A DNA stretch of 64,000 nt from Gaiellales bacterium (GTDB lineage: Bacteria; Actinomycetota; Thermoleophilia; Gaiellales; JAICJC01): NCBI GenBank assembly GCA_036403155.1, contig DASWRM010000074.1:1-64000 (forward strand). Reading direction: 5' to 3'. Of the stretch, positions 1-64,000 are shown piece by piece. The translations under genes were made by a program, and so were the position numbers. Position 1 is the first letter of the stretch; the number at the start of each line of letters is the position of its first letter. The notes below the pieces were generated by a model, which was given only the letters and a program-made list of their open reading frames with translations, did no database searches and had not been told where the DNA came from.

Positions 1-57
1 AGCCCCGGCCACCCCGGCGGGTCGCGCTGCCGCCCGCCGGCGCAGTAGCCTTGCCGG

Positions 58-1119
58 ATGGACGCCGTGGGCATCAGCCGGGAGGAGCTCCAGCTTGCGG
101 CGCGCAACCATGGCATGCCGCTCGAGGCGCTGCGCCACGCGGTCACGCCCGTCGGGCTGCACTACCTCCTGATCCACTACGACATCCCCGAGGCGGGTGC
201 CGACTGGCGGCTCGAGGTCGCCGGCCGCGTCCGCACGCCGCTCTCGCTCGGCATCGACGACATCCGAGCCCGCCCTCGCGTCACCGCCCGCGTCACGATG
301 GAGTGCGCCGGCAACGGCCGCGCCGGCCTCGAGCCGCACATCGTCAGCCAGCCGTGGGTGCTCGAGGCCGTCGGCACGGGCGAGTGGACGGGCACCCCGC
401 TGGCGCCGCTGCTCGCAGAGGCCGGCATCCTGGACGACGCCGTCGAGCTCGTCTTCGAGGGACTCGATGTCGGAATGGAGGGCGGGACGGAGCAGCGCTA
501 CGCACGCAGCCTGACGCTCGCGCAGGCCGCGGACGAGGGCGTCATGCTGGCCTATGCCCTGAACGGCGGGCCGCTGCCGCCCCAGCATGGCCATCCGCTG
601 CGCCTGGTCGTCCCCGGGTGGTACGGGATGACCAGCGTCAAGTGGCTCTCGTCCATCACGGCGGTCGCCCGGCCGTTCACGGGATACCAGCAGGCGCAGG
701 CGTACCGGTGGCGTGCCGACGAGGACGATCCCGGCACGCCTCTTACCCGGATGGCGCCGCGATCCCTGCTGCTGCCGCCCGGGATCCCGGACTTCATCAC
801 ACGCCGGCGCACCGTGCGGCTTGGCCAGGAGATTGCGCTCGAGGGCAGAGCGTGGTCGGGCTGGGCGCCGGTTGCCGCGGTGACCGTGTCCTTCGACGGC
901 GGCGCGAGCTGGGTGGAGGCGGCGCTTGACGCACCCGACGGCCCGTTCGCCTGGCGCCGCTGGTCGTGCCGCTGGACGCCGCAGGCCGAGGGCGACACCG
1001 AGCTGTGCTCCCGCGCCGTCGACGAGGCAGGCAACGGCCAGCCGGACGAGCCGGTCTGGAACGTCGGCGGGTATTGCAACAACGCCGTGCAGCGCGTGGC
1101 CGTCACCGTGGCGGCGTGA
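58..1119 (+). CDS. Molybdopterin-dependent oxidoreductase, sulfite oxidase family
   Basis: The 353-residue protein matches the sulfite oxidase / YedY molybdenum-cofactor fold. The motif ECAGNGR carries Cys83, the expected molybdenum ligand. The C-terminal third (about residues 230-350, with SFDGGASW and CNNAVQRV) resembles the Mo-co dimerisation domain. I see no Tat or Sec signal, so a cytoplasmic enzyme is likely, unlike many sulfite dehydrogenases. The family transfers oxygen to or from small substrates; the substrate here cannot be told. A TAGCCT -10 box at 46-51 lies six bases before the ATG, which supports this start and a leaderless mRNA. No cytochrome partner gene is adjacent. Confidence 0.85.
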   Translation: MDAVGISREELQLAARNHGMPLEALRHAVTPVGLHYLLIHYDIPEAGADWRLEVAGRVRTPLSLGIDDIRARPRVTARVTMECAGNGRAGLEPHIVSQPWVLEAVGTGEWTGTPLAPLLAEAGILDDAVELVFEGLDVGMEGGTEQRYARSLTLAQAADEGVMLAYALNGGPLPPQHGHPLRLVVPGWYGMTSVKWLSSITAVARPFTGYQQAQAYRWRADEDDPGTPLTRMAPRSLLLPPGIPDFITRRRTVRLGQEIALEGRAWSGWAPVAAVTVSFDGGASWVEAALDAPDGPFAWRRWSCRWTPQAEGDTELCSRAVDEAGNGQPDEPVWNVGGYCNNAVQRVAVTVAA

Positions 1120-1128
1120 CGGGCGCGG

Positions 1129-2523
1129 TCACTGGCCCTTCGTGTACCAGCTCCCGCCCGGTCCGGTGTAGCTGGCGCCCTCGCCCCAGATCAGGTAGTT
1201 GACGCCCGACGGCGCCGTCTCCATCTCGAAGTAGTCGCCGTACGGGAAGGCGTAGCCGGTCGCGGACTTGTACGCCGCGCCGCTGCTCTGGTCCGACAGC
1301 CTGATCTGCGCCGACCATGTGCCGCCGCCGTTCGCCGTCCGCGTGTACCAGGTGTTGTAGGCGTTGGCACCGTTGCGGTTGTCCTGCCAGGCAAGCCGGA
1401 AGTCGCCGGCGGTGGGCCCGTGGGACACCTCGGGGAAGCCCGCGTCGCCGCCGGTGCTGATCTGCTGGCGCGCGCTCCACGTCGCACCGTCCGTCGACGT
1501 CCGCACGTACAGGCCCTTCTGGCCCCCGGCGGTGGGCGTCAGCGAGTAGGCCGCAAGCAGCTTGCCCGCCGGATCGACCGCGAGGCTGGCCTGGGGCCCG
1601 AGGAAGTCGGCGGTGCATCCCGCGGACGTGCACGCCGGCTGCTGCTCGGACGTGTCGATGAACGTGGTCGTGAACGAGGCGCCGCCGTTGGTCGAGCGCA
1701 GCACGGCCAGCTTCACCTGCCCGGTCGCCGTCTGGTTCTCCGCGCTCTCGGCGAAGTACACGGAGCCGTTCGGGGCCACAGCGCCGCCCTCGGCGAACCA
1801 GTAGAGGCTGTCGCTGTTGGTCTTGACCCGCGTCCCGAACGTCGCCCCGAAGTCGTGCGACGCGACGACGTAGCTGTCGCTGGAGTTGAAGGCGATGTAG
1901 ACGTCCTTGCCGGTCGGGGAGATCTCCAGGATCGGCTTGTCGCTGAAGTTGAGCGACTTTCCTTCGACCGACTTCGGCGTCGACCAGGTGACGCCGTGGT
2001 TCGTCGACTTCGAGAACACCACGCCCGGCTGGTAGTCGTTCAGCCACGCCGCGTAGAGCGCGCCGTCGCTGGCCACCGCGATCTGCGGATCGTTCTGCGC
2101 CTTGACGTTCTTGCATGCGCAGATGTACGAGTCGGGGTTCCAGGTCGCTCCTCCGTTACTGGAGCTGCGGAAGATGATGGCCGGGTCGGAGCACGTGCCG
2201 CAGGCCTTGGGCCCGCCGTATCGCGTCGTCAGCTCGTAGACCCATGACGAGCCGGGGTCGACCGCCACGGCGGGCTCCCAGTCGTCGCCCGTGCTCCACA
2301 GGCGCTCGGAGTCAAAGCCGGTGGCCGTCGCGGCAGCACGCACCGTGACCCGCTTGACCGTCCCGTGGAACGCCGCGATGCGAGCGCCGGCGATGTCGCG
2401 ATCCGGGTCGCCGCCCTTCCCGAAGCTCCCCTGCTCGCCGCGGGTCGTTGCCAGCGCGAGCGCTGCGACGGCCGCGACGATGACCAGACCGGCTGCCGCC
2501 GGGAACCCCCTGCGATGTCGCAT
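1129..2523 (-). CDS. Exported BNR/Asp-box repeat protein (sialidase-like beta-propeller)
   Basis: This 464-residue protein starts with a hydrophobic signal/anchor (about residues 8-25), followed by a secreted domain. Asp-box-like motifs recur: SSNGGATW, STNHGVTW, SHDFGATF, STNGGASF, STDGATW. These mark a six-bladed sialidase-type propeller. Several Cys pairs (CGTC, CACK) could form disulfides outside the cell. Many BNR proteins are not sialidases, and the arginine triad could not be assigned, so the substrate is unknown. A GGAGGAG ribosome site precedes the ATG. It converges on the oxidoreductase gene at 58-1119 with about 10 bases between them. Confidence 0.75.
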   Translation of the reverse strand: MRHRRGFPAAAGLVIVAAVAALALATTRGEQGSFGKGGDPDRDIAGARIAAFHGTVKRVTVRAAATATGFDSERLWSTGDDWEPAVAVDPGSSWVYELTTRYGGPKACGTCSDPAIIFRSSSNGGATWNPDSYICACKNVKAQNDPQIAVASDGALYAAWLNDYQPGVVFSKSTNHGVTWSTPKSVEGKSLNFSDKPILEISPTGKDVYIAFNSSDSYVVASHDFGATFGTRVKTNSDSLYWFAEGGAVAPNGSVYFAESAENQTATGQVKLAVLRSTNGGASFTTTFIDTSEQQPACTSAGCTADFLGPQASLAVDPAGKLLAAYSLTPTAGGQKGLYVRTSTDGATWSARQQISTGGDAGFPEVSHGPTAGDFRLAWQDNRNGANAYNTWYTRTANGGGTWSAQIRLSDQSSGAAYKSATGYAFPYGDYFEMETAPSGVNYLIWGEGASYTGPGGSWYTKGQ

Positions 2524-2652
2524 CTCTCCTCCCGAGCCTCGGTGGTGCGTGGGGCGGACGCTACAGATGTCGTGCGGAATGTGTCAAGAGCGTCCCGAGA
2601 TCGCCGCCGGCGTCCTCTCAAGCCGTGAAGCGGCCGGCCGACTACCGCGGAT

Positions 2653-3081
2653 ATGCAGTCGCGCCAGCGCCGTCACCACCGACGCGTCGAGGTGTCCTGG
2701 CGGGTGACGTGCTACCGCATCAACGACAACGGCCTGCCCGGGGAGGGGTTCCCGGCCGACACGCTCGACGTCTCGGCGGGCGGCATCGCGATCGTCACGG
2801 ACGAGCCGATCTTCCGTCCCACGAGGGTGGCGGTGCGCCTGGAGCTGGACGGCACGGAGCTGCTCGCCCGCGGGGTCGTCGTCCGCGTCGGGTCGCGCGA
2901 GGGCCGGTTCATGGCCGCATTGAGGTTCGAGGGCCTCGACGCCTCGGCGCAGATGGCGATTGCGCGCACGGTGTTCCGCATCGCCCGCGACAGCGGACAG
3001 GGGCGGCGGACGGTGCAGCCGGGAGACGCCCGCTGGTGGCACGACCGAGAGGACGGCGACGGCGCGGCCGCCGTCGGGTGA
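2653..3081 (+). CDS. PilZ domain protein
   Basis: The 142-residue protein has an arginine-rich start (RQRRHHRR) followed by LDVSAGG, matching the RxxxR and [D/N]xSxxG cyclic-di-GMP binding motifs of PilZ domains. The domain fills about residues 5-115; the tail is short and polar. No enzymatic domain is attached, so it probably acts as a small c-di-GMP-responsive adaptor. No GGDEF or EAL gene is visible in the window. The start is the first good ATG; upstream spacing is not decisive. Confidence 0.75.
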   Translation: MQSRQRRHHRRVEVSWRVTCYRINDNGLPGEGFPADTLDVSAGGIAIVTDEPIFRPTRVAVRLELDGTELLARGVVVRVGSREGRFMAALRFEGLDASAQMAIARTVFRIARDSGQGRRTVQPGDARWWHDREDGDGAAAVG

Positions 3082-3106
3082 GCCGCGCGGGCAGTAGCGT
3101 ACCGCC

Positions 3107-3517
3107 GTGGCGACCATGCGGGACCTGGACGAGCTGGCACTCGCCATGCCGGGCACGGTGCGCGAGGAGTCAGCTGACGGGCGGCCGTCCTACCTGGTGA
3201 ACGGCAAGATGTTCTGCTTCCACCGCAGCAGGCGCCCGGACGCGCTCGACCGCGCGACCGGCGAGCGCCTCGACGACGTCCTGATGTTCCGCGTCTCCGA
3301 CCTCGAGGAGAAGGAGCTGATCCTCGAGGATCCACGAGGCCTGTTCTTCACGACGCCGCACTTCAACGGGTATCCGGCGGTGCTGCTGCGGATCCGCGAC
3401 CTCCGGCGGCTGCCTCTCCGCGACCTCCGCGATGTGGTGGTCGACGCGTGGCTCACGCGGGCGCCGAAGCGCGCCGCGAAAGCATGGCTCGCCGAGCACG
3501 AGCCGGCGGACGCCTGA
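3107..3517 (+). CDS. MmcQ/YjbR family protein
   Basis: The 136-residue product has the compact MmcQ/YjbR (CyaY-like fold) pattern: an N-terminal ALAMPGTVREES segment, a central YLVNGKMFCF strand pair and a C-terminal LRDVVVDAWLTRAPKRAAKAWL helix region. The family is widespread; a DNA-binding role is suggested for some members but is unproven. The GTG start is supported by a TAGCGT -10 box at 3095-3100, exactly six bases upstream, indicating leaderless transcription. Confidence 0.7.
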   Translation: MATMRDLDELALAMPGTVREESADGRPSYLVNGKMFCFHRSRRPDALDRATGERLDDVLMFRVSDLEEKELILEDPRGLFFTTPHFNGYPAVLLRIRDLRRLPLRDLRDVVVDAWLTRAPKRAAKAWLAEHEPADA

Positions 3518-3541
3518 CGCGGCCGCCGGCCCGGATCGGAT

Positions 3542-4333
3542 CTACCTTTCGGCCTCGACCGTCCCGCGCCACGCGCCGGTCGACGCGCCGCGCGACTCGA
3601 TCAGCTGCTTGAACCGGCGCAGGTCCTGCTGCACCTGGATGCTGTCGATGCCGAGCAGGTTGCCGGCCTGCTCCTTGAGCCCGTTTGGGGCGTAGCCGAT
3701 CTGCGCCGTGACCCGGCAGCGGTTGTCGCCGAGCCGGTGGAAGCTGACGACGCCGTCGGGGCCACCGTCCGTGCTCTTCCAGGCGACCCGCTCGTCGGGG
3801 ATCTGCTCGGTGATCTCGGCCGTCCAGTTCCGGGGCGTCCCGGCCACGGTCGCCGACCAGCGCAGGTGCGTGTCGTCGAGCTGCGTCACCGAGTCGATCC
3901 CGCCCATGAACTTCGGGAACTCCTCGAACTGCGTCCACTGGTCGTATGCCTGGCGCACCGGGACGTCGACGTCGACGGCGGTGATGACGTCCTTGGTGTT
4001 GCGCATCGAGCCGACGATGGTGGTCGTGCCGCCGCGCGCCTTGATCGCGGCAGCGAGCCCAGCGAGCGCCCCGCCGCCGGCGACCAGCCACGGCCAGCGG
4101 CGGTGGCGCGGCCGGCTGCTGCGCCGGACGATGTCGTTCGCAGCTGCCGCGATCGTCTCGAGCCTGCGGCCGTTGCGGTCGCTGCTCGCGGCCCGCTTGA
4201 GACCGCGCTTTCGCACGTCGTGACCAAGGGCGGTCGCGCACTTTGCCGCCGTGCGCATGGACTTGCGCACGTGGCGGTCGTTGGTCAGTCGGTCGCTGAT
4301 CTCGGACATGCGCTGCATACGCGATCGCTTCAT
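3542..4333 (-). CDS. Membrane-anchored SRPBCC (cyclase/dehydrase-like) protein
   Basis: The 263-residue protein has a basic N-terminus, one membrane segment at about residues 80-98, and an SRPBCC (START/Bet v1-like) domain at about 112-250 with AVDVDVPVRQAYDQW and FEEFPKFMGG. Such domains bind hydrophobic ligands; the ligand is unknown. The C-terminal helix has [10 protein letters not shown], nearly the same as the helix in the small neighbouring protein at 4563-4985, so the two are probably related. The ATG has a GGAGG ribosome site. It is divergent from the 4563 gene across a 229-base gap with no other feature I can support. Confidence 0.75.
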   Translation of the reverse strand: MKRSRMQRMSEISDRLTNDRHVRKSMRTAAKCATALGHDVRKRGLKRAASSDRNGRRLETIAAAANDIVRRSSRPRHRRWPWLVAGGGALAGLAAAIKARGGTTTIVGSMRNTKDVITAVDVDVPVRQAYDQWTQFEEFPKFMGGIDSVTQLDDTHLRWSATVAGTPRNWTAEITEQIPDERVAWKSTDGGPDGVVSFHRLGDNRCRVTAQIGYAPNGLKEQAGNLLGIDSIQVQQDLRRFKQLIESRGASTGAWRGTVEAER

Positions 4334-4562
4334 GGGTCAGCCTCCAAGGTCTGTCGGACGTGATGGCGACGCCCGGACCCGGGCACCGCTGGCATGGCCA
4401 CACACCCGAGTGGGCCACGTGCATCGAGGATTACCCGCGCCCCCGCCCGGGCAAACGGCCTCCCCGGGACGATGCGCCCGGACGTCCGGCACACCCCACG
4501 GGGATCGCGTCAAGCAGCTGCGCTGGTGGGCGGACGAACCAACGACAGCGGAGGTGTGGGCA

Positions 4563-4985
4563 ATGCACGGACGTGTTTCGGTGACGGTGCGGGCACCGGC
4601 CGACGAGCTGCTTCGGCGGTGGCGCGACGAGGTGACGCGTGAGAGCTCGCCGCTTCGGATCGCACCGGTCGAGGTCGTCGAGGAGCAGCCGGGACGCTCG
4701 CTCGGCTGGCGGTCGCCGAGCGGCGGCTCGGTGGTGATGGTCGCGGCACCGGCGCCGGGCGAGCAGGGCACCGAGCTGCACGTCGACCTGGAGTACGAGG
4801 CGACGGGTGGCGCAATCGGCGAGGCGGCGGCGAAGCTGACCGGCAACGACCCGCTGCAGGAGGTGCGCGACGATCTGCGGCGCTTCAAGCAGCTGGTCGA
4901 GACCGGTGAGATCGCCCGGTCACCGGGGACGCCGGAGGGCCACAGCGCCGCCCGGCATCTCACCCAGCAACCCGCCCAGCCGTAG
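4563..4985 (+). CDS. Small SRPBCC-like protein
   Basis: The 140-residue protein begins [20 protein letters not shown] and ends in a [11 protein letters not shown] helix like the final helix of the SRPBCC protein at 3542-4333. It appears to be a soluble one-domain relative of that membrane-anchored protein. A GGAGG ribosome site lies about eight bases before this ATG, which selects it over in-frame starts farther upstream. Its stop lies 14 bases before the alcohol dehydrogenase start, so the two are probably cotranscribed. Ligand and role are unknown. Confidence 0.65.
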
Positions 4986-4999
4986 AAAGGAGACGCATC

Positions 5000-6178
5000 G
5001 TGCGAGCGACTGTCTGGTCGGGGCGCAACACCGTGCAGGTGGAGAACGTCCCCGACCCCGAGATCATGAACGCGCAGGACGCCATCGTCCGCATCACGTC
5101 GACCGCGATCTGCGGTTCCGACCTGCACCTGTACGACGGGTACATCCCGACCATGGAGAAGGGGGACATTCTCGGTCATGAGTTCATGGGCGAGGTCGTC
5201 GAGGTCGGCACCGGAGTCTCGAAGCTCCAGGTCGGCGATCGCGTGGTCGTGCCGTTCCCGATCGCCTGCGGAGTCTGCGACCGCTGCCGGCGAGGCCTGT
5301 TCTCGGTGTGCGAGAACTCGAACCCGAACTACGGGCTGGCCGAGAAGATGTTCGGGCACGCCACCGCCGGCATCTTCGGCTACTCGCATCTCACCGGCGG
5401 GTATGCCGGCGGGCAGGCCGAGTACGCCCGCGTACCGTTTGCCGACGTCGGTCCCATCGTGATCGACGCCGACGTGCCCGACGAGCAGGTGCTCTTCCTC
5501 TCGGACATCTTCCCGACCGGGTTCATGGGTGCCGAGATGGCGGAGCCCTCGCCCGAGAAGGTGATCGCCGTCTGGGGAGCCGGGCCCGTCGGACAGTTCG
5601 CAATCGCGAGCGCGAGGATGCTCGGCGCCGAGCAGGTGATCGCCATCGACCGGTTCGACTACCGCCTGCAGATGGCGCGCGAGCAGGCCGGTGCCACGGC
5701 GACCATCAACTACGAGGATCAGCCGGATGTGGTCGAGGCGCTGAAGGAGATGACCGGCGGGCGCGGGCCCGACTCGGTGATCGACGCCGTCGGCCTGGAG
5801 GCGACCCACGGCCATGCGATGGTGCATGCCTACGACCGTGCCAAGCAGGCGACGCGCATGGAGACCGACCGCCCGCACGCCCTGCGTGAAGCGATCCAGG
5901 CCTGCCGGCCGGGCGGCATCGTGTCGGTGATCGGCGTCTACGGCGGCTTCATGGACAAGTTCCCGGCAGGCGCCTTCATGAACAAGGGGCTGACGATGCG
6001 CACGGGCCAGTGCCACGTCCAGCGCTACCTGCAGCCGCTGCTCGAGCGGATCATGAACGGCGAGATCGATCCCAGCTTCGTGGTCACCCACACGATGGAC
6101 CTCGAGCGGGCGTCGGAGGGCTACGAGACCTTCAAGCACAAGCAGGACGAGTGCGTGAAGGTCGTCCTGAAGCCGTGA
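5000..6178 (+). CDS. Zinc-dependent alcohol/formaldehyde dehydrogenase-like MDR enzyme
   Basis: A 392-residue medium-chain dehydrogenase. Visible motifs are catalytic-zinc CGSDLH and GHEFMG, structural-zinc cysteines in [15 protein letters not shown], and the nucleotide-binding [11 protein letters not shown]. The domain length and the insert around residues 260-300 resemble glutathione-independent formaldehyde dehydrogenase (FdhA-type) proteins. NAD-linked oxidation of an aldehyde adduct or alcohol is likely. A formaldehyde-related role would suit the C1 genes farther along, but that is inference. GTG start with AAAGGAG ribosome site. A strong hairpin follows at 6187. Confidence 0.8.
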
Positions 6179-6186
6179 GCGCGGGC

Positions 6187-6220
6187 GGGGCGGAGGCGCC
6201 TGACCGGCACCTCCGCCCCC
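6187..6220. terminator. GC-rich terminator hairpin between convergent genes
   Basis: The inverted repeat pairs GGGGCGGAGG with CCTCCGCCCC around a short loop, with extra GCC/GGC pairs inside. It sits between the stop of the alcohol dehydrogenase (plus) and the stop of the DUF1810 gene (minus). It lacks a clear T-tract, so efficiency is uncertain. Confidence 0.6.
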
Positions 6221-6221
6221 C

Positions 6222-6668
6222 TCATGCCGGATCACCGACGCGCTCGATCGTGACGGCGTCCAGCTCGCCGCCGAAGTAGCGGTCGAGCACCCGCTCGAAC
6301 ACCGACCGCGGCTCGGCGGCGGCCAGCTGGAAGAGCGTCATCGATGAGCGCAGCTTCACGGCGTCGATGCCGCCCATCACCTCGTCGGCGGTCACGTTCG
6401 GGGCGTCGGGCAGCTCATCGGCGAGGATCGAGGCGGCCGCGGTCAGGCGCGGCCCGAGCAGCGGGTGGCGCAGGTAGGCGCGCGCCTCGTCGAGCGAGCG
6501 GATCGCGTAGCGCCGAGCCATGTCGCTGCGGCCCAGGCCCGCGATCTGCGGGAACACGAACCACATCCAGTGCGTCGCCTTGCGCCCGGCCCGCAGCTCG
6601 CTCACCGCGGTGTCGTACACGCCCTCCTGGGCGCGGACGAAGCGGTCGAGGCGGTACGGGTCGTCCAT
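6222..6668 (-). CDS. DUF1810 family protein
   Basis: The 148-residue protein matches DUF1810: LDRFVRAQEGVYDTAVSEL at the N-terminus, HWMWFVFPQIAGLG in the middle and the DAVKLRSSMTLF segment. The family is a small calpastatin-like all-helical domain of unknown function. The ATG at 6668 gives the usual family length. Its start lies 2 bases after the stop of the flavin reductase gene upstream, so they form an operon. Confidence 0.8.
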   Translation of the reverse strand: MDDPYRLDRFVRAQEGVYDTAVSELRAGRKATHWMWFVFPQIAGLGRSDMARRYAIRSLDEARAYLRHPLLGPRLTAAASILADELPDAPNVTADEVMGGIDAVKLRSSMTLFQLAAAEPRSVFERVLDRYFGGELDAVTIERVGDPA

Positions 6669-6670
6669 CG

Positions 6671-7168
6671 CTACGGGGCGTGGCCGGGTTCGATCGCAAG
6701 GGCACGCTGCATCGAGAGCTGTGACGTGTCGCCCGCGTATTCGGCGTGCCAGGGCTCGAGCAGGAAGCCGGTGTGGTCGCCGAGGTCGAGGCGGTCGACC
6801 ACGCGACCGGCGAAACGATCCGGGCAGGCATCGAGCAGCGGTGTCCCGTCCGCCGCCGGGTGCCAGGCGCAGCGCTTGAACTTGTCGATCTCGTCGCCGG
6901 TCTCGCCGCCGAACAGCTCGGCCAGCCCGCGCGCGCTCTCGGGGACGATGTGGAGTGCGATCGAGGATGCGCGCGCGGCGACACCGTGCGTGTGGTTCTT
7001 GACGGAGATGCAGACCAGGAAGCGCGGCGGGTGGATGCTGACCTGGGTCGCGAACCCGAGCAGGCATCCGGCCCGCTCGCGGCCGGTGCAGACGGTGGCG
7101 ATGAACATCGGCGTGTCGAGCCCCTGGGTGAGGTCCGAGAAGGCGCGCTCGGTGGCGTCCGCAGTCAC
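6671..7168 (-). CDS. Flavin reductase-like (FMN-binding split barrel) protein
   Basis: From the GTG at 7168 the protein is 165 residues and begins VTADATERAFSDL. It then shows the flavin-reductase split barrel, with PMFIATVCTGRERAGCLLGFATQ and FLVCISVKNHTHG. Such proteins reduce or bind FMN, often supplying a monooxygenase. A CACACT box six bases before this GTG supports the start; an in-frame ATG at 7252 would add 28 low-complexity residues and is less likely. It is followed at once by the DUF1810 gene. Confidence 0.75.
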   Translation of the reverse strand: MTADATERAFSDLTQGLDTPMFIATVCTGRERAGCLLGFATQVSIHPPRFLVCISVKNHTHGVAARASSIALHIVPESARGLAELFGGETGDEIDKFKRCAWHPAADGTPLLDACPDRFAGRVVDRLDLGDHTGFLLEPWHAEYAGDTSQLSMQRALAIEPGHAP

Positions 7169-7338
7169 CCCGGCAGTGTGCCCGGCCGCGCGGCCGGCGG
7201 AAACGAGCGGTGCCGGGCTCGACACGTGACGGCCGTTTCCGTCCGCCGCCACGCGGGTAGATCACCGCGGCGCCGCTCGACGGTAGGCGCACGGGGGACT
7301 GGCCTCCCTTACGGGTCTCGAGCGACGCGATGTCGTGT

Positions 7339-7370
7339 CCCCGCCGGCTCTGCAGGACGAGCCGGCGGGG
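7339..7370. other. Perfect 12-bp hairpin upstream of a small gene
   Basis: CCCCGCCGGCTC and GAGCCGGCGGGG form a perfect 12-base-pair stem with an 8-base loop. It lies about 100 bases before the small ORF at 7469 in an otherwise gene-free stretch (7169-7468). It has no T-tract. It could be a leader structure, a terminator or an operator. Confidence 0.5.
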
Positions 7371-7468
7371 ATCCGCTCGCCGCAAGATCACTCTCCCGAG
7401 GGCCGACAGGCGGGCGTCGGCGTGGCAGGGTGGGAACGACTCCTGAGGCTCCAACCCGAGGAACGACC

Positions 7469-7657
7469 ATGGCGGACACCCCCAACTGGCATGACGCCCA
7501 TGCCCTCGTGCTGATCGACCACGCGCTCGAGGACGGCGGCTTCACCCGCGAACGCGTTTCGCAGATCACCGACGCGCTGAGAGCGGCGGCCGAGGCCCCC
7601 CGCGCGGTCGCCGAGCAGGCGGACGCCGCGTCGGGCTCCTGGCTGGCGGCGGCCTGA
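7469..7657 (+). CDS. Small hypothetical protein, 62 residues
   Basis: A short protein starting MADTPNWHDAHALVLIDHAL and continuing as predicted helix (RVSQITDALRAAAEAPRAVAEQ). A GAGGA ribosome site stands properly spaced before the ATG, and third-position GC is high, which supports real coding. I recognise no family. A strong hairpin lies about 100 bases upstream. Confidence 0.5.
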   Translation: MADTPNWHDAHALVLIDHALEDGGFTRERVSQITDALRAAAEAPRAVAEQADAASGSWLAAA

Positions 7658-7675
7658 CCGCAGGCGGCCTGCCGC

Positions 7676-8176
7676 TCAGGCGTCCGGGTCGGCCTGGATC
7701 TCCGACAGGAGGGCGTCGAGCTCGGGCACCTCCGCGCGGAGGCTCGGCAGGTTGACGACGATGCCCTCCTGCGTGGTGCGGGCCAGCACGACGACGGCGT
7801 CCTCGTCGGGCGAGGGATTTTCCTCGCGGTGGGGGACGTAGGGCGGCACGTACACGTAGTCGCCGGCGCTCGCCTCGATCCGGCGCTCGACGCCGTCCTC
7901 CGGGAACACGAAGACGGGATGGCCGGAGACGACATAGATGCCGGTCTCGGCCTTGCCGTGGTGGTGGTCGCCGGAAACCATGCCGGGCGCGACCACCGCT
8001 TTCCCCATCCAGAGCTTCCGCGACCCGTGCCGCTTTCCTGAGATGGCCTCGTAGCGGCGCATCCCAGGCGTCTGCGCGGTGTCCTCGCTCAGCTCATCGC
8101 CCGCGGTGTGGTGAAGCTGGCGGTGCCATGCGGCGTTCCCGGCTTCGGATGGTTCCGGGTGGTGCTGCTCGCTCAC
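7676..8176 (-). CDS. Cupin-domain protein
   Basis: The 166-residue protein carries a cupin fold with SGDHHHGKAETGIYVVSG (motif 1, with three histidines and a glutamate) and DYVYVPPYVPHREEN (motif 2). The metal site looks intact, but the substrate is unknown. The GTG at 8176 is chosen because a TATCCT -10 box lies exactly six bases upstream; the longer ATG at 8233 would add a tail that crosses the promoter. It is divergent from the small gene at 8263. Confidence 0.75.
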   Translation of the reverse strand: MSEQHHPEPSEAGNAAWHRQLHHTAGDELSEDTAQTPGMRRYEAISGKRHGSRKLWMGKAVVAPGMVSGDHHHGKAETGIYVVSGHPVFVFPEDGVERRIEASAGDYVYVPPYVPHREENPSPDEDAVVVLARTTQEGIVVNLPSLRAEVPELDALLSEIQADPDA

Positions 8177-8262
8177 GGCGTCAGGATAGTCCCAGGTCCT
8201 GCGGGGCTCGCTCTGGGCGCTCGAATGCGTCACCCGCCGGCGGCGGGTGGTACGTTCGTGGC

Positions 8263-8442
8263 ATGCCGACCTACGAGATCACCATCACCGGACTCCGGCT
8301 TGCTCAGCCGTTCATGATCACGATCGAAGCCAGCGACGGCCGCGAGGCACTCAACAAGCTGATCACCAAGGAGTCCACGCCGCTCGAGGCGTGGGCCGGC
8401 GAGGGATTCATCGAGCTGAGGCTGGAGAAGCGCCGCAGCTAG
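8263..8442 (+). CDS. Small hypothetical protein, 59 residues
   Basis: MPTYEITITGLRLAQPFMIT begins a short alternating beta-strand protein ending LRLEKRRS. A TACGTT -10 box at 8251-8256, exactly six bases before the ATG, supports expression from a leaderless mRNA. No family recognised. Confidence 0.55.
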   Translation: MPTYEITITGLRLAQPFMITIEASDGREALNKLITKESTPLEAWAGEGFIELRLEKRRS

Positions 8443-8563
8443 TTCGTCGGGCTCGGGCTACATCCAGCGAATGCGCGCTCGTCAGCTGCGCCAGGCGCCG
8501 TCAGGCGTTCGGCGACGCCCAGTGAGACCTGTTCACCCATCGGGACGAGATAGGGTGGGCACC

Positions 8564-8851
8564 GTGCACGTGGTCGTCAACCACCTCTATCTGCGCGATC
8601 CGGTGACAGACGAGACGGTGCAGGCGGCGCGGGAGGTCGTCCAACCTGTCGTCGACGCGGGCGCCATCGCGGCGCTGGTCGCGCAGGTCGACCCGACACA
8701 TCTCATCCTTTTACTCACGTTCGCCACCGCCGAGGATGCCGATCGCATCGCACGCGAAGTGGGCGGCCCGTGGATGCGAGAGCACATACGATCCCTGCTA
8801 GCCGGTGACACGGAACGCAGTGTCGGCGAAGTGATCGCGTCAGCTCCGTAG
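8564..8851 (+). CDS. Hypothetical protein, ferredoxin-like dimeric barrel size
   Basis: From the GTG at 8564 the protein is 95 residues: VHVVVNHLYL, then VQPVVDAGAIAALVAQVDPTHLILLLTFAT and helical ends. Length and the beta-alpha-beta pattern resemble small antibiotic-monooxygenase-like barrels, but no signature is clear. TAGGGT at 8551-8556 lies seven bases upstream. An in-frame GTG at 8555 is an alternative start. Confidence 0.5.
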   Translation: MHVVVNHLYLRDPVTDETVQAAREVVQPVVDAGAIAALVAQVDPTHLILLLTFATAEDADRIAREVGGPWMREHIRSLLAGDTERSVGEVIASAP

Positions 8852-8886
8852 TCCTGGCCTGCGACTCGGACCGCGTCCTCCCTCGT

Positions 8887-9045
8887 TTAACGGAGCGTCC
8901 CTCGGATCTTGCCCTCCGGCGTGCCTCCAGACATCTGATGCTCAGCGTCAGCATCCGGCTGCCGATAGGACTCATCGAGCGGGGCGCGGCTACCGGGGGG
9001 CGTCACCTTGCGGATCATCCTTCGCCACACGGCAACGATGCTCAT
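8887..9045 (-). CDS. Possible small protein, 52 residues
   Basis: A short frame beginning MSIVAVWRRMIRKVTPPGSR and ending EGKIRGTLR. There is no clear ribosome site or -10 box, and the surrounding DNA is less GC-skewed at codon third positions than in neighbouring genes. It could be a chance frame; listed because nothing else explains 8850-9420. Confidence 0.25.
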   Translation of the reverse strand: MSIVAVWRRMIRKVTPPGSRAPLDESYRQPDADAEHQMSGGTPEGKIRGTLR

Positions 9046-9252
9046 GCCGCCGACTGTACGCCGCCGCTCGGTTGGATGCTCGCGACCCGACTGCGTCGGT
9101 GAGAGCGCCGAGATCGGTACCTCCCTGGGACGCTTCCGGTGTCCCATAGCCAGCCACCCCGAGACGGGAGCCCGGGCTTGGAGTTCGACCTCAACGATGG
9201 GCACGCCGTCCGAATCGCGCTTGTGCGGCGGAAACTAGCGGGGCCTACACGT

Positions 9253-9271
9253 CACCTTGAGGTCTGCGCCG
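9253..9271. repeat. 19-bp direct repeat, copy 1
   Basis: The sequence caccttgaggtctgcgccg is found here and again at 9774-9792. After one extra base in copy 2, TGCCG also matches. The two copies flank the zinc-ribbon gene. Confidence 0.8.
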
Positions 9272-9423
9272 TGCCGGGCGGGAGGGAGCGCGAGGCTCAT
9301 GGAACCTCCACTCTTGGTGCTCTCAACGGCAGTAGAACCTGAACCTGCTAGCCCTGCCTAGGCGACACGTCCACGGTGGCTTGAGTGCGGGCCACCCCTG
9401 GCAGTAGGATCAGTTAGAGGCCA

Positions 9424-9759
9424 ATGGGACAAGCATGCAAGAACTGCGGTCAGACGGTGGATGCGGCGTACCGGTTTTGTCCGTGGTGTGCCGCCGCCCA
9501 AGAGCGGAAGGCGGTCGCCATGTTCCCTCCACATCCCGACGTAGACGCATCCGGCCGGGGCCTCCGCGTTTCCCGCTACTTCGACCCGGAAGATGGCCCG
9601 CCGCACACCCGGCTCAGCATCTACGGGGATGAGGGCAAGGTGACTGCGGTAGTCGCCCTTGACGACGAGCAGACAATTCGGTTGGCTCGGTTCCTCGCCA
9701 GCCTGACGTCGCCGGTCGCCTCGTCGTCGCGCCTTGTTGATCGACTCCTGGGCCGGTAG
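9424..9759 (+). CDS. Zinc-ribbon protein, 111 residues
   Basis: The N-terminus has CKNCGQTVDAAYRFCPWC, a four-cysteine zinc ribbon (CxxC-x11-CxxC). The rest contains YFDPEDGPPHTRLSIYGDEG and a helix LDDEQTIRLARFLASL, with no known domain. A role in nucleic acid or protein binding is possible but unproven. TAGGAT at 9405 could be its -10 box. The gene lies between two copies of a 19-bp direct repeat, on the 3' side of the selenocysteine tRNA. Confidence 0.65.
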   Translation: MGQACKNCGQTVDAAYRFCPWCAAAQERKAVAMFPPHPDVDASGRGLRVSRYFDPEDGPPHTRLSIYGDEGKVTAVVALDDEQTIRLARFLASLTSPVASSSRLVDRLLGR

Positions 9760-9773
9760 TAGCGGTCGTGTAG

Positions 9774-9792
9774 CACCTTGAGGTCTGCGCCG
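9774..9792. repeat. 19-bp direct repeat, copy 2
   Basis: Second copy of caccttgaggtctgcgccg, 521 bases from copy 1. From here to the tRNA at 10132 (about 340 bases) I can support no gene; open frames exist on both strands but have no ribosome site or recognisable family. Confidence 0.8.
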
Positions 9793-10131
9793 ATGCCGCG
9801 TCGCCTCACTTCCAGCGCACGGCGAAGTTCTGTCGTTCAGCGAGACGGATTCGCCTCCGACCTACTTCGAGTCGTTCGATTGATGCTGCGAACGCAATCA
9901 GGGAAGCGGGACGGCCGCGCGATGCGGAGGTCGGGCGGAACTGGTTCGGGGTACAGCGTCAACCACTACCGCCAATCCATCAAGGGCGACGTTGACGCGC
10001 TCTGCCACCGGTACCGTGGGCGGGAGAGTCTTCGGCCCGACGTGGGGCACTACCAGCCCGGCTTCGACGGTGAAGTCATCCAGACGCTGTACATACCACC
10101 GCCTCAGGCAACCATGCTGCTTCCCGCGTAG

Positions 10132-10224
10132 CGAGGCGGCGCAGGAGTCGAACCTACCAACCGATGGGCTACATCGGCCTGCCGGTTTTGAAGACCGGAT
10201 GGGCCACCGGGCCCGTGCCGCCCC
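10132..10224 (-). tRNA. selC: tRNA-Sec (anticodon UCA)
   Basis: The minus strand folds as a selenocysteine tRNA. It has an 8-bp acceptor (GGGGCGGC with GCCGCCUC), a D arm with GGGCC/GGCCC, and an anticodon stem CCGGU/ACCGG around CUUCAAA giving UCA. A long variable arm (CCGAUG/CAUCGG) and T arm GUAGG-UUCGACU-CCUGC complete it. The 8+5 acceptor/T geometry and long variable arm fit tRNA-Sec. CCA is not encoded. Its presence means the organism probably makes at least one selenoprotein; selA, selB and selD are not in the window. Confidence 0.93.
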
Positions 10225-10280
10225 AAGGCGGTCAGTGTAGGGCCCCAACCGCTGATCCCGCCGGGCGGTGCCGGATTCGG

Positions 10281-10586
10281 TCAGCTCGCAGGGTCGGCGT
10301 CCGCCGCCGTCACGTCCTGCGTGCGCCGGCGAATGCGGTCGCGCGTCTCGTCGATGCGCAGCCGCAGCTCCTTCGTGTCGTCGTCCACCAGCGGCACGTC
10401 GTACACCGGACTCGGCGTCACCGCCTGTGCGGAGGCGGTGGCCGCGGTCGGGGGGTCGCCGGCCTCCAGCTCCGGGTGGGCATCGCGGCCGGCCAGACGG
10501 CGCACGCGGCTCCGGCCGCCCGAGCTCGCGAGGATCGCGGCGGCCGCCGTCCCCGCGCCCGCTATGAACCATCGCACCCGACCCAC
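10281..10586 (-). CDS. Hypothetical protein with N-terminal hydrophobic segment
   Basis: From the GTG at 10586 (AGGGAGG ribosome site just upstream) the product is 101 residues. A hydrophobic stretch (WFIAGAGTAAAAILASSGG) could anchor it, followed by a basic patch and a polar C-terminal helix rich in Arg, Asp and Glu. No family recognised. It is divergent from rpsF. Confidence 0.55.
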   Translation of the reverse strand: MGRVRWFIAGAGTAAAAILASSGGRSRVRRLAGRDAHPELEAGDPPTAATASAQAVTPSPVYDVPLVDDDTKELRLRIDETRDRIRRRTQDVTAADADPAS

Positions 10587-10709
10587 CGGTCCTCCCTTGG
10601 AAGGGCGCCAGTATACTGACGCCACAACCGAGAGCTTCCTGCTCCGGCGCGGTGCTGCCCGTTGATCCTGATCCGCAGCGCCTTCGGCCGCCGGGGCTGC
10701 AAAGACCAG

Positions 10710-10720
10710 AGGAGGTGATC
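10710..10720 (+). promoter_or_regulatory. Eleven-base perfect Shine-Dalgarno before rpsF
   Basis: AGGAGGTGATC is an 11-base complement of the usual 16S rRNA 3' end. Its spacing points to initiation at ATC 10724 rather than at the GTG (10715-10717) that lies inside the site. Confidence 0.7.
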
Positions 10721-11083
10721 AGGATCAACCCATACGAGATCATGCTGCTGCTCGAGCCCGAGGTCGCCGAGGAGCGGCAGCGGGAGATCATCGAGCGCAT
10801 TCAGCAGACCGTGGAGAAGGGCGGCGGCAGCTGGAAGGCCGTCGAGCCGTGGGGCCGTCGCAAGCTGGCCTACGAGATCAGGCACCTGGGTGAGGCGTGG
10901 TACTACGTGCTCGCGTTCGACGCCGAGGCGCCGGTACTGCAGGAGATCACCCGCGTGCTCGCCATCACCGACGGCGTCCTTCGCTTCATGGCGACGAAGC
11001 GCATCCCGGGCAGCTCGCCGGCCAAGCCGGCGGACGGCCGCGCCGACGCGAGCGCCGAGGAGCCGGTCGAGGCCGGCGCCTGA
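10715..11083 (+). CDS. rpsF: 30S ribosomal protein S6
   Basis: The protein has the S6 pattern: PYEIMLLLEPEV, EKWG-like VEPWGRRKLAYEI, and YYVLAFDAEAPVLQEI, with an acidic, Ala-rich tail. S6 binds 16S rRNA with S18 in the small-subunit platform. The start is odd: the GTG at 10715 lies within the Shine-Dalgarno sequence, whereas an ATC at 10724 is correctly spaced from it; GTG 10652 is upstream without a ribosome site. I give the canonical GTG, but ATC initiation is a real possibility. It heads the rpsF-ssb-rpsR-rplI-dnaB-purA run. Confidence 0.9.
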   Translation: MIRINPYEIMLLLEPEVAEERQREIIERIQQTVEKGGGSWKAVEPWGRRKLAYEIRHLGEAWYYVLAFDAEAPVLQEITRVLAITDGVLRFMATKRIPGSSPAKPADGRADASAEEPVEAGA

Positions 11084-11144
11084 CGGCGTCCGCACATCGC
11101 CCTACACTACCGAACACACGTTCGTACAGGGCAGAGGAGGAACC

Positions 11145-11600
11145 ATGGCAAACATCAACCGCGTCATCCTGACCGGAAATCTGACAAGCGACCCAGAGCT
11201 CTCGAGCCTTCCCAGCGGCACGCAGGTGTGCAAGCTGCGGCTGGCCGTGAACCGCCGCTACAAGGACCAGGCGAGCGGCGAGTGGGTCGAGAAGCCGAAC
11301 TATTTCGACATCAAGGTGTGGGGTGCGCAGGGCGAGAACTGCGCGACCTACCTGTCGAAGGGACGCCCCGTCGCGGTCGACGGCCGGCTCGAGTGGCGCG
11401 AGTGGGAGGCCCAGGACGGGTCGAAGCGCCAGGCGGTCGAGGTCGTCGCCGACACGGTGCAGTTCCTCGGCTCCCGCGACGGCGGCGGCGGCGAGGGCGG
11501 CGGGCAGGCCCGCAGCTTCGAGCCGCGCGGCGGCGAGCTGACGCCCGACCCGGTGCCCGCCTTCGGGGCGAGCTCCGGCGACGACGACATCCCCTTCTAG
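11145..11600 (+). CDS. ssb: Single-stranded DNA-binding protein
   Basis: The 151-residue protein has an OB-fold domain (INRVILTGNLTSDPEL, FDIKVWGAQGENC, VDGRLEWREWEA) at about residues 1-110. A Gly-rich linker follows, then the acidic tip DDDIPF, which recruits partner proteins. It coats single-stranded DNA in replication and repair. GAGGAGG ribosome site. Position between rpsF and rpsR is classical. Confidence 0.96.
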   Translation: MANINRVILTGNLTSDPELSSLPSGTQVCKLRLAVNRRYKDQASGEWVEKPNYFDIKVWGAQGENCATYLSKGRPVAVDGRLEWREWEAQDGSKRQAVEVVADTVQFLGSRDGGGGEGGGQARSFEPRGGELTPDPVPAFGASSGDDDIPF

Positions 11601-11618
11601 GAACGAGACGGAGGTTCA

Positions 11619-11882
11619 ATGGCATCCAAGCCAAAGCGGCGCCCGACCAAGCCCCGCACCGGGCCCGGTGGGTCCACGCGGCGCAAGTCCTGCTTCTTCT
11701 GCAAGGACAAGGTCGAGGAAGTCGACTACAAGAACTACAACCAGCTGCGACGCTACGTGTCGGAGAAGGGCAAGATCCGCTCGCGCCGGATCACGGGCGC
11801 CTGCCGGCGGCACCAGCGGCAGGTGGCGGTGGCGGTGAAGCGCGCACGCGAGGTGGCGCTGCTGCCCTACGCGGTGAACTGA
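11619..11882 (+). CDS. rpsR: 30S ribosomal protein S18
   Basis: An 87-residue basic protein with the S18 core ([37 protein letters not shown], seen at about residues 31-67). The N-terminus has CFFCKDK plus a later Cys, suggesting the zinc-binding C+ version of S18. Encoded 18 bases after ssb with a GGAGG ribosome site. Confidence 0.96.
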
Positions 11883-11886
11883 TTCT

Positions 11887-11904
11887 CCGCTCACAGCGGT
11901 TTTT
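11887..11904 (+). terminator. Short hairpin with T-tract after rpsR
   Basis: CCGCT-CAC-AGCGG is followed by five T residues. The stem is only 5 bp, so it may be a partial terminator that lowers expression of rplI and dnaB relative to rpsR. Confidence 0.5.
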
Positions 11905-11985
11905 CTCTTCACGCGCGGCTGGCGCATGCCGGCCGCGACTGGGACGATGTTTGCGGCGCTGGCCGCGTGACCGACGAGGGATGTG

Positions 11986-12501
11986 ATGGCACACAAGGGA
12001 ACCCAGGCGATCCTGCTGCAGGACGTCGACAAGCTTGGCCGCAAGGGCGACGTGGTGAACGTCGCGGCCGGCTACATGCGCAACTTCCTCGAGCCGCGCA
12101 AGCTCGCGCTGGCCGCGAGCGACGGCATGATCGAGCAGGTGCGCCGCCAGGAGGAGCTGCGGCGGCGCCACGAGGCACAGAGCGACGACCAGGCGCGTGA
12201 GATCGCCCACACGCTGAACCGCACCGTGCTCACGATCAAGGCCCGCTCCGGCGCCGAGGACCGCCTCTACGGCTCGGTCACGTCGAGCGACATCGCCGAC
12301 GCCATCTGGAAGGCGCGGAAGATCCGCGTCGATCGACGAAAGGTCGACCTGGAGGATCCCATCAAGGCGCTCGGGTCCTACCGTGTCGGCGTCACCGTCT
12401 GGGGCGACGTCCAGGCCACGATCAAGGTCATGGTCGTCCCGGGGGCCGCCGGCGAAGAGGGCGGCGTCGAGGCCTTCGAGGCCGAGCCGGACGACTACTA
12501 G
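11986..12501 (+). CDS. rplI: 50S ribosomal protein L9
   Basis: The 171-residue protein carries the L9 N-terminal signature (ILLQDVDKLGRKGDVV and VAAGYMRNFLEPRKLA), a connecting helix, and the C-terminal domain (LYGSVTSSDIADAI). L9 binds 23S rRNA near the L1 stalk. ATG 11986 is preferred; a GTG one codon upstream is also possible. Confidence 0.95.
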   Translation: MAHKGTQAILLQDVDKLGRKGDVVNVAAGYMRNFLEPRKLALAASDGMIEQVRRQEELRRRHEAQSDDQAREIAHTLNRTVLTIKARSGAEDRLYGSVTSSDIADAIWKARKIRVDRRKVDLEDPIKALGSYRVGVTVWGDVQATIKVMVVPGAAGEEGGVEAFEAEPDDY

Positions 12502-12515
12502 GCCACTCGCAGCCC

Positions 12516-13874
12516 GTGGCAGTCGACCAGCAGCAGCACCAGGCTCCGACCGTCCCTCCGCACGACGTCGATGCGGAGGAGTCGGTGCTGGGCGCGATGC
12601 TCGTCTCGCAGAACGCGATCGCGATCGTGTCGGAGATCCTCCGCGCCGAGGATTTCTACCGGAGGTCGCACGCGACCATCTACGAGACGATCCTTCAGGT
12701 GTACGCCGAGGGCGGCACGGTCGACTCGATCACCCTCATCAACGCGCTCCAGAACCGCGGGCTGCTGGACGAGGTCGGCGGCAAGGCGGCCGTGCACACG
12801 CTCGCATCCACCGTCCCGGCGGTCGCAAACGCGCAGCGCTATGCCGAGATCGTCCGGGATTCGAGCACGTACCGGAACCTGATCCGCGCGGGCACCCAGA
12901 TCGCCCAGCTCGGATACGAGCGCCTGGGGGAGCCGCAGGAGCTGGTCGACCAGGCCGAGCAGGTGGTGTTCAGCATCGCCGACCAGCGCATCACCAGCGA
13001 CTTCAGCCCGATCGCCACGCTGCTGAACGAGTCGTTCGAGCGGATCAGCCAGCTGCACGAGGCGGGCCGCGAGATCACCGGGGTCGCCACGGGCTTCCGC
13101 AAGCTGGACAAGATCACGGCGGGCTTCCAGCGGTCGAACCTCGTCATCCTGGCCGCCCGGCCGGGCATGGGGAAGACCTCCCTGGCGCTCAACGTCGCGG
13201 CCCACGTGGGCATTCGCGAGCGGCTGCCGGTCGCCATCTTCTCGATCGAGATGTCACGCGACGAGGTGACGCAGCGCCTCATGTGCTCGGAGGGGAAGGT
13301 CGACTCGAGCCGCCTGCGCACCGGCAAGCTGGCGCCGGAGGAGTGGCCGAAGCTGACGGCGGCCTGCTCGGCGCTGCAGGAGGCGCCGGTCTACGTCGAC
13401 GACACGGCGGGGATCACGGCACTCGAGATCAAGGCCAAGACGCGCCGGCTGAAGGCGCGCCATCCCGACCTCGCGCTGGTGATCATCGATTACCTGCAGC
13501 TGATGTCCGGCGGCGGCCGGTTCGACAACCGCGTCAACGAGATCTCCCACATCTCCCGCCAGCTCAAGCTGATCGCGCGCGACCTCGAGGTGCCGGTGCT
13601 GGCGCTCTCGCAGCTTTCCCGCGCGGTCGAGCAGCGCGGCGCCAAGGACCGGCGGCCGCAGCTCTCCGACCTCCGCGAGTCCGGGTCGATCGAGCAGGAC
13701 GCCGACCTGGTCATGTTCGTGTACCGCGACGACTACTACGACCCGGAGAGCGAGCACAAGGGCGAGGCCGAGGTGATCATCGGGAAGCACCGCAACGGGC
13801 CGCTCGATACCGTGCAGCTGGCCTACCAGGGCCGGTACACGCGGTTTGCGAACCTTGCGCAGGGCCCCGCATGA
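12516..13874 (+). CDS. dnaB: Replicative DNA helicase DnaB
   Basis: A 452-residue hexameric helicase. The N-terminal domain has VPPHDVDAEESVLGAML. The RecA-like domain has Walker A ARPGMGKTS around K220, Walker B LVIIDYLQLM, and motifs IARDLEVPVLALSQLSR and DLRESGSIEQDADLV. It unwinds DNA at the fork with primase. No intein is present, which is worth stating because many actinobacterial dnaB genes carry one. GTG start with no obvious ribosome site. Confidence 0.96.
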   Translation: MAVDQQQHQAPTVPPHDVDAEESVLGAMLVSQNAIAIVSEILRAEDFYRRSHATIYETILQVYAEGGTVDSITLINALQNRGLLDEVGGKAAVHTLASTVPAVANAQRYAEIVRDSSTYRNLIRAGTQIAQLGYERLGEPQELVDQAEQVVFSIADQRITSDFSPIATLLNESFERISQLHEAGREITGVATGFRKLDKITAGFQRSNLVILAARPGMGKTSLALNVAAHVGIRERLPVAIFSIEMSRDEVTQRLMCSEGKVDSSRLRTGKLAPEEWPKLTAACSALQEAPVYVDDTAGITALEIKAKTRRLKARHPDLALVIIDYLQLMSGGGRFDNRVNEISHISRQLKLIARDLEVPVLALSQLSRAVEQRGAKDRRPQLSDLRESGSIEQDADLVMFVYRDDYYDPESEHKGEAEVIIGKHRNGPLDTVQLAYQGRYTRFANLAQGPA

Positions 13875-13884
13875 GGACGCGGCC

Positions 13885-15180
<1,296 letters not shown>

Positions 15181-15268
15181 CGCCGCCCGTCGCAGACGAT
15201 CGGGTTCTGGTACGCAGCCGTTACCGCGCCGCCCGTGCGCCGTGACATGCGCTCCGTAGCGTGGGGCC

Positions 15269-16345
15269 GTGCTCGCACGATCGCTCTCGATGCTGCTGGG
15301 GATGGCGCTGACCGCCGGATGCACCGGCGCGGGAGCCGCCTCGGGGCCGGCCACCGGCGCCCCGCGCGCACACCGGCGGCCCGAGGCCGGGCCGGCAGCC
15401 GTCCATGCCCAGTACCACCGGCCGCCCCAGTTCGTGATGGTCTCGTTCGACGGCTCGGGCGACGCCGCGCTCTGGCGGCACTGGCGCGCCGTCGCGGCGC
15501 GCACCGGTGCCAGGTTCAGCTTCTTTCTCTCCGGCGTCTACCTGCTCGACCCGTCGCACGCCGCCGTCTACCACCCGCCCCGGCATCCGGCCGGCAGCTC
15601 CGACATCGGGTTCAGCCCGAACGGCGCGGCCGTCCGCGCGCTCGTCCGCCAGATCGACCTCGCATACGCCGAGGGAGAGGAGATCGGCACCCACTACAAC
15701 GGTCACTTCTGCTCGCCGTGGCCGGGGAACGTCTCGACTTGGACGACGCGTGACTGGGAGCGTGAGATCGACCAGTTCCACAACCTGCTCCACCACGCCG
15801 GCGTGGCCGTCCCCGATGCCGAGATCCGGGGCGGCCGCACGCCGTGCCTCGAGGGCCGCATGCCGGCGCTGCGCCGCGCGCTGCGCGCCGAGAACATGAC
15901 GTACGACACGAGCGGGAACGGGCTGCCCGGCCAGTGGCCGGGGCGCCGAGCCGGCATCTGGAGTTTCCCGCTCGCGCTGATCCGGCTGGTCGGCACGCCG
16001 TGGCGGTCGCTCTCGATGGACTACAACTTCTACGTCAACCAGTCGGCCGCCCAGCCCGTGTCCCGGCCGCGGGCCGCACGGCTCTCGGACGACGTCTACG
16101 CCAGCCTGATGCGCTACTTCCGCTCCAGCTACCGCGGCGACCGGGCGCCGGTGAACGTCGCAAACCACTTCGCCACCTGGAACCACGGCGCCTACGTTCG
16201 CGCGCTGACCCGGTTCGTCGAGGCGGTGTGCGGCAAGCCCGAGGTCCGCTGCGTCACCTACTCGACCCTGGTCTCCTGGCTGAACGCAAGGCCGCCGCGG
16301 TGGCTCGCCCGTGACCGCGCCGGACGCTTCGCCCGGCTTGGCTAG
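15269..16345 (+). CDS. Lipoprotein with polysaccharide-deacetylase-like domain
   Basis: The 358-residue protein starts with a lipoprotein signal ending in LTAGC (Cys18), so it is likely anchored outside the membrane. The domain has VSFDGSGD, replacing the usual TFDDG, and EEIGTHYNGHFC, replacing the HSxxH metal motif, then IRGGRTPCLEG. This is a divergent NodB-like fold; catalytic activity is not assured. GTG start supported by TAGCGT at 15257-15262 six bases upstream. The last 4 bases overlap the convergent lipoprotein gene. Confidence 0.7.
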   Translation: MLARSLSMLLGMALTAGCTGAGAASGPATGAPRAHRRPEAGPAAVHAQYHRPPQFVMVSFDGSGDAALWRHWRAVAARTGARFSFFLSGVYLLDPSHAAVYHPPRHPAGSSDIGFSPNGAAVRALVRQIDLAYAEGEEIGTHYNGHFCSPWPGNVSTWTTRDWEREIDQFHNLLHHAGVAVPDAEIRGGRTPCLEGRMPALRRALRAENMTYDTSGNGLPGQWPGRRAGIWSFPLALIRLVGTPWRSLSMDYNFYVNQSAAQPVSRPRAARLSDDVYASLMRYFRSSYRGDRAPVNVANHFATWNHGAYVRALTRFVEAVCGKPEVRCVTYSTLVSWLNARPPRWLARDRAGRFARLG

Positions 16346-17343
16346 GGCGACAGCCGCACGAGCGTCCCACCCGTCCGCTGCACCACCCAGACCGCGTCGC
16401 CGGTGGTCGCGATCGCCGCGCCCGCCGCGCCCACGTCGACCGGCCGCGTCACCTGTCCCGTCGATGCGTCGATCCGTGCGACGCCGAAGCTGCCGCTGAC
16501 CCAGACGCCCCCGGTGCCGGCGGCAATGGAGCCGCCGCCGCCGGGGAGCGAGATGCGGTCGACCAGCCGCGTCGACCGCAGCAGCAGCCGCAGCACGGAC
16601 GAGCCCTCGTACACCCAGATCGACCCCGCGTAGACGGTGATCTGCGATGGCGGCCCGGCGCCGGCGGCGCCGATGCTGACCGTCGCCGCCACGCGGCCGG
16701 TGCCCGGGCGGACGCGGACGACCTCACGGGCCTGGTCATCGGTAACGAACACGCTTCCCGGCGATGTCGTCACCGCCTCCGGCGACGCGGTGATCCGCAG
16801 CCGCGAGCGGACCGCGAGCCCGTCGGGATCCAGCCGCGCCAGCGCGCCGCTGTCGAGCGTGGCCCAGATCGACCCGCGGGATGCGAGCAGCGCGCGCACG
16901 GCCGCCCCGAGATCCGCCTGGTGGAGCACATGTCCGTCACCGGGATCGATCTGCAGGATGCGAGCGCCGGCCGCCAGGTACACCGCCCCGGGAGTCGCGG
17001 CGACCAGATACGGCCGCGGGCTCGGGGGAACCGGAAACGCAGCGCCCGGCCGTGCCGTCGACCTGTCGACCGGGATCAGCGATCCCACCAGGTGGGGGCC
17101 GCCGCCCCACACCGCCGCCCAGAGCGTCTGGTGACCGTCCCACGAGATCGCCGGAACGCCGCCGAGCGCCACGCGGGCCGTCACCTGGCGCGGGAGATGC
17201 GGTCCGCCGCCCCCGGTCGAGGGTGCCCCGGTCGTCGTCACGGCGACCCGCACCGTCCGCCCGTCGTTCTCGACGTGCAGGCCCGACTGCGTTCCGCAGC
17301 CCCCGGCGATCAGAGCGGCCACGAGCGCCGTCGCGCGCCTCAC
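16342..17343 (-). CDS. Beta-propeller lipoprotein, LpqB-like position
   Basis: 333 residues with a lipobox (LIAGGC) and a series of propeller-like strands (GSIWATLDSGALARLDPDG, GSIWVYEGSSVLRLL, GGVWVSGSFGVARID). It probably sits on the outer face of the membrane. It is the third gene of a response regulator-sensor kinase-lipoprotein operon, overlapping the kinase by 4 bases. The order matches MtrA-MtrB-LpqB, so it may modulate the kinase; sequence similarity to LpqB itself is not established. Confidence 0.65.
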   Translation of the reverse strand: MRRATALVAALIAGGCGTQSGLHVENDGRTVRVAVTTTGAPSTGGGGPHLPRQVTARVALGGVPAISWDGHQTLWAAVWGGGPHLVGSLIPVDRSTARPGAAFPVPPSPRPYLVAATPGAVYLAAGARILQIDPGDGHVLHQADLGAAVRALLASRGSIWATLDSGALARLDPDGLAVRSRLRITASPEAVTTSPGSVFVTDDQAREVVRVRPGTGRVAATVSIGAAGAGPPSQITVYAGSIWVYEGSSVLRLLLRSTRLVDRISLPGGGGSIAAGTGGVWVSGSFGVARIDASTGQVTRPVDVGAAGAAIATTGDAVWVVQRTGGTLVRLSP

Positions 17344-18551
17344 GGATGGAACTCCGGCAGCTCGACGGTGACGACCGCTCCGCCCGCCTCACCGTTTGCG
17401 AGCACCAGCCGGCCGCCGATCACGCGTGCCTGCGCCGCGGCGATCGCCAGCCCGAGCCCGATGCCATCGCCGCGGGCCGGCCCGCCGGACGCGAAGCGCT
17501 GCGTTGCACGCTCGAGCATGTCGGTCGGGAAGCCGGGCCCTGCATCCCGCACGGTCACCGCGGCATCGCCGATCTCGACGTCGATCGGGGGGCGCCCGTG
17601 GCGCTCGGCGTTCGCCATCACGTTCTCGAGGACGCGCTCCAGGCGGCGCGGATCGACCAGGGCACGGCACGGCGACGAGACGTGGACGCGCACGCCGGCG
17701 TGACGCCCCGCCACCTCCCCGACGAGCCCGGCCACGTCGACCCAGCGCAGATCGGCGGTCACCGACCCGTTCTCGAGGCGGGCGATCTCGAGCAGGTCCT
17801 CCACCAGCTCGCTGAGGTGGCCGACCCGCTCCTTGATCGCCGAGCCGACCTGGTCGCTCTCGAGCAGGCTTGCCGCGGTCACGAGTCCGGTGATCGGCGT
17901 CCGCAGGTCGTGCGCAACGTCCGCCACGAACCGCTCCTCACGCTCGATCCGCTGCTTGAGCGCCTCCGCCATCCGGTCGACCGCCTCGCCCAGCGCGGCC
18001 ACCTCGTCGCCCCCGTGCGCGCCGATCCGGGCGTCCAGGTCACCGTCCGCCACCCGCTCGGCCGCGGCCGCGGCGCGCCGCAGCCGCAGCGACAGCCGGC
18101 TCGCAAGCACGACCCCGGCGATGGCGCCGCCGATCGCGGCCGCGATCGCCGCCTCGATCAGCTTGGTGCGCAGGTCGGTCAGCGACCGCTCCTCCGGGCG
18201 GAACGTCGACCGCACGAACAGCGGCGTCCCGTCGGACGCGGGGCGGCCGGCCCAGATCGCCGACGATCCCTGCCACGAGCCGCGGTACGTGGCCACGTGC
18301 CCGGACCGCACCGCTGCCCGCAGCGCGGGCGGCACCGACGGATCGCCCGCGGGCAGCGCGGGGTATGGGGTCAGCGGCTTGGTCAGCGGGTAGAGCCGCG
18401 CGGCCGACCGGACGTTCGCGACCGCCTTTGCGCGCGCGCGGTCGAGCAGGTCCTGGGCGGAGAGCTCGTACACGACCACGCCCACCGAGGTGGCGACGAG
18501 TGCGGCGAGCAGCGCGAACGCCACCGCGAGCCGCACCCGCAGCGACGTCAT
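17340..18551 (-). CDS. Two-component sensor histidine kinase
   Basis: 403 residues: membrane segment about 8-30, extracytoplasmic sensor about 31-130, second membrane segment about 132-152, HAMP about 153-205. The H box is VAHDLRTPITGL with His214, followed by the ATPase domain with LENVMANAERHG (N box) and DAGPGFP (G box). It should phosphorylate the response regulator encoded just upstream, with which it overlaps by 4 bases. The signal is unknown. Confidence 0.93.
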   Translation of the reverse strand: MTSLRVRLAVAFALLAALVATSVGVVVYELSAQDLLDRARAKAVANVRSAARLYPLTKPLTPYPALPAGDPSVPPALRAAVRSGHVATYRGSWQGSSAIWAGRPASDGTPLFVRSTFRPEERSLTDLRTKLIEAAIAAAIGGAIAGVVLASRLSLRLRRAAAAAERVADGDLDARIGAHGGDEVAALGEAVDRMAEALKQRIEREERFVADVAHDLRTPITGLVTAASLLESDQVGSAIKERVGHLSELVEDLLEIARLENGSVTADLRWVDVAGLVGEVAGRHAGVRVHVSSPCRALVDPRRLERVLENVMANAERHGRPPIDVEIGDAAVTVRDAGPGFPTDMLERATQRFASGGPARGDGIGLGLAIAAAQARVIGGRLVLANGEAGGAVVTVELPEFHP

Positions 18552-19216
18552 CCGCGCACCATCTTGTACCCCGCGCCGCGGACCGTCTCGATCGCATCGT
18601 GGCCGACCTTGCCGCGCAGCCGCCGGACGTGCATGTCGACCAGCCGCGTGTCACCCGCCCAGACGTAGCCCCACACCTCCTCGAGCAGCCGCTCGCGGCT
18701 GAGGACGATGCCGGCGTTCTCGGCCAGCATCAGCAGCAGGCGGTACTCCGTCGGCGTCAGCGACACCTCGTCGCCGTCCCGCCGGACGACCATCCCGAGC
18801 GGCTCGATCTCGAGTGGGCCGAACCGCAGCGGCGACGCCGGCTCCGCGCGGGTGGCGCGGCGCAGCACGGCGCGCAGCCGCGCGGCCAGCACCGCGGGCT
18901 CGAACGGCTTCGTGATGTAGTCGTCGGCGCCCGCCTCGAGGCCGACCACGACGTCGACCGCATCCGAGCGGGCGGTCAGCATGACCACCGGCACGACGCT
19001 CGTCTCGCGGATGGCGCGGCACACCGACACCCCGTCGATGCCGGGGAGCATCAGATCGAGCAGCAGGAGGTCGGGTGGGTCGGCGCGAAACGCGTCCAGC
19101 CCGGCCTGGCCGTCGGCGGCGGTCGCGACGACGAAGCCGTCGCGCTGCAGCGCGAGCTGCGTCATCTCGCGGATCGTCGGGTCGTCCTCGACCAGCAGGA
19201 TCCTGTACCGGTCCAC
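18548..19216 (-). CDS. OmpR-family response regulator
   Basis: 222 residues: receiver domain (LVEDD at the start, phospho-acceptor Asp54 in LLLDLMLPG, Lys in ITKPF) and winged-helix DNA-binding domain (LTPTEYRLLLML, VDMHVRRLRGKVG, ETVRGAGYKM). It controls transcription with the neighbouring kinase. The GTG start follows a TACGCT -10 box by exactly six bases on the minus strand, indicating a leaderless mRNA. First gene of a three-gene operon. Confidence 0.95.
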   Translation of the reverse strand: MDRYRILLVEDDPTIREMTQLALQRDGFVVATAADGQAGLDAFRADPPDLLLLDLMLPGIDGVSVCRAIRETSVVPVVMLTARSDAVDVVVGLEAGADDYITKPFEPAVLAARLRAVLRRATRAEPASPLRFGPLEIEPLGMVVRRDGDEVSLTPTEYRLLLMLAENAGIVLSRERLLEEVWGYVWAGDTRLVDMHVRRLRGKVGHDAIETVRGAGYKMVRG

Positions 19217-19278
19217 GCGTCAAGCGTACGAGATCGCTCCGCCGGCGCAGCTCGGGGTGGCCGGTTGTTACACGATCG

Positions 19279-21702
19279 CTACGCGCGGATGCGCTCGCCC
19301 GCAGGATCCCAGACCGGCTCGCTCACGGCCTGCGCCTGCACCCACTCGCCGAACACCTCGACCTCCACCCGGGTGCCGACCTCGGCCGCGGCAGCGGGGA
19401 GGTAGGCGTAGGCGATCGACCGCTCGACGGCGAATCCGTAGCCGCCGGTGGTGATGCGGCCGGCGATCTCGCCGCCCACCCGCACCGGCTCGGAGCCGAG
19501 GCAGACGGAGCGCGGGTCGTCGAGCACCAGGCAGCAGAGCCGCCGTTCGGCGTCGCGGCCGCGCGCGGCAAGGAGCGCGTCGCGCCCGATGAAGTCGCCC
19601 GTGTCCGGCTTGACGGCGAACGCGAGGCCGGCCTCGTCGGGCGTCTCCTCGGGCGTCATGTCCGAGCCCCAGACGCGGTAGCCCTTCTCGATCCGCAGGG
19701 CGTCGATGGCGCGGTAGCCGCAGGCGCGAAGCCCGTGGTCGCGGCCGGCCGCCCAGAGCAGGTCCCACAGCGCCTGTCCGTACTCGGACGGGCAGTAGAT
19801 CTCCCAGCCGAGCTCGCCGACGTAGGTGACCCGGACCGCGAGGCAGGGCACCGACCCGATCGAGAGCTCACGCGCGGTCATGTAGCGGAACGCCTGGTTG
19901 GAGATGTCCGTGCGGGTCAGCGGCTGGAGGATGTCCCTGGCGCGCGGCCCCCAGAGGCCGTAGCACGCGTACGCCGACGTCACGTCGGTCAGCTGGACGC
20001 TGCCGTCCGGTGGCAGGTGCTTTCGCACCCAGGCCATGTCGTGGTTGCCAAACGCGGTGCCCGTCACGATCCGGAAGCGGTCGTCCGCGAGCCGCGTGAC
20101 GGTGAAGTCGCATTCGATGCCGCCTCGGCGGTTCAGCATCTGGGTGTAGACGACCGACCCGGCGGGCCGGTCGACGTCGTTGGCGCACAGCATCTGCAGC
20201 GCCGCGAGCGCGCCGGGGCCGTGCACCTCGAACTTGGCGAAGGACGTCTCGTCGAACAGGCCCGCCCGCTCCCGGGTCGCGATCGCCTCCGCGTGGATCG
20301 CGGGCGACCAGTTCTCGCCCGCCCACCCTCGCGGGCGCAGCGACTCGTCGCCGTCCGCCGCGTTCGGCTCGAACCAGTTCGCGCGCTCCCACCCCGACTT
20401 CTCGCCGAACGATGCGCCCAGCTCGGCCAGCCGGGCGTAGGCGGGTGACAGCCGCAGCGGCCTGCCGGCCTGCCGCTCGTGGTTGGGGTACTTGATGTCG
20501 TAGTAGGTGGCGTAGACCTCGGTGGCCCGTGCCAGGGTGTATCTCTGGCTGCGGTATTGCCGGCCGAAGCGGCGGATGTCCATGTGCCAGATGTCGAGAC
20601 TCGGCTCGCCGTTGACGATCCACTCCGCCATCTGCCAGCCCATGCCGCCGGCGCCGGCGAGGCCGTGGGCGCAGAATCCGGCCGCCACCCAGAAGCCGGG
20701 AACGTCCGACTCGCCGAGGATGAACTCGCCGTCAGGGGTGAAGGCCTCGGGCCCGTTGAAGAGCTTCCTGACCTCGGCCTGCTCCATCGCCGGGACGCGC
20801 TCGATCGAGTTCTGGAGCAGCTCCTCGAACCGATCCCAGTCCTCGGGGAGCAGCTGCGCCTCGAACCCGTCGGGAACGCCGTCGAGCGCCCAGGGCGCGG
20901 GCGTGCGCTCGTAGCCGCCCATGATGAGGCCGCCCACCTCCGTCCGCCAGTAGACGAGGTTGTCCGGGTCGCGGAGGGTCGGCAGGGGCTGCAGGGGAGG
21001 ATCGAACGCCTCGGTGATGAGGAACTCGTGCGCGTAGGCCACGATCGGCACATCCACGCCGACCATGCGGGCGATCTGCGGCGCGTACATCCCGCCCGCG
21101 TTGATCACGACGTCGGTGCGGATGGTGCCCTTGTCGGTGACGACCTCGTGCACGCGGCCGTTGCGCAGGTTGATGCCGGTCACCCGCGTCCGCTGCTCGA
21201 TCTCCGCTCCGCGCAGCCGTGCGCCGTCCGCAAGCGCGAAGGTCAGCTGGCTGGGGTCGAGGTAGCCGTCCTGCGGGAGGAACGCCGCGCCCATCACGCC
21301 CTCGGTGCTCATCGGCGGGAACAGCTCCTGCGCCTCCTTGGCGGAGATCAGCTCGACCGGCAGGCCGAAGCTCTTCGCCCAGCCCGCCTGGCGCTGCAGC
21401 TCCTCCATCCGCGGGCGCGACGATGCGAGCCGGAGGCCGCCCAGCTCGTGCCAGCCGGGATCCTTGCCGGTCTCCTGCTCGACGTCGCGGTAGAGGCCGA
21501 CCGAGTACTGCATCATCTTGGTCAGGCTGACGGTCGAGCGCAGCTGGCCGACGAGGCCCGCCGAATGCCAGGTGGAGCCGTGCGTGAGGCCGTACTGCTC
21601 GACCAGCACGACGTCCGTCCAGCCGAGCTTGGCGAGGTGGTAGAGGATGCTGCAGCCGCCGACGCCGCCGCCGATGACCACCGCGCGGGCTTCAGAGCGC
21701 AT
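19279..21702 (-). CDS. FAD-dependent dimethylglycine/sarcosine dehydrogenase-like protein with GcvT domain
   Basis: An 807-residue protein with two halves. The FAD oxidoreductase half begins GGGVGGCSILYHLAKLG and has TWHSAGL, where His46 matches the covalent-FAD histidine of dimethylglycine and sarcosine dehydrogenases. The second half is a GcvT-type aminomethyltransferase domain (about 430-800, with GELGWEIYCPSEYG) that passes the methyl carbon to tetrahydrofolate. The likely reaction is oxidative N-demethylation of a methylated glycine. It overlaps the upstream HAD gene by 11 bases. This links it in theme to the methylamine genes, though it is 7-25 kb away. Confidence 0.88.
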   Translation of the reverse strand: MRSEARAVVIGGGVGGCSILYHLAKLGWTDVVLVEQYGLTHGSTWHSAGLVGQLRSTVSLTKMMQYSVGLYRDVEQETGKDPGWHELGGLRLASSRPRMEELQRQAGWAKSFGLPVELISAKEAQELFPPMSTEGVMGAAFLPQDGYLDPSQLTFALADGARLRGAEIEQRTRVTGINLRNGRVHEVVTDKGTIRTDVVINAGGMYAPQIARMVGVDVPIVAYAHEFLITEAFDPPLQPLPTLRDPDNLVYWRTEVGGLIMGGYERTPAPWALDGVPDGFEAQLLPEDWDRFEELLQNSIERVPAMEQAEVRKLFNGPEAFTPDGEFILGESDVPGFWVAAGFCAHGLAGAGGMGWQMAEWIVNGEPSLDIWHMDIRRFGRQYRSQRYTLARATEVYATYYDIKYPNHERQAGRPLRLSPAYARLAELGASFGEKSGWERANWFEPNAADGDESLRPRGWAGENWSPAIHAEAIATRERAGLFDETSFAKFEVHGPGALAALQMLCANDVDRPAGSVVYTQMLNRRGGIECDFTVTRLADDRFRIVTGTAFGNHDMAWVRKHLPPDGSVQLTDVTSAYACYGLWGPRARDILQPLTRTDISNQAFRYMTARELSIGSVPCLAVRVTYVGELGWEIYCPSEYGQALWDLLWAAGRDHGLRACGYRAIDALRIEKGYRVWGSDMTPEETPDEAGLAFAVKPDTGDFIGRDALLAARGRDAERRLCCLVLDDPRSVCLGSEPVRVGGEIAGRITTGGYGFAVERSIAYAYLPAAAAEVGTRVEVEVFGEWVQAQAVSEPVWDPAGERIRA

Positions 21703-22372
21703 CGAACGTCTCCCGGATCAGCGGTATAGACCAGTCCAGGGCATCTACGATACCCGCTGCTCCCACCAGCCGCTCGGGCGGCGACGTGCCGGCGATCACG
21801 ATGCACTCCATGCCGGCGGCGAGCGCCGACTGGAGCCCGCGTTCCGAGTCCTCGAAGACCAGCGTCGCCTTCGCAGACAACCGTCTGCCCTCGTGCTCGG
21901 AGAGACGGTCGAGTGCAAGCAGGTACCCCTCGGGGTCCGGCTTGCCGCGCTCCACGTCCTCGAGGCAGACCAGCACCTCGAAGACATCTCGAAGGCCGGC
22001 CGCCTCGAGCACGGCCTCGATCTCGAGCCGTGCCGCGCCGGACGCGATCGCCACCGGGACGCGTGCGGCGATCTGGCGGACGCACTCGGCCGCCTGCGGG
22101 AGGATCGTGGGGCTCTCGCGCTGCGCCTCGAGGTACAGCTCCGTGCGGCGGCGGACGACATGCTCGAGCAGCGCCGGCTCGTCGCCGCGGCCGAAGCGTC
22201 CGAGCACGCGCTCGGCGATCTCGGCGTCCGAGTAGCCCGCGAACTCCTCGAAGTAGAGCGACGCCGGGACGTCGATCCCCACCTCACCGAAGATGCGGTG
22301 GAACAACTCCGCTAGGAGCCCTTCGTCGTCCGAGATGGTGCCGTTGAAGTCGAAGAGGACGGCATCGGGCAC
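21692..22372 (-). CDS. HAD-superfamily phosphatase
   Basis: 226 residues with HAD motif I LFDFNGT (Asp nucleophile DxN, where the second Asp is replaced by Asn), motif II IASGA, Lys in GKPDP, and motif IV VFEDSERGL. The cap domain is of the beta-phosphoglucomutase/phosphatase type. The D-to-N change in motif I might reduce phosphatase activity. GTG start. Its 3' end overlaps the dehydrogenase gene by 11 bases, so translation is probably coupled. Confidence 0.85.
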   Translation of the reverse strand: MPDAVLFDFNGTISDDEGLLAELFHRIFGEVGIDVPASLYFEEFAGYSDAEIAERVLGRFGRGDEPALLEHVVRRRTELYLEAQRESPTILPQAAECVRQIAARVPVAIASGAARLEIEAVLEAAGLRDVFEVLVCLEDVERGKPDPEGYLLALDRLSEHEGRRLSAKATLVFEDSERGLQSALAAGMECIVIAGTSPPERLVGAAGIVDALDWSIPLIRETFDAL

Positions 22373-22420
22373 GGCCGGCGAGTGTAGCCGCTTCGGTGCG
22401 CGGGCAACTACCGTGCCGTG

Positions 22421-23368
22421 ATGGAGCACCGGCGGCTTGGCGGCACGGACCTCGAGATCTCGGCGATCGGCTTCGGCTCGTGGGAGGCGGGCGGGGCGCA
22501 CTGGGGCGCGAACGCCTCCGAGGACGGCGTGATCGCGGCCATCCGCGCCGGCATCGACGCGGGCATGACGTGGGTGGACACGGCCGAGGTCTACGGGCAG
22601 GGCGTGTCCGAGCAGATCGTGGGCCGCGCCGTGGCCGGTCGCGACGACGTGCTGGTGTTCACCAAGGTGGCGCCCGACGAGGGCAGCGGCGTGCGCCCCG
22701 AACAGATCCGGAAGGCGATCGACGGCTCCCTGCGGCGCCTCGCGCGCGACCACATCGACCTCTACCAGGTGCACTGGCCCGACGACGCGGTGCCGGTCGA
22801 GGAGACGTGGGGGGCGATGGCGGAGCTGGTCGAGGCCGGCAAGGTGCGACACGTCGGCGTCTCGAACTTCGGTCGCGAGCTGATCGAGCGGTGCCAGGCC
22901 ATCCATCCGGTGGCGTCCGTGCAGAACGAGTTCTCGCTGCTCGAGCAGGCCGACCGGGCCGAGCTGCTGCCGTGGTTGCACGACCAGGGCATCGGCTACC
23001 TCGCGTACAGCCCGCTCGCGGCCGGCCGGCTGACCGGGGCGATGCGGCCCGACCACCGGTTCGGCGAGGACGACTGGCGGAGCGGTCGAGGCCGGTTCGC
23101 GAGCTGGCGCGAGGAGGGTTCGGAATGGTCGTTCGACCCCGAGCCGCTGACGCGGGATCTTGCGAAGGTGGACGCAATGCAGGCGGACGCCGAGCGGCTC
23201 GGTGCGACCGTGGCGCAGCTCGCGCTGCGGTGGGTGATCGAGCAGCCGGGCGTCACCGCGGCGATCGCGGGCAGCCGGAATCCCGAGCACACGCGGGCCA
23301 ACGCGCAGGCCGGCGAGCTGCGGCTGGACGGCGAGGCTGCCGCGCGGTTGGACGACCTCTTCGGCTAG
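22421..23368 (+). CDS. Aldo/keto reductase
   Basis: 315 residues with an (alpha/beta)8 barrel of the AKR family. The catalytic set is visible as Asp and Tyr in DTAEVYG, Lys in VFTKVAP and His in YQVHWP. The C-terminal NADP region ends EQPGVTAAIAGSRN. Substrate unknown. TACCGT at 22409-22414 lies six bases before this ATG, favouring it over the GTG directly upstream. Confidence 0.9.
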   Translation: MEHRRLGGTDLEISAIGFGSWEAGGAHWGANASEDGVIAAIRAGIDAGMTWVDTAEVYGQGVSEQIVGRAVAGRDDVLVFTKVAPDEGSGVRPEQIRKAIDGSLRRLARDHIDLYQVHWPDDAVPVEETWGAMAELVEAGKVRHVGVSNFGRELIERCQAIHPVASVQNEFSLLEQADRAELLPWLHDQGIGYLAYSPLAAGRLTGAMRPDHRFGEDDWRSGRGRFASWREEGSEWSFDPEPLTRDLAKVDAMQADAERLGATVAQLALRWVIEQPGVTAAIAGSRNPEHTRANAQAGELRLDGEAAARLDDLFG

Positions 23369-23390
23369 ATCTGACGCGTAGGATGCGGGC

Positions 23391-24479
23391 GTGACCGCCG
23401 CCACGCTGACCGCCGACCCCTGGCTGGAGCTGGGCGCCGGGGAGGCCGATCCGTTCGGCCGGCTCGAGGAGTTCCTCGCCGGGCACGGGTTCGGCGTGTG
23501 GAGCGAGCCGTTCGTGCCGGCGGCAGAGGGCCTGGTCGCCGACCTCTACCTCGGCTACGGCCTCGCGGCGCAGCTGCCCGGCGTGACGTCGCCCCAGCCG
23601 CCGGAGCCGTGCAGGCTCCCGGCGCTCGCCTGCCACGTGCGCTCGGCGCGTGGCGGCCGCGAGGCGCTCGCCGGCCGCTTCCAGGTCGGCGTGTGGCAGC
23701 CGACGTGGACGGCTTCGGAGCACGCGGGCGCCGTCACGGCGGTGCGCGAGGCGATCGCCCGCGGCGACGTCTACCAGGTCAACGTGGTGGCGCACCACAG
23801 CGCACCGTTCGCGGGAGACCCGAGCGGGGTCGAGGCGGCGCTCGCGCCGCTCGGCGCTGAGCAGGCGATGGCGATGCACGGCGGCGACTGGTCGGTCGTC
23901 TCCGCGAGCCCGGAGCTGTTCCTCCGTCGCCGTGGCGACGTCGTCGAGACCATGCCGATCAAGGGCACCCGGCCCGCCGACGATCCCGAGCGGATCGCCG
24001 CACACCCGAAGGATCGCGCCGAGCACGTGATGATCGTCGACCTCGAGCGCAACGATCTTGCGCGGATCTGCGTGCCCCACAGCGTGCATGTCCCGGATTA
24101 CCTGGTGGAGCGGCCGATGGCGGGCGTCCGGCACCTCGTCTCGCGCGTGCAGGGCCGGCTGGCGCTCGGCGTCGGGCTCGGCGACCTGCTCCGCGCGACG
24201 TTCCCCGGCGGCTCCGTCACCGGGGCGCCGAAGGTGTCGGCGGTCAACCACATCGCGCGGCTGGAGCCGGTCGGCCGCGGAGCGTCGATGGCGGCGCTCG
24301 GGCGGGTGTACCCGAACGGCGACCTCGAGCTCGGCCTGACGATCCGGACGTTTGCCATCGCCGACGGAGCGATCCACCTCTGGGTCGGCGGCGGGATCGT
24401 CTGGGACTCCGACCCGGCGGCCGAGGTCGAGGAGTCGTGGGTCAAGGCCAGGCCGCTGCTTGCGCGGCTGGCGGGCTGA
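23391..24479 (+). CDS. pabB: Chorismate-binding enzyme, aminodeoxychorismate synthase component I-like
   Basis: 362 residues with the chorismate-binding signature: PIKGTRP, ERNDLARIC, FPGGSVTGAPK and LTIRTF. PabB with PabA turns chorismate and glutamine into aminodeoxychorismate for folate. The chain is shorter than typical PabB (about 450), lacking most of the N-terminal tryptophan-binding region. No pabA or pabC is adjacent. Anthranilate or salicylate synthase activity cannot be excluded. TAGGAT six bases before the GTG supports a leaderless start. Confidence 0.8.
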   Translation: MTAATLTADPWLELGAGEADPFGRLEEFLAGHGFGVWSEPFVPAAEGLVADLYLGYGLAAQLPGVTSPQPPEPCRLPALACHVRSARGGREALAGRFQVGVWQPTWTASEHAGAVTAVREAIARGDVYQVNVVAHHSAPFAGDPSGVEAALAPLGAEQAMAMHGGDWSVVSASPELFLRRRGDVVETMPIKGTRPADDPERIAAHPKDRAEHVMIVDLERNDLARICVPHSVHVPDYLVERPMAGVRHLVSRVQGRLALGVGLGDLLRATFPGGSVTGAPKVSAVNHIARLEPVGRGASMAALGRVYPNGDLELGLTIRTFAIADGAIHLWVGGGIVWDSDPAAEVEESWVKARPLLARLAG

Positions 24480-24480
24480 G

Positions 24481-24555
24481 GCGGGTCTGCCCCCAAGGGG
24501 GCAGAGCGGGTCTGCTACGCGGGTCTGCCCCCTTGGGCTGACCCGGCCGGCCTGC
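24481..24555. repeat. Repeated gcgggtctgc units and terminator-like hairpin
   Basis: Three copies of gcgggtctgc start at 24481, 24506 and 24519. TGCCCCC/GGGGGCA at 24487-24503 and CGGGTC/GACCCG at 24520-24545 can form stems. The last element, gggtctgcc-N-gggctgacccggccggcc, recurs at 46228-46258. It lies between convergent pabB-like and APH-like genes and probably terminates both. Confidence 0.6.
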
Positions 24556-24589
24556 ACCCGGCGCCTCGAGACGCACACCGCACCAGCAT

Positions 24590-25657
24590 TCACCGAAGCC
24601 GCTCGATGATCTCCTCGATCGCCGCCCGAGCGTGCCTGCCGGCCGCCCCCTGCCACCATGCCGCGTGGCCCAGCACGAACGTATCCCACGCCCAGTCCGC
24701 CTTCTCGCGGTCGCCTTCGACGCCCCAGTAGTAGTCGAGGAACGAGATGCCGTACTCGAACTGGCACGCGGCGAGCACGTCCGCGAACGCGTCGCGCTCC
24801 TCCTCGGTCAGCGCTGCGGTCGCGTGGTACGCCCCGACCAGCTCGCGCGCGTGCTCGAGGTCGTACGCCCCGTCCTCACCCTCCGAGATGCGGTTCCAGA
24901 AGAAGCAGTTGCGCTCGACGCCGACCGCCAGGTCGAGCACCCGCGGTGCGACATCCGCCTGGTGGAAGTCGATGATCGAGCTCACGTCATCCCCCCGGAA
25001 GAACAGGTTGTTCGTCTGCCAGTCGCCGTGCAGCGGGCTCACCGCCAGCGCCCCGACGACCGGGCGCAGCCGGTCGAACAGTGCGCCGTAGCAGGCGTCC
25101 ACCGGGCCGCGCCAGTCCACGCCGGTCAGGTAGTCCGCGACCGCCGGCCGCGCGGCGCACAGCGCCTCGACGGCCTCCACCGGCGTCATGCTGACCAGCC
25201 CCAGCTGTACCACGAAGCCGCTCTGCGGCTGGGGCCGCAGAGGCCCGAAGCCCCGGGCCGCGGTGTGCAGCAGCGCCAGCTGCCGGCCCGCCGACCGCAC
25301 GTGCTCCACCGACCGGAACGGTTCCCACGTGTCGACGCCGGCGTAGGTGTCGTCGCCCTGGGCAACGTCGAACAGCTCGTACCACAGCCCGTTCGACTCG
25401 ACGACGCCACGGCTGCGGACGGCCGGCACCCCGCGGTCGGCGAGGTGCCCGGCCAGCGCGTGCTGCCACTCGAGCTGATCGATCGTCCTGCCCATCGGTG
25501 GCTGGCGCTTTACGATCGCCTCGTCGCCGTCCCACCGGCAGTGCGCCACGGCGAACAGCCAGCGCAGGTGCTGCGCGACGATCTCGACCGGCCGGCCGAT
25601 CACCGCCGACGCCTCCGACGGCTCGATCGGCCCCCAGTAGCGGTCGGTCACCCCCAC
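24590..25657 (-). CDS. Aminoglycoside phosphotransferase (APH)-family kinase-like protein
   Basis: 355 residues. SPLHGDWQTNNLFF is the catalytic loop (Brenner-type HxDxxxxN motif) and SSIIDFHQADV the metal-binding DxD-like segment. The family phosphorylates small molecules such as choline, homoserine or methylthioribose as well as antibiotics; the substrate here is unknown. The GTG at 25657 is picked because TACAAA lies six bases upstream on the minus strand. Only 22 bases separate it from the divergent sulfurtransferase gene. Confidence 0.75.
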   Translation of the reverse strand: MGVTDRYWGPIEPSEASAVIGRPVEIVAQHLRWLFAVAHCRWDGDEAIVKRQPPMGRTIDQLEWQHALAGHLADRGVPAVRSRGVVESNGLWYELFDVAQGDDTYAGVDTWEPFRSVEHVRSAGRQLALLHTAARGFGPLRPQPQSGFVVQLGLVSMTPVEAVEALCAARPAVADYLTGVDWRGPVDACYGALFDRLRPVVGALAVSPLHGDWQTNNLFFRGDDVSSIIDFHQADVAPRVLDLAVGVERNCFFWNRISEGEDGAYDLEHARELVGAYHATAALTEEERDAFADVLAACQFEYGISFLDYYWGVEGDREKADWAWDTFVLGHAAWWQGAAGRHARAAIEEIIERLR

Positions 25658-25679
25658 GCGCGGTTTGTACCATTGCCCC
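25658..25679. promoter_or_regulatory. 22-bp divergent promoter with overlapping -10 boxes
   Basis: TACAAA (minus strand, plus positions 25664-25669) and TACCAT (plus, 25668-25673) each lie six bases before their GTG starts and share two base pairs. The two transcripts would both be leaderless and should compete for polymerase. Confidence 0.5.
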
Positions 25680-26522
25680 GTGCCCGACGTGCTCGTCACC
25701 GCGGACTGGGTCGCCCAGCACCTGGACGGCGTGCGGCTCCTCGACGTCCGCGGCGAGGTCGCGAACGAGCCGCCCCGCTACCGGGCGCATCCCGACCGCT
25801 ACGCGGAGGGGCACATCCCGGGAGCCGTCTTCGTCGACTGGCGTGAGGACTTCACCGCTCGCCGCGCAGAGGTGCCTGTGACGCTCGCGCCGCCCGAGGT
25901 GTTCGCCGCCGACGCGACCCGGCTCGGCATCGCACCCGACACGGTCGTCGTCGCCTACGACGAATACCACAACGTGCTCGCCGGGCGCATCGTGTGGGTC
26001 CTGCGCAGCTACGGCCACCCGGCGGCGCACGTGCTGGACGGGGGCCTGGCCGCCTGGACGCGCGACGGCCGCCCGCTCGACGGCGGCGAGGAGCATCCGG
26101 CCCCGACCGATCCGCCGTACCCCGCTCCGGCGGCACAGGACGGGCTGATCGGCCGCGACCAGCTGTGCGAGGCTCAGCGAGCCGGCACGCAGGTGCTCGA
26201 TGCGCGAAAGCGCGCGGAGTACGCGGGCGAGGAGACCCACGCACGCCGCGCCGGGCACATCCCCGGCGCCCTGAACGTCCCCTATCGCTCGCTCCTCGCC
26301 GATGACGGCACGTTCCTCCCGCCCGAGCGGCTTAGGGCGGTGCTCGAGGCCCACGGCGTCGACCTCGGCCGCCGTGCCGTCGCCTACTGCAACGGCGCCG
26401 TATCCGCGACCGCCGTCGCCAACGCGATCCAGCTCGCGGGCGGCCCGCGCCCGCTGCTCTACGACGGCTCCTGGAACGAGTGGGGCAACCGCGACGACAC
26501 CCCCGTGCAAACCGGCGGCTGA
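25680..26522 (+). CDS. Sulfurtransferase with two rhodanese domains
   Basis: 280 residues with tandem rhodanese domains. The first (VRLLDVRGEV, EGHIPGAVFVDW) is structural; the second (VLDARKRAEYAGEE, GHIPGALNVPY) holds the catalytic Cys237 in AYCNGAVSA. The loop CNGAVSA differs from both the CRKGVT of thiosulfate and the CGSGVTA of mercaptopyruvate sulfurtransferases, so donor preference is open. GTG start is leaderless by TACCAT at 25668-25673. Confidence 0.88.
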   Translation: MPDVLVTADWVAQHLDGVRLLDVRGEVANEPPRYRAHPDRYAEGHIPGAVFVDWREDFTARRAEVPVTLAPPEVFAADATRLGIAPDTVVVAYDEYHNVLAGRIVWVLRSYGHPAAHVLDGGLAAWTRDGRPLDGGEEHPAPTDPPYPAPAAQDGLIGRDQLCEAQRAGTQVLDARKRAEYAGEETHARRAGHIPGALNVPYRSLLADDGTFLPPERLRAVLEAHGVDLGRRAVAYCNGAVSATAVANAIQLAGGPRPLLYDGSWNEWGNRDDTPVQTGG

Positions 26523-26568
26523 TCCCCGCGTCCTACTGAACGTCCGCCTCCGTGCCGATCATTTCGTG

Positions 26569-27927
26569 GTGCTGCGCTCCGCGACACACGCATCGATCCT
26601 GATCTTCCTCGCCGCTCTGGGAGCGGGCTGCGGCCTCGGCTCGTCGGCGCCGGCGACCGCCGATCTGCGAACGCCCTCCCCCTGCCGCGTGCAGGCCTAT
26701 CCGGCACCCGATCCGCACCGTCCCCGCTATGCCCTGCGCGTCGCAATCGCGCCCGCCGCGCACACCGTGACGGGCAGCGTCCGCGTTGCGTTCACGCCCG
26801 ACCTCGCGACGCGGACGGTCGTCTTCCGGCTGTGGCCGAACGCGCCCCTGCCACGCCGGCACGGTGCCAGGCTGACCACCGGGCCGGTCACGGTCGACGG
26901 CCACGCGGCCCGGTCGCATCTGGCCGATCCCACGACGCTGGTCGTGAACCACCGCCTCGCTGCCGGTGCGACGGTGCGCCTGGCGCTCACCTTCCACCTG
27001 TCGCTGCCCCAGAACCTGCGCGACCGCGTCTCCCAGCGGGGCAGCGCCATCCGTCTTGGCTCGTTCTTCCCGATCCTCCCCTGGGTGCCGGGGAGCGGCT
27101 GGGCGCTCGACCCTCCGACCCGGGTGCCCGCCGAGACGTCGACCTCCCCGGTCGGGGACTTCGACGTGGCCATCACCGCACCGGCCGGTCTGGGAGTGGT
27201 CGCGAGCGGCGTCCAGGTGGCGCCCCACCGCTGGGTCGCCGGCGCCGTCCGGGACTTCGCCATCGCCACCGGCGACTTCCAGTATGTCCGCCGCACCGCC
27301 GACGCGCCGCATCCCGTCGCCCTCACGGTTGCGATCAGCCGCGGCGTCGAAGTCGACCCGCAGCAGGCGGCCGACGACGCCCAGGTCGCCCTCGAGCACC
27401 TCGCCCGCCTCTATGGCCGGTACCCGTGGCGGACGCTGACCGTGGCCTACGGCCCCGACCTGACGGGCGAGGGGATCGAGTACCCCACGATCATCTTCCA
27501 GGGCCCGGACCGCCGCCGCCTGATCACGGCTCACGAGGTCGCACACCAGTGGTTCTACTCGCTCGTCGGCAACGACCAGGCGCGCGATCCGTGGCTGGAC
27601 GAGGCGCTCGCCAGCTGGGCCGGCGCCGAGACGAGCAACGACATGCCGACGTTCGCGAACGTCCCCATCCCGTCGGACGCGGGTGGCCATCTGGGGGCCC
27701 CGATGACGTTCTGGGAGAGCCGGCCGCGCGAGTACTTCGCCGGCGTCTACGCCCAGGGCGTGCAGGCGCTGAGCTCGCTCGGCAGCACCCGGCGGGTGGA
27801 GTGCGCGCTGCGCCGCTACGCCGCCCGCAACGCGTACCGGATCGCCACGGACGGCGACGCGCTGGCGGCCTTCTCCACGGTCGTCCGCGATGCCCGCCAG
27901 GATCTCGGCCGTTACGGCGTTCGCTGA
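26569..27927 (+). CDS. Lipoprotein M1-like metallopeptidase
   Basis: 452 residues. A signal peptide ends in the lipobox LGAGC, so the enzyme is exported and lipid-anchored. HEVAHQW (His322, Glu323, His326) with Glu345 in LDEALASW gives the HExxH-x18-E zinc site of M1-family gluzincins. The N-terminal half is beta-rich, as in M1 peptidases. The family GAMEN motif is seen only loosely as GEGIEYPT. GATCAT lies six bases before this GTG; a GTG one codon upstream is equally in frame. Confidence 0.78.
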   Translation: MLRSATHASILIFLAALGAGCGLGSSAPATADLRTPSPCRVQAYPAPDPHRPRYALRVAIAPAAHTVTGSVRVAFTPDLATRTVVFRLWPNAPLPRRHGARLTTGPVTVDGHAARSHLADPTTLVVNHRLAAGATVRLALTFHLSLPQNLRDRVSQRGSAIRLGSFFPILPWVPGSGWALDPPTRVPAETSTSPVGDFDVAITAPAGLGVVASGVQVAPHRWVAGAVRDFAIATGDFQYVRRTADAPHPVALTVAISRGVEVDPQQAADDAQVALEHLARLYGRYPWRTLTVAYGPDLTGEGIEYPTIIFQGPDRRRLITAHEVAHQWFYSLVGNDQARDPWLDEALASWAGAETSNDMPTFANVPIPSDAGGHLGAPMTFWESRPREYFAGVYAQGVQALSSLGSTRRVECALRRYAARNAYRIATDGDALAAFSTVVRDARQDLGRYGVR

Positions 27928-27949
27928 CGCGGCGTCCGCACCGGTGTAG

Positions 27950-27968
27950 CCGGGAGCGCCACTCCCGG
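27950..27968 (+). terminator. Hairpin after the M1-like peptidase gene
   Basis: CCGGGAG-CGCCA-CTCCCGG is a perfect 7-bp stem with a 5-base loop, without a T-tract. It lies 23 bases after the stop and 114 bases before the first glutamine-synthetase-like gene. Confidence 0.5.
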
Positions 27969-28081
27969 CGCGCGTTGTGTCCGATCCGATATTGTCGCCG
28001 CCCGTAGGCACGCGTAGCCTTGCGGCTCGCGACCAAGCCGTATGTGCACAGTCACCATGCGCGCAGACAAGGAGGAACTAC

Positions 28082-29479
28082 GTGGCGACCGACCTCGAAC
28101 GGTTCGTCAGCGCCGACGGGCGAGACGACAAGATCGCTGAGGTGCGCCGGCGCATCGACGCCGAGGGCATCACCTACATCTACTACCAGTTCATCTCGGT
28201 CACCGGCCGGATCATGGGCAAGGGCGTGCCCGCGGCGCACTGGGAGAACATGGCCAAGAAGGGCTTCCAGCTGGTGTACGGCTCGACGGCGAACCTGTTC
28301 ACCGACCGCCACGGCGACTACATCGGGTATGGCCCGGAGGCGTGGGAGCTGGTCGGCATCCCCGAGCCCGAGACGTTCCAGCCGCTGCCCTGGGATGCGA
28401 AGGTGGCACGGGTCTGGTGCACGTGCTTCCGCGGCCGCGAGGACGAGAAGAACGGCGGCGGGTTCCTCAGCTCGGACTGCCGCGGCAACCTGAAGCGGAT
28501 CCAGGCCGACTTCGAGGAGCGCACGGGCCTGCACCTGCGCGCCGGCACCGAGCCGGAGATGATGTGGCTGAAGATGCGCCCGGACGGCACGCCCGACGTC
28601 GAAGGCGTGACCAAGCCCTACTGCTACCACATCGACCAGTTCTCCGAGCTCCAGCCGATCATCCACAAGGTGATCGAGTACGGCCAGGCGATGGGGCTCG
28701 ACATGATCCAGGGCGACCATGAGGACGCGCCCGGCCAGATCGAGCTGAACTTCAACTTCGGCCGTGCCGAGGAGACCGCTGACAACCTCAGCACGTTCCG
28801 GCAGATCTGCAAGCAGGTCGGCCGCGAGCTGAACGTGTTCCCGTGCTTCATGCCGAAGCCGTTCATGGGCGTGTCGGCCAACGGGTGCCACCACAACATC
28901 TCGCTGTGGCGCGGAGACGAGAACGTCTTCATGCCAGAGGGCGAGGACCAGCGGCTGCCCAGCCAGACCGGCCTCTACGCCATCGGCGGCGTGCTCGAGC
29001 ACCTGTCGGCGCTGACCGCCGTGACCGCCTCGACGGTGAACTCCTACCGCCGGCTGTGGGACACCGGCTTCTGGGCTCCCGTCTTCGCGGACTGGGGCTT
29101 CCAGAACCGCACCACGGCGCTGCGCGTGTCGGCCCCGGGGCGGTTCGAGTACCGCTCGGTCGACTCGGCCGTGAACCCGTATCTCTCGCTGGCGGCCCTG
29201 ATCAAGGCGATGGACGACGGAATCCAGCGATCGCTCGATCCCGGCGCCCCCGAGGAGCGCAACATCTACGAGGCGATGGCCGGCGGCAAGGAGGTCAAGC
29301 GCATCCCGATGACCTTCGGCGACGCCCTCGACGCACTGGACGAAGACGAGGTGATCCAGTCGGCGCTGCCCGACGAGATGCTCAAGGTGTTCCTCCACTA
29401 CAAGCGCGACGAGTGGGAGCGCTACTGCGCCGAGGTGACGGAATGGGACGTCAAGGAATACCTGGACGTTCTCCCGTAG
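28082..29479 (+). CDS. Glutamine synthetase-like enzyme of module 1 (GmaS-like)
   Basis: 465 residues with the glutamine synthetase fold: N-terminal beta-grasp (IYYQFISVTGRIMGKG), metal-binding AGTEPEMMW, NFNFGRAEETADN, FMPKPFMGVSANGCHHNISLW, and EYRSVDSAVNPYLSL. Enzymes of this type ligate glutamate to ammonia or an amine using ATP. Because split glutamate-synthase genes follow, as in gmaS-mgsABC clusters, gamma-glutamyl-amide formation is more likely than ammonia assimilation. It differs clearly from its paralog at 44835, so the amine may differ. GTG start with AAGGAGG. The following 194-base gap is highly structured. Confidence 0.82.
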   Translation: MATDLERFVSADGRDDKIAEVRRRIDAEGITYIYYQFISVTGRIMGKGVPAAHWENMAKKGFQLVYGSTANLFTDRHGDYIGYGPEAWELVGIPEPETFQPLPWDAKVARVWCTCFRGREDEKNGGGFLSSDCRGNLKRIQADFEERTGLHLRAGTEPEMMWLKMRPDGTPDVEGVTKPYCYHIDQFSELQPIIHKVIEYGQAMGLDMIQGDHEDAPGQIELNFNFGRAEETADNLSTFRQICKQVGRELNVFPCFMPKPFMGVSANGCHHNISLWRGDENVFMPEGEDQRLPSQTGLYAIGGVLEHLSALTAVTASTVNSYRRLWDTGFWAPVFADWGFQNRTTALRVSAPGRFEYRSVDSAVNPYLSLAALIKAMDDGIQRSLDPGAPEERNIYEAMAGGKEVKRIPMTFGDALDALDEDEVIQSALPDEMLKVFLHYKRDEWERYCAEVTEWDVKEYLDVLP

Positions 29480-29488
29480 GGCTCGACG

Positions 29489-29512
29489 CCGGTCCGCCGC
29501 GCGGCGGACCGG
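29489..29512. terminator. Perfect 24-bp palindrome after module 1 GS-like gene
   Basis: CCGGTCCGCCGC and GCGGCGGACCGG form an uninterrupted palindrome 9 bases after the stop codon. It probably terminates or attenuates between the GS-like gene and the amidotransferase gene. No T-tract. Confidence 0.55.
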
Positions 29513-29544
29513 TGAGCCCGCTGGGCGGTTAGCTGAGACGGCAC

Positions 29545-29594
29545 GGCACGGCCCTCCACTATGGACGATCCTCCATAGGCCGGAGGCCCGTGCC
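29545..29594 (+). promoter_or_regulatory. Long imperfect hairpin upstream of mgsA-like gene 1
   Basis: Outer arms 29545-29557 and 29582-29594 pair over 13 positions with one mismatch. Inner arms CTATGGA (29559-29565) and TCCATAG (29572-29578) pair perfectly around a 6-base loop. It ends 79 bases before the start at 29674. It may be an operator or an attenuator. A TACTAT box follows at about 29599. Confidence 0.55.
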
Positions 29595-29673
29595 GGCAGT
29601 ACTATCGGACTCCATTCGTGCTGGCGAAGCGGGATTGCAACGCCGGCCAGAGACCAGGAAAGGTTCTCCGCGT

Positions 29674-30603
29674 ATGTGTGGAATCGCAGGGATCATCTAC
29701 CGGGACGGCGCGCACGACATCGGGCGCGAGATGACCCGGATGCTTCAGTCGATGAAGCACCGCGGGCCGGATTCGACCGGCTACGCGCTGTTCGGGCCGC
29801 CGTCCGAGAGTGTCATGATGCGCTACAAGCTGGCCGATGCCAACGACGCGCGCGACTTCGAGTTCGAGGAGCGCCTCGAGCGCAACCGCGCCGAGGTGGA
29901 GACGCGGCTCCGCCAGCTCGGCGCGCGCGTGCACGAGGTGGAGGAGGAGACCGACTACGCGTTCCGCGTCAGGATGGACTTCGCCGGCAACCTCAAGGAG
30001 CTGGCGGACTTCATCGAGGACGTGCCGGGCGCCGAGGTGCTCTCGCTCGGCCATTCGCTCGAGATCGTGAAGGACCTCGGCGACGCCGAAACCGTCTGCA
30101 AGCAGTACGACCTGGACGAGTTCGGGGGCACGCACGCCATCGGCCACGTTCGCATGGCGACGGAGTCCGACGTCGACATCTCGGGCGCCCACCCCTACTG
30201 GGCCTACCCGTTCGCCGACGTGGCCGTCGTGCACAACGGCCAGCTCACCAACTACTTCCAGTGGCGCCGCCGCCTCGAGCGCAGCGGCCACCGGTTCCAG
30301 TCGGAGTGCGACTCCGAGGTGATCGCCGTGTATCTCGCCGAGAAGATGAGCGAGGGCCTCGACCTGGAGGCGGCGATGAACAAGAGCCTCGAGGAGCTCG
30401 ACGGCGTGTTCACCTACATCTGCGTGACCGACGACGCGCTCGGCGTCGCGAAGGACGAGATGGCCGCGAAGCCGCTGGTGCTGTACGAGTCGGACGACCT
30501 CGTCGCGCTGGCGTCCGAGGAGATCGCGATCCGCGCGATCATCGACCGTGAGATCGAGACGTACGACCCCTACGAGGGCGAGGTGCTGGTATGGACGCGG
30601 TAG
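29674..30603 (+). CDS. mgsA: Class II glutamine amidotransferase-like subunit (MgsA-like), module 1
   Basis: 309 residues beginning MCGIAGIIY, so Cys2 becomes the N-terminal nucleophile after Met removal. MKHRGPDSTG, HAIGHVRMATES and VVHNGQLTNY match Ntn-type GltB/PurF glutaminase domains. In N-methylglutamate synthase this subunit releases the amine from the gamma-glutamyl amide. About 90 residues are inserted between the two Ntn halves; the paralog at 46394 has the same insert, so it is a family trait. AGGAAAGG ribosome site. The gene overlaps the next by 13 bases. Confidence 0.82.
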   Translation: MCGIAGIIYRDGAHDIGREMTRMLQSMKHRGPDSTGYALFGPPSESVMMRYKLADANDARDFEFEERLERNRAEVETRLRQLGARVHEVEEETDYAFRVRMDFAGNLKELADFIEDVPGAEVLSLGHSLEIVKDLGDAETVCKQYDLDEFGGTHAIGHVRMATESDVDISGAHPYWAYPFADVAVVHNGQLTNYFQWRRRLERSGHRFQSECDSEVIAVYLAEKMSEGLDLEAAMNKSLEELDGVFTYICVTDDALGVAKDEMAAKPLVLYESDDLVALASEEIAIRAIIDREIETYDPYEGEVLVWTR

Positions 30604-31379
30604 GCGAGCGCAAGATCACCTATGACGCCCGCGGTCTGGTCGAGCCGGACGACACCGTCCTGAACGTCGCGGAGGTGGACGGGACGACGGCGGTGTTCGA
30701 CGCCGCGAACCTGACCACGCGGCAGATCAACCTTGAGCTGCGCAACCTGCTCTACGAGCGGGGCGTGAAGGACGTGACGGTCAAGAACCCGGGCGCGAAG
30801 CACTCGCTCGGGGTCGGCATCCTGACCCGCTGCAAGATCACGTTCGAGGGCAGCCTCGGCTACTTCGGCTGCGGGCTGATCGACGGCCCCGAGGTGCACA
30901 TCACCGGCCGGGTCGGCTGGTCGGCCTGCGAGAACATGATGTCGGGCGTCGTCGTCATCGAGGGCAACGCCGGCTCCCTGACGGGCGCAGCTCTGCGGGG
31001 CGGCGACCTGGTCGTGAAGGGCCGCGTCGGCGCCCGCTCGGGCATCGACCAGAAGGGCGGCACGATCATCACGCTCGGCAGCGCCGGCTCGATGACGGGG
31101 TTCATGATGCAGCGCGGGCGCCAGGTGATCTGCGGCGACGCCGGCCCCGGTCTGGGCGACTCCATGTACGACGGCATCATCTACGTCGGCGGCAAGGTGA
31201 AGGCGCTCGGCATCGACTGCGTTCCCGGCGAGTGGACGGATGCCGACACGGAGTTCATCGAGCGGAAGTTCCGCATCTACGGGCTCGGATCGCCGCCGGA
31301 GTTCCAGAAGTTCGTCTGCGGCAAGAAGCTCTACAACTACGACAACCTCGAGCCGTCCGAGCGCAAGCTCGTCCTCTAG
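30591..31379 (+). CDS. mgsB: GXGXG-domain glutamate synthase-like subunit (MgsB-like), module 1
   Basis: 262 residues forming the right-handed beta-helix of the GltB C-terminal domain. GXG-type repeats appear as VGWSACENMMSG, EGNAGSLTGAALRGG, GRVGARSGIDQKGG and GDAGPGLGDSMYDG. The domain has a structural role in glutamate synthases. It carries an extra N-terminal stretch of about 40 residues compared with the paralog at 47281. The 13-base overlap with the amidotransferase gene is the same length in both modules. Confidence 0.82.
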   Translation: MDAVGERKITYDARGLVEPDDTVLNVAEVDGTTAVFDAANLTTRQINLELRNLLYERGVKDVTVKNPGAKHSLGVGILTRCKITFEGSLGYFGCGLIDGPEVHITGRVGWSACENMMSGVVVIEGNAGSLTGAALRGGDLVVKGRVGARSGIDQKGGTIITLGSAGSMTGFMMQRGRQVICGDAGPGLGDSMYDGIIYVGGKVKALGIDCVPGEWTDADTEFIERKFRIYGLGSPPEFQKFVCGKKLYNYDNLEPSERKLVL

Positions 31380-31390
31380 GAGGCCCATAG

Positions 31391-32827
31391 ATGGCAACTG
31401 ACAAGACCTCCTCGCAGCGGAACGTGCTCGGGCACAGCCGCATCTTCACGCCCGAGGTGATCAACGACATCCACGTCAAGGCCGAGCTCGGGCGCTACCG
31501 CATGCGCGGGTTCTCGATGTTCAAGCCGATCCCGCACTGGGACGAGCTGATGTTTATGCCCGGCACCCTGACCCGGTTCGTGATCGAGGGCTACCGCGAG
31601 AAGTGCGAGACCAAGACCGTGATCGGCGGCCGCTTCGCCAAGAAGCCGCTCGAGCTCGACATCCCCGTCTACATCACCGGCATGAGCTTCGGCGCGCTGT
31701 CGCTCGAGGCCAAGATGGCGCTCGCGAAGGGCGCCTCGATGGCCGGCACGGCGACCTGCTCCGGCGAGGGCGGCATGATCCCGCCCGAGCGCGACCTGTC
31801 GACCAAGTGGTACTACCAGTGCATCCAGAGCCGGTACGGGTTCAACCCGCACCACCTGATGCTGGCCGACGCGTGCGAGTTCTTCATCGGCCAGGGCTGC
31901 AAGGTCGGCCTGGGCGGCCACCTGATGGGCCAGAAGGTGACGGAGCAGGTGGCCGAGATGCGGTCGCTGCCGGCCGGCATCGATCAGCGCTCGCCGGCCC
32001 GGCATCCGGACTGGCTGGGCCCCGACGACCTCTCGCTGAAGATCCAGGAGGTCCGTGAGGCGACGAACTACCAGATCCCGATCCAGCTGAAGCTGGGCGC
32101 TTCGCGCGTGTACGACGACGTCCGCATGGCGGCGAAGTGCGGCCCCGACGTGATCTACCTGGACGGCGCCGAGGGCGGGACCGGAGCTGGACCGCACATC
32201 GCCACCGAGGAGACCGGCATACCGCTGATGGCGGCGATCCCGGAGGCGCGCCGCGCGCTCGAGGACGTCGGCCTCGCCGACGAGATCGACCTCGTCGTCG
32301 CCGGCGGCATCCGCAACGGCGGCGACGTCGCGAAGTGCATCGCCCTCGGCGCGAAGGCCGTGGCGATCGGGCACTCCGCGCTGGTCGCCCTCAACTGCAA
32401 CAAGGAGATCCCCGGGGTCACCGACTTCGAGGGCACCATCGGCGTTCCCGCCGGCCAGTGCTACCACTGCCACACCGGCCGCTGCCCGGTCGGCGTGACC
32501 ACGCAGGATCCCGAGCTGCGCAAGCGGCTGGTCGTCGACGAGGCGGCCGAGCGGGTCTACAACTTCCTGCACACTCTGACGCTCGAGGTGCAGATGCTGG
32601 CCCGCGCGTGCGGCAAGACCAACATCCACAGCCTGGAGCCCGAGGATCTCTGCGCGCTGACCACCGAGGCCGCCGCGATGGCCCGTGTGCCGCTGGCCGG
32701 CACGACGTACATCCCGGGCGTGACCGAGGAGCGGACGCTGAACGAGATCCGCCGGCTGGTTGCGCGCCAGCACCAGGATGACGTGCTGAGCTCCCACGAC
32801 ACGCCGCTGCATGCGGCTGGAGACTGA
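31391..32827 (+). CDS. mgsC: FMN/Fe-S glutamate synthase-domain subunit (MgsC-like), module 1
   Basis: 478 residues with the (alpha/beta)8 FMN barrel of glutamate synthase: ITGMSFGALSLEAKMALAKG, SGEGGMIPPE, DGAEGGTGAGP and VAGGIRNGGDVAKCIALGA. Cys357, Cys360 and Cys365 (CYHCHTGRC followed by PVGVTTQD) fit the [3Fe-4S] site. The subunit would reduce the 2-oxoglutarate-amine imine to an N-alkylglutamate. No separate GltD-like reductase is encoded nearby, so the electron donor is unknown. GGAGG ribosome site, 11 bases after the previous stop. Confidence 0.85.
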   Translation: MATDKTSSQRNVLGHSRIFTPEVINDIHVKAELGRYRMRGFSMFKPIPHWDELMFMPGTLTRFVIEGYREKCETKTVIGGRFAKKPLELDIPVYITGMSFGALSLEAKMALAKGASMAGTATCSGEGGMIPPERDLSTKWYYQCIQSRYGFNPHHLMLADACEFFIGQGCKVGLGGHLMGQKVTEQVAEMRSLPAGIDQRSPARHPDWLGPDDLSLKIQEVREATNYQIPIQLKLGASRVYDDVRMAAKCGPDVIYLDGAEGGTGAGPHIATEETGIPLMAAIPEARRALEDVGLADEIDLVVAGGIRNGGDVAKCIALGAKAVAIGHSALVALNCNKEIPGVTDFEGTIGVPAGQCYHCHTGRCPVGVTTQDPELRKRLVVDEAAERVYNFLHTLTLEVQMLARACGKTNIHSLEPEDLCALTTEAAAMARVPLAGTTYIPGVTEERTLNEIRRLVARQHQDDVLSSHDTPLHAAGD

Positions 32828-32829
32828 CG

Positions 32830-33261
32830 ATGACGAAGGAACCCGACAAGACCACCGTCGGCATCGACGCCGAGTACCTGTCCGGCCATCGCTTCCCGTA
32901 CCAGGAGGACATGAGCCTGATCGAGGACATCGATCTCATGGCCGCGACGCCGGGCGAGGACATCAACTGGCTGGAGGACGTCGAGCTGCTCGAAGAGGAC
33001 GGCCTTCCGGCGGTCTTCGACCGGTATTCGAACTCGTTTCTGAAGCTCTACTTCGACGTTCCGGCCGGGCGCGAGAACGAGATCGCGCGCAAGGTGCTGA
33101 TCATGCACCTCCAGTCCGGGAACAGCTACGGGATCCAGCTGAAGGAGCAGCACTGCAAGTTCCCTCAGCCCGAGCTGGGCAGCTGGGTCGAGAACTCGAA
33201 GACCGTCGGCGAGAACTGGCAGCCGCCGGTGCTCGAGGGCTGGGAACCGCCGATCCACTGA
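32830..33261 (+). CDS. Unrecognised 143-residue protein ending module 1
   Basis: The start is 2 bases after the mgsC-like stop, so the gene belongs to the operon. The first half is acidic (MSLIEDIDLM, EDINWLEDVELLEEDG); the second half alternates strand-like stretches (NSFLKLYFDVPAG, NEIARKVLIMHLQSGNSYGI) and ends with conserved-looking aromatic/proline residues (WQPPVLEGWEPPIH). One Cys, no signal, no membrane segment. I recognise no family. Module 2 has no counterpart and has the dehydrogenase genes at this place instead. An accessory or small catalytic subunit is possible. Confidence 0.75.
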   Translation: MTKEPDKTTVGIDAEYLSGHRFPYQEDMSLIEDIDLMAATPGEDINWLEDVELLEEDGLPAVFDRYSNSFLKLYFDVPAGRENEIARKVLIMHLQSGNSYGIQLKEQHCKFPQPELGSWVENSKTVGENWQPPVLEGWEPPIH

Positions 33262-33348
33262 GCGCGGCCGGCCGGGTCTTCACGCGGCCTGTCAAAAGTT
33301 GTAGATTCGCGCTGCGCCCCCCGCAGAAGGGCGCACGACTCCGGCTCA

Positions 33349-33379
33349 GGAGCGCCCGCCACGGCCCGGCGGGCGCTCC
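33349..33379 (+). terminator. Terminator hairpin after module 1
   Basis: GGAGCGCCCGCC and GGCGGGCGCTCC form a perfect 12-bp stem around the 7-base loop ACGGCCC, 87 bases after the last gene of the module. It lacks a T-tract. The start region of the next gene (TACGCT at 33394) follows directly. Confidence 0.65.
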
Positions 33380-33405
33380 CTAGCTCTCCCGCGTACGCTG
33401 TTGCC

Positions 33406-33810
33406 GTGGGGCGCGCCGAGAATCTTGCGGCGGTGGAGCGGTTCCGCCGCGCGTGTCGGGCAGACGCGGACGTCGTGGCGGCGTTCCTGGGTGGGTCGTA
33501 TGCCGCACGGACGGACCGCCCCGATTCGGACATCGACCTGTACCTGATCACCGAACGGGAGCGCTACGACGCCTTCGTTGCGCGCCTCGATGACTTCATG
33601 GCGTCGTGGTCGCAGCCGGTCTCGACGGAGCTCGTGCGCGACTTCGAGGGACTGGGGTTCGACCTGCTGCCGTTCCGGCTTGCCGACGGCGTGCGCGGCG
33701 AGCTGGCGCTGGCTCACACCGGCAACTTCCGGTCGACCCACGGCGGCCCGCACCGCGTGCTGACGGATCCCACCGGGCTGCTCGACGGCGTTGTCTTCCC
33801 CCAGCGTTAG
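33406..33810 (+). CDS. Nucleotidyltransferase-domain protein
   Basis: 134 residues. FLGGSYAARTDRPDSDIDLYLI is the pol-beta nucleotidyltransferase signature (GGS...DxD). The chain holds only the catalytic half of a typical aminoglycoside or MNT-like transferase, so it may be a small antitoxin-type or stand-alone domain. No HEPN partner is adjacent. GTG start with TACGCT six bases upstream (leaderless). Confidence 0.72.
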   Translation: MGRAENLAAVERFRRACRADADVVAAFLGGSYAARTDRPDSDIDLYLITERERYDAFVARLDDFMASWSQPVSTELVRDFEGLGFDLLPFRLADGVRGELALAHTGNFRSTHGGPHRVLTDPTGLLDGVVFPQR

Positions 33811-33900
33811 GCGACGGTGGGGATCCCTGAGCGAGTCGCGACGTTCTGTGACGCGGCCGTTGCGCGGGAAAACGGGCTCGCGACCGCGGCCGTCCGCCGG

Positions 33901-34323
33901 CTACTCCAGCAGCGCGGCCGCCTTCTCGACCATCTCCCGCTCGCCGCGGTAGCTCAGCCGCTTCAAGTCGTCCAGCGGGATCCATTGCGCGCGTGCCACC
34001 TCCCGCCGCATGGCCGGCTGGATGTGCCCGATCCGGCCGCGGCGGAAGCGCAGCAGATAGAAGATCACCACCTTGAACACCCGCACCCCGCCGCGCGTGT
34101 AGACGTACCGCACGTCACCGAGCCGGCGATCGAGCGAGCACTCGATCCCCGCCTCCTCGTGCACCTCCCGCAGCGCTGTGGCGTCGGCCTGCTCCCCCGG
34201 GTCGATCAGCCCCTTGGGCAGGGCCAGCACGTCCGGCCGGCCGGCCGGCTCGATCGCGGCGAACCACCAGCGGCCGCGCATGCGGCGGACGGCGACGCCA
34301 CCCGACGACAGCTCGCGCGGCAT
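33901..34323 (-). CDS. NUDIX hydrolase
   Basis: 140 residues with a complete Nudix box (GLIDPGEQADATALREVHEE, then AGI). Such enzymes cleave nucleoside diphosphate compounds. The ATG at 34323 overlaps the stop of the upstream hydrolase gene as TGATG, so translation is coupled. Last gene of a minus-strand operon that converges on module 1. The 90 bases before it (33811-33900) hold no recognisable feature. Confidence 0.88.
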   Translation of the reverse strand: MPRELSSGGVAVRRMRGRWWFAAIEPAGRPDVLALPKGLIDPGEQADATALREVHEEAGIECSLDRRLGDVRYVYTRGGVRVFKVVIFYLLRFRRGRIGHIQPAMRREVARAQWIPLDDLKRLSYRGEREMVEKAAALLE

Positions 34324-35081
34324 CAGGCCGCCGGTGCGGCCCGCCTGTCGGCCGCCGCAGCAACGAACGCCCGGAAGACGCCGAGCCACCGGTCGTCCCA
34401 CCGCCAGCCCTCGTGCAGCTCGCACTGCATCGCGAGCACGAACCGTCCCGGCATCTCCAGCGCCTCGATGACGCCGTCGGAGGCGCGCGCCGACACGACC
34501 AGCCCTTCGCCGATCCGATCGACGGCCTGATGGTGGAAGCTGTCCACCTCCGCCTCCTCGGCCCCGGTGAGCTCGTGCAGCAGTGATCCGGGCTCGATGC
34601 CGATCGGATGGCGCGGGTGCTCCGGCACCGGCGCACCGGCCATGGTCGCGTCCTTGAAGCGGCGCCAGTACCGGCCGGTGGCATCGCTCGGGTGGCCGCG
34701 GTATGCCGGGTCGAGGCTCAGGTCCTGGAGCATCGTCCCGCCCAGCGCGACGTTCAGGGCCTGCATGCCCCGGCAGGCGCCGATGATCGGCATGCCACGG
34801 TCGACGGCGCGTCGGATGAGATCGAGCTCGAACGCGTCCCGCGCCGGGTCGAGCGGGCCGAGCAGCGCATGCGGCTCCTGGCCGTAGCGTGCCGGGTCGA
34901 TGTCGTGCCCCGCTGCGATCATCAGCCCGTCGACGCGGTCGAGCAGGTCGTCGACCGCCTCCTCCAGTCGCGGCAGCGTGACCGGCAGCCCGCCGGCCAT
35001 GGCGATCGGCCGCTGGTAGCCCTCGCCGAGGTAGTCGCCGACGTCCCGGAAGCTGGTGGAGACCCCGATCAGCGGCTTCAT
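34323..35081 (-). CDS. Peptidase C26 / gamma-glutamyl-amide hydrolase-like (PuuD-type)
   Basis: 252 residues with the class I amidotransferase-like fold: LMIAAGHDIDPARYG, the nucleophile elbow GACRGMQALN (Cys103), and GGTMLQDL. PuuD-type enzymes hydrolyse gamma-glutamyl amides such as gamma-glutamyl-GABA. The usual C-terminal QWHPE is replaced by MQCELHEGW, so the catalytic His-Glu pair is displaced or altered and activity is uncertain. Its location beside a GS-like gamma-glutamyl ligase module and a flavin oxidoreductase recalls gamma-glutamylated amine catabolism. Starts 16 bases after the flavoprotein stop. Confidence 0.78.
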   Translation of the reverse strand: MKPLIGVSTSFRDVGDYLGEGYQRPIAMAGGLPVTLPRLEEAVDDLLDRVDGLMIAAGHDIDPARYGQEPHALLGPLDPARDAFELDLIRRAVDRGMPIIGACRGMQALNVALGGTMLQDLSLDPAYRGHPSDATGRYWRRFKDATMAGAPVPEHPRHPIGIEPGSLLHELTGAEEAEVDSFHHQAVDRIGEGLVVSARASDGVIEALEMPGRFVLAMQCELHEGWRWDDRWLGVFRAFVAAAADRRAAPAA

Positions 35082-35097
35082 CGCTACCCCCGGCGGT

Positions 35098-36405
35098 TCA
35101 CGACCACGGGTAGGGGCTGTTCGACACCGGGTGCAGGTCGCCCGTCGCGAACCGCTCGTAGCGGAACGGGTAGAGCAGGCTGCTGTGGCCGCCGGTGACG
35201 ACCTTCGCCACCTCGCGTCCGACCCCGATCATCTTATAGCCGTGGTTCGAGTCGGCGATCACGTAGACGTTCGGGCGCATGTAGTCGAACACCGGGAAGC
35301 TGTCGACGGTGAAGCAGCCGACGCCGCCGGAGCGGATGTTCCGGTACGTCGCGCGCTTGCCCTCGAACCGCTTCATGCAGTGCGACAGCGATGCGCACCA
35401 CATGTCCGCGAAGGCGGGCTCCACCGACGCCGTCGGATACGGATCGACCTCGAACTCCTCGCCGACGATGACGGGCGCCGCTCCGCCCTGCACGCCGTGC
35501 AGGTCCTGCTTGAAGTAGTTGCCCCAGAACTCGTCCGTGATCAGCTTGCCGTCGTCGTCGTAGAGCGGGGCGTCCGAGTCGACGTGGAGCACCGGCGGCA
35601 TGGAGCCGTCCTCGAGCGAGAGCAGCTTCGGGTCGACCTCGATCTCGCCCTCCTGGAGGTACCAGTAGGTCCACATGTTCTTGTTCTCGTGCAGCTCCCC
35701 GTCCGGCGTGCGCACGTCGAGCCGGTTGGGAAGGCCGAGCATCGTCCAGATCTCCTCGACCCAGGGGCCGACGCCGACGATCACCTGCTCGGGCGCGATG
35801 TCCCCCTGGTCGGTGTGCACCGTGGTCACCGCGCCGGAGCCGTCCATCTCGAAGCCGGTCACACGCACGCCGTCGACGAGCCGTGCACCGGCCTGCTTGG
35901 CCTTCGCCGCGAGCCCGTGCAGCGACGCCATGTTGTTGGCGAAGCCGCCCTTCTCCTCGTGCAGGCAGACGTGTACGCCCTGTGCCCGCCAGTCGGGGAA
36001 GAGGCGGAGCATGTAGTCCCGCACCTCCTGCTCGCCGACCACAAGCTCCGACGGATAGCCGATGTTCTGCTGGCGCTGGTGCACCTCGGTCAGGTCGCCG
36101 ACCTGACGCTCGGCGCCGAGCGCCATGTAGCCGACCGGGTGGTAGCTGAAAGCCTCCGGATCCTGCTCCCACACCTCGACGTTCGCGGCCATCAGCTCGC
36201 TCATCGCCGGCTGGTAGTAGTTGTTGCGAACGACGCCGCAGGCAATGCCGGACGCGCCGGCACCAACCCCGGTCTTGTCGATCACCAGGACGTCGGGCTC
36301 CTCCCCTGAGGCGGCCTGCTCCTTGGCCAGGTGCCAGGCGCTCGAGAGGCCGTGGATACCGGCCCCGATGACGAGGTACTTCACCGACGAGGGAAGCGAA
36401 GACAT
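35098..36405 (-). CDS. FAD-dependent oxidoreductase, MgdA/SoxB-like single chain
   Basis: 435 residues of the DAO family. The Rossmann motif is LVIGAGIHGLSSAWHLA, followed by GVGAGASGIACGVVRNNYY, much like the SoxB-type protein at 53113 (GAGASGRNTTIIRSNY). The C-terminal VIADSNHGYKMIGVG is the second FAD-contact region. It probably oxidises an N-substituted amino acid. Single-chain relatives oxidise sarcosine or gamma-glutamyl amines. Because module 1 lacks its own dehydrogenase, this enzyme is a candidate for that step. Start 36405 has a GAAGGAG ribosome site. Confidence 0.82.
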   Translation of the reverse strand: MSSLPSSVKYLVIGAGIHGLSSAWHLAKEQAASGEEPDVLVIDKTGVGAGASGIACGVVRNNYYQPAMSELMAANVEVWEQDPEAFSYHPVGYMALGAERQVGDLTEVHQRQQNIGYPSELVVGEQEVRDYMLRLFPDWRAQGVHVCLHEEKGGFANNMASLHGLAAKAKQAGARLVDGVRVTGFEMDGSGAVTTVHTDQGDIAPEQVIVGVGPWVEEIWTMLGLPNRLDVRTPDGELHENKNMWTYWYLQEGEIEVDPKLLSLEDGSMPPVLHVDSDAPLYDDDGKLITDEFWGNYFKQDLHGVQGGAAPVIVGEEFEVDPYPTASVEPAFADMWCASLSHCMKRFEGKRATYRNIRSGGVGCFTVDSFPVFDYMRPNVYVIADSNHGYKMIGVGREVAKVVTGGHSSLLYPFRYERFATGDLHPVSNSPYPWS

Positions 36406-36450
36406 GGCGGCGTGGGCTCCTTCCATTGCCTTTACGGCAATAGCGTTTCT

Positions 36451-37227
36451 CTACTGGACCGGCTCATTGTACCCCAGGCTCGCGGACAGCGCACGTGCCC
36501 GCTCGAGCAGCACCGGGAGCGCGGCGTCGCGCTTCTTGCGGCCGAAGCGGCCGGCCGGCCCCTGGACGCCGAGGATCGCTGCGAGCGCGCCGTTTGCGCC
36601 GAAGACGGGCGCCGCAAGCGCGTTCAGGTCGACCTCGCGCTCCTTCACCCCCTGCGCCCACCCCTGGTTGCGCACCTGTGCGATCTCGGCCTTCAGCGCC
36701 TTGCGGTCGACCATCGTGCGGTCCGTGAACCGCTCGAGATCGCCGTCCGGCAGCGGTGCGGGCGCGAAGGCGAGCATCACCTTGCCCGTCGCGGTGGCGT
36801 GCGCGACGCTCGGGCGGCCGACCCGTGCCACGCTCGCAACGGACTGGCGACTGGCGACGAAGTCGACCGTGACCGCCTCCCGCTCGCCGCCGATCGACAG
36901 GGTCGCCGTCTCGCCGGTCGCCTCCTCGAGCGCCGCGAGATGCGGCCGCGCGAGGGCGCGCAGATCGAGGCTCGACATCATGTGGTTGGCCAGGCGGATC
37001 AGGTGCGGTCCGAGCCGGTAGCGCCCGGAATCCGGCAGGTGCTCGACGTACCCGCCTGCCACGAGCGTCGAGAGCAGGCGCGAGACGGTGCTTGCGTTGA
37101 TGCCCGTGCGCCGGGAGATCTCGTTCGTGCCAACCTCGCCGGGGATCTCCAGGAAGGCGTCGAGCACGCGGAGCGCCCGCTCCACCGCCTCGAGGCGCCG
37201 CTCTGCCGGTCGTCCGGTGGGTGGCAT
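36451..37227 (-). CDS. IclR-family transcriptional regulator
   Basis: 258 residues: N-terminal winged helix (NEISRRTGINASTVSRLLSTL, residues about 35-55) and an IclR effector domain (ATATGKVMLA and AAPVFGANGALAAILGVQG). It lies 45 bases upstream of the flavoprotein gene on the same strand, so it probably regulates that operon in response to a small-molecule ligand, and perhaps module 1 opposite. No separate promoter was resolved. Confidence 0.92.
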   Translation of the reverse strand: MPPTGRPAERRLEAVERALRVLDAFLEIPGEVGTNEISRRTGINASTVSRLLSTLVAGGYVEHLPDSGRYRLGPHLIRLANHMMSSLDLRALARPHLAALEEATGETATLSIGGEREAVTVDFVASRQSVASVARVGRPSVAHATATGKVMLAFAPAPLPDGDLERFTDRTMVDRKALKAEIAQVRNQGWAQGVKEREVDLNALAAPVFGANGALAAILGVQGPAGRFGRKKRDAALPVLLERARALSASLGYNEPVQ

Positions 37228-37263
37228 GCGCCTATTCTCGCGCAGCCGGCGGCGGCGCGTGGC

Positions 37264-37749
37264 CTACGGGCCTTCGCCCACCACCCAGAGCAGGCAGCTG
37301 GCCCGCTTCCGGATCCGCTTGACGACCCGGCGGAAGAACTTGGGACGCAGGCGCGAACGGTCGGGCCCCAGCACGAGCAGCGCGGCGTCGCGCTCGCCGG
37401 CCACCTCGAGCAGCGCCTCCACCGGCCGGGGGCTTCGCACGCGCAGGTGCTCCACCTCGAGACCGAGCGCCACCGTCTGCTCGACCAGCCGGCGGATCGC
37501 CATGCGGTCGACGTCCTCCTCGAGGTCGGCGTAGCGCATCGCAATCGACTGCGGCCAGAACGGCACCTCGACCGCGTCGACGACGATCAGCTTGACCCCG
37601 CCTTCGAGCGCCGCCTGGATTGCCACGCGAGCGCAGTCCGGGTCGAACGGCACCGCGAGCGTTGCCAGCATCACCGGCCTGGTGCGTGGGCTCCCGCTGA
37701 CCGGCGGTGCATCCGGGATCCGGGTGTGCTGGCGCAGCAACGGGCTCAC
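37264..37749 (-). CDS. Universal stress protein-like
   Basis: 161 residues with a Rossmann-like UspA layout: MLATLAVPFDPDCARVAIQAA and a C-terminal AALLVLGPDRSRL. The typical G-x2-G-x9-G(S/T) ATP loop is not complete, so nucleotide binding is doubtful. A basic stretch (RPKFFRRVVKRIRKRAS) is unusual. It overlaps the upstream zinc-ribbon membrane gene by 4 bases and is 36 bases before the IclR gene. Confidence 0.65.
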   Translation of the reverse strand: MSPLLRQHTRIPDAPPVSGSPRTRPVMLATLAVPFDPDCARVAIQAALEGGVKLIVVDAVEVPFWPQSIAMRYADLEEDVDRMAIRRLVEQTVALGLEVEHLRVRSPRPVEALLEVAGERDAALLVLGPDRSRLRPKFFRRVVKRIRKRASCLLWVVGEGP

Positions 37750-38105
37750 TCCGCTGTCAGTTCCCAGCTCCGCGTCAGCTCATTCACCGCCCGGCGGTGT
37801 CGGCGGTGCACGAACGGCTTGATGTAGAGGAACCAGCCGACCAGCACCACGCCGAGACCGGCGAGCGTGGGGATGAACTGCCGCGTGATGGCGACCGCGA
37901 GCACGACCAGCGCGAGCACCGCGACGACGCCGAGGTTGGCGTAGCGGTAGCGCCGGTCGAGCGCCGCGATGGCCGCATACTCCGCCGCGGGGATCTGCGT
38001 CGTGTCGTACGTCCGGCCGCACGCCGAGCACGTCCATGAGTCGCCGTAGCCGGCTCGCCCCTCGGCGCCGCAATCACAGCGCAGCGTGATGGACGGCGAC
38101 CCCAT
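37746..38105 (-). CDS. Small membrane protein with zinc-ribbon N-terminus
   Basis: 119 residues. The N-terminus has CDCGAEGRAGYGDSWTCSAC, a possible zinc ribbon. Two membrane segments follow (about residues 58-76 and 82-98) and a basic C-terminal helix. GGAGGAA precedes this ATG, which is favoured over the in-frame start at 38213. Function unknown. First gene of the minus operon running down to 33901. Confidence 0.65.
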   Translation of the reverse strand: MGSPSITLRCDCGAEGRAGYGDSWTCSACGRTYDTTQIPAAEYAAIAALDRRYRYANLGVVAVLALVVLAVAITRQFIPTLAGLGVVLVGWFLYIKPFVHRRHRRAVNELTRSWELTAE

Positions 38106-38271
38106 GCCGCGCATCTTCCTCCATACGGACGCCCCGCTGCAACCGGAGCCACGACGAGTGTGCAAACGCACCCATGTGGCGTCCGGCGCGTGGAGGAAGA
38201 TCCGCTTGACCACTCAACGTGGATCCTGTTTCCTAGTCGTCCCTTCCCGTCCGTCTTCCCTGGAGGTGCGC

Positions 38272-39792
38272 ATGGCTACGGCTGTTGTCGAGGAACGGGA
38301 GCTCCTCAAGACGATCAGCTGGTTCGACGGGTTCGTCGTGGCGCTCGCCAACCCGAGCTTCCTCATCACGGGCCTGGGCGGCTCGGCACTGTCGCTGGGC
38401 GGCTGGTGGGCGGTGATCCTGTGGACCGCGTCCGTGCTGCTCGGCGCGCTGCACAACTACATCTACTCCGAAACGGCGGCGATGTTCCCGAAGCTCTCGG
38501 GCGGCATCGCGATCTACGCGCACGAGGCATGGAAACGCTACTTCTCGTTCGTCGGCCCGGTCGCGGCGTTCGGCTACTGGATCGGCTGGTCCGTGGTGCT
38601 CTCGGCCACCGGCGTCGTCGTCGGCTTCCTCATCCAGGCGCAGTTCTACACCTCGTCGGCGACCTCGGGATTCTGGACGGCGGACGCGAGGCACTTCCTC
38701 GGGATCCCCTTCTACTGGTCCTTCCCGATCGCGCTGACGTCGGTGATCATCATCATCATCTGGGCGTTCAACGTGTCGGGCATGCGTCCGGCGGTGTGGG
38801 TCGGGTACATCACCGGAGCTCTGCTCCTGATCCCGCTCGCCGTGATCATGTTCCTGCCCTATCTCACCGGTGACTGGCACAGCTCGAACCTGCACAACAC
38901 GCTGAGCGCAAACGCCCACGGGCTGGGGACCAGCAGCGCCACGTTGGCGGTGGTGTGGCTCTATGCGATGTGCTGGTCGTCGTACGGCATGGAATGCTGC
39001 GCGACGTTCGCGCCCGAATACCACGATACGGCGCGCGACACGCCGAAGGCCCTGCGCGTCGCGGCCATCTTCGGCGTGATGGTGTACGGCCTGCTGCCGC
39101 TCGGGGCGATCGGCACGTTCGGTGACAAGAACATCACGCTCGACAACTACCTGGGCAACTTCTACGCCACGACGTTCCACGACATCCTGGGCGGCGGAAC
39201 CGGCCTGGCGATCCTGCTCCTGTGCGCCGGCATCGTCCTCGCCATGAACACCGCCACGGCGGACGGGTCGCGGGCGCTCTACGGCATCTCGCAGGACGGG
39301 ATGACGATCCGGTGGCTGGGGAGGCTGAACAGCAAGCACGTTCCGGCCAATGCGATGACGCTGGATGCGCTGCTCAACATCGTGCTGCTGTTCACGTTCG
39401 CGTCCGACGCCTCGGGGGCGTTGAAGATCCTGATCTTCTCGAACCTCGGCTACGTGCTCTGCCATGTGTTCGCGATGTCGGGCTTCCTGCTGCTGCGCAA
39501 GGACCGGCCGGACTGGCCGCGCCCGATCCGGGTCGGTCCGGTCTGGGTCGCCATCGCCGGCGTGCTGGCTGCCTTCGATGCCGTGCTGCTGGTCTGGGGT
39601 GGCTGGAATTCCGGCCTGGCATGGGGCGACACGAGCAAGACGACGGTGTTCCAGGGCATAGCGGTGCTGTTGATCGCCGTCGTGCTGTACGTCTTCCGGG
39701 TGGTCGTGCAGGACCGCCGAAAGCTGGCGTTCCGCATCTGGGCGCCGCGAACGCCGGACGAGCAGCCGCCTGTGGGCGTGGCCGTCGAGTAA
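38272..39792 (+). CDS. APC-superfamily amine/amino acid permease
   Basis: 506 residues with about 12 membrane segments. The start region SWFDGFVVALANPSFLITGLGG is the substrate/ion site of TM1 in amino acid-polyamine-organocation carriers. A GGAGG ribosome site stands before the ATG. It lies between the two gamma-glutamyl-amine modules, so uptake of an amine or N-methyl amino acid is a reasonable inference; the substrate cannot be read from sequence. A strong terminator follows. Confidence 0.85.
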   Translation: MATAVVEERELLKTISWFDGFVVALANPSFLITGLGGSALSLGGWWAVILWTASVLLGALHNYIYSETAAMFPKLSGGIAIYAHEAWKRYFSFVGPVAAFGYWIGWSVVLSATGVVVGFLIQAQFYTSSATSGFWTADARHFLGIPFYWSFPIALTSVIIIIIWAFNVSGMRPAVWVGYITGALLLIPLAVIMFLPYLTGDWHSSNLHNTLSANAHGLGTSSATLAVVWLYAMCWSSYGMECCATFAPEYHDTARDTPKALRVAAIFGVMVYGLLPLGAIGTFGDKNITLDNYLGNFYATTFHDILGGGTGLAILLLCAGIVLAMNTATADGSRALYGISQDGMTIRWLGRLNSKHVPANAMTLDALLNIVLLFTFASDASGALKILIFSNLGYVLCHVFAMSGFLLLRKDRPDWPRPIRVGPVWVAIAGVLAAFDAVLLVWGGWNSGLAWGDTSKTTVFQGIAVLLIAVVLYVFRVVVQDRRKLAFRIWAPRTPDEQPPVGVAVE

Positions 39793-39800
39793 CCCGCGTA

Positions 39801-39842
39801 CGAAAAGGGGGGCGGCCCGCTCGGGCCGCCCCCCTTTTTCGT
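39801..39842. terminator. Strong bidirectional rho-independent terminator
   Basis: CGAAAAGGGGGGCGGCCCG and its near-perfect complement CGGGCCGCCCCCCTTTTTCG form a stem of about 19 bp with A- and T-tracts on the two sides. It serves the permease (plus) and the acyl-CoA dehydrogenase-like gene (minus), which converge here. Confidence 0.92.
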
Positions 39843-39862
39843 GGACCGTGTCGCCGGTGCCG

Positions 39863-41254
39863 CTACGAACTGGAGCCGTTCGAGCCGGCCTCGGACATCA
39901 GCCGCTCGGCCAGCTCGCGCTTCTGATCTGGCGAGAACTTCTTCAGCTCGTTGTTCAGCACGCGCTCGTTGATGGCGACGTTCCAGTAGTCGAGCGAGTC
40001 GACCCCGAGCAGGGCCGTCTTGCCGACAAACTGCCGCAGCACCTCGTTGGTCGGGCCCATCACCCAGCCGGCCTTGCCGTCGCGGAGGTAGCGCTCGAGC
40101 TGCAGCGGCTCCTTCTTGTACCCGGTGCCGCCGCAGCAGTGGAGCATCTTGTCGACGACGTGCGCGACGTTCTTGGCGGCGTTGAACTTGATCTGCCACG
40201 CCCAGTGCAGGTAGTTCCCGCGTGCCAGGTCGCCGATCGGCGGATTCGTCTTGCCGCCGTCGGTCGCGTTGTCCATCGCCTGCGCCACCGAGAAGACGAA
40301 GCAGCGCGAAGCGTTCGTGTCCATGATCGCCTCGCCGACCGCGTCCTGGATCGTCGGGTAGTCCGCGACGCGCATGCCCACGTCCTTGTGCTTCTTGACC
40401 GTCGTATGGCGGATCGCGATGTCGATGGAGCCCAGCGCGATGCCGTTCCAACAGCCGGACGAACCGATCAGGAAGTACGGGTCGACGGCCTCGTCGTTGG
40501 AGTTGGCCCCGTCGCCGATCGGCCCGACGAGCTGGTTCTCGGGGACGAACTTCCAGTCCAGCAGCAGCGTGCCGGACTGGTTGCCGCGCAGGCCCATCGC
40601 GTCCCACTCCTGCGGCTTCGCCTCGATCTCGTCCTTGTCGACCACGAACACCGACAGGTTCGAGTAGTCGCCGTTGTACTCGGGCGACGTCGTCTGCAGG
40701 ACGTAGAAGTCCGCAAACCCGGCAGACGTCGTCCACGACGCCTTCTTCAGCACCTCGTAGCCGCCGTCGACCTTGCGGGCACCGGACGCGATCGGGTACC
40801 AGAAGTGCGAGCCGGTCTCCGGGTCGGAGTACGAGAGCGTCCCGAGCAGGCCTTCCCGCACCCGCTTCAGGTACTTGTCGACGATGTGATCCGTCGCGCG
40901 CAGGCGGAGCGCCTCGACGGCGCCCGTGTGCATGACGTAGCACATCGCGCACGATGCGTCGCCGTAGCGGGCGATCGTCTCGGTGACAGCCGCGTACATC
41001 ACATGGTTCTGTCCGAGGCCGCCCCACTCCTTCGGCAGCAGCAGGCCAAGGAATCCGTCGGGGCCGAGCGCCTCGAGGCTCTTGCGCGGGAAGGTCAGCG
41101 TGCGGTCGTTCTCAGCCGCCAGCGGCCTGATCGTCTCTTCGCAGATCTCCTTCAGCCGCTCGAGCAGGCGGAGCTGCTCCTCGGTGAAAAACCAGTCGGG
41201 CTGGAACATCGGGTCGAGCCCGGCCATGGCCGACTCAGGAGCGACCGTTGCCAT
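39863..41254 (-). CDS. Acyl-CoA dehydrogenase-family flavoprotein
   Basis: 463 residues with acyl-CoA dehydrogenase architecture: helical N-domain (LKEICEETIRPLAAENDR, LLPKEWGGLG), middle beta-domain (TLSYSDPETGSHFWYP, KKASWTTSAGFADFYVLQTT) and C-terminal helices (CCGGTGYKKEPLQLERYLRD). The family includes dehydrogenases and FAD monooxygenases or oxidases of non-CoA substrates. The catalytic glutamate was not assigned. Neighbouring amine genes leave room for a non-CoA substrate. GAGGAG ribosome site. Confidence 0.82.
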   Translation of the reverse strand: MATVAPESAMAGLDPMFQPDWFFTEEQLRLLERLKEICEETIRPLAAENDRTLTFPRKSLEALGPDGFLGLLLPKEWGGLGQNHVMYAAVTETIARYGDASCAMCYVMHTGAVEALRLRATDHIVDKYLKRVREGLLGTLSYSDPETGSHFWYPIASGARKVDGGYEVLKKASWTTSAGFADFYVLQTTSPEYNGDYSNLSVFVVDKDEIEAKPQEWDAMGLRGNQSGTLLLDWKFVPENQLVGPIGDGANSNDEAVDPYFLIGSSGCWNGIALGSIDIAIRHTTVKKHKDVGMRVADYPTIQDAVGEAIMDTNASRCFVFSVAQAMDNATDGGKTNPPIGDLARGNYLHWAWQIKFNAAKNVAHVVDKMLHCCGGTGYKKEPLQLERYLRDGKAGWVMGPTNEVLRQFVGKTALLGVDSLDYWNVAINERVLNNELKKFSPDQKRELAERLMSEAGSNGSSS

Positions 41255-41335
41255 TCAGGACTCCTCTCGTGGGTTCTTCCTGCGGTGGGAAATGCAAATT
41301 CCCCCGCATATCCTACGCCTCGCCCGCCGTATCGG

Positions 41336-42712
41336 CTATGTGAGCGTGGCCAACTCTTCCTCGCTGCGCCGCTCAGCCTCCGACACGCCGCCGGGCCGCC
41401 CGGCGCGGTCCCAGAGCGCGAACAGCCCCCCGGCCGTGATCCCGGCGGCCGCCAGCGACGCGAGCGGATACCCGCGCCTGAGGTTCACCGCCAGCGTGAG
41501 GGCGACGGCGGCCAGGCTGACGAGGTTGACCGCCAGCAGCAGCCACCGGCCCTCGCGGCGAGAGAACCGGCTCATGGAGAGCAGCCCGAACACGAACGAG
41601 ACGAACACCGCGACCGCGTAGAACAGCACCAGCTCCTGCTCCCGCCCGCCACCGGCGAGGATGACCGCGCACGACACGGCGAGGAACACGCCGACCGACC
41701 AGTATGGCGTGTGGTGCGCGTTCGTCCGGCCGAGCGACGCAGGCAGGATGCCCTCGCCGCCCCGGCCGCGCGCGAGCGCCTTCAGCAGCCCGGGCCCCGC
41801 CTGGAACGAGCTGCTCGCCGCGGCCAGGAGCAGCACCGCGCTCGTCAGCTGGAACGCTGCAAACAGCGGGCCGTCACCGACGGCGGCGCGCGCGATCTCG
41901 GCGATCTGCGTCGAGTCGCCCGGAGGGATGCCGACGTGGAGCCGCACCGCCAGCGCGGTGAGGCCGATCGTCAGCCAGGCGACGATCCCGAGCGTGAGCC
42001 AGAGCGTGATCTGGCCGAAGCGCACCTTTCCCGCACGGTCGAGCTGGCCGAGCTGCGCGACGGCCGACGAGGGTGCCTCCACGCCCGTGGCGAGCGCCAT
42101 GGCGACCGGAAACGCGAGCAGGACGGCGAGGGGGGCGCTTCCCGTCGCAGACGGCGGGTCGAGCCGCGCATGGCCGTGCCCGTGCGGCCCCACCAGCCCC
42201 CAGAGGATGACCAGCGATCCGATGCAGACGAACGAGACGGTCATCGCCGCAAACAGGGTGCGGCCGCCGTGCCCGAACCATGTCAGGCCGGCGACGAGCG
42301 TGCAGAGCGCAACGGCGACCGGCAGCCGTGCGGAGGCGACGCTCGGCACGTAGGCCACGATCGCGGATGTGGCCGCCGAACAGCTGATGGCGATCGTCAG
42401 CGCGTAGTCGACGATCAGGGAGCCGAGCGGCAGGAACGCCCATCCCTCGCCGAACGCCGTGCCGGCCGCGGCCGCGTCGCCGCCACCCGGGAAGCGCGCC
42501 ACCAGGCGGTGGTAGTTGACGATAACGAGGGCGATGATCGCGACGACGAGTGCCATCGTCGGCAGGAGCAGTCCCAGCCTTCCGTCCAGCGCGCGAAGCG
42601 CCGCCTCGATGGCGTAGGCGACGGACGAGACGGGATCGCCCATCACCGCGAACGCGAACGCCAGCATCAGCACGGGGCGTGAGTGGAGAAGACGGCGGGC
42701 GGAAGCGGGCAT
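41336..42712 (-). CDS. APC-superfamily permease
   Basis: 458 residues, about 12 membrane segments, with TM1 reading LMLAFAFAVMGDPVSSVAYAIEAA. It belongs to the amino acid permease group, though not close to the carriers at 38272 or 60520. Divergent from the GAF/PucR regulator gene 105 bases away, which suggests that regulator may control it. A weak CACACC box lies six bases before the ATG. Confidence 0.82.
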   Translation of the reverse strand: MPASARRLLHSRPVLMLAFAFAVMGDPVSSVAYAIEAALRALDGRLGLLLPTMALVVAIIALVIVNYHRLVARFPGGGDAAAAGTAFGEGWAFLPLGSLIVDYALTIAISCSAATSAIVAYVPSVASARLPVAVALCTLVAGLTWFGHGGRTLFAAMTVSFVCIGSLVILWGLVGPHGHGHARLDPPSATGSAPLAVLLAFPVAMALATGVEAPSSAVAQLGQLDRAGKVRFGQITLWLTLGIVAWLTIGLTALAVRLHVGIPPGDSTQIAEIARAAVGDGPLFAAFQLTSAVLLLAAASSSFQAGPGLLKALARGRGGEGILPASLGRTNAHHTPYWSVGVFLAVSCAVILAGGGREQELVLFYAVAVFVSFVFGLLSMSRFSRREGRWLLLAVNLVSLAAVALTLAVNLRRGYPLASLAAAGITAGGLFALWDRAGRPGGVSEAERRSEEELATLT

Positions 42713-42805
42713 GGGTCTGGTGTGCCGACCAGACTTCCCGGCGCGCCGGCGTCAAGCCTATCGCAGCGGGAACCGGTCCCTCAGCGCGCGGGAAAGGGCG
42801 GGAGA

Positions 42806-42811
42806 TACGAT
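42806..42811 (+). promoter_or_regulatory. -10 box of leaderless regulator gene
   Basis: TACGAT lies exactly six bases before the ATG at 42818, the same spacing as at least ten other genes in this window. Confidence 0.5.
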
Positions 42812-42817
42812 TCTCGT

Positions 42818-44626
42818 ATGGCGGTTTCGCACACATCGGTGGTGTCGAGTGACACACCCGAGCGCACGGTCGAGAGCCGGTACCTGTATCGGATCATCAA
42901 CACCGTCTCGTCGACTCTCGATCTCGACCGGGTGCTTCGCGCGATCGTCGATCTGGTCAGCGAGGCGATCGACTGCCATGCCTGCTGGATCTACTTCGTC
43001 GACCCAGACGACGACGGCCTCGTTCTGCGGGCGGTGTCCGACCCGTATGCGGCGCTCGTGGGACGCCTCCGATTCGAACCGGGCGAGGGCCTCGCGGGGT
43101 GGGTGGCCGAACACAACCGCCCGGTCTTCATCCCCGAAAACGCACCGGACGATCCGCGCGCCAAGGTCGTCCCCGAAGCGGACGAGGAGAAGTACGGTTC
43201 GCTGTGCGCCGCCCCGCTGCGGACCAAGGCGGGAACCGTGATCGGGGTGATCGCGCTGCACGCGGAGGCGCCGCGGGAGTTCACGCGCGCGGATTCCGAC
43301 TTCCTGGTGCACGCCGCGACGCTCGTTGCCGGGGCCGTCGAGAACGCCCGGCTGTTCGAGGACACCCGCCGGCGCCTCTCGCTGGTGGAGGGACTCTCCG
43401 ATCTGGCGCGCGCCCTCTCGGCTGCCTCGACGCTCGAGAGCCTGCTGCCGGCTGTCGCGCGCCGCGCGCAGCGGCTGCTGGAGGCGTCGTCGTGCGACGT
43501 GCTGATCGCCGACGCCGACGGGCGAGCGCTCTCCCCGGGCGCCGCCTGGCCGGGCGGCGGTGAGGTGCCGCAGACCGTCAACGTCCACGAGCTCGGGCTC
43601 GAGCTCGCGCTCTCCGCTCGCGGCGGCGGCGAGAAGTCGAGCCACCGCCTGGCCACCGCCCTCTGGGGCGCCGAGGTGGCGGGCACCGCGCTCGTGGTGC
43701 CCATGGTCGCAGCCGAGGAGCTGGTCGGTGTGCTGGCGCTCCGCTTCGCGGGCGCCCGCCGGATCGATGCAGAGCACCGCGAGCTGGCGGGCTCGATCGC
43801 GAACCAGGCGGCCGTCGCGATCAAGAAGGTGCAGCTGATCGACCGGCTGACCGAGCGAAACGCGATCAAGGATCTGCTCGAGGACCTGTCCCGGGGAACC
43901 GCGTCGCTGTCCGAGCTCGAGGAGCGAGCGTCCGCGCTCGGGTGCGACCTTGGCGCCCCGCATCTCGTGCTGCAGGCGGCGCCCAGGCCCGGCCCTTCGG
44001 AGGCGAGCTGGGACGCCGTCGCCGAGTCGCTGGAGCAGGCGGTCGCCCGCGCGTTCCCCGGCTCGCTGTTCGACCGCCGGGACTCGGCGCTCCGCGGCCT
44101 GGTGCGGCTGAACGGCTTCGACGAATCCGCGGTGGCCGACCGCCTGCGCGAGATCCATGCGCGGCTGAACGGCACGCATCCGCTGGCGATCGGGCTGTCC
44201 AACCGGTGTGAGCGCGCGGGCGCCTACCCGAACGGCTTCAGCGAGGCCGAGCACGCGGTGGTCGCGGCATCCGTGGTCAGCAGCGAGCCGGGCGTCGTCA
44301 ACTTCGACGACCTCGGCGCGTACAAGTACCTGCTCAAGGTGTCGCAGGACGGGCACGTCCGCGACCGGCGCGGCGAGGCGCTGCAGCAGCTCGCCTCCTA
44401 CGACCAGCGGCACCGCTCCCAGCTCCTGCTGACGCTCGAGGAGTATCTCCGGCGGCGGGGCAACATCGCGGCGGCGGCGCAGACGCTCTATGTGCATCCG
44501 AACACGCTGCGCCAGCGTCTTCGCAGGATCCAGGACCTCACCGGTCTGGACGTCGCGCGCGAGGACTGGCTCATGATCGAGATCGAGCTTAAGCTCCTTC
44601 GGCTCGATCAGGCCCTCGGCCGCTAG
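42818..44626 (+). CDS. GAF-domain transcriptional regulator with PucR-type C-terminal HTH
   Basis: 602 residues. GAF domain 1 spans about 25-175 (ACWIYFVDPDDDGLVLRAV, GEGLAGWVAE), a second GAF-like region about 190-350, and a PucR C-terminal helix-turn-helix ends the protein (RRGNIAAAAQTLYVHPNTLR). PucR-type regulators control purine, amine or amino acid catabolism. It is encoded directly upstream of module 2 in the same direction and is the best candidate regulator for it. Start supported by TACGAT at 42806. Confidence 0.85.
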   Translation: MAVSHTSVVSSDTPERTVESRYLYRIINTVSSTLDLDRVLRAIVDLVSEAIDCHACWIYFVDPDDDGLVLRAVSDPYAALVGRLRFEPGEGLAGWVAEHNRPVFIPENAPDDPRAKVVPEADEEKYGSLCAAPLRTKAGTVIGVIALHAEAPREFTRADSDFLVHAATLVAGAVENARLFEDTRRRLSLVEGLSDLARALSAASTLESLLPAVARRAQRLLEASSCDVLIADADGRALSPGAAWPGGGEVPQTVNVHELGLELALSARGGGEKSSHRLATALWGAEVAGTALVVPMVAAEELVGVLALRFAGARRIDAEHRELAGSIANQAAVAIKKVQLIDRLTERNAIKDLLEDLSRGTASLSELEERASALGCDLGAPHLVLQAAPRPGPSEASWDAVAESLEQAVARAFPGSLFDRRDSALRGLVRLNGFDESAVADRLREIHARLNGTHPLAIGLSNRCERAGAYPNGFSEAEHAVVAASVVSSEPGVVNFDDLGAYKYLLKVSQDGHVRDRRGEALQQLASYDQRHRSQLLLTLEEYLRRRGNIAAAAQTLYVHPNTLRQRLRRIQDLTGLDVAREDWLMIEIELKLLRLDQALGR

Positions 44627-44694
44627 CCTGGCGGCTGCATCGCTCGCGTTTCGCTCGCCAGGGCGGCTGCATCGCGTGCGTTTCGCTCGCCGGG
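44627..44694 (+). repeat. Tandem 32-bp repeat with hairpin potential
   Basis: Units at 44631-44662 and 44663-44694 (gcggctgcatcgc... to ...cgcc[a/g]gg) differ at about three positions. CCTGGCG (44627) pairs with CGCCAGG (44656). It follows the regulator stop directly and may act as a terminator. The motif gctcgcatcac then occurs twice within 44719-44750. Confidence 0.6.
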
Positions 44695-44751
44695 CCGCTC
44701 CAACGCGCGGGGATCACGCTCGCATCACACCGCCATCACGCTCGCATCACG

Positions 44752-44790
44752 CCGACCGAAAACATGCCGGACCCCTAGTAATTCGGTCGG
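44752..44790 (+). promoter_or_regulatory. Inverted repeat upstream of gmaS
   Basis: CCGACCGAA (44752-44760) and TTCGGTCGG (44782-44790) are perfect 9-base arms separated by 21 bases, 45 bases before the gmaS start. The spacing suits a dimeric regulator site or an RNA hairpin. Confidence 0.5.
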
Positions 44791-44834
44791 GAGTTTGCGA
44801 CATTCTGCTCGAAATCGACGTGAAGGAGACCGGA

Positions 44835-46211
44835 ATGGCCACTGTCAGCGCGCGTCCACTCGCAGACACGATCCGCGCGAAGGCGGAACAGGACGGGATC
44901 AAGTTCTTCTTCGCGCAGTTCGTGGATATGCACGCGAAGCCCTCGGCGAAGCTCGTGCCGATCGAGAACTGGGAGAACCTCGTCACCGAGGGTGCGGGCT
45001 TCGCGGGCTTCGCCGCCGGCCCGATCGGCCAGACGCCGGCATCGCCCGACATGATGGCGATCCCCGACCTGGGCAGCTACACCCCCGTCCCGTTCAAGCC
45101 GGGGCTGGCGCGGTTCGCATGCGACATCACCGTCGAGGGTGAGGAGTGGCCGTACTGTCCCCGGACGATTCTCCGGCGCCAGATCGAGCGGGCGAAGAAG
45201 CTCGGATACACGTTCAAGGTCGGCATGGAGCTGGAGTTCTTCCTCCTGCGTGAGACGGAGGACGGACGCCTCGAGCTCGCAGACCCGCTCGACCGGCTCG
45301 ACCAGCCGTGTTACGACATGAAGGGCCTGACCCGGCAGTACGAGTTCCTCAGCCAGCTGTCCACGTACATCAACCAGCTCGGCTGGGGCAGCTACGCGAA
45401 CGACCACGAGGACGCGAACGGCCAGTTCGAGTCGAACTTCGAGTTCGCCGACGCCCTGACCACCGCCGACCGCGCGATCTTCTTCCGCTACATGGTGCAC
45501 GCCATGGCCCAGGAGCGGGGGATGCTGGCGACGTTCATGGCCAAGCCGTTCGGCCACCTGACGGGCAACGGCGGCCACTTCCACATGTCGCTGTGGGACG
45601 AGAGCGGAACGACCGACCTGTTCAAGGACGACGACGACCCCAACGGGCTCGGCCTCTCGAAGCTGGGCTACCAGTTCACCGCCGGGCTGAAGAAGCACGC
45701 GAAGGCCTACATCGCCGTGACGGCGCCGACGGTCAACTCCTACAAGCGCCTCACCACCACCGCCGGCACGCCCACGTCGGGCGCCACCTGGTCGCCGATC
45801 TTCATCACCCACGGTGCCAACAACCGCACGCAGATGCTGCGCCTGCCCGGCGGCCACGTCGAGGATCGAACGGTGGACGGCTCGTGCAACCCCTACCTCG
45901 CGATGGCGGTGATCCTCGCCGCGGGCCTGGACGGGATCGAGAAGGACATGGACGCCGGGCCGCACAACGACGACAACCTGTACGAGCTGACCGAGAAGGA
46001 GCTGAAGCGGCGCAAGATCGAGCTGCTTCCGGCCAACCTGCTCGACGCGACGCGGCACCTCGAGAAGGATCAGGTGATCCGGGAGGCACTCGGAAACACG
46101 GGCACCGAGGACTACGTCGACTACTACGTGAAGACGAAGCAGGACGAGTGGAAGGCCTACCACGAGCAGGTCACGCCGTGGGAGGTCAGCCGCTACCTGA
46201 CGCTGTTCTAG
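44835..46211 (+). CDS. gmaS: Gamma-glutamylmethylamide synthetase (glutamine synthetase type III-like)
   Basis: 458 residues with glutamine synthetase motifs: GMELEFFLL, NDHEDANGQFESNF, MAKPFGHLTGNGGHFHMSLW, TVNSYKRL and DRTVDGSCNPYLAMA. The form is that of GlnT/GmaS proteins. In methylotrophs GmaS joins methylamine to glutamate with ATP. The eight genes after it supply all later steps of the N-methylglutamate pathway, which strongly supports this role over ammonia assimilation. ATG with GAAGGAG ribosome site. A 182-base structured gap separates it from mgsA. Confidence 0.88.
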   Translation: MATVSARPLADTIRAKAEQDGIKFFFAQFVDMHAKPSAKLVPIENWENLVTEGAGFAGFAAGPIGQTPASPDMMAIPDLGSYTPVPFKPGLARFACDITVEGEEWPYCPRTILRRQIERAKKLGYTFKVGMELEFFLLRETEDGRLELADPLDRLDQPCYDMKGLTRQYEFLSQLSTYINQLGWGSYANDHEDANGQFESNFEFADALTTADRAIFFRYMVHAMAQERGMLATFMAKPFGHLTGNGGHFHMSLWDESGTTDLFKDDDDPNGLGLSKLGYQFTAGLKKHAKAYIAVTAPTVNSYKRLTTTAGTPTSGATWSPIFITHGANNRTQMLRLPGGHVEDRTVDGSCNPYLAMAVILAAGLDGIEKDMDAGPHNDDNLYELTEKELKRRKIELLPANLLDATRHLEKDQVIREALGNTGTEDYVDYYVKTKQDEWKAYHEQVTPWEVSRYLTLF

Positions 46212-46225
46212 GCGGAACCGCCGAG

Positions 46226-46262
46226 CCGGGTCTGCCGTTGCGGGCTGACCCGGCCGGCCCCT
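46226..46262 (+). repeat. Hairpin repeat shared with 24520-24554
   Basis: CCGGGTC...GACCCGG can pair, and the string gggctgacccggccggcc is identical to that at 24534-24551. It lies 15 bases after the gmaS stop and may reduce read-through into mgsA. Confidence 0.55.
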
Positions 46263-46393
46263 GCACGCCCGGCCCGTGTGCACTTCCCCACACACCGCCC
46301 GCGGGAATTGCATCCCCGCTGGCACTGCCCCCGACCCGCGGAGATCCATAGGATGGTGGCTCCACCGCTGTCGTCTGGAAAGGACTGGTCCAC

Positions 46394-47293
46394 GTGTGCG
46401 GGTTGTGTGGATTCCTCTACAAGGATCCGAGCCGGTACGGACCCATCGGGCGCGCCATGTTCGACATGCTCACGCCCCTCGACCGGCGTGGCACCGATTC
46501 GACCGGCACCGCCCTCTACGGCACCCCGGGCGACGACTCCTACGTCGTCCGCGTGCGCATGGAGGCGAACGGTGACACCCCCGCGCGCGTGCACGAGGCG
46601 CTGGCGGGCGCCGGCGCCGTCACGGAGGAGTCCCACACCGGCGGCAACCTCCGGGCGCGGGTCACCTACAGCGGCGACCTCGGCGACCTGACCGACATCG
46701 TCGAGCGGGTGCCCGACACCGAGGTGTTCTCGATCGGCCGGTCGATGGAGATCGTCAAGGACGTCGGCGACGCCGCGGATGTCGAGCGCTCCGCGCCGTA
46801 CCGCGAGTTCCAGGGCAGCCACGCGATCGGCCACACCAGGATGGCGACCGAGTCGCTCGTCGACGTGGCGCACAGCCATCCGTTCTGGGCGCGGCCGTTC
46901 CCCGACATCTCGGTCGTCCACAACGGGCACATCACGAACTACCACAAGCTGCGCCGACGGCTCGCGGAGAAGGGGCACCGCTTCGCGACGGGCAACGACT
47001 CCGAGGCGATCGCGGTCTACATCGCCGACAAGCTCGAGGAGGGCAACTCGCTCGAGGACGCCCTCCGCTCATCGGTGCACGACCTGGACGGGACGTTCGC
47101 GTACCTGATCTCGACGCCCGACGGCATCGGCGTGGCGCGCGACCGCTTCGCGCTGAAGCCGCTGATCTTCGCCGAAGACGACGAGCAGGTGTTGATCGCA
47201 TCCGAGGAGATCGCGGTGCGCCGGGTCGCAGCGTCGCCCGACCTGCGACCCCGCGAGCTCGGAGCAGGGGAGGTGCGCTGGTGGCTACGTTGA
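46394..47293 (+). CDS. mgsA: N-methylglutamate synthase subunit A, class II amidotransferase
   Basis: 299 residues beginning (GTG)-CGLCGFLY, so Cys2 is the Ntn nucleophile. RRGTDSTG, HAIGHTRMATES and VVHNGHITNY are the glutaminase-domain motifs. It should take the methylamino group from gamma-glutamylmethylamide. The insert with VFSIGRSMEIVKDVGDA matches the paralog at 29674. GGAAAGGA ribosome site. The 13-base overlap with mgsB is the same as in module 1. Confidence 0.87.
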   Translation: MCGLCGFLYKDPSRYGPIGRAMFDMLTPLDRRGTDSTGTALYGTPGDDSYVVRVRMEANGDTPARVHEALAGAGAVTEESHTGGNLRARVTYSGDLGDLTDIVERVPDTEVFSIGRSMEIVKDVGDAADVERSAPYREFQGSHAIGHTRMATESLVDVAHSHPFWARPFPDISVVHNGHITNYHKLRRRLAEKGHRFATGNDSEAIAVYIADKLEEGNSLEDALRSSVHDLDGTFAYLISTPDGIGVARDRFALKPLIFAEDDEQVLIASEEIAVRRVAASPDLRPRELGAGEVRWWLR

Positions 47294-47985
47294 CGAGCGA
47301 GATCGACTGCGCGCAGCACACGACGCGCGAGATCAACCAGGCGATCAAGCGGGCGGCCGCCGACGGCGTCCCCGAGGTGCGCCTGACCAACCCCGCCGCG
47401 CGGCACTGCCTCGCCGTGGCGGTGATGGCGCCGGTGCGCATCGTCTTCGACGGCCCGGTGGGCTGGTACTGCGGGGGCATGTGCGACGGCGCCGACATCG
47501 TCGTCAACGGCAACTGCGGCTGGAGCCTCGGCGAGAACCTGATGTCCGGGTCGATCTCGGTGCACGGCAACGGCGGCAGCTCCGCCGGCGCGACCATCCG
47601 CGGCGGGCGCATCTTCGTCGAGGGAGACACGGGCGCCCGCAGCGGCATCGCGATGAAAGGCGGCACCCTCGTCGTCGGCGGCTCCGTCGGCTACATGTCG
47701 GCGTTCATGATGCAGCGCGGCACGATCATCGTCTGCGGCGACGCGGGCGACGGCATCGGCGACTCGATGTACGAGGGCACCGTCTTCGTGGGCGGGTCGA
47801 TCCACTCGCTCGGCGCGGACTGCGTCGAGGCGGAGCTGACCGGCGACGACCGCGCAATGCTCGAAACGGAGCTGACGGCCAGCGGCATCGACGCCGGTGC
47901 CGGCGACTGGAAGAAGCTCGTGTCCGGCCGCAAGCTCTGGAACTTCTCGAAGCACGAGTATGACCACTGGAGGGCGGCGCTATGA
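47281..47985 (+). CDS. mgsB: N-methylglutamate synthase subunit B, GXGXG domain
   Basis: 234 residues of right-handed beta-helix: CGWSLGENLMSG, GNGGSSAGATIRGG, GDTGARSGIAMKGG and GDAGDGIGDSMYEG. It is homologous to the GltB C-terminal domain and to the protein at 30591, but lacks the longer N-terminus seen there. GTG start inside mgsA. It overlaps mgsC by 4 bases. Confidence 0.87.
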   Translation: MATLTSEIDCAQHTTREINQAIKRAAADGVPEVRLTNPAARHCLAVAVMAPVRIVFDGPVGWYCGGMCDGADIVVNGNCGWSLGENLMSGSISVHGNGGSSAGATIRGGRIFVEGDTGARSGIAMKGGTLVVGGSVGYMSAFMMQRGTIIVCGDAGDGIGDSMYEGTVFVGGSIHSLGADCVEAELTGDDRAMLETELTASGIDAGAGDWKKLVSGRKLWNFSKHEYDHWRAAL

Positions 47986-49409
47986 GCCAGTTCATCCCCC
48001 GCGGTCACGACGGGCACGTCCACCAGACGCTGTGGGTCTGGTCGCCCGAGACGATCGACGACATCCAGACCAAGGCGGAGTTGGGCCGCTACACGAACCG
48101 CGGACTCGGCACGACACGCCGCACGCCGCACGTCGAGGACCTCACGTTCGTCCCGTGCACGCTCTCGCGCGTCCCGCTCGAGGGCTACCGCGAGACGTGC
48201 AACACGTCCATCGAGATCGGCGCCCGTCACGGCGCGAAGCCGATCCGGCTGTCGACGCCGATCACGATCGCCGGCATGAGCTACGGCGCGCTCTCGCGCA
48301 ACGCCAAGCAGGCGCTCGGCATCGCGGCGACGCGCGTCGGCATCTCGACCACCACGGGTGACGGCGGGATGCTCGACCTCGAGCGCGAGGCGTCCGACCA
48401 GCTGGTCTACCAGGTGCTGCCCAGCCGCTATGGGTTCAACCCGCACCATCTCCGGATGGCCAATGCCGCCGAGATCGTGATCGGCCAGGGAGCCAAGCCG
48501 GGCACCGGCGGCGTCCTGCTCGGCGCCAAGGTGTCGCCGATCATCGCCGAGGCGCGCACGCTCCCGCCCGGGGTCGACCAGCGGTCTCCGTGCCGCCATC
48601 CCGACTTCGTTGGGCCCGACGACCTCCAGATCAAGATCGAGGAGCTACGCGAGGCAACCGACGGCCAGATCCCGATCTACGTCAAGATCGGGGCCTGCCG
48701 CGTGCCCGATGACGTGAAGCTCGCGTGCAAGGCGGGCGCAGACGTGATCGTGATGGACGGCCTCGAGGGCGGCACCGGCGCGTCTCCGGACTCGCTGATG
48801 GATCACACCGGCATCCCGACGATGGCAGCGCTGGTCGAGGCGGTGACCGCGCTGCGGGAGATGAAGCTCGACGGCATCGTCAACCTGATCATCTCGGGAG
48901 GCATCCGCAACGGCGTCGACGCCGCCAAGTGCCTCGCGCTGGGAGCGGACGCCGTCTCGATCGGCACGGCGGCGATGATCGCGCTCAACTGCAACCGCCC
49001 CATGTACATCGAGGACTACGAGCGCATGGGCACGGAGCCCGGCGCCTGCCACCACTGCCACACGGGGCTGTGCCCGGTCGGGATCACCACGCAGGACGAG
49101 GACCTGATCGCCCGGCTGCCCGTCGACGAGGCGGCCGACCGCGTCGCCGGCTTCCTCAACTCCATGACGCAGGAGATGCAGATGTTCGCACGGGCCTGCG
49201 GGAAGAACGACGTTCACGACCTCGAGCCCGAGGACCTGCGGGCGATGACGATCGAGGCGTCGGCGATCACCGGCATCCCGCTCGTCGGCACCGATTTCGC
49301 CTTCACACCCGAGTCGTTCGCCCAGGCCGTCATGCGGGCGATGGACGCGGGCGCATCCAGCAACGGCCACTCCGGCCACCCCCGACAACCAGAGGTGTTC
49401 ACGAGGTGA
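47982..49409 (+). CDS. mgsC: N-methylglutamate synthase subunit C, FMN/Fe-S catalytic subunit
   Basis: 475 residues with the glutamate synthase FMN barrel: IAGMSYGALSRNAKQALGIA, DGLEGGTGASP and ISGGIRNGVDAAKCLALGA. Cys356, Cys359 and Cys364 (CHHCHTGLC then PVGITTQD) provide the Fe-S ligands. It makes N-methylglutamate from 2-oxoglutarate and the transferred methylamine. The paralog at 31391 aligns throughout by eye. The stop overlaps the start of mgdB. Confidence 0.88.
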   Translation: MSQFIPRGHDGHVHQTLWVWSPETIDDIQTKAELGRYTNRGLGTTRRTPHVEDLTFVPCTLSRVPLEGYRETCNTSIEIGARHGAKPIRLSTPITIAGMSYGALSRNAKQALGIAATRVGISTTTGDGGMLDLEREASDQLVYQVLPSRYGFNPHHLRMANAAEIVIGQGAKPGTGGVLLGAKVSPIIAEARTLPPGVDQRSPCRHPDFVGPDDLQIKIEELREATDGQIPIYVKIGACRVPDDVKLACKAGADVIVMDGLEGGTGASPDSLMDHTGIPTMAALVEAVTALREMKLDGIVNLIISGGIRNGVDAAKCLALGADAVSIGTAAMIALNCNRPMYIEDYERMGTEPGACHHCHTGLCPVGITTQDEDLIARLPVDEAADRVAGFLNSMTQEMQMFARACGKNDVHDLEPEDLRAMTIEASAITGIPLVGTDFAFTPESFAQAVMRAMDAGASSNGHSGHPRQPEVFTR

Positions 49410-49717
49410 GCTTCATCCTGACGTGCCCGAACTGCGGGCCACGCGCGGTCGACGAGTACTCCTACGGCGGCGAGGTGACGACGCGCGCCACCAGCTCCAC
49501 GGAAGAGCGTGCGCTGTTCCACTACCTGTACTTCCGCACCAACACCGACGGCGACCAGCTCGAGTGGTGGTTCCACTCGTCAGGCTGCCGGGAGTGGTTC
49601 CAGGCCGAGCGGAACACGACGCGCAACGAGGTGCTGCGCGTCGGGCGCCCGGGGGAGCTGGCGGGGGCCGAGGCGGTTCCCGACGCGGCGGCCGCATCGG
49701 AGGCCGCAGGTGGCTGA
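49406..49717 (+). CDS. mgdB: N-methylglutamate dehydrogenase small subunit, SoxD-like
   Basis: 103 residues with CPNCGPR near the N-terminus (Cys7, Cys10) and YSYGGEV, YFRTNTDG, EWWFHSSGCREWF, matching the zinc-binding delta subunit of heterotetrameric sarcosine oxidase. The C-terminal Ala-rich tail is extra. GTG start overlaps the mgsC stop by 4 bases; its own stop lies inside the start of mgdC. Confidence 0.88.
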   Translation: MSFILTCPNCGPRAVDEYSYGGEVTTRATSSTEERALFHYLYFRTNTDGDQLEWWFHSSGCREWFQAERNTTRNEVLRVGRPGELAGAEAVPDAAAASEAAGG

Positions 49718-52445
49718 CGCTCGGCTGGCATCACGACAGGGCGAGCTGATCGACCGCTCGCGGCCGGTCTCGTTCTCATGGCAGGGCGCCCAGGTGACCG
49801 GGTACGCCGGCGACACGATCGGGTCGGCCCTCTACGGGTCGGGGACGCGTGTGTTCTCGCGCTCGTTCAAGTACCACCGCCGCCGCGGCCTGATGTGCTG
49901 CGCCGGCCAGTGCCCGAACTGCCTCGTCAACGTGGACGGCGAGCCGACGGTGCGCGCGTGCGTCACGCCGATCGAGGACGGCATGACGGTCACGCCCCTG
50001 AACGCCTGGCCATCGCTCAACCGGGACTTCCTGCACCTGGTCGGCCGCCTCACGCCCGGGTTCGGCATGCAGGTCGGCTTCTACTACAAGACCTTCATCC
50101 ACCCTCGCAAGGCGTGGCCGTACTACGAGAAGATCCTGCGCAACGCAGCCGGGCTCGGCAAGCTCGATCCGGCGCACCGGCGCACCGAGCGCTACGAGAA
50201 GGTGCACCGCCACGTCGACGTGCTGGTGCTCGGCGGCGGCGAGGCCGGCCTCGAGGCGGCCGCCACGGCGGCCGAGGCGGGCAAGCACACCGCCCTGGTG
50301 GACGAGGGCCTGGCGCTGGGCGGCTACCTGTCCTGGGCCGGCCCGAAGGGCCAGGCGCGGCTGTCCGGCCTGCTCGAGCGCATCAGCGCGGCGGGCGTCG
50401 AGATCCTCCAGCCGGCCTTTGCGGGCGGCGTCTACGAGGGGCTGCTCGTGCCGGTCTACCAGGGCCGCACGATGCACCGCTTCCGCCCCGCCGAGCTGGT
50501 GATCGCAACCGGGTCGATCGAGCAGCCGCTCGTCTTCGGCAACAACGACCTCCCCGGCGTGATGCTCGGCACGGGCGCGCGCCGGCTCGTCAACCAGTTC
50601 CGCGTCATGCCGGGCGAGGAGGCCGTGGTCGTGACGTCGTGCGACGAGGGGTTCGAGGCAGCCTGCGACCTGGCCGACGGCGGCGTCAACGTCGTCGCGG
50701 TCGCCGACGCGCGACCCAACGCCGACGGCAGCCGTGTCGAGGACGCTGGGATCGAGTACCTGTCCGGATTCCAGCCCCTGCAGGCAAAGGGCTCGAAGGC
50801 CGTATCGGGGGTCGTCGTCACGCGCAACGGCGAGCGGCGCTCCTTCGGGTGCGACCTGCTGGTGATGGCCGGCGGCACGGTCGGCCATACCGCGTTCGTG
50901 AGCCAGGGCGGCGGCACGATCCGCTACGACCGCGAGCAGCGCCGCTACGTGCCCGACTCGCTGCCGAAGGGCATGCGCGTGGTCGGCGCGGCGGCCGGCT
51001 CGGCGGCCGCGGCCGGGGCCGTCCCGGCCAAGGCGCCGAAGACGGCGTGCAAGCAGATCGTCTGCTTCTGCGAGGACGTGACCACCAAGGACATCGGGCT
51101 CTCGCTGGACGAAGGCTTCCGCTCGCTCGAGCTGTCCAAGCGCTATACGACCGTGACGATGGGGCCGTGTCAGGGCCGGATGTGCCACCGCAACTCGGGC
51201 ATCGTCATCGCCGAGGAGCTGGGGCTCGACCCCGACGCGCAGCGCGTCGGCGTGACGACCGCGCGGCCACCTCACAACCCCACCAGCTTCTCGCTGCTGG
51301 CGGCCCGCGGCTACGAACCGGTCAAGCGCACGTCGACCCACCACTGGCACGCCGAGCACGGCGGCAAGATGCTCTGGGCGGGCGACTGGAAGCGGCCCTA
51401 CGACTACGGCGACGCCGAGACCGAGGCGGACGCCGTGCACGAATCGCTCGGCCTGATCGACGTCTCCACGCTCGGCAAGCTGATCGTCCGTGGGCCGGAC
51501 GCCGCGGCGTTCCTCGAGCGCATCTACCCGAACCGCTTCGGCGACATGAAGCTGGCCCGCGTCCGCTACGGGATCGTCTGCGGCGACGACGGTTCGATCA
51601 TCGACGACGGAACCGTCGCGCGCCTGAGCGACACGGAGTACTACGTGACGACCACGTCGTCGGGGGCCGGCGGCATGGAGCAGTGGTTCACGTGGTGGAA
51701 CGCGGTCTGGAAGATGGACTGCGAGATCGTCAACGTCACGTCGACCATCGCCGCGTTCAACCTCGCAGGCCCGAACGCCCGGACAGCCCTCCAGACGCTG
51801 ACGGACTTCGACCTGTCGAACGAGGCGTTCCCGTATCTGGGCGCCGGCCAGGCGCAGATCGCGGGCGTCCCCTGCCTGATCCTCCGCATCGGCTTCGTGG
51901 GCGAGCTGGGCTACGAGCTGCACCTGCCCTCGGCGGCAGGCGAGCACCTCTGGGAGAAGCTGATGGAGGCCGGTGAGCAGTACTCCGTCAAGCCGTTCGG
52001 CCTCGAGCCGCAGCGCATCCTGCGTCTCGAGAAGATGCACATCATCGTCGGCCAGGACACGAATGCGGAGTCCAACCCGCTCGAGGCCGGCATGCCGTGG
52101 ATCGTGAAGCTGGACAAGGAGTCCGACTGGATCGGGCGCTACGCGATCGAGTGGTACAAGAACCGCGGCGACCGCTTCACGCTGGTCGGCTGGGAGGCGC
52201 AGAACGGCAAGGTGCCGATCGAGGGCACCCAGGTGGTCGGCGACGACGGCGGCCCCACCGGGCGCATCACGAGCTCGCGCTTCTCGCGGCGTCTCGGCAA
52301 GGCGATCGGCATTGCCTGGGTGCCGGTGTCCCTGTCCGAGGACGGGACCGGCATCGCCATCTCGGACCCGAGCGGCGCCACCATTCCGGCGACCGTCACC
52401 CACAAGGCCTTCTACGACCCCGACGGAGAGAGGTTGCGTTCGTGA
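49710..52445 (+). CDS. mgdC: N-methylglutamate dehydrogenase large subunit, SoxA-like
   Basis: 911 residues. An N-terminal Fer2-like domain has Cys63, 64, 68, 71 and 84 (CCAGQCPNC and RACV). An FAD/NAD-binding domain begins about residue 171 (LVLGGGEAGLEAAATAA). A BFD-like cluster region lies near residue 452 (CFCEDVTTKD, GPCQGRMC). A GcvT-type tetrahydrofolate domain fills about 540-905. The last domain captures the oxidised methyl group as methylene-tetrahydrofolate. The chain is somewhat shorter than typical SoxA (about 960-1000). Confidence 0.9.
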   Translation: MADARLASRQGELIDRSRPVSFSWQGAQVTGYAGDTIGSALYGSGTRVFSRSFKYHRRRGLMCCAGQCPNCLVNVDGEPTVRACVTPIEDGMTVTPLNAWPSLNRDFLHLVGRLTPGFGMQVGFYYKTFIHPRKAWPYYEKILRNAAGLGKLDPAHRRTERYEKVHRHVDVLVLGGGEAGLEAAATAAEAGKHTALVDEGLALGGYLSWAGPKGQARLSGLLERISAAGVEILQPAFAGGVYEGLLVPVYQGRTMHRFRPAELVIATGSIEQPLVFGNNDLPGVMLGTGARRLVNQFRVMPGEEAVVVTSCDEGFEAACDLADGGVNVVAVADARPNADGSRVEDAGIEYLSGFQPLQAKGSKAVSGVVVTRNGERRSFGCDLLVMAGGTVGHTAFVSQGGGTIRYDREQRRYVPDSLPKGMRVVGAAAGSAAAAGAVPAKAPKTACKQIVCFCEDVTTKDIGLSLDEGFRSLELSKRYTTVTMGPCQGRMCHRNSGIVIAEELGLDPDAQRVGVTTARPPHNPTSFSLLAARGYEPVKRTSTHHWHAEHGGKMLWAGDWKRPYDYGDAETEADAVHESLGLIDVSTLGKLIVRGPDAAAFLERIYPNRFGDMKLARVRYGIVCGDDGSIIDDGTVARLSDTEYYVTTTSSGAGGMEQWFTWWNAVWKMDCEIVNVTSTIAAFNLAGPNARTALQTLTDFDLSNEAFPYLGAGQAQIAGVPCLILRIGFVGELGYELHLPSAAGEHLWEKLMEAGEQYSVKPFGLEPQRILRLEKMHIIVGQDTNAESNPLEAGMPWIVKLDKESDWIGRYAIEWYKNRGDRFTLVGWEAQNGKVPIEGTQVVGDDGGPTGRITSSRFSRRLGKAIGIAWVPVSLSEDGTGIAISDPSGATIPATVTHKAFYDPDGERLRS

Positions 52446-53116
52446 GCAGCGACCCGTTTGCATTCCTGTCCCCTGCCGCCGCCCAGGACGTCGCGCTGCG
52501 CAGCCCCATGGAGCGGACGCACCGGGCGGCCGGGGCCGAGCTCGAGAGCCACGACGGATGGCGGATCGCCGCCTACCCGCCCAACGGCAGCGCTTCGGCC
52601 TGGCTGGCCGACCTTTCGCACGTCGGGAAGATCGACGTGCGCGGCACCGCGGAGCAGATCGACACCCTGACCGGCGGCAGCGAGCTGGGCCGGGCCAGCC
52701 ACGTGGACGGCGTCTGGACGCTGCGCCTCTCGCCCAGCCATGCGATCGTGCTGTGCCCCTTCGGGCGCGTCGCCGAGCTGCGCGAGCGGATCCGGTCGGG
52801 AGCGGCGGATCTCACGGTCGTCGACATGACGTGCGGGTGGGCCGCGATGATGATCGGGGGCGAGCACGTTCGAGAGGTGTTCATGCGGTCGTCGTCGCTC
52901 GACGTCCGGCCGCACCGGTTCCCGGCGGGCGCGTGCATGCCGGGCTCGGTCATGCGGTGCGCGTCGATCGTGCTCAACGACGAGGGGCGCTTCTGGGTGC
53001 TCTGCGGCTGGGAGTTCGGCGAGTACATGTGGGACTCGCTGCTCGACGCCGGCGCCACGCTCGGCATCGCGCCGGTGTCCTCCCGCGTTGCCCAGGGGAC
53101 GGAGGTGGCCGCGTGA
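52442..53116 (+). CDS. mgdD: N-methylglutamate dehydrogenase gamma-like subunit, SoxG-like
   Basis: 224 residues resembling the gamma subunit of heterotetrameric sarcosine oxidase, itself a GcvT-related fold: LADLSHVGKIDVRG, WTLRLSPSHAIVLCP, VVDMTCGWAAMMIGG, SSLDVRPHRFPAGACMPGSVMRC. It is structural in the complex. GTG start overlaps the mgdC stop by 4 bases, and its stop overlaps the mgdA start by 4. Confidence 0.86.
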   Translation: MSSDPFAFLSPAAAQDVALRSPMERTHRAAGAELESHDGWRIAAYPPNGSASAWLADLSHVGKIDVRGTAEQIDTLTGGSELGRASHVDGVWTLRLSPSHAIVLCPFGRVAELRERIRSGAADLTVVDMTCGWAAMMIGGEHVREVFMRSSSLDVRPHRFPAGACMPGSVMRCASIVLNDEGRFWVLCGWEFGEYMWDSLLDAGATLGIAPVSSRVAQGTEVAA

Positions 53117-54324
53117 TCGGGCTGCTCCGCAAGTACCGCTACTTCCGCGACCATGACCTCAAGTCGAGCTACGACGTGGTCATCATCGGCGCCGGCGCCC
53201 ACGGGCTGGCGACCGCGTACTACCTCGCGAAGCGCCACGGCATCAAGAAGATCGCCGTGCTCGACAAGAGCTACATGGGGGCCGGCGCTTCGGGCCGCAA
53301 TACGACCATCATCCGGTCGAACTACCTCACCCCCGAGGGCGCGAGGTTCTACGAGGCGAGCGTCAAGCTCTACGAGTCGCTCTCGCAGGACCTGAACTTC
53401 AACATGCTGTTCTCGCAGCACGGCCATCTCACGCTCGCGCACTCCGACCGCTCCGTGAACACGATGATGGAGCGCGCAGAGGTGAACCGCCTGGTCGGCA
53501 TCGACTCCCGCGTCGTCTACCCCGACGAGATCAAGGATCTCTGCCCCCAGCTCGACACGAGCGATCACCCGACCTTCCCGATCCTGGCCGCGCTGTACCA
53601 CCCGCCGGGTGGCGTCATCCGCCATGACGCGGTGGTGTGGGGCTACGGCAAGGAGGCCGACAAGCTCGGCGTCGAGATCCACCAGTACACCGACGTGACG
53701 GGTATCAACGTCGAGAACGGCAAGGTCACCGGGGTCGAGACCAACCGCGGCACGATCAACTGCGACACGGTGATCTCGTGCGTCGCCGGCTGGAGCACGC
53801 TGGTGTGCGACATGGTGAAGGTGCCGCTGCCGCTGACCACGCACATCCTCCAGGCCTGCGTCACCGAGCCGGTGAAGCCGCTGCTGGACAAGATCATCGT
53901 GTCCGGGACGCTGCACATCTACATCAGCCAGTCCGACCGCGGCGAGTTCGTGATGGGATCGGAGATCGAGCCGTACTCGGGCTACTCGAACACGAGCACG
54001 TTCCGGTTCATCGAGGACCTCGCCATGCACATGATCGAGCTGCTGCCCATGCTCGGGCACGCGAAGATCCTGCGCCAGTGGACGGGATACTGCGACGTGT
54101 CGCCCGACTACTCGCCGATCATGGGCGTGACCGAGGTCGACGGGTTCATCGTCGACGCAGGCTGGGGCACCTACGGGTTCAAGGCCTCGCCGATCGTCGG
54201 CTATACCATTGCCGACCTCGTCGGCACCGGCAGGACGCCGGAGCTGATCCAGCCGTTCCGCTGGGCGCGGTTCTACGAGAACGACCTCGTGTCGGAGCGC
54301 GGCGCCGCGGCCGTCTCCCACTGA
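53113..54324 (+). CDS. mgdA: N-methylglutamate dehydrogenase catalytic flavoprotein subunit, SoxB-like
   Basis: 403 residues of the DAO/SoxB family: VVIIGAGAHGLATAYYLAKR, GAGASGRNTTIIRSNY, and C-terminal VDAGWGTYGFKASPIVG. It oxidises the N-methyl group. In many proteobacterial clusters mgdA comes first; here it is last of the four (order B-C-D-A), so the arrangement differs from the usual one. Paralog of the single-chain flavoprotein at 35098. Confidence 0.88.
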   Translation: MIGLLRKYRYFRDHDLKSSYDVVIIGAGAHGLATAYYLAKRHGIKKIAVLDKSYMGAGASGRNTTIIRSNYLTPEGARFYEASVKLYESLSQDLNFNMLFSQHGHLTLAHSDRSVNTMMERAEVNRLVGIDSRVVYPDEIKDLCPQLDTSDHPTFPILAALYHPPGGVIRHDAVVWGYGKEADKLGVEIHQYTDVTGINVENGKVTGVETNRGTINCDTVISCVAGWSTLVCDMVKVPLPLTTHILQACVTEPVKPLLDKIIVSGTLHIYISQSDRGEFVMGSEIEPYSGYSNTSTFRFIEDLAMHMIELLPMLGHAKILRQWTGYCDVSPDYSPIMGVTEVDGFIVDAGWGTYGFKASPIVGYTIADLVGTGRTPELIQPFRWARFYENDLVSERGAAAVSH

Positions 54325-54343
54325 CATCGAAAAAGGAGCAACG

Positions 54344-56020
54344 GTGAAGAGCAGCCTCGAGATCGCGCAGGAAGCAGTCCTTCGCCCGATCATGGACGTG
54401 GCCCGCGAGATGGGCCTGGAGGAGGACGAGGTCGATCTGTACGGCAAGTACAAGGCCAAGATCGACCTCAGCGCGATCGACCGCCTGTCCGGTGCACCGG
54501 ACGCCAAGATCGTCTGCGTCTCGGCGATCACGCCGACCAAGGCGGGCGAGGGAAAGACGACGACGTCCGTCTCGCTCACCCAGGGGCTCGGCCACATCGG
54601 CAAGCGCCCGATCCTGTGCCTGCGGGAGCCGTCGCTCGGCCCGATCTTCGGCATCAAGGGCGGCGCCGCCGGCGGGGGCCTCACCCAGGTGGTGCCGATG
54701 GAGGACCTGAACCTCCACTTCACCGGTGACTTCCACGCGGTCGCGGCGGCCAACAACATGCTCGCCGCCTTCGTCGACCGCCACATCTTCTACGGCAACG
54801 AGTGCCGCCTCGCTCCCCACGGCGTGACGTGGCGCCGCGCCGTGGACATGAACGACCGCAACCTGCGCACCATCGTCTCGGGCCTCGGTGGGCCCACGCA
54901 CGGCATCCCGCGCGAGACCGGGTTCGACATCGTCGCCGCCTCCGAGGTGATGGCGATCATGGGCATGGCCACCTCGCTGCAGGACCTGCGCAGGCGGATC
55001 GGGTCGATCACCGTCGGCTACGACGTGGACGGCAACCCGGTGACTGCAGAGCAGATGGGCTGCGCGGGTGCGATGACCGTGCTGCTCAAGGACGCGCTGA
55101 AGCCGAACCTGATCCAGACGCTCGAGGGCCAGCCGTGCTTCATGCACATCGGCCCGTTCGGCAACATCGCGCACGGCAACAGCTCGATCGTCGCAGACCT
55201 CGCCGGCCGCAAGCTGGGCGAGTACCTGCTGACCGAGGCCGGGTTCGGCAGCGACCTGGGCATGGAGAAGTTCATGGACATCGTCTGCCGGGCCGGCGGG
55301 TTCGCTCCGAACGCCGTGGTCATGGTGGCGACGGCGAAGGCGCTCAAGCACCACGCCGGCCTCGAGGACGACCCGCGCAACTCCACCGCCGACAACCTCA
55401 AGGCGATCGAGGAGGGCTCGCAGAACCTCGCCCGCCACATCGCGAATGCGAAGGAGTTCGGCGTGCCCTGCGTGGTCGCGGCCAACCGCTTCCCGGGCGA
55501 CACAGACGACGAGGTCGCGCTCGTCCAGAAGCTGGCGATGGAGCACGGGGCCCACGCCGCGGTGCTGAACGAGGGCTTCTCGCGCGGCGGTGAGGGTGCC
55601 GCCGAGATGGCCGAGGCCGTCGTCGACGCATGCGAGCAGCCGAGCAGCTTCAGCTTCGTCTACGAGGACTCCGACCCGATCGACGTCAAGATCGAGAAGA
55701 TCGCGAAGCGCGTGTACCGCGCGGACGGCGTCAACTTCCTGCCGGCCGCGCGGCAGAAGATCGAGCAGTTCACGCGCGACGGCCTGACCGGCCTCTCGAT
55801 CTGCATGGCGAAGACGCACCTGTCACTGTCCGCCGACCCGGCGCTCGCGAACGCCCCGACGGGTTTCCGCATCCCCGTGCGCGACATCCGGCCGTACACC
55901 GGAGCCGGCTTCCTGACCGCGCTCTGCGGTGACATCATGCAGATGCCAGGGCTGGGGAAGACGCCGGCCGGCTTCAACGTGGACATCGATGAGGATGGAC
56001 GAACGGTCGGACTCTTCTAG
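54344..56020 (+). CDS. fhs: Formate-tetrahydrofolate ligase
   Basis: 558 residues with the P-loop-like PTKAGEGKTTTS (about 64-75), EPSLGPIFGIKGGAAGGG, and GDFHAVAAANNMLAAFVD. Normally it makes 10-formyl-tetrahydrofolate from formate and ATP. Placed after the Mgd genes it probably runs in reverse, conserving ATP while releasing formate. GTG start with AAAAAGGAG, 19 bases after mgdA. It overlaps fchA. Confidence 0.96.
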   Translation: MKSSLEIAQEAVLRPIMDVAREMGLEEDEVDLYGKYKAKIDLSAIDRLSGAPDAKIVCVSAITPTKAGEGKTTTSVSLTQGLGHIGKRPILCLREPSLGPIFGIKGGAAGGGLTQVVPMEDLNLHFTGDFHAVAAANNMLAAFVDRHIFYGNECRLAPHGVTWRRAVDMNDRNLRTIVSGLGGPTHGIPRETGFDIVAASEVMAIMGMATSLQDLRRRIGSITVGYDVDGNPVTAEQMGCAGAMTVLLKDALKPNLIQTLEGQPCFMHIGPFGNIAHGNSSIVADLAGRKLGEYLLTEAGFGSDLGMEKFMDIVCRAGGFAPNAVVMVATAKALKHHAGLEDDPRNSTADNLKAIEEGSQNLARHIANAKEFGVPCVVAANRFPGDTDDEVALVQKLAMEHGAHAAVLNEGFSRGGEGAAEMAEAVVDACEQPSSFSFVYEDSDPIDVKIEKIAKRVYRADGVNFLPAARQKIEQFTRDGLTGLSICMAKTHLSLSADPALANAPTGFRIPVRDIRPYTGAGFLTALCGDIMQMPGLGKTPAGFNVDIDEDGRTVGLF

Positions 56021-56618
56021 CGGCGGGGGCGGCGACCCGTATCTCGACGCCACGGTCGCCGGCCTGCTCGACGACCTTGCCGCCCGCACGCCCGCTCCCG
56101 GCGGCGGCGCGGCGGCCGCCCTGACATGCGCTATGGCGGCGGCGCTGGTCGAGATGGCCACGTCGTTTGCCTCCGCGCAGGGGCTCGAGGCGGTGCACGA
56201 GCGCGCGCACCGGATCCGCGATGAGGTGGCGATGCTCGCCTCCGCCGACGGACGTGCGTACGGGGTGGTGCTGGAGGCGCTGCGAATGCCGTCCGGCGCT
56301 GAGCGGACGAAGCACCTCGACGAGGCGGTGTCGGGAGCGATCGCCGTTCCCATGCGGATGCTCGAGCTGGCGACCGAGGTCGCGACCCTCGCCGCCGACG
56401 TCGCCGAGACAGGCAACCGGAACCTCGAGGGCGACGCCCTCGCGGGCTCGCTGCTCGCCGAGGCGGCCGCGCGGTCGGCGGCGACGCTGGCGCAGCTGAA
56501 CGCGAGCATGCTCTCCCGGCACGCGCTTGCGGACGCCCACATGGAGCGGCTGCGCCCGGCCCTGGCGAAGGCAACACGGGCGCGCGAGCGGGCGGTCACC
56601 GCGTACACGCACGTGTGA
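55995..56618 (+). CDS. fchA: Methenyl-tetrahydrofolate cyclohydrolase (FTCD cyclodeaminase family)
   Basis: 207 helical residues with APGGGAAAALTCAMAAALVEM, the folate-binding signature of FchA and formiminotransferase-cyclodeaminase. FchA converts methenyl- to 10-formyl-tetrahydrofolate, linking Mgd to Fhs. The start (ATG 55995 or 55989) lies 26-32 bases inside fhs, so the two are coupled. A methylene-tetrahydrofolate dehydrogenase (mtdA or folD) is needed in between but is not in the window. Confidence 0.9.
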   Translation: MDERSDSSSGGGGDPYLDATVAGLLDDLAARTPAPGGGAAAALTCAMAAALVEMATSFASAQGLEAVHERAHRIRDEVAMLASADGRAYGVVLEALRMPSGAERTKHLDEAVSGAIAVPMRMLELATEVATLAADVAETGNRNLEGDALAGSLLAEAAARSAATLAQLNASMLSRHALADAHMERLRPALAKATRARERAVTAYTHV

Positions 56619-56659
56619 GGGCGGGGCCAGAACCGGCGTCAGCCTGAAGGCAGACGCCT

Positions 56660-58594
56660 CTACGGACGCATGTGCGTCCGGAACCACCCGACGATCCGCT
56701 CCATGCGGTCGACCCGCCGGTCCGGCCTCGCGCTCGCCGACATCGAGTGGCTGCTCTCCGGATAGAGCACGTACTCCACCTCGCGGCCGAGCATCCGCAA
56801 CGCGACGAACAGCTGCTCGTTGTCGGCCGGCGGGCAGCGCAGGTCCGCCTCGCCCTGCAGGATCAGCAGCGGCGTGTGCACGTTCGCGGCGTTCTTCAAC
56901 GGCGACTGGCGCCACAGCGAGGCGACGCCCTCGGGGCTGAAGGACTCGCCCAGCCCCTCCTGGCGGTTGTAGATGTACCCGACGTCGCAGTGCGCATATG
57001 CCGAGACCTGGTTGGCCACGCCGTTCGACGAGACGGCCGCGGCGAACCGGTCGCTCGTGCCGACGAGCCAGTTGACCATGAAGCCGCCGTAGCTGTTGCC
57101 CCAGCAGCCGAGGCGCTTGGGGTCGGCGAGTCCCAGCTTCACGAGGTGGTCGAGCACCGCGTGGCAGTCCGCGGCGTCGACGTCGCCCCAGCGGCCGTTC
57201 AGCGCCGCGATCCAGTCGCGCCCACGGTCGTTCGAGCCGCGGATGTTGGCCCGCACGACGCGGTACCCCGCGCCCACCAGCATGTGCGACGTCGCGTCCG
57301 CCGCAATCGGCCACGCCCATGTCGGCCCGCCGTGCACGTCGATGATCGTCGGCAGCCGTCTGCGGCCCGCGCCGGGAGGCGACAGCAGGAACGCCTGGAT
57401 CGGCCCGGCCGGCCCCTTCACCGTCAGCTCCTCCTGGGTCGCGCGTGCGCGACCGCTCAGCCACGAGTCGCCCGACCTCGTCAGCCGCCGCGGCGGTCTC
57501 CCAGGCTCGAGGGCGTAGACGTCCATGCCGTCGTAGTCGTTGAGGGTCATCAGCGCCGCCACGTTCTCCCCCGCGCCGGCCAGCTCGTACGCGCACGGGT
57601 CGAGCGCCGCGTCGACCAGCGGCTCGAGGCCGTCGTCGGTGACCCGGTGGGGCACCTCCCGGCCGTTGCTCGGGATCACGGTCAGGCGCTCGTCGTTGGC
57701 GACCCCCTGCCCCGCAAAGCGGTCGAGGTCAGCCGTCAGCGGCGTCCCGCTGCCGTCGCCGGCCACCCGCCACACCATCCAGGGATCCTCCGACATCGGG
57801 GTGCGCGTGGCGAGGGCGACGCACACCAGCGTGCCGTCCGGGTCGAACGAGAAGCGCGCGACCTCGCCCTCCAGCCTGGTGCGCTGCCGCACCCTCCCGC
57901 TCGAGACCTCGACGACGTGCACCTGATGGTCGGGAGCGACGTCCGTCTCGCGGTTCGCGATGAACCCGATCGCCCTCCCGTTCGGGTGCGGCCGCAGGTT
58001 GCCCGCGGACCATGTCCCCTTCGTCAGCCTGCGAACCCGCCCGCCTGTCGAGACCAGATGCACGTGCCGGGCATGGTCCAGCAGCCCCTCGCCGTCCATC
58101 CGCCAGTCGAGCCGCCGCAGCACGCGGGCCGTCGGCGTGGTGTCCGCCTTCTCGTCGGCGCCGGCATCGCGCTCACCCGCGAGGACATGCGAGCGGTCGT
58201 CCGTCGCGAGCACGGCGAGCGCGCGGCCGGTGGGCATCCATTCGGCTTCCAGCGCCCCCCGGCGAAACGACGTGATGGCGCGAGGCTCGCCGCCGTCGAG
58301 CGGCAGGAGCAGCACCTGCGAGATGCCCTCCTTGTCACGGTCGGACAGGAACGCGATCGTGCGGCCGTCGGGGGAGAAGCGTGGTCGCGTGTCCGCCCAG
58401 GCGCCATGGGTGAGCCGGCGCGGGCGGCCGCCGGCGAACGGCACCAGCCAGAGGCTCGAGCGGTCCTTGCCCCCAACGACGGTCCGCTCGCTGTAGGCGG
58501 CAAGCGAGCCGTCGGACGAGATGTCGATGCCGCCGATCAGGCGTTCACGGAGCAGGTCGGCGGGTGCGAGGCGGGATAGGATGGGCGATGGCAT
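56660..58594 (-). CDS. S9-family prolyl oligopeptidase-like peptidase
   Basis: 644 residues: N-terminal beta-propeller (LTHGAWADTRPRFSPDGRTI and similar blades, about 20-370) and C-terminal alpha/beta hydrolase with GCWGNSYGGF (Ser), QGEADLRCP (Asp) and SSHSMS (His). No signal peptide is seen, so it is probably cytoplasmic acylaminoacyl-peptidase-like. TACTCC lies six bases before the ATG on the minus strand. Only 39 bases separate it from the divergent DUF294 gene. Confidence 0.9.
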   Translation of the reverse strand: MPSPILSRLAPADLLRERLIGGIDISSDGSLAAYSERTVVGGKDRSSLWLVPFAGGRPRRLTHGAWADTRPRFSPDGRTIAFLSDRDKEGISQVLLLPLDGGEPRAITSFRRGALEAEWMPTGRALAVLATDDRSHVLAGERDAGADEKADTTPTARVLRRLDWRMDGEGLLDHARHVHLVSTGGRVRRLTKGTWSAGNLRPHPNGRAIGFIANRETDVAPDHQVHVVEVSSGRVRQRTRLEGEVARFSFDPDGTLVCVALATRTPMSEDPWMVWRVAGDGSGTPLTADLDRFAGQGVANDERLTVIPSNGREVPHRVTDDGLEPLVDAALDPCAYELAGAGENVAALMTLNDYDGMDVYALEPGRPPRRLTRSGDSWLSGRARATQEELTVKGPAGPIQAFLLSPPGAGRRRLPTIIDVHGGPTWAWPIAADATSHMLVGAGYRVVRANIRGSNDRGRDWIAALNGRWGDVDAADCHAVLDHLVKLGLADPKRLGCWGNSYGGFMVNWLVGTSDRFAAAVSSNGVANQVSAYAHCDVGYIYNRQEGLGESFSPEGVASLWRQSPLKNAANVHTPLLILQGEADLRCPPADNEQLFVALRMLGREVEYVLYPESSHSMSASARPDRRVDRMERIVGWFRTHMRP

Positions 58595-58633
58595 GGTGGG
58601 GGAGTATCCCCGGTTCGCGGAGGTGATGACGCG

Positions 58634-60439
58634 GTGAACGACATCGCAGCATTCCTTGGCCGGTATCAGCCCTTCGTGGACGCGGATGGCGCCGAGCTGG
58701 AGCAGCTCGCCGCCGGGGCGCAGGTGCTGCGGCCGCCCGCCGGAGCGGTGATCCTGGCCGAGGACGGGGCCGTCTCGACCGGCGTGTATGTCGTCCACGA
58801 AGGAGCGGTCGAGCTCGAGCACGACGACGAGGTGGTCGACGTGCTCGACGTCGGTGAGGTGTTCGGCCATCCCTCCATGCTGACCGGCCGGGCGCCGGCG
58901 TTCACCGTCCGCGCGCGCGACCGCTGCGAGCTGATCCTGATCCCGGCCGACCTCGCCGTCCCGCATCTCAGCAGCGCCTTCGTGGCCGCGACCCTGCGCT
59001 CGCGGATGGTGCGCACCGGCCAGCTGGTGCACGCCCAGGCCGACGTCCGCACGGCGCACCTGGGCGATCTCGTGCACCGCCCGGCCGCGATCTGCACGCC
59101 GCAGGACACCGTACGCGAGGCCGCCCGCCGGATGGCCGACAAGGACGTGTCCTGCATCCTGGTCGACGTGGGCGACGGGTGGGGGGTCCTGACCGACTCC
59201 GACCTTCGCAGGAAGCTCGTGGCCGAGGGGCTGCCCTACGAGACGCCGGTCTCCGAGCTGATGGTGCGGCGTGCGATGACCGTCCCGCCCGACCGCCTCG
59301 CCATCGACGCCATGATCGACATGCTCGACCTCGGCATCCACCACCTTCCCGTCGTGGACTCGCGCGGCACGCCGCTCGGCATCGTCACGGCAACGGACCT
59401 CATGTACCTGGAAGGACGGACGCCGTTCGCCGTGCGCCGGGGGATCAGCAAGGCGGAATCGCCGGACCAGGTGGTCGAGGCGGCCCGCCATCTGCCCCAG
59501 ACGATCGTCGCGCTGACCCGCGCCGGTGTCAGCTCGGTCGATGCCTGCCGGGTGCTCGCGCTGTCGGGCGACACGGCGACGGCGCGGCTGCTGGAGCTGG
59601 CATGGCAGCGCCACGGCACGCCGCCGTGCGCGTGGGCATGGATGGCGCTCGGCAGCGTCGCGCGCAGGGAGCAGACGCTCGCCTCCGACCAGGACAACGC
59701 CTTCGCCTACGACGACCCCGGCGGAGAGGAGGTCGACAGCCACTTCGCTGCGGTCTGCGCCGAGGTGAACACCGATCTGGAACGGTGCGGCTTCGGCGCC
59801 GACAACTCCGACGTGCTGGCACGCAACCGGCAGTGGCGGATGAGTCGCACCGAGTGGGAGCGCGTGCTCGCCGACTGCCTGCAGCGCCCCGACCGGTCGC
59901 ATCTCGTGCGCGCGGCGGTGTCGTTCGACTTCAGGCATGTGACCGGCGGTCTCGACATCGTCCGGCCGCTCGTGACGATCGAGCGTCAGGCGCCCGGCCA
60001 TCCCGACTTCATCGCCCGCCTCGCCCGCACGGCCACCGACTTCACGCCGCCGCTCGGGCGCCGCGGGCGGCTGGCGACCGACGACACCGGCCGCATCGAC
60101 CTGAAGAAGCGGGGGATCATCCCGATCGTCAACCTGACGCGGTTCCATGCCATCGCCGCCGGCATCACCGTGTCGGCGACGCTCGAGCGGCTGGCCGCCA
60201 CGGAGGCCGCGGGTCAGCTGAGCGCCGAGTCGACGTCCGAGCTGCGCGAGGTGTTCGAGCTGATGATGCGGCTGCGCCTCGAGCAGCAGGTGCTTCGCGT
60301 CGAGCGCGGGGAGCGGCCGGGGAACCTCGTCGACCCCGGAGAGCTGCCGCCGCTGACGCGCAACCAGATGGTGCAGGCCTTCCAGGCCGTGGCCCAGCAC
60401 CAGAAGCTGCTCGGCCGGTACGTGCCCATCGGACTTTGA
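58634..60439 (+). CDS. cNMP-binding/CBS/DUF294 nucleotidyltransferase-like regulator
   Basis: 601 residues: cyclic-nucleotide-binding-like domain about 10-125, two CBS domains about 140-260 (DKDVSCILVDVGDGWGVLTDSDL and HHLPVVDSRGTPLGIVTATDLM), DUF294 nucleotidyltransferase domain about 290-430 (GSVARREQTLASDQDNAFAY), and DUF294_C about 450-595. The transferase domain is GlnD-like, so it may modify a partner in response to nucleotides. Such genes often neighbour carboxylate or amino acid transporters, as here. GTG start with GGAGGTGA. Confidence 0.88.
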   Translation: MNDIAAFLGRYQPFVDADGAELEQLAAGAQVLRPPAGAVILAEDGAVSTGVYVVHEGAVELEHDDEVVDVLDVGEVFGHPSMLTGRAPAFTVRARDRCELILIPADLAVPHLSSAFVAATLRSRMVRTGQLVHAQADVRTAHLGDLVHRPAAICTPQDTVREAARRMADKDVSCILVDVGDGWGVLTDSDLRRKLVAEGLPYETPVSELMVRRAMTVPPDRLAIDAMIDMLDLGIHHLPVVDSRGTPLGIVTATDLMYLEGRTPFAVRRGISKAESPDQVVEAARHLPQTIVALTRAGVSSVDACRVLALSGDTATARLLELAWQRHGTPPCAWAWMALGSVARREQTLASDQDNAFAYDDPGGEEVDSHFAAVCAEVNTDLERCGFGADNSDVLARNRQWRMSRTEWERVLADCLQRPDRSHLVRAAVSFDFRHVTGGLDIVRPLVTIERQAPGHPDFIARLARTATDFTPPLGRRGRLATDDTGRIDLKKRGIIPIVNLTRFHAIAAGITVSATLERLAATEAAGQLSAESTSELREVFELMMRLRLEQQVLRVERGERPGNLVDPGELPPLTRNQMVQAFQAVAQHQKLLGRYVPIGL

Positions 60440-60519
60440 ATCACCCTTTACAAGCATCCGCCGGCCGTGGTTCACTAGCCGCGACAGCTGCTACCAACTG
60501 GTGAGGGAAAGGAGGCCGT

Positions 60520-62049
60520 ATGTCGACTCCCGTCGAATCTGGCGCACCCGACTACGAGGGCGGAGGTCTCAGCCGCGAGACCAACTGGTGGGGCGCCTTC
60601 GTCATCGGGCTCGCCGGCACCATCCTCGTCACGGGCATCGCGCCGGTGATGGTGACGTCGCTGGGCGCCGCCTCCATTCCGATCATCGTCCTCATCACCA
60701 TCACGGGGTACCTGCTCTGCCTGATCCTGGCCGAGCTGTCGGCGATGATGCCGGAGCGGACGGGCGGCTCGCCGTCCTACGCGTACGTCGCGTACAAGGA
60801 CAAATGGCCGCGCTTCGCAAAGCACATCAACGGGTTCACCGCCTGGGCGTACTGGCTGGGCTGGTTCCCGGTCGCGCCGCTGAACATGATCCTGGCGTCG
60901 TTCTACATCGTGGACAAGTTCGGCCTGTCGACGAACGGGATCACGCCGATCCACACGCCGATCGCGTACTGGACGATCGCCATCTCGATCATCGGCATCC
61001 TGCTCGTCTTCATTCCCGCCTGGCTCGGCATCAGGCTCGGCACGGCGTTCGCCACCGTGCTCGGCCTCCTGTCGATGATCCCGCTGACCCTGCTGGCGAT
61101 CCTGCCGCTGGTCAAGCCGTCGTCGCGCGACTTCGGCAACCTCTCCGGCTTCCACCAGGTCGACGGCAGCGGGTTCTTCACCAACGCGCTCGGGCACAAC
61201 TGGCTGGTCATCTACATCGCCTTCGCCTTCCTGCTCACCTGGAACGTGATCGCGATGGAGGCGGCGGCCTGCTACATCGGCGAGTGCAAGGACCCGGAGC
61301 GCGACGCGAAGATCGCCATGAACCTCGAGGGCCTGTACGGGCTGTTCATCTACACGATGATCCCGCTCAGCTTCGTGATCGTGTTCGGCGCGAAGCTGGC
61401 AGATCCGGCGCTGGTCGATCCCAAGACGATCTTCTCCAGCTTCGCGAGCGTGATCTTCGGGACGGGGGCGAACTGGCTGGACTGGCTGATCGCCATCATG
61501 CTGGTCATTGCGCTGTCCCTGTCCGTCCTCAACTCGATCATGGGCTGCGCACGCGGGCTGCACCAGATGTCGATCGACGGGCAGTTCCCGCGGATCTTCT
61601 CGAGCGTGAACCGGCACGGCGTTCCGGGCTTCGCGATGGCGTTCAACGTCGTCTGCTCGATCGCGCTGATCTTCACCGGTGGCGCCGTCGAGATCTACAC
61701 GCTCTCGAACGTCGGCTACACCGCCTCGTTCCTGCCCGTGCTGGTCGGCTACTACCTGCTGCGGAAGTACCGGCCCGACATGCGCCGCCCGGTGCGGCTC
61801 CCCGAGCCGATGAAGTACGTTGCGCTGGCCCTGGCGGCGCTGTACTTCGTGATCTGGTCGTACGGCGGCCTGGTCGAGGCGTCGCTGCCCAACGCGCTGC
61901 TCGGCAACAACGACACGAAGGTCTACTTCTTCATCGGATGGCTGATCCTCGTGTCCTACCTGCCCATCTACTGGTACCGGGTCAAGGTGGAGGATCCGAA
62001 ACACCAGCGTGAGACCGGCACGGCTGCCCCGGTGACGGCCGGCGACTGA
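60520..62049 (+). CDS. APC-superfamily amino acid permease
   Basis: 509 residues with about 12 membrane segments. TM1 reads NWWGAFVIGLAGTILVTGIAP, and TM6 (AFAFLLTWNVIAMEAAACYIGE) carries the acidic residue common in this superfamily. AAAGGAGG ribosome site. It lies 80 bases after the DUF294 gene and may be controlled by it. Third APC-type carrier within 24 kb. Substrate unknown. Confidence 0.87.
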   Translation: MSTPVESGAPDYEGGGLSRETNWWGAFVIGLAGTILVTGIAPVMVTSLGAASIPIIVLITITGYLLCLILAELSAMMPERTGGSPSYAYVAYKDKWPRFAKHINGFTAWAYWLGWFPVAPLNMILASFYIVDKFGLSTNGITPIHTPIAYWTIAISIIGILLVFIPAWLGIRLGTAFATVLGLLSMIPLTLLAILPLVKPSSRDFGNLSGFHQVDGSGFFTNALGHNWLVIYIAFAFLLTWNVIAMEAAACYIGECKDPERDAKIAMNLEGLYGLFIYTMIPLSFVIVFGAKLADPALVDPKTIFSSFASVIFGTGANWLDWLIAIMLVIALSLSVLNSIMGCARGLHQMSIDGQFPRIFSSVNRHGVPGFAMAFNVVCSIALIFTGGAVEIYTLSNVGYTASFLPVLVGYYLLRKYRPDMRRPVRLPEPMKYVALALAALYFVIWSYGGLVEASLPNALLGNNDTKVYFFIGWLILVSYLPIYWYRVKVEDPKHQRETGTAAPVTAGD

Positions 62050-62072
62050 GCACTCCCGGTAGGGTGGGGGCG

Positions 62073-62546
62073 ATGCTGCGCAGATCGCCTCCACCCGATC
62101 CGGATCCCGGCTCGATCCACCGCCTGATGGTCGCGTCCGAGGGGCGGAAGATCCACCACAGCGTGATCGTCCGGGCGCTCGAGCTGGCGCGCCCGAACCA
62201 CGCGAGCGTGTTCGTGATGTCGATCGCCCGCATCTGGGGCACCGGCCTGGGCTTCCCCAACCCCGGCCTCCTCCCAAGCAAGCGGGAGTGGGACGAGCAG
62301 CGCCTGATCGTCCGGGAGGCGGTGTCGGCGTTCGAGAAGGCAGGGTTCGACGCCGACGGCCTCGTCCTCGCGACGCGACGCGCCCGCAAGCGGATCGTCG
62401 GCGAGGCGACCGCCCGCAAGATGGACGCCATCGTGATGGGCGCGGAGGCCCGCCGCAGCCTGCTCGGCGACTTCGCCTGGTCGCAGGAGCCGCATCGTGT
62501 GGCGCGCCGCTCCAAGGGCATCCCGGTGGTTCTCGTGCCGCTGTAG
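62073..62546 (+). CDS. Universal stress protein domain protein
   Basis: 157 residues of UspA type: IHRLMVASEGRKIHHSVIVRALELA, and IVMGAEARRSLLGDFAWSQEPHRVARRSKGIPVVLVP, near the G-x2-G-x9-G(S/T) motif but with its glycines partly replaced. Probably a stress-related, possibly non-ATP-binding Usp paired with the permease just upstream. TAGGGT at 62060 lies seven bases before this ATG. GTG 62064 is an alternative. Confidence 0.72.
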   Translation: MLRRSPPPDPDPGSIHRLMVASEGRKIHHSVIVRALELARPNHASVFVMSIARIWGTGLGFPNPGLLPSKREWDEQRLIVREAVSAFEKAGFDADGLVLATRRARKRIVGEATARKMDAIVMGAEARRSLLGDFAWSQEPHRVARRSKGIPVVLVPL

Positions 62547-62562
62547 ACTCGCGTTCGCCGCT

Positions 62563-63834
62563 ATGCGCGTCCTACTCATCGGATCCGGGGGTCGTGAGCA
62601 CGCGCTCGCCTGGGGCCTGTCCAGGTCATCCGGCCTCGGGGAGCTCCACGCCGCGCCGGGGAACCCGGGGATGTCCGAGCTGGCCACGTGCCACGACGTT
62701 GCCATCGGCGACCTCGCCGGCATCACCGACCTGGCCGAGTCGCTCCGGGTCGACCTTGTCGTCGTCGGTCCGGAGGCGCCGCTGGTCGGGGGGCTCGTCG
62801 ACCGGCTCGCCGCCGCCGGCATCCGCGCCTTCGGCCCGAGCGCTGACGCCGCGCGCATCGAGGGATCCAAGGCGTTCGCCAAGGACGTGATGGCTGCGGC
62901 CGGCGTTCGCACGGCGGCGTCGACGGTGTGCGACACCCTCGCCGCGGCCCAGCTGGCGATCGCCGAGGCGGAAGGGCGCGTCGTCGTCAAGGCGGACGGG
63001 CTGGCGGCAGGGAAGGGCGTGATCGTGTGCGACTCGGCTGAGGACGCCGAACGGGCCATCCGGCAGTGCCTCGTCGACCGCGCGTTCGGGGGCTCGGGCG
63101 ACCGCGTGCTGATCGAGCAGCGGCTGGAGGGGCCCGAGCTGTCCATGCTCGCGCTCTGCGACGGCGAGACCGTGCTGCCGCTCGCGCCTGCACGCGACTA
63201 CAAGCGCATCTTCGACGGCGACCAGGGGCCGAACACCGGCGGCATGGGATGCATCTCGCCGGTCCCCGGGTTCGACGGCTCGGCGGTGCGGGAGCTGGTC
63301 GCGGCCGTCCACCGGCCGGTGGTCGACGAGCTCGCAACGCGCGGGACGCCGTACCGCGGTTGCCTCTACGCCGGGCTCATGCTCACCGACGAGGGCCCGC
63401 AGGTGATCGAGTTCAATGCGCGCTGGGGCGATCCGGAGACGCAGGTGATCGTTCCCCGCCTGCGATCGGACCTTCTGGACCTCCTCGTCCGCGCCGCCGA
63501 GGGCCGGCTCGCCGAGGCCCCGCTCGAACTCGCTGACCAGGCGTGCGTGTCGGTGGTGCTCGCGGCCCGGGGGTATCCGGATGCGCCGGAGCGCGGCGCG
63601 GAGATCACCGGCGTCGAATCCGCCGCCGCGTGCGAGGGCGTCTCGGTCTTCCATGCCGGCACCGCGCGGGAGGGCGGCCGTCTGGTCGTCGCCGGCGGAC
63701 GCGTGCTGAACGTGTCGGCCGTCGGGCCGGACCTGCCAACCGCCCGCGACCGGGCGTACGAGGCCGCCGACCGGATCGCCTTCGACGGGATGCAGCGCCG
63801 GTCGGACATCGGCGCGGTGGCGGCCCGTGTCTGA
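62563..63834 (+). CDS. purD: Phosphoribosylamine-glycine ligase
   Basis: 423 residues, full length: IGSGGREHAL at the N-terminus, the ATP-grasp motifs VVKADGLAAGKGV and NTGGMGCISP, and IEFNARWGDPETQ for metal binding. It makes glycinamide ribonucleotide in purine synthesis. The stop codon lies inside the next gene start, so translation is coupled to the purE-like gene. Confidence 0.96.
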   Translation: MRVLLIGSGGREHALAWGLSRSSGLGELHAAPGNPGMSELATCHDVAIGDLAGITDLAESLRVDLVVVGPEAPLVGGLVDRLAAAGIRAFGPSADAARIEGSKAFAKDVMAAAGVRTAASTVCDTLAAAQLAIAEAEGRVVVKADGLAAGKGVIVCDSAEDAERAIRQCLVDRAFGGSGDRVLIEQRLEGPELSMLALCDGETVLPLAPARDYKRIFDGDQGPNTGGMGCISPVPGFDGSAVRELVAAVHRPVVDELATRGTPYRGCLYAGLMLTDEGPQVIEFNARWGDPETQVIVPRLRSDLLDLLVRAAEGRLAEAPLELADQACVSVVLAARGYPDAPERGAEITGVESAAACEGVSVFHAGTAREGGRLVVAGGRVLNVSAVGPDLPTARDRAYEAADRIAFDGMQRRSDIGAVAARV

Positions 63835-64000
63835 ACAGCCGGCTCCGGGCGCCACCCCCGCCACCGAGGTTCACCCGGTCTGGGAGGAGCTGGAGGCGGA
63901 TGGGCCGCAGGTCGGCATCGTGATCGCGACCGACCAGGACCGCGAACAGATCGAGCAGGCGTGCAACGAACTGCTCGACCGTGGCATCACGTTCGAGGTG
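63827..64000 (+). CDS. PurE-like protein, 5' part only
   Basis: 58 codons are visible before the window ends. After an N-terminal extension (VSEQPAPGATPATEVHPVWE) comes QVGIVIATDQDREQIEQACN and LLDRGITFEV, aligning with the first strand-helix-strand of PurE (N5-CAIR mutase). The usual GSxSD phosphate loop reads ATDQD here, a marked change. A purE role fits the overlap with purD. GTG start overlaps the purD stop by 8 bases. Confidence 0.6.
   Translation, partial: MSEQPAPGATPATEVHPVWEELEADGPQVGIVIATDQDREQIEQACNELLDRGITFEV

Follow-up and report, generated by a model that had tools for sequence, protein, structure and literature searches.

A second, X143-containing GmaS-MgsABC-like gene set in Actinomycetota and its candidate role in dimethylamine utilization

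The window analyzed here, the whole stretch of 64,000 nucleotides from a Gaiellales bacterium (Actinomycetota; Thermoleophilia), carries two GmaS-MgsABC-like gene sets, and the question arises which amine the first of them serves when the second is a methylamine module with its own dehydrogenase. The latter, module 2, consists on the + strand of GS2, its GmaS (44838..46211; 411 bits to 9qur and 383 bits to 7cql), MgsA2, MgsB2 and MgsC2 (46394..49409; ORFs 39-55% identical to P. aminophilus MgsABC) and the N-methylglutamate dehydrogenase genes MgdB, MgdC, MgdD and MgdA (49409..54324; MgdA 43% identical to P. aminophilus MgdA). Module 1 is a block of five genes, GS1-MgsA-MgsB-MgsC-X143, delineated by ORFs and Pfam matches at 28082-33261 on the same strand. 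GS1 (28082..29479; Gln-synt_C, 290 bits), a GmaS-like gamma-glutamylamide ligase, starts with GTG preceded by aggaggaac. It is followed by MgsA1 (29674..30603; GATase_6/7), a class-II glutamine amidotransferase-like subunit which begins MCGIAG and would thus have Cys2 as nucleophile; by MgsB1 (30591..31379), the GXGXG subunit by Pfam; by MgsC1 (31391..32827; Glu_synthase, 313 bits), the subunit with the FMN glutamate-synthase domain; and by X143 (32830..33261), a conserved 143-residue protein. The mgsA and mgsB genes overlap by 13 bases and only 2 bases separate mgsC from X143. Three adjacent genes with class-II GATase, GXGXG and FMN glutamate-synthase domains are what is expected of MgsABC, and the preliminary description was indeed right in calling the block a second, paralogous set with a divergent GS-like protein, GS1 and GS2 being about 31-33% identical. 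MgsA1 is 47% identical to MgsA2, while MgsC1 is 76-94% identical among module-1 loci and 55% identical to MgsC2. The N-terminal extension of MgsB1 (~30 residues), also noticed earlier, is real, as alignment with MgsB2 and P. aminophilus MgsB gave about 28-33 additional residues; in other loci the median length of module-1 MgsB is 264 aa. Module 1 is best described as a GmaS-NMGS variant that carries one more gene.

X143 had been noted as belonging to no recognised family, and this held when it was compared with Pfam, NCBIfam and PDB sequences (no match above noise) and with PDB folds (no match, best E 0.65); a search against plasmids also yielded nothing. Its AlphaFold model has a pLDDT of 86. 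The protein is 60-87% identical across Actinomycetota, with 54 invariant columns in 26 homologs, and its gene lies directly behind mgsC in 98/98 distinct loci with room, the full order GS1-A-B-C-X143 being intact in 69 of 70, so that the co-occurrence of X143 with GS-like/MgsABC sets proposed as a check is conserved. These loci come from Actinomycetota, Pseudomonadota and one Chloroflexota MAG. The homologs, the invariant columns and the fixed place behind mgsC rule out a stray or spurious ORF. We propose X143 as a fourth subunit of the module-1 synthase, one that would be obligate and serve a structural or tunnelling purpose.

A different amine had been suggested as the substrate of module 1, and the genes around its copies narrow this, by inference, to dimethylamine (DMA), owing to linkage with Tdm/Tmm and absence of the DMA monooxygenase. 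The TMAO demethylase Tdm yields DMA, and dmmDABC adjoins tdm in P. aminophilus (PMC4543880); since numerous bacteria with Tdm and GmaS are without dmmDABC, the DMA step has been called a genetic bottleneck in the breakdown of methylated amines (PMC5520151). Among 396 Actinomycetota genomes X143 was present in 12 and Tdm in 10, with both in 9, X143 only in 3 and Tdm only in 1 (Fisher p about 4e-15, without correction for phylogeny), and in 7 of the 9 genomes holding both, the two genes were 1-12 kb apart. Tdm or the TMA monooxygenase Tmm, 50-70% identical to the P. aminophilus proteins, lies beside module 1 in two phyla. The module-1 locus of the cultured Actinomycetospora succinea DSM 45775 contains both; Amycolatopsis taiwanensis DSM 45107 is another cultured host of the module. 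No Tdm was found in the window's own genome, and it is missing in 27/40 X143-positive genomes within the class. PF11927, which is DmmC, was absent from all 98 genomes examined outside Pseudomonadota (0/80 and 0/18), and the module-1 loci contained neither PF11927 nor homologs of DmmA or DmmB. A PF11927 gene does occur in 4/5 proteobacterial X143-positive genomes, its product being 28-30% identical to DmmC where aligned, with no DmmA/B/D match beside it.

The preliminary description also took module 1 to be lacking a dehydrogenase and to make, perhaps, an N-substituted glutamate as an end product. The first statement is incomplete and the second lost its support, because a sarcosine-oxidase-type flavoprotein, DAO (35098..36426, - strand; PF01266), tracks X143, being found in 35/40 X143-positive vs 3/40 X143-negative genomes and directly behind X143 in Acidimicrobiia, and because MgdA accompanies most copies (34/40 vs 2/40). 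We propose DAO, from its Pfam match, co-occurrence and fold, as an N-methylglutamate-type demethylase. Its fold is that of sarcosine oxidase (Foldseek 3ada_B, E 6e-28), and R67, Y70 and K398 are invariant in 23 homologs, the Arg and Lys being aligned to SoxB beta. In the sarcosine oxidase family the Arg52/Tyr55/Lys348 set holds the substrate carboxylate (PMC12582975), and since DAO keeps this triad, an N-methyl amino acid would be its fitting substrate and free DMA would not. DAO was missing from Pseudonocardiaceae loci in which mgd adjoins module 1. Other genes near the module in the window encode a Peptidase C26 protein (34323..35081, - strand; Pfam, 191 bits), a PuuD-like gamma-glutamyl hydrolase also encoded near X143 in two other loci (L090 and L098), for which salvage of gamma-glutamyl amides is possible; an IclR-family regulator (36451..37227, - strand), a recurrent neighbour of the module; an APC permease (38284..39792, + strand), a distant relative of the TMAO permease (NF053774, 210.7 bits, below the cut-off of 690); and an acyl-CoA-dehydrogenase-family flavoprotein (39863..41254, - strand) with orthologs beside Tdm in Thermoleophilia. 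GcvT-type proteins and MgdA recur beside module 1, and an ammonium transporter gene is near some copies.

We put about even chances on the reading that module 1 replaces the DMA monooxygenase by converting DMA to N,N-dimethylglutamate, which would then be demethylated by DAO and Mgd. In the proposed pathway, GS1 would use ATP to attach DMA to the gamma-carboxyl of glutamate; MgsA1 would free DMA inside an MgsABC1-X143 complex; MgsC1, with its FMN, would couple DMA to the 2-oxoglutarate unit and the iminium would be reduced to N,N-dimethylglutamate; DAO, or Mgd where the DAO gene is absent, would take off one methyl to leave N-methylglutamate; and MgdABCD would remove the other, with glutamate and C1 units as products. 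The cassette would probably supply, in this manner, the missing step after TMAO is converted to DMA and so allow DMA use. GS1 keeps the GmaS catalytic residues, with Tyr66 in place of Asp50' and Ile in place of Tyr174. RhGmaS turns over DMA (kcat 2.6/s, Km 16 mM; PMC7948447), which makes DMA ligation chemically possible. Three subunits sufficed for N-methylglutamate formation when P. putida was given the mgsABC genes of M. extorquens DM4 (PMC6237917); module 1 always has X143 in addition. In the literature searched on dimethylglutamate or gamma-glutamyldimethylamide, N,N-dimethylglutamate was nowhere described as an intermediate of catabolism. It is an evenly balanced judgement that a dedicated ligase and an X143-containing synthase form a previously undescribed DMA pathway in Actinomycetota as well as in some Pseudomonadota and Chloroflexota.

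Methylamine could just as well be the substrate of GS1, because all the GmaS catalytic residues are present: Tyr147, Gln175, Asp177, Glu179, Glu186, Asn188 and the Trp at the position of GS Glu304 are kept in 59/59 GS1 rows, and the best PDB match of GS1 is 9qur, a glutamate-methylamine ligase. Module 1 might then be a further N-methylglutamate synthase set serving methylamine, of other affinity or regulation, and DMA would lose a methyl group through a different enzyme, for example an FMN-type DMA dehydrogenase or, in Thermoleophilia, the flavoprotein of the acyl-CoA-dehydrogenase family; we regard this as less likely than the DMA pathway. Methylamine also lies downstream of Tdm, and a methylamine role explains as well the genomes (G300, G311, G315 and G316) in which module 1 and mgdA occur but module 2 does not. 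But both modules, which 34/40 X143-positive genomes hold, would be redundant, DAO would be superfluous next to MgdABCD, and no acyl-CoA-dehydrogenase gene turned up in the Tmm-bearing clusters. GS1 is 34% identical to P. aminophilus GmaS and reached 322.7 bits against the GmaS model TIGR03105, under its cut-off of 469.6; in the tree it forms a separate clade (SH-aLRT 100) beside GmaS+GS2, and it is GS2, not GS1, that groups with GmaS (98 SH-aLRT). This grouping, and the two or more mgsC genes in 34/40 X143-positive genomes, indicate that methylamine is already covered and thereby favour DMA.

An unlikely alternative is that the module serves some other amine, e.g. ethylamine, isopropylamine, ethanolamine or an N-methylated compound, with DAO oxidising the N-alkylglutamate to glutamate and an aldehyde. 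The separate clade of GS1 and the changed residues next to its amine site would fit this, RhGmaS accepts ethylamine and propylamine too (PMC7948447), and most X143-positive genomes of the class are without Tdm. Against it, X143 is present in 9/10 Tdm genomes of the phylum and the genes adjoin in two phyla, which points to methylated amines, and the GcvT-type proteins and MgdA recurring beside the module argue likewise. It is quite improbable that DAO acts on free DMA itself and leaves the methylamine to module 1. Although DAO tracks X143, and PF11927 is absent from the genomes examined outside Pseudomonadota, DAO has the invariant residues that hold the substrate carboxylate in the sarcosine-oxidase family (PMC12582975); DMA has no carboxylate, and DAO is missing where mgd adjoins module 1 in Pseudonocardiaceae. 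Last, it is very improbable that module 1 is a modular glutamine synthetase/glutamate synthase assimilating ammonia, despite the subunit homology to GS and GltB and the ammonium transporter gene close to certain copies. Judged from sequence, GS1 is not a likely ammonia ligase: the GS ammonium-site residues are lost, with Tyr66 in place of Asp50' (which lies in FDGSS; this match is from the HMMER alignment, the all-family MAFFT column being off by one and unused there) and Trp331 in place of Glu304, and Asp212/Asn223 stand where GS has His/Asp. In addition, the genome contains two or more GlnA-type GS in which the canonical residues are present (L001 and L002), and the module is rare (12/396) and tied to Tdm.

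As in the N-methylglutamate pathway (GmaS-MgsABC-MgdABCD), module 1 has a GmaS-type ligase with its catalytic residues, MgsA/B/C homologs and, in most X143-positive genomes, MgdA, but it differs by its separate GS1 clade, the invariant extra X143, the MgsB extension, a sarcosine-oxidase-type partner, linkage to Tdm/Tmm and its usual presence alongside a complete methylamine module. DAO shares the fold and the carboxylate-binding Arg-Tyr-Lys of the sarcosine oxidase/dimethylglycine dehydrogenase family, yet is about 20% identical by structure alignment. In PuuA-PuuD and gamma-glutamylanilide systems a GS-like ligase likewise activates the amine as a gamma-glutamyl amide, and the PuuD-like hydrolase nearby recalls the former; no MgsABC-type transfer to the alpha-nitrogen is known from these systems. 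Module 1 holds the neighbourhood place of DmmDABC, i.e. Tmm, Tdm, permease and then the DMA step, but has no homology to it and would spend ATP and glutamate instead of employing a haem/iron monooxygenase. If the proposed pathway is true, a Tdm-linked, Dmm-free alternative DMA route would exist in widespread soil, freshwater and marine Actinomycetota, the reading of genomes for TMAO/DMA turnover would change, GmaS/NMGS chemistry would be extended to a secondary amine, and the X143 family would gain a directly testable role.

The window, taken from contig 74 of an assembly totalling 3.2 Mb, carries two GS-like/Mgs gene sets. Module 1 (28082-33261) consists consecutively of GS1, mgsA1, mgsB1, mgsC1 and the gene for X143, a 143-residue protein, while in the methylamine-type module 2 (about 44838-56020) GS2-mgsABC2 is followed by mgdB-C-D-A and then fhs. 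A further N-demethylation gene, encoding a DAO-GcvT fusion of the dimethylglycine/sarcosine dehydrogenase type, is located upstream (19279-21702). No family match to X143 was found in Pfam, NCBIfam or PDB sequences, and its confident AlphaFold model (mean pLDDT 86, pTM 0.80) matched no PDB fold (best E 0.65). Of 299 genomes from the class Thermoleophilia, 43 contain X143. Scanning genome contigs turned up at least 575 relatives, and the best 80 loci among them were read. The immediate upstream neighbour of X143 is mgsC in every one of the 98 distinct loci long enough to show it, and the order GS1-mgsA-mgsB-mgsC-X143 was noticed in 69 of the 70 loci with enough upstream sequence, the sole exception being L138, where the GS gene is on the opposite strand. 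Hosts among the loci read include Thermoleophilia, Acidimicrobiia, Pseudonocardiaceae, Euzebyaceae and a Chloroflexota MAG; homologs of 31-34% identity occupy an unchanged position in Oceanospirillaceae, Roseovarius, Pseudaestuariivita and Neomegalonema, and 54 columns are invariant among 26 homologs. X143 belongs to module 1; since the loci were fetched via X143, this means that X143 is absent without the module, and not that every such module has it. Where its gene lies, how well it is conserved and the gap of 2 bases after mgsC suggest that X143 is a putative subunit. In Roseovarius a carbon-nitrogen hydrolase gene, possibly for a gamma-glutamylamide or ketoacid amidase, immediately follows the X143 homolog (L149:10380-11231), and in Pseudonocardiaceae (L121, L129, L131) a TmoP-like permease, 45-49% identical to P. 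aminophilus TmoP, does so. Two records titled Bifidobacterium breve (L107, L123) hold a Thermoleophilia-type module and match genomes G204 and G294 of this class, and the titles are apparently wrong.

The closest PDB match of GS1 was glutamate-methylamine ligase at 217 bits, as against 411 for GS2 with the same chain, and its score with TIGR03105 (322.7 bits) was below the cut-off of 469.6. GS1 retains every residue forming the amine site of the studied GmaS, RhGmaS (PMC7948447); Trp331 stands at Glu304 of true GS, as a Trp does in GmaS, and Tyr66 at Asp50'. In a quick-search tree of 63 sequences, whose flagged long branches fall outside both groups, module-1 GS formed a single clade (SH-aLRT 100) and GS2 grouped with GmaS (98). 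From these sequence comparisons we infer that GS1 is an alkylamine ligase, neither an ammonia GS nor a plain GmaS. The window's own genome (3.2 Mb) has eight GS-family genes, only some with canonical GS residues. A divergent subclade of module-1 GS, about 53% identical to that of the window (L051, L053, L055, L062/L101, L063, L065, L070, L138), has altered equivalents of Gln175 and Tyr174 while MgsC and X143 are still close; the ligase there may have been swapped or retuned.

Among the neighbours of module 1 we noticed a DUF1989-GCV_T protein, the architecture of TMAO demethylase (PMC12560246), with 54.7% identity over 774 residues to P. aminophilus Tdm, which is annotated and discussed as such (PMC4543880). 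An FMO protein nearby is 56-70% identical to P. aminophilus Tmm. About 23 distinct loci have whole or partial Tdm close to module 1, and 11 of these also have Tmm; L128 and L133, where the GcvT part alone matches, were left out. Among 396 Actinomycetota sampled, 12 had X143, 10 full-length Tdm and nine both, 1-12 kb apart in seven, 35 kb in one and on different contigs in one. Tdm was not found in the window's own genome. G033 and G053 are the two Tdm-bearing genomes without X143, and because the rest of G033's genus here carries X143, an assembly gap in G033 is possible. Orthologs of the acyl-CoA-dehydrogenase-family protein (39863-41254) adjoin Tdm in seven Thermoleophilia-type loci (L040, L042, L056, L059, L062/L101, L080, L138) and FMO-type Tmm does so in eleven others, the two never together; the former may be a non-orthologous TMA oxygenase.

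In P. aminophilus, dmmDABC, the DMA monooxygenase genes, adjoin tdm, and dmmDABC mutants do not grow on DMA (PMC4543880). PF11927, the DmmC family, was found in none of 80 class genomes and none of 18 other non-proteobacterial genomes with X143, absences that, like the others given here, are soft because many of the genomes are MAGs. Of the five proteobacterial genomes with X143, four carry a PF11927 gene, and three of these genes align to DmmC at 28-30%; the stretches read of these genomes gave no match to DmmA, DmmB or DmmD.

Orthologs of the flavoprotein (35098-36426, minus strand), which is of the sarcosine oxidase type by profile and fold, occur in 35 of 40 genomes of the class with X143 (33 at 57% identity or more) versus three of 40 without it (Fisher p about 1e-13, descriptive like all our co-occurrence p-values, as shared ancestry is ignored). 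Its gene immediately follows X143 in Acidimicrobiia and is closer to module 2 in several Thermoleophilia. R67, Y70 and K398 are invariant among 23 homologs, and their counterparts in the sarcosine oxidase family bind the substrate carboxylate (PMC12582975). MgdA (at least 55% identity) was likewise present in 34 of 40 genomes with X143 versus two of 40 without.

At least two mgsC genes are present in 34 of 40 genomes with X143, so a methylamine module mostly accompanies module 1. Since Tdm yields DMA, the known DMA monooxygenase is absent from these genomes and module 1 stands at the place occupied elsewhere by dmmDABC, the simplest fit is that module 1 is a DMA branch. DMA would be ligated to gamma-glutamyl-dimethylamide, which would be converted to N,N-dimethylglutamate, then to N-methylglutamate and finally to glutamate. 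Such ligation is possible since RhGmaS accepts DMA, with poor turnover (Km 16 mM, kcat 2.6 per second; PMC7948447); the chemistry of MgsABC is not wholly settled (PMC6237917). The main rival, that module 1 is a second methylamine module, is less likely but credible; it would make module 1 redundant in most hosts and leave no enzyme for DMA. Four genomes with module 1 and mgdA but no module 2 (G300, G311, G315, G316) fit either explanation. One of them, G315 (L142), lacks PF11927 and carries Tmm, Tdm and the flavoprotein, a gene content which favours module 1 as the route for DMA.
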